In this document: positions 1-18,058 of the stretch, piece after piece
Layout of the letters: each line of letters starts with the position of its first letter
Numbering within the stretch: position 1 is the stretch's first letter
Assembly: GCA_017425345.1 (NCBI GenBank)
Contig: JAFOML010000032.1
Coordinates: 1-18,058 of the forward strand
DNA length: 18,058 bases
DNA from: Eubacterium sp.
GTDB lineage: Bacteria; Bacillota_A; Clostridia; Peptostreptococcales; Anaerovoracaceae
Reading direction: 5' to 3'
Notes under the pieces: model-generated
Databases searched by the model: none
What the model saw: only the letters and a program-made list of their open reading frames with translations
Told to the model about the DNA's origin: nothing
Program-made: the position numbers and the translations under genes

Positions 1-132
1 CAGGAGGAGAACCTCAAGCTACGGATCGAGAATGCATTTTTAAAAGAAGCGAGGAGGCTGCGTTTAGAGGAGGAAGCTCATCTGAACGAACTGCGAGAGT
101 CGTCCACAGTCTCCGAGGAGAATTCAAATTAA
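1..132 (+). CDS. IS3-family transposase OrfA, C-terminal end (partial)
   Basis: Frame 1 is open from the window edge to a TAA at 130-132 and encodes the last 43 residues, beginning QEENLKLRIENAFLKEARRL. The charged, leucine-spaced stretch fits the coiled-coil (leucine-zipper-like) tail of IS3 OrfA proteins, which multimerises OrfA and the OrfAB transposase. The N-terminal helix-turn-helix that would bind the terminal repeats is upstream of the window. The orfA tail overlaps the -1 frame that leads into orfB, and a slippery heptamer lies at 39-45. I call it on position, overlap and the Leu/Glu/Lys-rich pattern. Confidence 0.75.
   Translation, partial: QEENLKLRIENAFLKEARRLRLEEEAHLNELRESSTVSEENSN
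39..45 (+). promoter_or_regulatory. Programmed -1 ribosomal frameshift heptamer (T TTA AAA)
   Basis: Frame-0 codons of orfA read TTT TTA AAA GAA, which gives the X XXY YYZ heptamer T TTA AAA. Slipping back one base puts the ribosome in the orfB frame, which is open from position 3 to 974. IS3 elements make their active OrfAB transposase this way. I did not find a clear downstream stimulatory stem-loop or pseudoknot. Confidence 0.6.
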
Positions 133-974
133 AGGACATTCTCGCGGTAATCGGCTTCCCAAAGGCTACATACATGTACTGGCAAAAGCGCTTTGATCGT
201 GAAGATCCGGATGCGGAATTGCTTCATAAGATCAAGGAAATACGGAAAGAACATAAGGATTATGGCTATCGCAGGCTGTGGGGCGAACTAAGAAAACAAG
301 GCATCGAGGTGAACAAGAAGAAGGTCCATCGCATAGTTCAGAAGTATGGTCTGCAGGTCACTTCCTACACCAGAAAAAGCCGCAGATTCAGCACATACAA
401 GGGTGTTGTGGGAAGGATTTCTCCTAACAGAGTAAATAGAAGATTCAACACCTGCATTCCGCATCAGAAGATAACTACAGATACTTCTGAATTCAAGTAT
501 TATGAGCCAGATGAGAAAGGCAGAGTCACGATCAAGAAGCTATACCTCGATCCGTTCCTGGATCTTTGGAATCTTGAGGTTCTAAGTTATGGAGTATCCG
601 CCAGTCCTTCTGCCAATAGCATAATGACTGCACTTAACGAAGCTATCGATGTCACCAGCGACTGCAGGTACAGACGGACTTTCCATTCTGACCGCGGCTG
701 GGCATACCAAATGGGTGCTTACCGTCAAAAGCTGAAAGATAATCGAATCTTCCAAAGCATGTCCCGTAAAGGTAATTGTTACGACAACTCACCAATGGAG
801 AACTTCTTCGGGATCATGAAGCAAGAGATGTACTATGGGCGGGTTTATAGTAGCTTTGATGAACTGAAGGAAGCAATAGATAAATATATACGTTATTACA
901 ACGAGAAACGAAGCAAGCCCTCTCTTGGGTACAGGAGTCCAATCGAGTACCGGAATGAGATGCTTGCAGCATAG
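45..974 (+). CDS. IS3-family transposase OrfB (DDE integrase domain), made as OrfAB by frameshift
   Basis: This is the catalytic half of the IS3 transposase. An HTH_21-like stretch (IRKEHKDYGYRRLWGELRKQ) is followed by an rve/RNase H fold. Counting from the ATG at 174, the acidic triad is Asp103 (TTDTSEF), Asp173 (HSDRG) and Glu209 (SPMENFFG), with 35 residues between the last two, as expected for IS3 DD(35)E. The C-terminus has the usual YNEKRSKPSLGYRSPIEYR ending. The frame stays open upstream of 174 and encodes typical OrfB N-terminal residues (RVVHSLRGEFKLKDILAVIG). I therefore place the true coding start at the frameshift near 45, although internal initiation at 174 is possible. No frameshift or stop suggests decay. 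Confidence 0.92.
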   Translation, partial: RSEEAAFRGGSSSERTARVVHSLRGEFKLKDILAVIGFPKATYMYWQKRFDREDPDAELLHKIKEIRKEHKDYGYRRLWGELRKQGIEVNKKKVHRIVQKYGLQVTSYTRKSRRFSTYKGVVGRISPNRVNRRFNTCIPHQKITTDTSEFKYYEPDEKGRVTIKKLYLDPFLDLWNLEVLSYGVSASPSANSIMTALNEAIDVTSDCRYRRTFHSDRGWAYQMGAYRQKLKDNRIFQSMSRKGNCYDNSPMENFFGIMKQEMYYGRVYSSFDELKEAIDKYIRYYNEKRSKPSLGYRSPIEYRNEMLAA

Positions 975-979
975 AAAAA

Positions 980-1001
980 CTCCGGCGATTTCTCGCCGGA
1001 G
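980..1001. terminator. Hairpin inside the IS right end; intrinsic terminator on the minus strand
   Basis: A 9-bp GC-rich stem (ctccggcga / tcgccggag) closes a 4-nt loop. Read on the minus strand it is followed at once by TTTTT (complement of 975-979), a good rho-independent terminator for transcription leaving the L,D-transpeptidase gene. On the plus strand the T-run is displaced (1014-1018), so termination of orfB transcripts is less certain. It also shields the element from outside transcription. Confidence 0.65.
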
Positions 1002-1054
1002 CAAAAGTCTAACTTTTTGGGGGCACCTCAAAATCTCCCGCTTCTGAATCCTCG

Positions 1055-2473
1055 TTATTCATGTACGATGATCGGCATTCCGGCTTCCACATAGCCGTAA
1101 AGCTTCTTGGCTTCCGAATACGGCATGTTGACGCAGCCGTGGCTGCCGCCGCCCTGGTAGATCGTGCCGCCAAACGCGCTTCTCCAGGTCGCGTCGTGGA
1201 ATCCGCAGCCCGCATAGAACGGCATCCAGTAGGTGACCGGTGTCTTGTATTTGCTGCCGTCCGCATTCTCGCCTTCCAGCGTCGCCGGCGAAGTCTTGTA
1301 CATCAGCGGGAAAATACCGCATGGGGTTCCGTTCCCCTCGCTGACATTGCCTGTGACGACATCGGTCGAAACGACCGTCTTGCCGTCCACGACGCACCAG
1401 ACGTGCTGCCGGCTGATATCGGTTTCCACATAGGTATCACCGATATCATCCTTGCCGTTCCCCCATCCTTCCTGCTCGTAGATCGGTTTACGCTTTACAT
1501 TTTCCAGTTTGACCAGGTCCTTACGAAGCTGCTTAGCTTCTGCCTCCTTATCGACCACATAGCCGTAGTTCCCGCCGGACATTGTGACCGTACCGCCGGC
1601 CAGATGCATGGTGCGCGAGATCCCCACCGTATTGTACTTCTCAGCAACGGTATCCACAAACGCTCTGATTGCCTTTTTTCTGGCCTTTACAGCGCCGTTC
1701 TCGTCCACCTTGATCATCGAGTCGATCTCGGCCGGTGTGAGCGTCATATCGCCTTGTGGGCTCTCATACGTGATTTCTGCCGTGAGGTACTTCTGCGCGT
1801 AAGCGAGCTCTTCCTGGATCTCCTCGCTGTCTGCCGTGATCTCCGGCTGCTCATAGTAGTTGGACGCGTAGTACTCGAAGGTGTCCTTCCCTTCTGCGAT
1901 CGCATCAAAGAGGTCCTCTTTCAGCTTATCCTTGTCCAGATTGTTTCCGTACACCTCATCCACGACGTTAAAGTCGGTCGTGGAGAGATCCACATAGGCA
2001 TTCTCCGACTGAACGGTGCCTTCTCCTTCCTGTACGATGCTCATCGCGTCGAACTGCTCATCAAAAGACCTGGAGCTCTCCGCGACTGTCATCCGAATCG
2101 TATACTGGCGCTCTTTCGGATTGACCAGACGGATGAGCGAATCAAAGAAGTCCGGCTGCAGACAGCATTCCACCTGCGCCTTGATCTGATAATCAAAATT
2201 GAAATCGCTGATCGTCGCCTTGGTGACTCCGTTCTCCGTGATGGTGAGCGACCGGTCGTTCCAGGCATCCGTAAGTACTTCTGCCGCGTAATCGACGGGC
2301 ATTCCCGAAACATTGACGCCGTTGATCGTGGTACCGCTCGGGAATTTATTGATTCCGGAGAAATACTGATTCAAGCCTATGTATCCGCCTCCGGCGATCA
2401 GAGCGACGATGATCAGAAAGATCAGGAATTTCTTGCTGCCGCTCATTTTCTTTTTCTTTTTTACTTCACTCAT
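1055..2473 (-). CDS. Membrane-anchored L,D-transpeptidase (YkuD domain) with N-terminal PG-binding-type region
   Basis: The predicted 472-residue enzyme forms 3-3 peptidoglycan cross-links or attaches proteins to peptide stems outside the membrane. A lysine-rich cytoplasmic tail (residues 1-15) precedes one membrane helix (about 15-35). The extracellular middle part, starting with TTINGVNVSGM, resembles the PG_binding_4 repeat that usually precedes YkuD in Firmicutes. The C-terminal YkuD domain (about 345-472) has the catalytic His426 (GFHDA) and the SHGCVN motif with nucleophile Cys447. The start is supported by AGAGG 9 nt upstream and by an extended -10 promoter. It follows the ABC exporter gene by 63 bp on the same strand and runs toward the IS element, whose internal hairpin may act as its terminator. 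The enzyme class is clear; the biological role (cross-linking, toxin or carbapenem tolerance) is not. Confidence 0.93.
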   Translation of the reverse strand: MSEVKKKKKMSGSKKFLIFLIIVALIAGGGYIGLNQYFSGINKFPSGTTINGVNVSGMPVDYAAEVLTDAWNDRSLTITENGVTKATISDFNFDYQIKAQVECCLQPDFFDSLIRLVNPKERQYTIRMTVAESSRSFDEQFDAMSIVQEGEGTVQSENAYVDLSTTDFNVVDEVYGNNLDKDKLKEDLFDAIAEGKDTFEYYASNYYEQPEITADSEEIQEELAYAQKYLTAEITYESPQGDMTLTPAEIDSMIKVDENGAVKARKKAIRAFVDTVAEKYNTVGISRTMHLAGGTVTMSGGNYGYVVDKEAEAKQLRKDLVKLENVKRKPIYEQEGWGNGKDDIGDTYVETDISRQHVWCVVDGKTVVSTDVVTGNVSEGNGTPCGIFPLMYKTSPATLEGENADGSKYKTPVTYWMPFYAGCGFHDATWRSAFGGTIYQGGGSHGCVNMPYSEAKKLYGYVEAGMPIIVHE

Positions 2474-2494
2474 ATCTCATTACCTCTTTTGACC

Positions 2495-2523
2495 ATTATA
2501 GCACAGCTCTCTGCGATACAACA
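2495..2523 (-). promoter_or_regulatory. Extended -10 promoter for the L,D-transpeptidase gene
   Basis: The minus strand reads TGcTATAAT, a consensus -10 at 2495-2500 with the TGn extension. A weak -35 lies upstream (TGTTGT, 17-bp spacer, or TTGTAT, 15-bp spacer). It is 21 bp from the start codon, so the transpeptidase gene can be expressed independently of the exporter upstream. Confidence 0.6.
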
Positions 2524-2536
2524 GAATAATGAGGAC

Positions 2537-4261
2537 TCATCCGCCAAGATTCTGCGTGTGATACAGCCGCGCGTATTCCCCATCCAGCGCGAGCAGCTGT
2601 GCATGCGTTCCTTCTTCACAAATTCTTCCGTTCTCCACGACGACGATACGGTCTGCATCCCGGACTGTCGCCAGTCTGTGCGCAATAATCAGGGTCGTAC
2701 GGCCTTCTGAAAGCTTGTCAAAGCTCTTCTGGATCCGCTCTTCCGTAACGGTATCAAGAGCAGAAGTCGCTTCATCCAGCAGCAGGATCTTTGGATTCTT
2801 CAGGAAGATCCTGGCGATCGACACTCTCTGCTTCTGTCCGCCGGAAAGCATGGTACCCCGCTCGCCGACATATGTTTCAAACTGATCCGGCATCTCCATG
2901 ATATCATCATAGATCTCAGCAGCTTTCGCTGCCTCACAGACCTCCTCAAAGCTGGCCCCCGGTCTTCCGTACCGGATGTTTTCCAGGATCGTATCCGCAA
3001 AGATAAAGACATCCTGCTGTACGATTCCGACATTCTCCCGGATCGAGGTCTTCGTCACATCGCGGATATCGGTTCCGTCGATACGGATGCTGCCATCCGT
3101 CACATCGTAAAACCTCGGTATGAGCTGACAGAGAGTGGTCTTGCCGCCTCCAGAAAAACCGACGATAGCGATCGTCTCACCTGCTGCCACGTGCAGACTG
3201 AGGTGATCGATCACGGTCACATCATCCTGATAGGAGAAGCTGATATCATCGATATCGATTCTTCCCTCTGTCACCTGGAGAGGCCTCGCATCCGGTTTCT
3301 CCTTGATTCGCGGCTCCATCTCCATGACCTCCACGAACCTTCTGAGTCCCGCCATTCCGTTGGCAAAGATCTCCGCAAAGTTGGAAAGCTTCCGGATCGG
3401 AGTAACGAACGCGTTGACAAACAGCGTAAAGGTGATCAGATCGATATAGTTCATCGAGCCGTTCATGATCAGCCATCCGCCCACACCGATCACGGTGACA
3501 GGCATGATGCACATAAAGAACTCCTGGCTAGCGTTAAACGATCCCATCGCCTTATAATACCCCTGTTTGGCGTTTACAAACACATCATTGGATCGGGTGA
3601 AACGGTCGTACTCGATATTCTCGTTGGCGAATGCCTTGGAGGTACGGAATCCGGAAATACTGGATTCGATATCCGAGTTGATGGCAGCCAGACGGACTTT
3701 TACCTGCGTCGAGGCTTTGGCCATATTCTTCCTGCGGTTCATCACGATCGCAACGAAGATCGGAACCAGAATCGCCACAATCAGCGCAAGACGCCATTCG
3801 ATATAGAACATAAAGCACAGGGATCCGGTAATCGTCAGCACTGCGATCAGAAGATCCTCCGGCCCGTGATGTGCCAACTCGGTGATCTCAAACAGATCTC
3901 CGGTCATGCGGCTCATCAGTTTGCCGGTCCGGTTTTTGTCGTAGAATTCAAAATCCAGACTTTGTAAATGCGAGAACAAAGCGGCGCGGATATCCGCCTC
4001 CACAAGGACGCCAAATACGTGTCCGATATACGTCATAAAATAGTAGCAGACAGAGCGCAGCAAATAAAAACAAGCAATGCATACCATGAGGAGGAAGAAA
4101 ACCCGATACATCTTCTCCGGCAGCAGATGATACATCGCCCGTCTGGATGCCAGCGGAAACGCCAGATCGATCGCTGCGACCATGAGCGCGCAGCACATAT
4201 CGAAGAGGAAGAGTTTCCGGTGTGGCTTAAAGTAATGGAATAATGTGCGTAAATATTTCAT
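2537..4261 (-). CDS. ABC transporter, fused membrane and ATPase domains (MsbA/LmrA-like half exporter)
   Basis: The protein has 574 residues, normal for a half-transporter that works as a dimer to export lipids, drugs or peptides with ATP. An ABC_membrane region (about 15-310, around six hydrophobic segments) precedes an ATPase domain. Visible motifs are Walker A GFSGGGKT (368-375), Q-loop Q415/Q416, signature LSGGQ (472-476), Walker B ILLLDE (492-497), D-loop SALD (500-503) and H-loop His528. All catalytic positions look intact, so it can act as a homodimer, and no second half-transporter gene is adjacent. It starts 4 bp after the niaR stop, with a GAGGG sequence inside the end of niaR, so the two are almost certainly co-transcribed. 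The substrate cannot be inferred. Confidence 0.92.
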   Translation of the reverse strand: MKYLRTLFHYFKPHRKLFLFDMCCALMVAAIDLAFPLASRRAMYHLLPEKMYRVFFLLMVCIACFYLLRSVCYYFMTYIGHVFGVLVEADIRAALFSHLQSLDFEFYDKNRTGKLMSRMTGDLFEITELAHHGPEDLLIAVLTITGSLCFMFYIEWRLALIVAILVPIFVAIVMNRRKNMAKASTQVKVRLAAINSDIESSISGFRTSKAFANENIEYDRFTRSNDVFVNAKQGYYKAMGSFNASQEFFMCIMPVTVIGVGGWLIMNGSMNYIDLITFTLFVNAFVTPIRKLSNFAEIFANGMAGLRRFVEVMEMEPRIKEKPDARPLQVTEGRIDIDDISFSYQDDVTVIDHLSLHVAAGETIAIVGFSGGGKTTLCQLIPRFYDVTDGSIRIDGTDIRDVTKTSIRENVGIVQQDVFIFADTILENIRYGRPGASFEEVCEAAKAAEIYDDIMEMPDQFETYVGERGTMLSGGQKQRVSIARIFLKNPKILLLDEATSALDTVTEERIQKSFDKLSEGRTTLIIAHRLATVRDADRIVVVENGRICEEGTHAQLLALDGEYARLYHTQNLGG

Positions 4262-4265
4262 GTTG

Positions 4266-4778
4266 TCAGTTTCCCTCTGCCAGATACCCTTTCGACTGGA
4301 GCATATCCTGAATCAGATCCAGGGTGTCCTCGTCCCGGGCTTCTACGGTATGGTAATGATAGCTTGAAGTCACATTTTTCAGGAGCTGCGACCGGCCGCT
4401 GTTCAGATCTTCAATAAAGGCATCGACCTTCCGTCTGGAATCGATGTTCAGTTCTCCTTCGATTCGGCCATATACCTTATGCCAGACGAAAACGTCCAGC
4501 ACGGTACCGCCGAGGTCCACGATCGAGAGAAGCTCATCCGCAGTCTGCTCATCCGTATGGCAGACCTTGAATACGCGGCGTTTCAAGCCGGACAGATTCA
4601 GGATATATCCACGGCTCGTCGAAAGGATATCATCTCCGGCAGCGCGGAGAAGCGCGATATCCTGTACGATCACCTGCCGGCTTACATCAAAAAGCTCCGC
4701 AAGCTTCCTTGCGGGAACCGGTTCGCTGCTCTGACGGAGCAGATTGATAATCTCTGTCCTGCGTTCTTCACCGACCAT
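4266..4778 (-). CDS. niaR: NiaR-type transcriptional repressor (HTH_11 plus 3H domain)
   Basis: The regulator has 170 residues. An N-terminal winged HTH (about 4-60, ERRTEIINLLRQ...LFDVSRQVIVQDI) precedes a 3H domain (about 68-168). The likely metal site is complete: His74, Glu82, His141 and His143. The spacing (8 between the first two, 2 between the last two) matches the nickel site known in the Thermotoga NiaR homologue. Family members bind nicotinic acid and repress niacin uptake and NAD synthesis genes. The reading frame extends upstream to 4922, but the ATG at 4778 has AGGAGG 7 nt before it and starts exactly at the HTH, so I chose it. The next gene downstream is an ABC exporter, not a niacin gene. 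The effector assignment rests on family knowledge only. Confidence 0.88.
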   Translation of the reverse strand: MVGEERRTEIINLLRQSSEPVPARKLAELFDVSRQVIVQDIALLRAAGDDILSTSRGYILNLSGLKRRVFKVCHTDEQTADELLSIVDLGGTVLDVFVWHKVYGRIEGELNIDSRRKVDAFIEDLNSGRSQLLKNVTSSYHYHTVEARDEDTLDLIQDMLQSKGYLAEGN

Positions 4779-4798
4779 CGCTTTTCCTCCTGCCACAT

Positions 4799-4828
4799 AT
4801 TCTATCACAGACCCATCCTGTTTTTCAA
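4799..4828 (-). promoter_or_regulatory. Promoter of the niaR-ABC exporter operon
   Basis: On the minus strand the -35 is TTGAAA (4823-4828) and the -10 is TAGAAT (4799-4804) with a TGa extension; the spacer is 18 bp. The -10 lies only 20 bp before the start codon, so transcription would begin just before or at the AGGAGG, giving a very short leader. I did not identify a convincing NiaR operator palindrome, though autoregulation is common in this family. Confidence 0.55.
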
Positions 4829-4893
4829 TGCTGCTGCAAAGGATTCCGCGCACCGAAAGAGCTTCTTTCATCAGAATCTTCTGTGGATGGAAA

Positions 4894-4920
4894 GAACCGG
4901 CGCAGATCCTGCGCCGGTTC
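4894..4920. terminator. Strong hairpin at the end of the GRE operon, probable terminator
   Basis: An 11-bp perfect stem (gaaccggcgca / tgcgccggttc) closes a 5-nt loop, 22 bp beyond the GRE stop codon. The T-tract on the minus strand is short (TTTCC). It is therefore a plausible but not ideal intrinsic terminator, and it could also act mainly as a 3' mRNA stabiliser. It separates the GRE operon from the niaR promoter. Confidence 0.55.
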
Positions 4921-4942
4921 ACGGTATTCCTGTTTTACTTTT

Positions 4943-7453
4943 TTAGAATGAAAGCTCTGTACGGTTGATCAGATCCATCTGAAGCGGCTTTCCCAGCTCG
5001 ACGAAATACGCGCTGTATCCCGCCACACGCACGAGCATATCCTTGTAATCCTCCGGCTTTTCCATCGCTGCCCGCATCGTAGCGGAACTCATGATGTTAA
5101 ACTGGCAGTGAGTAGCTGATCCCTGGAAGAACGTATCGATAAAGCTGATCAGGTTCTCTTTCCCCTGCTCGCCGACGACGCACTCAGGCGGGAACTTCCA
5201 GTTCAGCAGCGTGCCGTTCGTCGCTCTGGTATGATCCGCCTTGTTCACGGAGTTGGCGATCGCTGTCGGTCCGTTGACATCGTGAGAAGCTGCGCTGGTG
5301 TGCACCGGTCCCATGTTATCGGAGATTGGTTCCCCGGCTTTCCGGCCATCCAGCGATGCCGCGATGTCCGCGCCGAGGCTGACATTCGCATTGACGGTAT
5401 AGACGCCCGGCGTAAAGACGCCTCCACGCGCGTTCGGACGTCCGCCCACGTGATCGCAGTAGCTGTTAAAGACAGCCGTATAGAAGCGGTCTGCATAGTC
5501 GTCATCGTTGCCGAAATGATGGACTTTTGTGCTGTTGATCAGCGCATAGAGCACCTCATATCCGACCCAGTTATTCCGCATGGCATCCAGCAGCTCCGCG
5601 CCGGTATACTTATACTCATCGAAAACCAGCTGGCTGATTGCGGAAAGCGCATCTGCGCAGGAACCGATCCCGCTGGCCTGCGGTCCGGTAAAGTTATACG
5701 CTGCGCCGCCTGCGCTCAGGTCCTTTCCGCTCTTCATGCAGCTCCTGAACATCGAGGATGCGAGCGGTGTCGGCTTGATCTCCCGGTGGGCCACATCGAT
5801 GATATCGATCATGGAACACATCTGTTCCGTCCAGTAGGCGATCTGCGCATCGACGCTCTTCATCACATCGTCCATACTCTTTGCCGTTGCAAGCGATCCG
5901 GTATTCGGACCGAGCTGGCTCCCGGCTCCCGCGCACATCGGATATCTCGGACAGTGCGTGCTGCAGTCGATGCATCTGCCGCCGTTAAGCGCAAGCTCCA
6001 GAACCTTCATCAGGTTCATATATGCTGCATCGTGGAATCCGTATTCCTTTCCCGGAAGGTCCGGTTCCACACATCCTACGACCTCATATTCACGAGCCTC
6101 TTCCGGCGGCATGCCCTTCTTCTGCATGACCGCGATCGCTGTCGCGTCATTATACAGCTTGGGATGACCGTAACCAGCGCGGATACACTCCACGGTCTTT
6201 ACCTTCAGCTCGTATGGAGTATTCTCGTGTACGCGTACACAGAGCCACGGCACCATCATGCGCGTATGGACGGAAGCCTCCAGCAGCATGAAGGTCAGAT
6301 CGTTCGTCACATCGTTGCCCTCGCGGTCGACTCCGCCGACAGTCAGGCTTTCTCCGCCCCATCCGCGGCCGTTTCTGAACTTAGAGGACAGTCTGTTCTT
6401 CAGCTTAGAAGGGTTGCTGGCCTTGATATAGGCGCACTCAAGGAGCTCCTGCGCGAATTCCTTGGTAATGACCTGATTCTCCATATCATGCTTATAATAC
6501 GGATACAGCCACTGATCCATTCTTCCATAGGAGATAGAATGTCCGTTAGACTCGATCTCCACGACAGTCGTGGCAAAGTACCACAGCTGCAGCGCCTGCC
6601 ACATGGTCTCCGCAGGTCCCTTCTCGATCTGACGCAGGTTCGCTGCGATCTGTCTGAGCTCAAGACCGCGGACCGGATCAGATTCCCGGTCTGCCATCTC
6701 ATCCGCCAGCTTGCCGTAGCGGGAGATGAAGTGCTGTGTTGCCTGGATCTCGTACATCGCTGCAATGTAGAAATTGACGTGCTCCGCATAGTCCGGATCA
6801 TCCATGGAAAGCGACAGAATGCCCTCCTGCACTTCTTCCAGCAGTCCGTCGAAGCCGACCTCCAGCAGATGACCGTAGTCCAGCACGTAATGGCCGATTC
6901 CGGCATCGTGATACAGGCTGGTCAGGAAGACCTTCTTGCCGAGCTCGCTGCCCTTCGCCTGGTCCATGGAAATCTCGCGGTTGACCTTCGCAGAGACGGT
7001 CTTCCCGCGCCAGTACTGCAGGATGCGAATCAGCTCATCCTTATCTTCGTCTTTGATATAGAACTGATCATGAGGACGCTGGTCAAACGGATGATTCTCC
7101 AGCTCGTCGATGATCCATTCCACCGAAAACTCCGGATAGATCGGCGCCGCTTTGGCAGGCGCAGCGATCGTACCCACGATGAGCTCATCCGGATAGATCT
7201 CGATGTCGACGTTCGCCAGAATATGCTGCAGCGCATGCATGCAGCGCAGAATCTGCGGACGTCCCTCGGTCTTCATATAGCTTTCCGTCACAAGTCTGGC
7301 GCGCTGGATATCGATATTAAACGGCGCGTCCAGGAAGGTCTTCCTGAGACGGTTCACCCTGGGATACGGCGAGAACTCACCGTGTCCCACCTGATATCCG
7401 AGCCCGTAGCTCTTATCAAACGGCTCTGTTCCAATTGCTTTTGTATGTGTCAT
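4943..7453 (-). CDS. Glycyl radical enzyme (PFL-like; probable organosulfonate lyase or dehydratase)
   Basis: The protein has 836 residues, typical of PFL-like/diol-dehydratase-type GREs. An N-terminal PFL domain carries the family opening (RARLVTESYMKTEGRPQILR, about 51-70). The thiyl-radical Cys461 sits in VVGCVEPD with the usual Glu463. The C-terminal glycyl-radical loop RVAGYSAYF puts the radical on Gly812. Cys in CVEP rather than the PFL double Cys excludes pyruvate formate-lyase and points to the lyase/dehydratase clade (choline lyase, isethionate or dihydroxypropanesulfonate lyase, propanediol or hydroxyproline dehydratase). The start ATG overlaps the activase stop (ATGA) and has AAAGGA upstream, so the two genes are translationally coupled. 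Being last in an operon with tauCAB suggests a C2/C3 sulfonate substrate; this is inference. A Cys-rich insert (Cys494, 497, 501, 507) is unusual. By analogy with other GREs it should act in the cytoplasm. Confidence 0.93.
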   Translation of the reverse strand: MTHTKAIGTEPFDKSYGLGYQVGHGEFSPYPRVNRLRKTFLDAPFNIDIQRARLVTESYMKTEGRPQILRCMHALQHILANVDIEIYPDELIVGTIAAPAKAAPIYPEFSVEWIIDELENHPFDQRPHDQFYIKDEDKDELIRILQYWRGKTVSAKVNREISMDQAKGSELGKKVFLTSLYHDAGIGHYVLDYGHLLEVGFDGLLEEVQEGILSLSMDDPDYAEHVNFYIAAMYEIQATQHFISRYGKLADEMADRESDPVRGLELRQIAANLRQIEKGPAETMWQALQLWYFATTVVEIESNGHSISYGRMDQWLYPYYKHDMENQVITKEFAQELLECAYIKASNPSKLKNRLSSKFRNGRGWGGESLTVGGVDREGNDVTNDLTFMLLEASVHTRMMVPWLCVRVHENTPYELKVKTVECIRAGYGHPKLYNDATAIAVMQKKGMPPEEAREYEVVGCVEPDLPGKEYGFHDAAYMNLMKVLELALNGGRCIDCSTHCPRYPMCAGAGSQLGPNTGSLATAKSMDDVMKSVDAQIAYWTEQMCSMIDIIDVAHREIKPTPLASSMFRSCMKSGKDLSAGGAAYNFTGPQASGIGSCADALSAISQLVFDEYKYTGAELLDAMRNNWVGYEVLYALINSTKVHHFGNDDDYADRFYTAVFNSYCDHVGGRPNARGGVFTPGVYTVNANVSLGADIAASLDGRKAGEPISDNMGPVHTSAASHDVNGPTAIANSVNKADHTRATNGTLLNWKFPPECVVGEQGKENLISFIDTFFQGSATHCQFNIMSSATMRAAMEKPEDYKDMLVRVAGYSAYFVELGKPLQMDLINRTELSF

Positions 7454-8391
7454 TTTCCTTTTCCCGTTACACAGCAGATTCCCCTGTTCCGGAAATATGC
7501 TGTTATCTCTTTCAGTCTGGCATTTGCAGATTCCTGGTCGAGTTCCATTCCCGCCATAGGATATGGCCGTCCCAGAGACCTGTATTTCTCTTCCCCGAGC
7601 CGCATATAATTCAGAAGCTGCAGCTCCTGCACGGAGTTCCGAAGGTCCCCGGTAATAAAATCCGCAGTTTTCCGGATATTCTCCTCGTCGTCATTGATGC
7701 CGGGGATCACGGGGATGCGAAGGATCATGTCCTTGCCCGCCTCTGCCAGTTTTCTGGTGTTAAACAAAATCTTTTCGTTCGAAACACCGATATACTTCTG
7801 GTGTTTCTGCGGATCCATCATCTTCAGATCGGAGATAAAAAGATCCGTATGCGGCAGGACCAGATCGACCGCCGCTTCGTCCACGTGAAGCGCGCTCTCC
7901 ACGCAGGTGTGGATTCCTTCTTCATGGCACGCCTGAAGCAGCTCCGCTGCAAATGCCGCCTGCAGAAGGGGTTCGCCGCCGGAGACGGTCACACCGCCGC
8001 CCGACTGCTCATAATACGTCCGATCCTTTTTAATAATATCCATCAGTTCACGGACAGACATCAGATCGCCCCAGATGCGGATCGCTTCAGAAGGACAGGC
8101 ATCTGCCGCGCAGATCCATCTGTCCGTGCCGTCTGTGTGAATGGATTCTATCTTATCACCAGCGTCAAAAATAATCTGCGCGCCGGAATCCGCTTTCTCA
8201 CACAGGCCGCAGACACTGCGCCCGATGCAGCGGCTCGGATAAACGCCCGGCTCGCGCCGCGCTTTTAATCCTTCCGGATTGCTGCACCATCTGCAGGCGA
8301 GCGGACAACCTTTCAGAAAAATCTCTGTCCGAATGCCCGGCCCGTCGTGAACGGTGTATCGCTGTATGTTAAAAACGTTCCCTTTACTCAT
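7450..8391 (-). CDS. Glycyl-radical enzyme activating enzyme (radical SAM)
   Basis: The protein uses S-adenosylmethionine and a [4Fe-4S] cluster to place the radical on the adjacent GRE. Counting from the ATG at 8391 it has 313 residues. The radical SAM motif is C29-x3-C33-x2-C36 (GCPLACRWCSNPEG), preceded by the family opening YTVHDGPGIRTEIFLKGCPL. A ferredoxin-like insert follows (about 50-110), then the SAM-binding SGGEPLLQ (137-144). The insert has only five cysteines (55, 61, 64, 94, 99) where many GRE activases have eight. I prefer the start at 8391 over the upstream ATG at 8418 because family homology begins there. That ATG overlaps the last codons of the alcohol dehydrogenase (ATGAGTAA), and the stop overlaps the GRE start. 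Confidence 0.93.
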   Translation of the reverse strand: MSKGNVFNIQRYTVHDGPGIRTEIFLKGCPLACRWCSNPEGLKARREPGVYPSRCIGRSVCGLCEKADSGAQIIFDAGDKIESIHTDGTDRWICAADACPSEAIRIWGDLMSVRELMDIIKKDRTYYEQSGGGVTVSGGEPLLQAAFAAELLQACHEEGIHTCVESALHVDEAAVDLVLPHTDLFISDLKMMDPQKHQKYIGVSNEKILFNTRKLAEAGKDMILRIPVIPGINDDEENIRKTADFITGDLRNSVQELQLLNYMRLGEEKYRSLGRPYPMAGMELDQESANARLKEITAYFRNRGICCVTGKGK

Positions 8392-9511
8392 AGACTCTCT
8401 GGTAGAGTTCGCGTACATCTTCTTTTCCCATCGGATAGTACGCGTTATTTACGAGACGCATCTGATTCTCAAAAACAGATTCGGTAAACTCATCCAGATC
8501 GCTCTCCGTCGCTCCGTATTCCTTCAGAGTCTTCACCGGAAGCAGATACTCCTCTGCCTCCGCAAGAGTGCGGACAGCGTCCTTCTCGTCACCGCCGAGC
8601 ACGTCTGCGATCATCTGACGGAGTTCCTTCATTCTTCCGTCCGGATCATGCTCGTCATACATTCTGAGAGCTGCGTCGAAGAATGCGTAGTTCGCAGCGC
8701 CATGTGTCACGTGATACTTACCGCTCAGCGGATAAGAAACACCGTGTACAATACCGCATCCTGCGGTCAGGAAAGCGATGCCGGCATACATCGCAGCGGT
8801 CAGCATCTCTTCTGCGTACTCTTTCTGCAGGCTGGCTCCTTCCCCATACATCTTCAATGCGCGAAGAATGATCTCGATTGCGCCCTTGGCAAACAGATCC
8901 GAGGTCATGGTAGCGCGGCTCGGAGACAGGAAGCTCTCTGTCGCATGGATCAGCGCATCGAGGAGCGATTCCGCCATCGGACGAAGCGGAATGTCTTCCA
9001 GGAATTCCGGAATCAGGACCGCGGTATCTGCAATCAGCTTTTCATCCAGAAGACCCATCTTGGTGGTCCCACCATCTGCGGTATGTACATTGGCAACAGA
9101 AGTCATTGTGACCTCAGCGCCGGTTCCACAGGTCGTCGGGATGCAGACGAGCTGCTTCTCACGAACGATCTCCTCGCGGTGGAAAAACAGATCATTGACG
9201 CTCTTCGGTCTTCTTATCACGAACAGCTTTGCAATGTCCATAATGCTGCCGCCGCCGATCGCGATCACGCGGTCATAGGCGTCATAATCCGCAGCAGCAA
9301 ACATGCCGACGATCATCTCTTCAGAGGGTTCGCCTACGCCATAATCTTCCTGTACGATGCATCTGGCATCCGGGAGCACCGGATCGATATAGCGTTCTTT
9401 CAGATACGCGGTCGTCAGGATCAGGTCCTTCTCCCCCGTCTGAAAATCCTTAGCGAACTCCTCAAATGTGCCGAATTTAAAAATACCCGGCTTGATTAAT
9501 ATTTCTCTCAT
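8384..9511 (-). CDS. Iron-dependent alcohol dehydrogenase, 4-hydroxybutyrate dehydrogenase-like; possible sulfo-aldehyde reductase
   Basis: The protein has 375 residues and belongs to the group III Fe-ADH family. The NAD site is AIGGGSIMD (84-92), followed by PTTCGTGAEV (125-134). Metal ligands are Asp185, His189 (LLDALIHATES), His256 (GIVHG) and His270 (HVTHGAAN). By recall, the whole sequence tracks the clostridial 4-hydroxybutyrate dehydrogenase closely (EKYGLGEPSDEM-like segment, GNYHVPHGEANY-like segment). Succinic semialdehyde is a carboxylate counterpart of sulfoacetaldehyde and 3-sulfopropionaldehyde, and sulfonate-fermenting bacteria use Fe-ADHs (SarD, HpfD type) for those. With tauB 39 bp upstream and the GRE activase overlapping downstream, reduction of a sulfo-aldehyde with NADH is the favoured role. 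A genuine 4-hydroxybutyrate dehydrogenase remains the main alternative. The ribosome site is GGGGAGGG. Confidence 0.85.
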   Translation of the reverse strand: MREILIKPGIFKFGTFEEFAKDFQTGEKDLILTTAYLKERYIDPVLPDARCIVQEDYGVGEPSEEMIVGMFAAADYDAYDRVIAIGGGSIMDIAKLFVIRRPKSVNDLFFHREEIVREKQLVCIPTTCGTGAEVTMTSVANVHTADGGTTKMGLLDEKLIADTAVLIPEFLEDIPLRPMAESLLDALIHATESFLSPSRATMTSDLFAKGAIEIILRALKMYGEGASLQKEYAEEMLTAAMYAGIAFLTAGCGIVHGVSYPLSGKYHVTHGAANYAFFDAALRMYDEHDPDGRMKELRQMIADVLGGDEKDAVRTLAEAEEYLLPVKTLKEYGATESDLDEFTESVFENQMRLVNNAYYPMGKEDVRELYQRVYE

Positions 9512-9550
9512 ACTGACGTCCCTCCCCGTCTCTTTATTATTGTTATACTA

Positions 9551-10327
9551 TCAGGTTCTGATCAGATGCAGGATCTCTCTTCTGAGGTGCAGGTATTCTT
9601 CGCTGTACCGGAAATCCTCCTCACTGTCCTCAGCATTATTGGTAAAGTCCACATCAAATTCTTTAATGATCCTTCCGGGCAGTGCGGACATGGCGACCAC
9701 TCTCGTCGCGAGAGACAGCGCCTCATCAACGTCATGCGTGATCATCACAGCAGAACACTTGGTGCTCTTCCAGACCTTTCGGATCAGATCCTGCATGGAA
9801 GTTCTGGTGAAAGCGTCCAGCGCGCCAAACGGCTCGTCGAGCAGGATCAGGATCGGATCGTTGACCAGCGCTCTCGCGAGCGCAGCTCTCTGCCGCATGC
9901 CGCCGGAAAGCTCATACGGCTTGGAATGCGCGAACTTCTCCAATCCTACGAGTTCGATGAACTCCTTGGTTCTGCGTTCAGTCTCCGCGGATTTGATCCC
10001 GCGCACCTTAGGTCCGAACGCGATGTTATTATATACGTCCATCCAGGGGTAAAGTGTCGGCTGCTGAAAAACGACTGCGCGTCTCGGGTCGATGCCTGTC
10101 ACAGGCTCACCGAGCATCGTGACGGATCCTTCCGTCGCTTCCAGAAGACCTCCCATCACGTTCAGCAGCGTACTCTTGCCGCATCCTGACGGGCCTAAGA
10201 TACACACAAAATCTCCATCGTTCACATCAAGCGAGACATTATCAAGTGCCAATGTCTCGGCTGAGTCATTGGCACCCTGATATCTGACGCTCAGTGATCG
10301 GATTGACATGATCGTCTTATCACTCAT
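9551..10327 (-). CDS. tauB: Taurine/sulfonate-type ABC transporter, ATPase subunit
   Basis: This is the cytoplasmic ATPase of a TauABC/SsuABC-type importer, 258 residues. Motifs are Walker A GPSGCGKST (45-53), Q-loop FQQPTLYPWMDVYNNIAFG, signature LSGGMRQRAALARAL, Walker B ILILLDEPFGALD and a switch histidine in VMITHDVDEAL. The Q-loop with TLYPWMDV-type residues and the GALD are characteristic of the nitrate/sulfonate/taurine ABC family. It starts 5 bp after the tauA stop. The family assignment is firm, while taurine itself is only the best guess among sulfonates. Confidence 0.92.
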   Translation of the reverse strand: MSDKTIMSIRSLSVRYQGANDSAETLALDNVSLDVNDGDFVCILGPSGCGKSTLLNVMGGLLEATEGSVTMLGEPVTGIDPRRAVVFQQPTLYPWMDVYNNIAFGPKVRGIKSAETERRTKEFIELVGLEKFAHSKPYELSGGMRQRAALARALVNDPILILLDEPFGALDAFTRTSMQDLIRKVWKSTKCSAVMITHDVDEALSLATRVVAMSALPGRIIKEFDVDFTNNAEDSEEDFRYSEEYLHLRREILHLIRT

Positions 10328-10332
10328 TGTCT

Positions 10333-11388
10333 TTATTTTCCCTCTTCTTCTAATTCTTTCAGCGCCTGTTCCAGATAGCTCGTGTCGATCTTGCTCTTGA
10401 AGAAGTCAACGTCCTTCGCATCCTCGATCTGACCGTTGTCCTGGAGGAACTTCGCAACCTGATACAGGTTATTTGCAGCGTTGTCGCTTCCAAAGCAGTC
10501 ATCCGTCATCTGATCTTCCAGAGTCGGGTAAATGTCGCTCATCTGCTCCTTGACTACATCGACATCCAGTTCCAGTCTGTCGGCTGCCATCTGGAGAGCG
10601 GTGTCCTGATCATCTCTAAAGAGGACTGCGCCCTTCTGGACTGCCTTCAGGAATGCTACGACCTGTTCCGGATTCTCTTCCGCATAAGAAGATCTGACTA
10701 CATAGAAATTATACGTGGAATGACCCTTCTTTGCAAGGTCTTCTACCGTCAGCAGAACTTTTCCGCCGCTGTTCTTCAGATTGATCAGGGTCGGGTTCCA
10801 GGTGTAGGCGACATCGATGTCACCACGCTGCCATGCGGAGTTGATCGCATCCGGCTGCATATCGATGATCTCGATATCGTCTGCAGACATTCCTTCATCT
10901 TCCAGCGCGCAGAGCAGTCCGTAATGACCGGAGGAAGCCAGTGTGCATCCGACCTTCTTACCCTTCAGATCCTTTACGGATTTGATCCCTGCATCTTCTC
11001 TGACGACCAGACCTTCCGTACCCTGAATACGGGTCGCGATATAGATGACCTTATAGTCAACGCCGCTGGTCAGACCGGTTACGACCGGGCAGATTCCGAA
11101 AGCGCCGCCGAAGTCAGCACTGTCTGCCTTCAGAGCGTTGTTGATATCTCTTCCGGATGTGAAGTTCTCTACGGAAGTGCCTTCTGCCATCAGTTCTTCA
11201 AAATATCCGCCTGCCTTGGACACGGTGCAGGTGTCGGAAAGATCCTGTGTCGCGAAGATCGCCGGAGCTCCTGCGCCTTCTGCGGAGCCTGCTGCAGATC
11301 CGGCACCGTTATCGCTTCCGCCACATGCAGTCATCATTACAGCAAGTGCTGCTGCAGCTGCCACAACGAGTAATTTCTTCATCTTCAT
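10333..11388 (-). CDS. tauA: Taurine/sulfonate-binding lipoprotein of the ABC importer
   Basis: This is the extracellular substrate-binding protein, 351 residues. A lipoprotein signal ends in MMTAC with Cys22 as the lipidation site, followed by a Ser/Gly/Ala linker. The mature part resembles E. coli TauA in several stretches recalled from memory, notably SGHYGLLCALEDEG, DIEIIDMQPDAINSAWQRGD and VAYTWNPTLINLKNSGGKVL. Of the nitrate/sulfonate/bicarbonate-binding families, the combination AWQRGDID with AYTWNP favours TauA. The start has AAGGAG 8 nt upstream; a second ATG two codons in is possible. The gene sits between tauC (61 bp upstream) and tauB. This protein gives the strongest evidence that the operon handles an organosulfonate. 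Confidence 0.9.
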   Translation of the reverse strand: MKMKKLLVVAAAAALAVMMTACGGSDNGAGSAAGSAEGAGAPAIFATQDLSDTCTVSKAGGYFEELMAEGTSVENFTSGRDINNALKADSADFGGAFGICPVVTGLTSGVDYKVIYIATRIQGTEGLVVREDAGIKSVKDLKGKKVGCTLASSGHYGLLCALEDEGMSADDIEIIDMQPDAINSAWQRGDIDVAYTWNPTLINLKNSGGKVLLTVEDLAKKGHSTYNFYVVRSSYAEENPEQVVAFLKAVQKGAVLFRDDQDTALQMAADRLELDVDVVKEQMSDIYPTLEDQMTDDCFGSDNAANNLYQVAKFLQDNGQIEDAKDVDFFKSKIDTSYLEQALKELEEEGK

Positions 11389-11449
11389 AATTTCGTCTCC
11401 TTTATACCCTTATACTCATACAATTGACGATAACTATTCTTTCTCTGAA

Positions 11450-12295
11450 TTAAAGCTTACCCTTCCACGGAACGACTTTCTTCTCCGTTGTGCGGAGGAT
11501 ATAGTCGAACACGATACCTGTGATGCCCATTACAATGATGCCAGCGAAAATGATGTCACTTCTCAGCCAGTTACTTGCATCCAGAACGACCCAGCCGATT
11601 CCGGAGGAAGCAGCTACCATCTCAGCTGCGACCAGCGTCGTATAGCCATGTCCGAACGCGGTGCGGACTCCGGTAAAGATGTCCGGCGCAGTGTACGGAA
11701 GGATCACCTTCCAGAACATCTGGCTGTCGTTTGCTCCAAGCGTTGCCGCTACATTCGTGTAAGCTTCCGGAATCTTAACGACCGATGCCACACATGCAAC
11801 GTAGATTGCAGGGAAGCAAGCCAGATAAAGCAGCATGATCTTGGATCCGTCGCCGATACCGAGCCACATTACGATGACGGTATAGTATGCGAGAGGCGGA
11901 AGCGGACGGATGAACTCGATGATCGGTTCCATCGCCGCGCGGATCTTCCGATTCATTCCGCTGAGAAGTCCAATTGGAATTGCCGTTACAACGGCAAGGA
12001 AGAATGCAGTGAACAGACGGTAGAAGCTTCCTCCCAGGTGCTGCCACAGAGTATTCCCCTTATATCCATCCGTAGCCATACCGGTGAGTGCTGACCATAC
12101 CGCGCTGATAGAAGGAACGACCTTGGCCTCCTCCAGCATTCCCGCTGCGGATGCAGCGATCCAGATCAGAAAAAAGATCCCTACTGTCAGACAGGAAATC
12201 AGAAAACTTGTATTTCTCTTCTTTCCCGGCATTTTTTCCTGTTTCTTTTCTACCGTATTCATTCTAATACCCGCTTTGTTTAAAATGTATTCCAT
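11450..12295 (-). CDS. tauC: Taurine/sulfonate-type ABC transporter, permease subunit
   Basis: This is the inner-membrane permease, 281 residues, first gene of the operon. A charged N-terminal tail (1-30) is followed by about six hydrophobic segments (roughly 31-52, 92-112, 135-147, 153-172, 218-238, 248-266). The EAA loop that docks the ATPase is at about 182-201 (VAATLGANDSQMFWKVILPY). ASNWLRSDIIFAGIIVMG near the C-terminus matches the SsuC/TauC pattern. AGGTGG lies 7 nt before the ATG at 12295, which decides the start over the in-frame ATG at 12262. A near-consensus promoter lies about 50-80 bp upstream. Confidence 0.9.
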   Translation of the reverse strand: MEYILNKAGIRMNTVEKKQEKMPGKKRNTSFLISCLTVGIFFLIWIAASAAGMLEEAKVVPSISAVWSALTGMATDGYKGNTLWQHLGGSFYRLFTAFFLAVVTAIPIGLLSGMNRKIRAAMEPIIEFIRPLPPLAYYTVIVMWLGIGDGSKIMLLYLACFPAIYVACVASVVKIPEAYTNVAATLGANDSQMFWKVILPYTAPDIFTGVRTAFGHGYTTLVAAEMVAASSGIGWVVLDASNWLRSDIIFAGIIVMGITGIVFDYILRTTEKKVVPWKGKL

Positions 12296-12346
12296 CTCAT
12301 AACCACCTGTTTATATAATTATAACTGTTTACAAATACTTGAATAT

Positions 12347-12375
12347 ATGATATAGTCTTTTCGTAAGAATGTCAA
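12347..12375 (-). promoter_or_regulatory. Sigma-A promoter of the tauCAB-ADH-activase-GRE operon
   Basis: On the minus strand the -35 is a perfect TTGACA (12370-12375) and the -10 is TATCAT (12347-12352), with an ideal 17-bp spacer. The resulting leader is about 45 nt, AT-rich, with no obvious riboswitch or attenuator. Such a strong promoter implies repressor control when the substrate is absent. Confidence 0.75.
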
Positions 12376-12380
12376 CAGAT

Positions 12381-12393
12381 TTTGTTCAACAAA
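12381..12393. promoter_or_regulatory. Perfect palindrome in the divergent control region, candidate operator
   Basis: TTTGTT-C-AACAAA is a 6-1-6 perfect inverted repeat, 5 bp upstream of the -35 of the tau operon and 31 bp before the aldehyde dehydrogenase start. That position suits a regulator that activates or represses both directions. No regulator gene for it lies in the window, and a 13-bp AT-rich palindrome can arise by chance. Confidence 0.4.
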
Positions 12394-12424
12394 CTGCATA
12401 ATTTTTGAATTAGGAGTATTAAAA

Positions 12425-13852
12425 ATGGAAATGCTGATCAATGGTAAACACACAGGCAGCCTCAGTGGCCAGACGATGGATGTATACGATCCGTACCGCG
12501 GAACCGTACTCGATACGGTCCCCAGAGCAACTGAGGCAGATCTCGACCTGGCTCTCGATGCTGCGAAGGAAGCACAGAAAGAATGGAAGAAAGTTCCGGT
12601 ACATCAGAGAGCTGCTATCCTCATGAAGTTCGTGGAGCTGGTGCAGGCAAACAAACAGTCTCTCGCAGAGACACTCTGCAGAGATAACGGAAAACCGATC
12701 ACACAGGCTCTTGGAGAGATCGGGAATATTCAGACGGTCGTCCCCGCCTTTGTGGAGAAGGCCAAACACTTCTATGAGACGGTAGTCCCTGCCGGCCTGG
12801 AGTCCGGACAGGAAAATGCTATCCAATATATAAAACGTGAACCGGTAGGCGTCGTTGCCTGCATTATTCCCTTCAACTTCCCTTCTAATTTATTTTGTCA
12901 GAAGGTCATGCCCTCTCTGCTGATGGGAAATGCGGCGCTGGTTTTGCCCCCGTCGGGGAATCCGCTGACAGTCATGAGACTCTGCGACCTTCTCGCGGAA
13001 GCCGGAATCCCGGCTGGCGTTATCCAGTGTGTCACCGCTCCGGGAGCCATGAAGGAATATGCGGTCCGCGATCCGAGAACGGACTTCATCTCTCTGACCG
13101 GAAGCACCGAAACCGGCGTCCGCACGGCGCAGGTTGCAGCTGCGAGCCTCAAGCCTTACGCGCTTGAGCTGGGCGGCAACGATCCGTTCGTCGTCTTTGA
13201 AGATGCGAACATGGATATTGCTGTCGGTGAGATCTTCGGCGGCCGCCTGACGAACTCCGGACAGATCTGCTGCGCCTGTAAGCGCTTCCTGATCCACAGA
13301 AGCCGCCTTGCGGAGTTCACGGAAAAGACGCTCGCTATGGTAAACTCTCTGAAGATCGGTGATCCGATGGATCCGTCCACACAGATCAGCTGCCTGATCA
13401 ATGAGAAGGAAGCGATCACGGTCGAAGAGCAGGTCAAGCACACCCTTTCCCAGGGCGGCAGACTGCTCTGCGGCGGCGAACGCAAAGGAACCCATTATGC
13501 GCCTACCGTCATCGCGGATGTGACGCCGGACATGGATATCGCCTCTGATCTGGAAGTGTTCGGTCCAGTTATCCCGATCATCCCCTTCGATACCATGGAG
13601 GAAGCGATCGAGATCGCGAACAACTCGATCTACGGACTGTCCAGCTGCGTGTTCACGGAGAACATGCATACCGTGAAAAAGATGGTCGATGCTTTTGAAG
13701 CCGGAAATGTGATCGTCAATTCTGCTTCCCGTCTGCGCACCTTCGAGATGCCGTTCGGCGGATGGAAGATGAGCGGCGTCGGCACGGAAGGCGTCATGGT
13801 CACCTTCAACGAGGTGACGAAGCCAAAGGTCGTCGTGCTCACCAATCTTTAA
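12425..13852 (+). CDS. NAD(P)-dependent aldehyde dehydrogenase (ALDH superfamily)
   Basis: The protein has 475 residues, full length for a non-acylating ALDH that oxidises an aldehyde to its acid in the cytoplasm. Catalytic residues are all visible: oxyanion Asn151 (PFNFP), general base Glu248 (LELGGND) and nucleophile Cys282 in SGQICCACKR. Nucleotide-fold motif LTGSTETG is at 224-231, and the C-terminal FGGWKMSGVG is normal. The usual coenzyme-binding Lys of the KP(S/P)x motif is replaced: the segment reads ALVLPPSGNP, with Leu174 at that place. Retaining Glu248 argues against a CoA-acylating enzyme. GGAG lies 8 nt before the start. It diverges from the sulfonate operon across a 129-bp shared control region, so an acidic aldehyde from that pathway is the likely substrate; succinic semialdehyde is the plain alternative. 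Confidence 0.9.
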   Translation: MEMLINGKHTGSLSGQTMDVYDPYRGTVLDTVPRATEADLDLALDAAKEAQKEWKKVPVHQRAAILMKFVELVQANKQSLAETLCRDNGKPITQALGEIGNIQTVVPAFVEKAKHFYETVVPAGLESGQENAIQYIKREPVGVVACIIPFNFPSNLFCQKVMPSLLMGNAALVLPPSGNPLTVMRLCDLLAEAGIPAGVIQCVTAPGAMKEYAVRDPRTDFISLTGSTETGVRTAQVAAASLKPYALELGGNDPFVVFEDANMDIAVGEIFGGRLTNSGQICCACKRFLIHRSRLAEFTEKTLAMVNSLKIGDPMDPSTQISCLINEKEAITVEEQVKHTLSQGGRLLCGGERKGTHYAPTVIADVTPDMDIASDLEVFGPVIPIIPFDTMEEAIEIANNSIYGLSSCVFTENMHTVKKMVDAFEAGNVIVNSASRLRTFEMPFGGWKMSGVGTEGVMVTFNEVTKPKVVVLTNL

Positions 13853-13854
13853 GA

Positions 13855-13897
13855 ACAAAAAACAGCAGGGTCTGCCACGCAAGGCAGACCCTGTTTT
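13855..13897. terminator. Bidirectional intrinsic terminator between convergent genes
   Basis: An 11-bp perfect stem (cagggtctgcc at 13866-13876, ggcagaccctg at 13883-13893) closes a 6-nt loop. Downstream on the plus strand is TTTTC. On the minus strand the stem is followed by CTG and a TTTTTT run (complement of the A-run beginning at 13857). It therefore ends both the aldehyde dehydrogenase transcript and the convergent DUF1887 transcript. Confidence 0.88.
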
Positions 13898-13916
13898 CTA
13901 TTAACACTCGCCTCTC

Positions 13917-15074
13917 TCAGACTTCTCCTCTAAGCCGCTTGACTAACCTGTCGCTGATCAGATCTTCCCATTCCACGACCTCGATCCCAAGCTCCGATGC
14001 GCGCATGCGCATAAGCGACCGGCTCTTCGTCACCGGCGCGGAGGTCACGATCATCGCGCGGGATCCCCTCCCGCCGAACCGATCCCGTAGGATCGCCAGT
14101 TCGTTGAGAGCAGGCGTTACGATCTCATTCGTTTTACAGCTGATGAACATCGGCCGTACCCCTTCGACAGCCATCACGTCGATCTCATTTGTCACAGCAT
14201 TTCGCTGTGTCAGGCCGCCGTCCCAGTTGACGACCGCGCTGAGGACCACATCATCAAAGCATCCTGCCTCGAGGCACGAACAGTATACCTTGAGTTCCAG
14301 CACGGAACCGATATCCCGAAGCCAGAACCGGACTGTCTCATCCGGGAACCGGAACTGCACCTGGTCGCCTCTGGTTTCCAGATTCAGGATCAGGCGTTTT
14401 TCCGCAAGGCTGACGAGAAGTCCTTCATCCACCGTAACCATGCCCTGATCCACCCGGACGGTACGTTCTCCGGAAGCGGTCAGAACACCCTCCTCTGAGG
14501 AGGAGATCGCCTGAATATAGCCGATCTGCCTGCGCCAGATCCGGCGGTACTTCTGAAACACCGAAAACAGATCATCGATCTGCGGGAGCTTCTCCTTCAG
14601 GATCTGATTGTCCTCTCTGCCCGGAAGCAGCGTTCCGCCGGCCATCAGAAAACAGGACATGGCATCCAGCTTGACATTGCACGGCAGATCCCGTGCAAAC
14701 GGAGCATTTTTGATCTCAAAGAAGGAATTACGCTTCCGGCTATACGTATACACGGCAGCCTTTCCGCTGACGGCTCCGGCTGCAAAAAGAGCAGCATCGG
14801 TACCGCCCGCAATATCGATCGCGCAGTCTTCTCTTGTGTCCAGTACATTCTGCAGCTGTTTTTCAATCTTGGCCGCATCCAGCAGACTCACCGGGATGAT
14901 GGTCAGTTTGACCGGGCACTTGCGATACTGAAAATACTTCGTCAGAGTTTCTTTCAGCGCGCTTTTCTTCACTTCCGGCGGGCAGAGGATCACGGTCTCT
15001 TCCGGGCGGAACACCTCAGTCCCCAGCACGTTTTCGATCGGCCGCTCATCATATAATTCGATCAAAGTCTTCAT
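13917..15074 (-). CDS. CARF-domain DUF1887 protein, Card1/Can2-like PD-(D/E)xK nuclease
   Basis: The protein has 385 residues, close to the size of characterised Card1-type proteins. The N-terminal CARF-like half starts TLIELYDERPIENVLGTEVF and has the ligand-loop motif DIAGGTDAALFAAG (87-100). A linker of about 150-245 leads to a restriction-endonuclease-like domain with Glu260 (SVLELKVY), Asp299 (NEIDVMAV) and Lys314 (FISCKT), followed by ALNELAILRDRFGG. Known relatives bind cyclic tetra-adenylate made by type III CRISPR complexes and cut DNA and/or RNA. No cas gene or CRISPR array is present here, so the signal source is unknown. The residue two before Lys314 is Ser312, not Glu or Asp. It starts 13 bp behind the class V PLP enzyme gene with GGAG 8 nt before the ATG, so the two form an operon. 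Confidence 0.83.
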   Translation of the reverse strand: MKTLIELYDERPIENVLGTEVFRPEETVILCPPEVKKSALKETLTKYFQYRKCPVKLTIIPVSLLDAAKIEKQLQNVLDTREDCAIDIAGGTDAALFAAGAVSGKAAVYTYSRKRNSFFEIKNAPFARDLPCNVKLDAMSCFLMAGGTLLPGREDNQILKEKLPQIDDLFSVFQKYRRIWRRQIGYIQAISSSEEGVLTASGERTVRVDQGMVTVDEGLLVSLAEKRLILNLETRGDQVQFRFPDETVRFWLRDIGSVLELKVYCSCLEAGCFDDVVLSAVVNWDGGLTQRNAVTNEIDVMAVEGVRPMFISCKTNEIVTPALNELAILRDRFGGRGSRAMIVTSAPVTKSRSLMRMRASELGIEVVEWEDLISDRLVKRLRGEV

Positions 15075-15087
15075 CTAATCATCTCCA

Positions 15088-16560
15088 TCAGTACTCCGGC
15101 ACCGCCACGATGTATTCCTCGACATCCTTTTTCGCTTCTTCCACGGCTTTTGGCAGGATCTCCAGGAACTCATCCACCTCTTCTTCCGTATTATAGATTC
15201 CGAAGCTTATACGGATCATTCCCGGTGTGTTGACATCCGAGCACTCTGCAAACCCGTGGACCTCCTCATCCGAGATCCCCATCAGTCTCCACACATACGG
15301 ATTGGCGCAGAACGCGCCTCTTCTGGTCGCGATGCCATAGTAGTTTGACAGGCGCTGCGCCAGGACGTAGGAATTCAGATCGCTGAAATTAAACGTCACG
15401 ACGCCGACGCGGTCGTCGATATTCTCAGTATCACCGTACAGGATAATGTTATCCATCTTCTTCAGTCCGTCGATCAGCTTGCGGTTCAGCACCTTCTCGT
15501 GCTCTTCGATCTGATCGAATCCGACCTCCTGCAGAATGTCAATCGCCTTTCCGAGACCGACCACACCCGGATAATTCGGGGATCCGGCCTCATAGCGCTT
15601 CGGTACTTCCGCATAGCTCTGCCAGTCATCTCCGACGATCTGGATGGTGCCGCCGCCGTAAAACTCCGGCATGTGCTTTCTCATGATGTTGATTTTGCCA
15701 ACAACAGCGCCTCCGCCGTAAGGCGAGTACATCTTATGCGCAGAGAAGACGAAAAAGTCGATATCCTCCGCCCGGGTCTTTCCCTTCATCGAGAACTGCC
15801 GGTGAGCGACGATCTGCGCGCCGTCGACGATGATCTTCGCGCCGTATTTATGCGCCAGCTTCGCGACGCGGTGCACGTCCGTCACGTAGCCGGTCACGTT
15901 CGAAGCGGCTGTGACGGTGACATATTTCACCTTGTTCTTCTTCAGCAGCTTCTCAAGATCGCCGTACTTGACGCGTCCCTGCTTGTCAACCTCCGCATAG
16001 ATGACCTTCGCCCGCTCTCTCCACGGCAGGTCGTTCGAGTGGTGCTCGATGCGGGTCGCCAGAATCAGGTCGCCCTTCTTCACCAGCGCAGAGGCCAGCT
16101 TGTTCAGGCCGTCCGTGGTGTTATTGACGTAGAAGCAGGTGTACTTTTCCGGATTCGCATTGACAAAATCCAGTACCTTATCCTTCGTATTCTCATAGAT
16201 TTCCGTCGAATGGTTCGATTTCGGCGAAAAGCCTCGTCCAATCGATCCATACTCCGCAAACTCCTTGTCGACCTCCTCCATGACCGGGCGCAGCACCGGA
16301 GTCGTCGCCGCGTTGTCAAAATTGATGACCGTCTTTTCCGTTCCGTCCTCCAGCGTCATCGGTTCATCGATCCCGACGATATAGTCCCGGATATTGTCCA
16401 GCGAATAGTCGCCGGCGGTATCCGAAGATTCTGCCGCAGAAGACGGTTCCGCCGCAGCGCTGCCACCCTCGCCTGCCCCGCTGACACACGCGGTCAGAAG
16501 ACAAATACTCAGGGCTGCGATCAGAAGCAGATACTCTATGATCCTGACACTCTTCCTCAT
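15088..16560 (-). CDS. Class V PLP-dependent aminotransferase/cysteine desulfurase-fold protein with lipoprotein signal
   Basis: The protein has 490 residues. Residues 1-25 form a lipoprotein signal peptide (charged start, hydrophobic core, lipobox LTAC with Cys25), followed by a Ser/Ala/Gly linker to about 50. The rest is a complete class V fold: FDNAATTP (81-88), His173 and Asn176 (EHHSND), Asp246 (VDGAQ), the PLP lysine Lys276 (FSAHKMYSPYGG) and a possible persulfide Cys418 (RRGAFCANPY). Members normally use cysteine, selenocysteine or other amino acids in the cytoplasm, so an exported form is unexpected. AGGAGG 6 nt upstream supports the start that includes the signal. It follows the ammonia-lyase gene by 43 bp and precedes the CARF nuclease gene by 13 bp. 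The fold is certain; substrate and true location are not. Confidence 0.85.
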   Translation of the reverse strand: MRKSVRIIEYLLLIAALSICLLTACVSGAGEGGSAAAEPSSAAESSDTAGDYSLDNIRDYIVGIDEPMTLEDGTEKTVINFDNAATTPVLRPVMEEVDKEFAEYGSIGRGFSPKSNHSTEIYENTKDKVLDFVNANPEKYTCFYVNNTTDGLNKLASALVKKGDLILATRIEHHSNDLPWRERAKVIYAEVDKQGRVKYGDLEKLLKKNKVKYVTVTAASNVTGYVTDVHRVAKLAHKYGAKIIVDGAQIVAHRQFSMKGKTRAEDIDFFVFSAHKMYSPYGGGAVVGKINIMRKHMPEFYGGGTIQIVGDDWQSYAEVPKRYEAGSPNYPGVVGLGKAIDILQEVGFDQIEEHEKVLNRKLIDGLKKMDNIILYGDTENIDDRVGVVTFNFSDLNSYVLAQRLSNYYGIATRRGAFCANPYVWRLMGISDEEVHGFAECSDVNTPGMIRISFGIYNTEEEVDEFLEILPKAVEEAKKDVEEYIVAVPEY

Positions 16561-16590
16561 AATGACCTCCTAACTCTCATCTTTCCCCTT

Positions 16591-16620
16591 ATTGTATCAT
16601 GCGTTACTGCAGTAAAGCAA
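16591..16620 (-). promoter_or_regulatory. Candidate internal promoter for the class V enzyme and CARF gene pair
   Basis: On the minus strand an extended -10, TGaTACAAT (-10 hexamer at 16591-16596), lies 30 bp before the start codon. A -35, TTGCTT (16615-16620), with an 18-bp spacer overlaps the last codons of the ammonia-lyase gene. It would let the two downstream genes be transcribed without the first. Confidence 0.5.
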
Positions 16621-17794
16621 GAATCTCCCGGTATCCATCCGGGTCGGTATCCCCCTCCGTGCTCACGAGCAGGATCACAGATGATTCAGTGATCCCAAAC
16701 AATTCGCGGAGTTTCTGGGAGCGCAGGATTTTGCGCAAAACCCCATACGTCACAGCCCCGGACTCTCCGGACACGACGGCAGGATCCTCTCCTTCCGGGC
16801 TTGCGTATGCCCGCATGCCCTGCTCCGTGACGCTGTCCCTGCAGGACACAAAGAATGCGGAATGATCCCGGATCGTCGGCCACGTAACGCCGCAGGGCGT
16901 GCCGCAGTTCAGGCCTGCCATAATCGTCTCCGGATTTCCGGGGATCGTATGCGCGCTGCCATCTTCCGCCCGGACCGACTGATAGATGCAGGCCGCCTCT
17001 TCCGGCTCCACAATCGTCACGACCGGCTTCTCTTCCCCGGCGCTGCGCAGGAAATAGGATTCTATGCCGCCTGCCATCGCGCCGACTCCGGCCTGCAGGA
17101 AGATGTGTGTGGGGCGCTTCCCTCCCATCTGCTGTTCTGCTTCCGCAGCGAGTGTGAGATACCCCTCGATGATCCACTTCGGATAGGTCTCGTAACCGTC
17201 CCAGGATGTGTCCTGCACCAGGATCCATCCGTTCTCCTCCGCGAGCTTCTCCGCAAAGGCTATCGTCCCGTCGTAATTATATTCCGTGATTGCGGCTTCG
17301 GCGGTTCCGGCTTCTTCGATCGCGCGCCTCCTGGCTTCGACCGACCCCTTCGGCATATAGACATGCGCCCGGCAGCCGAACAGCTTCGCAGCCCAGGAGA
17401 TGCCCTTTCCATGGTTTCCGTCGGTCGCGGTGACAAAATCTATCTCCCCGCACCTCTTCCGCACATCTTCTTCCAAAAATGCAGTGTAATCCACAGTATC
17501 CGGGTCAAATCCCAGCTTCTCGCAGAGGATCCGGAAAATACAGTAGCTTCCGCCGAGACCTTTAAACGCTTTCAGTCCAAACCGCGAGGACTCATCCTTG
17601 ACGAAGATCGAGTCCACCTGAAAACGGTTCGCTGCCGCTTTTAAAGAAACCAGCTCCGTCTCCCGGTAGTCCGGAAGGCTTCTGTGGAAGCGCAGCGCGC
17701 GTCCGGCATCCTCCGGGCCAAAAGGAGGATCGTTCTTTTCTTTAGACATTTCATTTGCAAGGATGCTGAACTCATCAAAAATATATTCCTTCAT
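16604..17794 (-). CDS. dpaL: Diaminopropionate ammonia-lyase (PLP fold type II)
   Basis: The enzyme converts 2,3-diaminopropionate to pyruvate and two ammonia. The family opening LRFHRSLPDYRETELVSLKA is followed by the PLP lysine in GLKAFKGLGGSY (Lys82 counted from the ATG at 17806), TATDGNHGKGISWAA as the phosphate and substrate loop, and SGESGAVTYG near the C-terminus. These match E. coli YgeX/DpaL rather than threonine dehydratase. Length from 17806 is 400 residues. I prefer the ATG at 17794 (396 residues) because GAGG lies 7 nt before it, although 17806 is also in frame. Upstream there is only a weak promoter candidate (TTGCAA 17887-17892, GAAAAT 17864-17869). It is the first gene of a same-strand run with the class V enzyme and the CARF nuclease, with no visible biochemical link to the latter. 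Confidence 0.9.
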   Translation of the reverse strand: MKEYIFDEFSILANEMSKEKNDPPFGPEDAGRALRFHRSLPDYRETELVSLKAAANRFQVDSIFVKDESSRFGLKAFKGLGGSYCIFRILCEKLGFDPDTVDYTAFLEEDVRKRCGEIDFVTATDGNHGKGISWAAKLFGCRAHVYMPKGSVEARRRAIEEAGTAEAAITEYNYDGTIAFAEKLAEENGWILVQDTSWDGYETYPKWIIEGYLTLAAEAEQQMGGKRPTHIFLQAGVGAMAGGIESYFLRSAGEEKPVVTIVEPEEAACIYQSVRAEDGSAHTIPGNPETIMAGLNCGTPCGVTWPTIRDHSAFFVSCRDSVTEQGMRAYASPEGEDPAVVSGESGAVTYGVLRKILRSQKLRELFGITESSVILLVSTEGDTDPDGYREILALLQ

Positions 17795-17900
17795 AAGGCG
17801 CCTCATTTCTATTTCCTATTTCCCATATATGCGTCGATCTCCCGCATCCGTTCGTTCTGTAATATTTTCTCATATTCCTGGCATCATTGCAAACAGTTAA

Positions 17901-18058
17901 GCGGCCCGAAGGCCGCTCTTTAAGTCGGAGCGTAGCTCCTGGCGTGCTCGCACGTCAAGGACGTAGCGAACGACTGCAACGGGCGCCGGGAGCTTCAGCT
18001 CCTCCGGGTTTCAGTGGGGGATTATAACCCACCACTGAAAGTCGGAAATGGAACCCGC
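17901..18058. other. Cluster of short inverted repeats at the window edge; possible structured RNA or mobile-element end
   Basis: No protein is supported here. Successive hairpins are gcggcc/ggccgc with a cgaa loop (17901-17916), ggagc/gctcc (17927-17939), cgtg/cacg (17943-17954), ccgggagct/agctcctccgg with a 2-nt bulge (17986-18007), and a long one, tttcagtggggg/cccaccactgaaa with one bulged A (18009-18040). The small loops and close packing resemble a folded RNA, such as the reRNA/omega-RNA region or subterminal hairpins of IS200/IS605-type elements. The partner gene, if any, lies beyond 18058, and I cannot assign an RNA family. Confidence 0.5.

Follow-up and report, generated by a model that had tools for sequence, protein, structure and literature searches.

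A probable DHPS fermentation cluster combining an HpfG-type glycyl radical dehydratase with a TauABC-type importer and unusual aldehyde-converting partners

2,3-Dihydroxypropane-1-sulfonate (DHPS), a sulfonate of plant and algal origin, is formed abundantly in the metabolism of sulfoquinovose and of diatoms. Among the described systems closest to the locus presented here, the HpfGHD sets of Klebsiella oxytoca and Hungatella hathewayi comprise a glycyl radical enzyme (GRE), its activase and an iron-dependent alcohol dehydrogenase (Fe-ADH) acting on an aldehyde. A bifurcated pathway has been published for Enterococcus gilvus which combines HpfD with an acylating HpfX and ATP-forming HpfYZ, splitting 3-sulfopropionaldehyde into 3-hydroxypropanesulfonate and 3-sulfopropionate (PMC11489063). 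The same source also reports a non-acylating 3-sulfopropionaldehyde dehydrogenase in the homotaurine metabolism of Cupriavidus, a direct NAD(P)-dependent conversion to 3-sulfopropionate in which the aldehyde arises from homotaurine by transamination (PMC11489063). Other relatives are the sulfonate lyases HpsG and IslA/IseG, which share the GRE fold, and the taurine importer TauABC of Escherichia coli.

The locus lies in an 18,058-nucleotide stretch of DNA, hereafter the window, and consists of the following features:

4943..7453, minus strand: hpfG, GRE read as a (2S)-3-sulfopropanediol (DHPS) dehydratase (NF048009, 1391.8 bits; trees; active-site map)
7450..8418, minus strand: hpfH-like glycyl radical activase of the radical SAM type (NF048008, 436.7 bits; PF04055)
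8384..9511, minus strand: Fe-ADH (PF00465/PF25137; near Cvir-Hbd2)
9551..10327, minus strand: tauB-like importer ATPase (NF008421, 237 bits, below the cut-off of 357)
10333..11388, minus strand: tauA-like lipoprotein substrate-binding protein (TIGR01729, 173.5 bits, below the cut-off of 304)
11450..12295, minus strand: tauC-like importer permease (NCBIfam TauC NF007545, 210.8 bits, below the cut-off of 342)
12296..12424: intergenic stretch of 129 nt separating the divergent tauC and aldehyde dehydrogenase genes, holding two promoter-like sites that overlap (consensus matches only)
12425..13852, plus strand: divergent, hydrolytic (non-acylating) aldehyde dehydrogenase, ALDH (PF00171; Cys282, Glu248; module conservation)

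The six-gene run at 4943..12295 that a sequence-only reading had described was recovered with all its open reading frames contiguous on the minus strand, in the order tauC-tauA-tauB-FeADH-activase-GRE, the family of all six genes being backed by NCBIfam and that of the four scanned with Pfam (GRE, activase, Fe-ADH and TauA) by the latter as well. The first three gaps measure 61, 5 and 39 nt, and the overlaps announced at the last two junctions are present, 35 nt as called between Fe-ADH and activase (shrinking to 8 nt with an activase start at codon 10, the second Met) and 4 nt between activase and GRE. The single strong promoter proposed upstream held up only in part: a TTGACA-17-TATCAT site matching the consensus at 11 of 12 positions (12375-12347, minus strand) is the best of 13 found by a pattern scan of the whole window, but it is suggestive only, as the count equals that expected by chance from shuffled sequence (13.0, sd 4.4) and the scan is thus no proof. 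It is overlapped by a divergent 10/12 site (12328-12356, plus strand). Neither an Rfam nor a tRNA search gave matches in the window.

Sequence comparisons favour reading the GRE as HpfG, a DHPS C-O dehydratase, rather than as a C-S lyase. It passed the HpfG equivalog model NF048009 (cut-off 1000) and failed the HpsG model NF048011, scoring 487 bits against a cut-off of 1000. The former cut-off is loose, since it also admits, at 1012-1050 bits, three GREs of a group at 47% identity (one from locus L013 and two from L018), none of which has the H182/R360/R363 signature discussed below. Phylogeny pointed the same way, as the sequence-only reading had asked to be checked: a quick tree placed the window GRE within the HpfG clade (branch value 100), from which diol dehydratases were excluded and HpsG was distant, and a second tree also put it among HpfG. 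In these trees rows were called HpfG by model score, with glycerol dehydratase (GD) and HpsG included for comparison. The 25 HpfG rows compared came from 13 loci (L001-L012 and L024) and from 12 of at least 120 protein matches; neither the residue counts nor the trees include the truncated GRE of L021, that of L020, which is split in two, or the broken hpfG of L019, whose genome is represented in the trees by its intact copy L069. L023 duplicates the L010 gene and was removed. From 17 HpsG matches, eight loci were aligned; four of these entered the quick tree, as did eight of the nine sequences making up the 47% group. The alignments exclude GREs with lower scores (L041-L044 and L053-L058).

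The active site resembles that of a diol dehydratase. All 25 HpfG rows carry the GD residues at H188, H305, S306, E463, D475 and C461 (window numbering), positions at which HpsG has Q, T, I or T, E, G and C, respectively. In GD numbering, H164, H281, S282, C433, E435, D447 and G763, which we take to be the residues of 1,2-diol C-O dehydration, are identical in the window and in 25/25 HpfG rows, while each of the eight HpsG rows differs from GD at H164, H281, S282 and D447. Counting against this reading, two further GD residues, N156 and Y339, are replaced by L180 and G367 in the window and throughout the 25 rows. The window GRE also carries the signature H182, R360 and R363, which is specific to HpfG rows (25/25, 25/25 and 24/25). 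Structure comparison, another proposed check, ranked glycerol and diol dehydratases first for the predicted GRE. The AlphaFold model (20 sequences, mean pLDDT 78, pTM 0.84) is uninformative on the proposed sulfonate pocket, because the loop bearing R360 and R363 (residues 357-364) has a pLDDT below 50.

These residues bear on the idea of a C-S cleavage like that of isethionate sulfite-lyase, as in taurine or isethionate respiration, which the taurine type of the importer might suggest and which we regard as scarcely credible. At the GD H164 and D447 positions, where HpsG has Gln and Gly, the window GRE has the diol-dehydratase residues His188 and Asp475. Four positions before His188 stands Ala184, not Arg; if His188 corresponds to Gln193 of IslA, an equivalence presumed from the HpsG Gln column, Ala184 would fall at Arg189, both IslA residues being sulfonate-binding. 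The fold distance also speaks against such a lyase, IslA having been compared by fold only and HpsG differing in both active-site residues and clade. Of the substrates that had been listed as candidates, DHPS fits the HpfG reading; isethionate, and likewise a sulfonate new to GREs, were set aside as unlikely on the HpsG residue comparison, the tree and the fold.

The window HpfG nevertheless belongs to a subclade apart from that of the HpfGs scoring highest against NF048009, to which it is about 60-62% identical among the matches listed. This would leave room for a related substrate, another hydroxysulfonate or a diol, handled by HpfG-like chemistry, a reading that we consider improbable: the active-site and signature positions that were mapped are common to both subclades, and loci L010 and L011, whose HpfGs reach 1593-1599 bits, carry the same tauCAB and ALDH module as the window.

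The partner enzymes depart further from described HpfGHD sets. The activase found its best NCBIfam model in HpfH (NF048008) without reaching the cut-off of 500, and by this score is HpfH-like only. The Fe-ADH is of another class than HpfD, judging by its ~31-33% identity to the HpfD-type ADHs of L001, L009 and L019 (so labelled from cluster layout, as lactaldehyde-reductase/ErcA-type Fe-ADHs) and by its 115-123 bits in models where these reach 322-340. Its nearest PDB sequence is 30sm, Cvir-Hbd2 (282 bits), and 3-sulfopropionaldehyde is the sulfonate analogue of succinic semialdehyde. On sequence grounds, we propose it as a 3-sulfopropionaldehyde reductase replacing HpfD. Genomes G005, G006, G888 and G896 carry a window-type Fe-ADH at 63-67% identity, and a search at E 1e-80 found no HpfD-type ADH in these four.

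The divergently transcribed ALDH belongs to the gene set as its seventh member. The sequence-only reading had noted the absence of an acetylating aldehyde dehydrogenase, which is right as to type but overlooks this non-acylating enzyme. It carries Cys282 and Glu248, presumably the catalytic Cys and the hydrolytic general base. The Glu is missing from the acylating ALDH of L019, assigned as HpfX from its layout and family, with which the window enzyme shares 20% identity; a CoA-acylating HpfX identity was rejected on both counts. We propose that the window ALDH may act as a hydrolytic 3-sulfopropionaldehyde dehydrogenase, comparable in its reaction to that of Cupriavidus. No HpfYZ occurs among the window genes, and an HpfY query returned none of 11 related genomes, with the control genome G011 positive. 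The L019 cluster, comparable to the bifurcated HpfGHD-HpfXYZ pathway, adjoins a DASS-like transporter, in contrast to the ABC importer of the window.

These two dehydrogenases could also serve another route, in which HpfG would make 3-sulfopropionaldehyde while Fe-ADH and ALDH oxidise DHPS through sulfolactaldehyde to sulfolactate, in the manner of DhpA and SlaB, sending electrons to the HpfG branch. Known DHPS-degradation enzymes do include DhpA and SlaB, a relative of the ALDH at 57% identity bears the UniRef name 3-sulfolactaldehyde dehydrogenase, and in G888 and G896 tauCAB-ALDH-FeADH lies separate from hpfHG. Against this stand the kinship of the Fe-ADH with Cvir-Hbd2, the lack of any known reductase that 3-sulfopropionaldehyde would then face in genomes combining the window-type Fe-ADH with no HpfD-type ADH at E 1e-80, and the missing SuyB-type partner: no member of the GD_AH_C family occurs in G001, G005, G006 or G896, and its matches in G007 and G888 are frames of 501 and 491 aa, taken for altronate-dehydratase size. 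The route is weakened by the GD_AH_C result, and we hold it to be unlikely.

The importer shares with TauABC of E. coli its family, gene set and residues Q30, G61, G79 and E106, and the nearest PDB sequence to TauA is the taurine-binding protein 6ssy. A taurine-specific identity is nonetheless not supported, as all three proteins fall short of the taurine equivalog cut-offs and Asn227 replaces Asp205, the taurine-amine-binding residue of E. coli TauA, a change found in 9/9 sequences; Thr132 is also replaced by Ser. An Asn at this position suits a hydroxysulfonate, which would be a fitting TauA substrate.

Together, tauCAB and ALDH adjoin hpfHG in 5 of the 27 hpfG loci read, one per genome (the window, L001, L010, L011 and L012), and stand apart from hpfG in G888 and G896, both with hpfG elsewhere, so that the module may also work alone. 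L001 has an HpfD-type ADH in place of the window-type Fe-ADH, and no Fe-ADH occurs near L012, L003 or L004, the last two being also without tau genes. The tau genes at L071/L072 are distant (TauB 40-43%), have the setting alone in common and were not counted with the close module. ALDH neighbourhoods were read at 14 places chosen from the matches, one of which (L080) does not extend far enough for any to be seen. With 22 of the 27 loci lacking an adjoining close tauCAB, and NitT/TauT importers being common, a taurine importer for sulfur nutrition might have landed by chance beside unrelated hpfHG. We judge this very improbable: the arrangement with hpfHG recurs in two distant HpfG lineages, no sulfonate oxygenase was found among the window genes scanned (NCBIfam, Pfam), and an ALDH of at least 60% identity was present in 4 of 16 hpfG-bearing genomes vs 0 of 579 others (two family samples). 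The module tree and the HpfG tree conflict, suggesting that the module was re-paired with HpfG, and its pairing with two distant lineages argues for a functional link.

We thus favour, with a probability of roughly two in three, a DHPS fermentation module combining TauABC-type import, HpfGH dehydration, Fe-ADH reduction and hydrolytic ALDH oxidation. In an anaerobic Firmicute-type bacterium with a gut- or rumen-type cluster, the importer would take in (S)-DHPS and HpfH would generate the radical at Gly812 of HpfG (the presumed glycyl radical site), in which a thiyl radical at Cys461 (likewise presumed, as in the family) would start C-O dehydration to 3-sulfopropionaldehyde. The Fe-ADH, with its 4-hydroxybutyrate-dehydrogenase-like kin, would reduce this aldehyde to 3-hydroxypropanesulfonate and the ALDH would oxidise it directly to 3-sulfopropionate. 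The predicted split resembles that of Enterococcus gilvus, with a hydrolytic ALDH in place of CoA-acylating HpfX and ATP-forming HpfYZ, and the net process would be a disproportionation in redox balance that bypasses the CoA/ATP step of that branch. ABC import costs ATP and the disproportionation would yield none, an energetic point that counts against a DHPS module.

Most likely, the cluster is a known radical enzyme (HpfG) with unusual partner enzymes, a variant of a known pathway and no new kind of enzyme. We see an even chance that it represents a modular anaerobic DHPS disproportionation lacking a CoA/ATP step, in which a DHPS-specific ATP-driven importer and HpfGH join a 4-hydroxybutyrate-dehydrogenase-like reductase and a hydrolytic dehydrogenase for 3-sulfopropionaldehyde, put together with each of two HpfG lineages, a combination not found in the literature searched. 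The product chosen by a fermenter matters, since Bilophila wadsworthia is reported to be able to respire 3-sulfopropionate to H2S and not 3-hydroxypropanesulfonate (PMC11489063). If true, this pathway would supply 3-sulfopropionate to sulfidogens, at an energy cost to the fermenter, and would constitute a CoA-free second route to this compound, missed by screens requiring HpfYZ. In addition, an identifiable DHPS importer would set scavengers of free DHPS apart from sulfoquinovose degraders.

The six contiguous minus-strand genes proposed by the sequence-only reading, tauC-tauA-tauB-FeADH-activase-GRE (4943-12295), were recovered as ORFs at the coordinates and in the order it had claimed, with overlaps of 35 and 4 nt at the last two junctions, where it had placed them, and gaps of 61, 5 and 39 nt at the others (ORF calls). 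Pfam scans identified PF02901 and a glycyl radical domain in the glycyl radical enzyme (GRE), a radical SAM domain in the activase, PF00465/PF25137 in the iron alcohol dehydrogenase (Fe-ADH) and an NMT1 domain in TauA, while the family assignment of TauB and TauC is based on NCBIfam. The row is flanked by the following features:

12425-13852, plus strand: aldehyde dehydrogenase (ALDH, PF00171), divergent, its start 129 nt from tauC
4266-4922: downstream regulator with HTH_11 and 3H domains (Pfam scan) and its own promoter-like site
3-974, plus strand: frame cut off by the window edge, by eye resembling an IS3-type transposase
13917-15074, minus strand: gene between the ALDH and a PLP lipoprotein; its match to a Card1-like endonuclease domain is weak (PF09002, 28.6 bits, cut-off 26.4)
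15088-16560, minus strand: class V PLP enzyme, similar to SufS and selenocysteine lyase, whose N-terminus bears a lipoprotein signal (LLTAC)
16604-17806, minus strand: diaminopropionate ammonia-lyase-like PLP enzyme adjoining the lipoprotein (NF006058, 474.5 bits against a cut-off of 276)

The regulator, whose domains we take to be NiaR-like, and the ABC exporter behind it were taken as separate from the cluster. The class V PLP enzyme is apparently exported and lipidated, a simple lipobox test being passed by 88 of 120 homologues among the matches listed; an extracytoplasmic location is odd for a desulfurase-like enzyme.

The cluster of the window is judged to be a genuine HpfG cluster whose partner genes are unusual. 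A genome-contig scan yielded 22 GRE loci, 13 of them taken as HpfG-like (L001-L012, L019), and HpfG exceeded the cut-off of its model NF048009 in 2/398, 10/247 and 10/348 genomes of the phylum and family samples. Regions were retrieved for 14 genomes with HpfG above 1200 bits (one being the L019 genome again), so that 27 hpfG loci were read, each genome once and window included, some on short contigs. Close tauCAB genes adjoin hpfHG (GRE and activase) at five loci (window, L001, L010, L011, L012) and a distant NitT/TauT set at two (L071, L072). Hydrolytic ALDHs occur at eight (window, L001, L003, L004, L005, L010, L011, L012), that of L005 being a fragment at a contig edge, and HpfX-type ALDHs at four (L019/L069, L065, L068, L070), where no hydrolytic ALDH was seen. 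The module, tauCAB plus hydrolytic ALDH, is accompanied by a window-type Fe-ADH at the window, L010 and L011 and by an HpfD-type ADH at L001, with no Fe-ADH nearby at L012.

The GREs of L013-L018, L022 and L026 are 44-48% identical to the window GRE (L026 excluded from the figure); nine aligned rows of this group keep the diol-dehydratase residues and miss the HpfG signature H182/R360/R363, and some members exceed the NF048009 cut-off and may be misnamed HpfG. GREs of L041-L044 and L053-L058, outside these rows, score similarly (951-1091 bits). In Clostridiales VE202-21, the hpfG copy at L019 (2844-5331) is split over two frames and an hpfY copy (G011:C70:44071-45165) contains four in-frame TAG codons, but that contig also carries intact hpfG and hpfY at other positions.

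L019 served as comparison locus (HpfH-HpfG-transporters-acylating ALDH-CoA ligase subunits-Fe-ADH), its HpfX, HpfY, HpfZ and HpfD labels being assigned in this analysis; its order is similar to that of the E. gilvus cluster in the available part of PMC11489063. The window Fe-ADH is not HpfD-like: it scores 115-123 bits with the ErcA and lactaldehyde-reductase models, versus 322-340 bits for the ADHs of L001, L009 and L019. Its closest solved relative is Cvir-Hbd2 (30sm, 282 bits), by its name a 4-hydroxybutyrate dehydrogenase, and D185, H189, H256 and H270 preserve an Asp-His...His...His pattern, presumably the metal-site motif. The window ALDH is 50-68% identical to the ALDHs adjoining hpfHG in L001, L003, L004, L010, L011 and L012 and only 20% identical to the L019 acylating ALDH, which misses the equivalent of Glu248; Cys282 and Glu248, whose roles we assume, Glu248 as general base, are both present in the window enzyme.

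The gene set, its families, the residues, the co-occurrence and the re-pairing of module and HpfG are direct observations, whereas we infer DHPS as the substrate, the directions of the reactions, the two products and, from its relatives, the type of organism. The 3-sulfopropionaldehyde formed by HpfG would be reduced by the 4-hydroxybutyrate-dehydrogenase-like Fe-ADH and oxidised by the hydrolytic semialdehyde-type ALDH, giving 3-hydroxypropanesulfonate and 3-sulfopropionate; since this aldehyde is the sulfonate analogue of succinic semialdehyde, both enzyme types would fit. Non-acylating oxidation has a precedent in the 3-sulfopropionaldehyde dehydrogenase of Cupriavidus homotaurine metabolism, as described in the discussion of PMC11489063. 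Against this role of the ALDH speaks a 57% relative that UniRef names 3-sulfolactaldehyde dehydrogenase. There is no support for sulfolactate cleavage, because GD_AH_C, which we take to be the family of altronate dehydratase and SuyB, was absent from 7 of 11 genomes and its four matches in the others lie in 489-528-aa frames.

Concerning the missing ALTERNATIVES, the HpfY query matched none of 11 module or relative genomes, the positive control G011 having worked. HpfD-type ADHs (E 1e-80 or better) occurred in 4 of 17 genomes (G011, G945, G1047, G001). None was found at this threshold in G005, G006, G888 and G896, which carry window-type Fe-ADHs at 63-67%, nor in nine more genomes with hpfG. 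Either there must be further reductases, then, or these genomes are not complete.

TauA residues were mapped by alignment to E. coli TauA, with roles from the available part of PMC6906117, where Q30, G61 and G79 are sulfonate contacts and the hinge residue E106, like D205, binds the taurine amine. Q30, G61, G79 and E106 are conserved in the window (Q48, G79, G98, E125), whereas T132 and D205 are replaced by Ser153 and Asn227. Asn occupies the D205 position in all nine TauAs of this setting, two of distant type included, and E125 is retained solely in the seven close ones. The loss of Asp205 fits a hydroxysulfonate, not an aminosulfonate, as ligand; the retained Glu is neutral on this point.

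The same type of module occurs with two HpfG lineages, and this speaks for a functional partnership between module and HpfG. G896 (L105) repeats the gene order of the window, FeADH-tauB-tauA-tauC plus a divergent ALDH, without adjacent hpfHG, and G888 (L106) has a rearranged form, likewise apart; their hpfG lies on other contigs (L063, L062). Window and L105 are joined in the TauCAB (support 97/100) and ALDH (100/99) trees, while the G896 HpfG groups with L010/L011, in another clade than the window HpfG. Grouping window, P0002, P0003 and L063 HpfGs was rejected (p-AU 6e-30), as was uniting all five tau-linked HpfGs in a single clade (6e-10), values that are indicative, the groups having been named after the first tree had been seen. 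ALDHs of at least 60% identity occur in 4 of 595 sampled genomes (G001, G005, G888, G896), all among the 16 with HpfG above 1200 bits (samples of equal size, same genome handles); minus the two centre genomes, chosen for having HpfG, this is 2/2 (chance 5e-4), both looking like close G005 relatives in the HpfG tree. In G1102, where hpfHG lies by the distant tau set, an ALDH (53%) adjoins an Fe-ADH (40%) at another locus (L114). Eight of nine loci with distant ALDHs (54-57%; L107-L112, L115-L117) pair them with a FIST-like protein by eye (L107-L111, L115-L117; Pfam-confirmed for L108 only), most with an IclR-like regulator, also by eye; therefore only the close ALDH subgroup is tied to HpfG.

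Within the available parts of the HpfG/DHPS literature, including PMC11489063, PMC12330013, PMC12890257, PMC9594981, PMC11659671 and PMC13219744, neither a TauABC importer nor a hydrolytic ALDH was found together with HpfG, and 'TauA' has 0 occurrences in those of these texts searched for the term. However, the DHPS-conversion protein models of PMC12330013 include a succinate semialdehyde dehydrogenase, and the neighbourhood survey of PMC11489063 gathered PF00171 neighbours of HpfG, so that hydrolytic ALDHs next to HpfG may already have come to notice. The importer costs ATP, yet the pathway branches yield none; their products could serve other fermentations by balancing NADH, as described for HpfGHD in PMC12330013.
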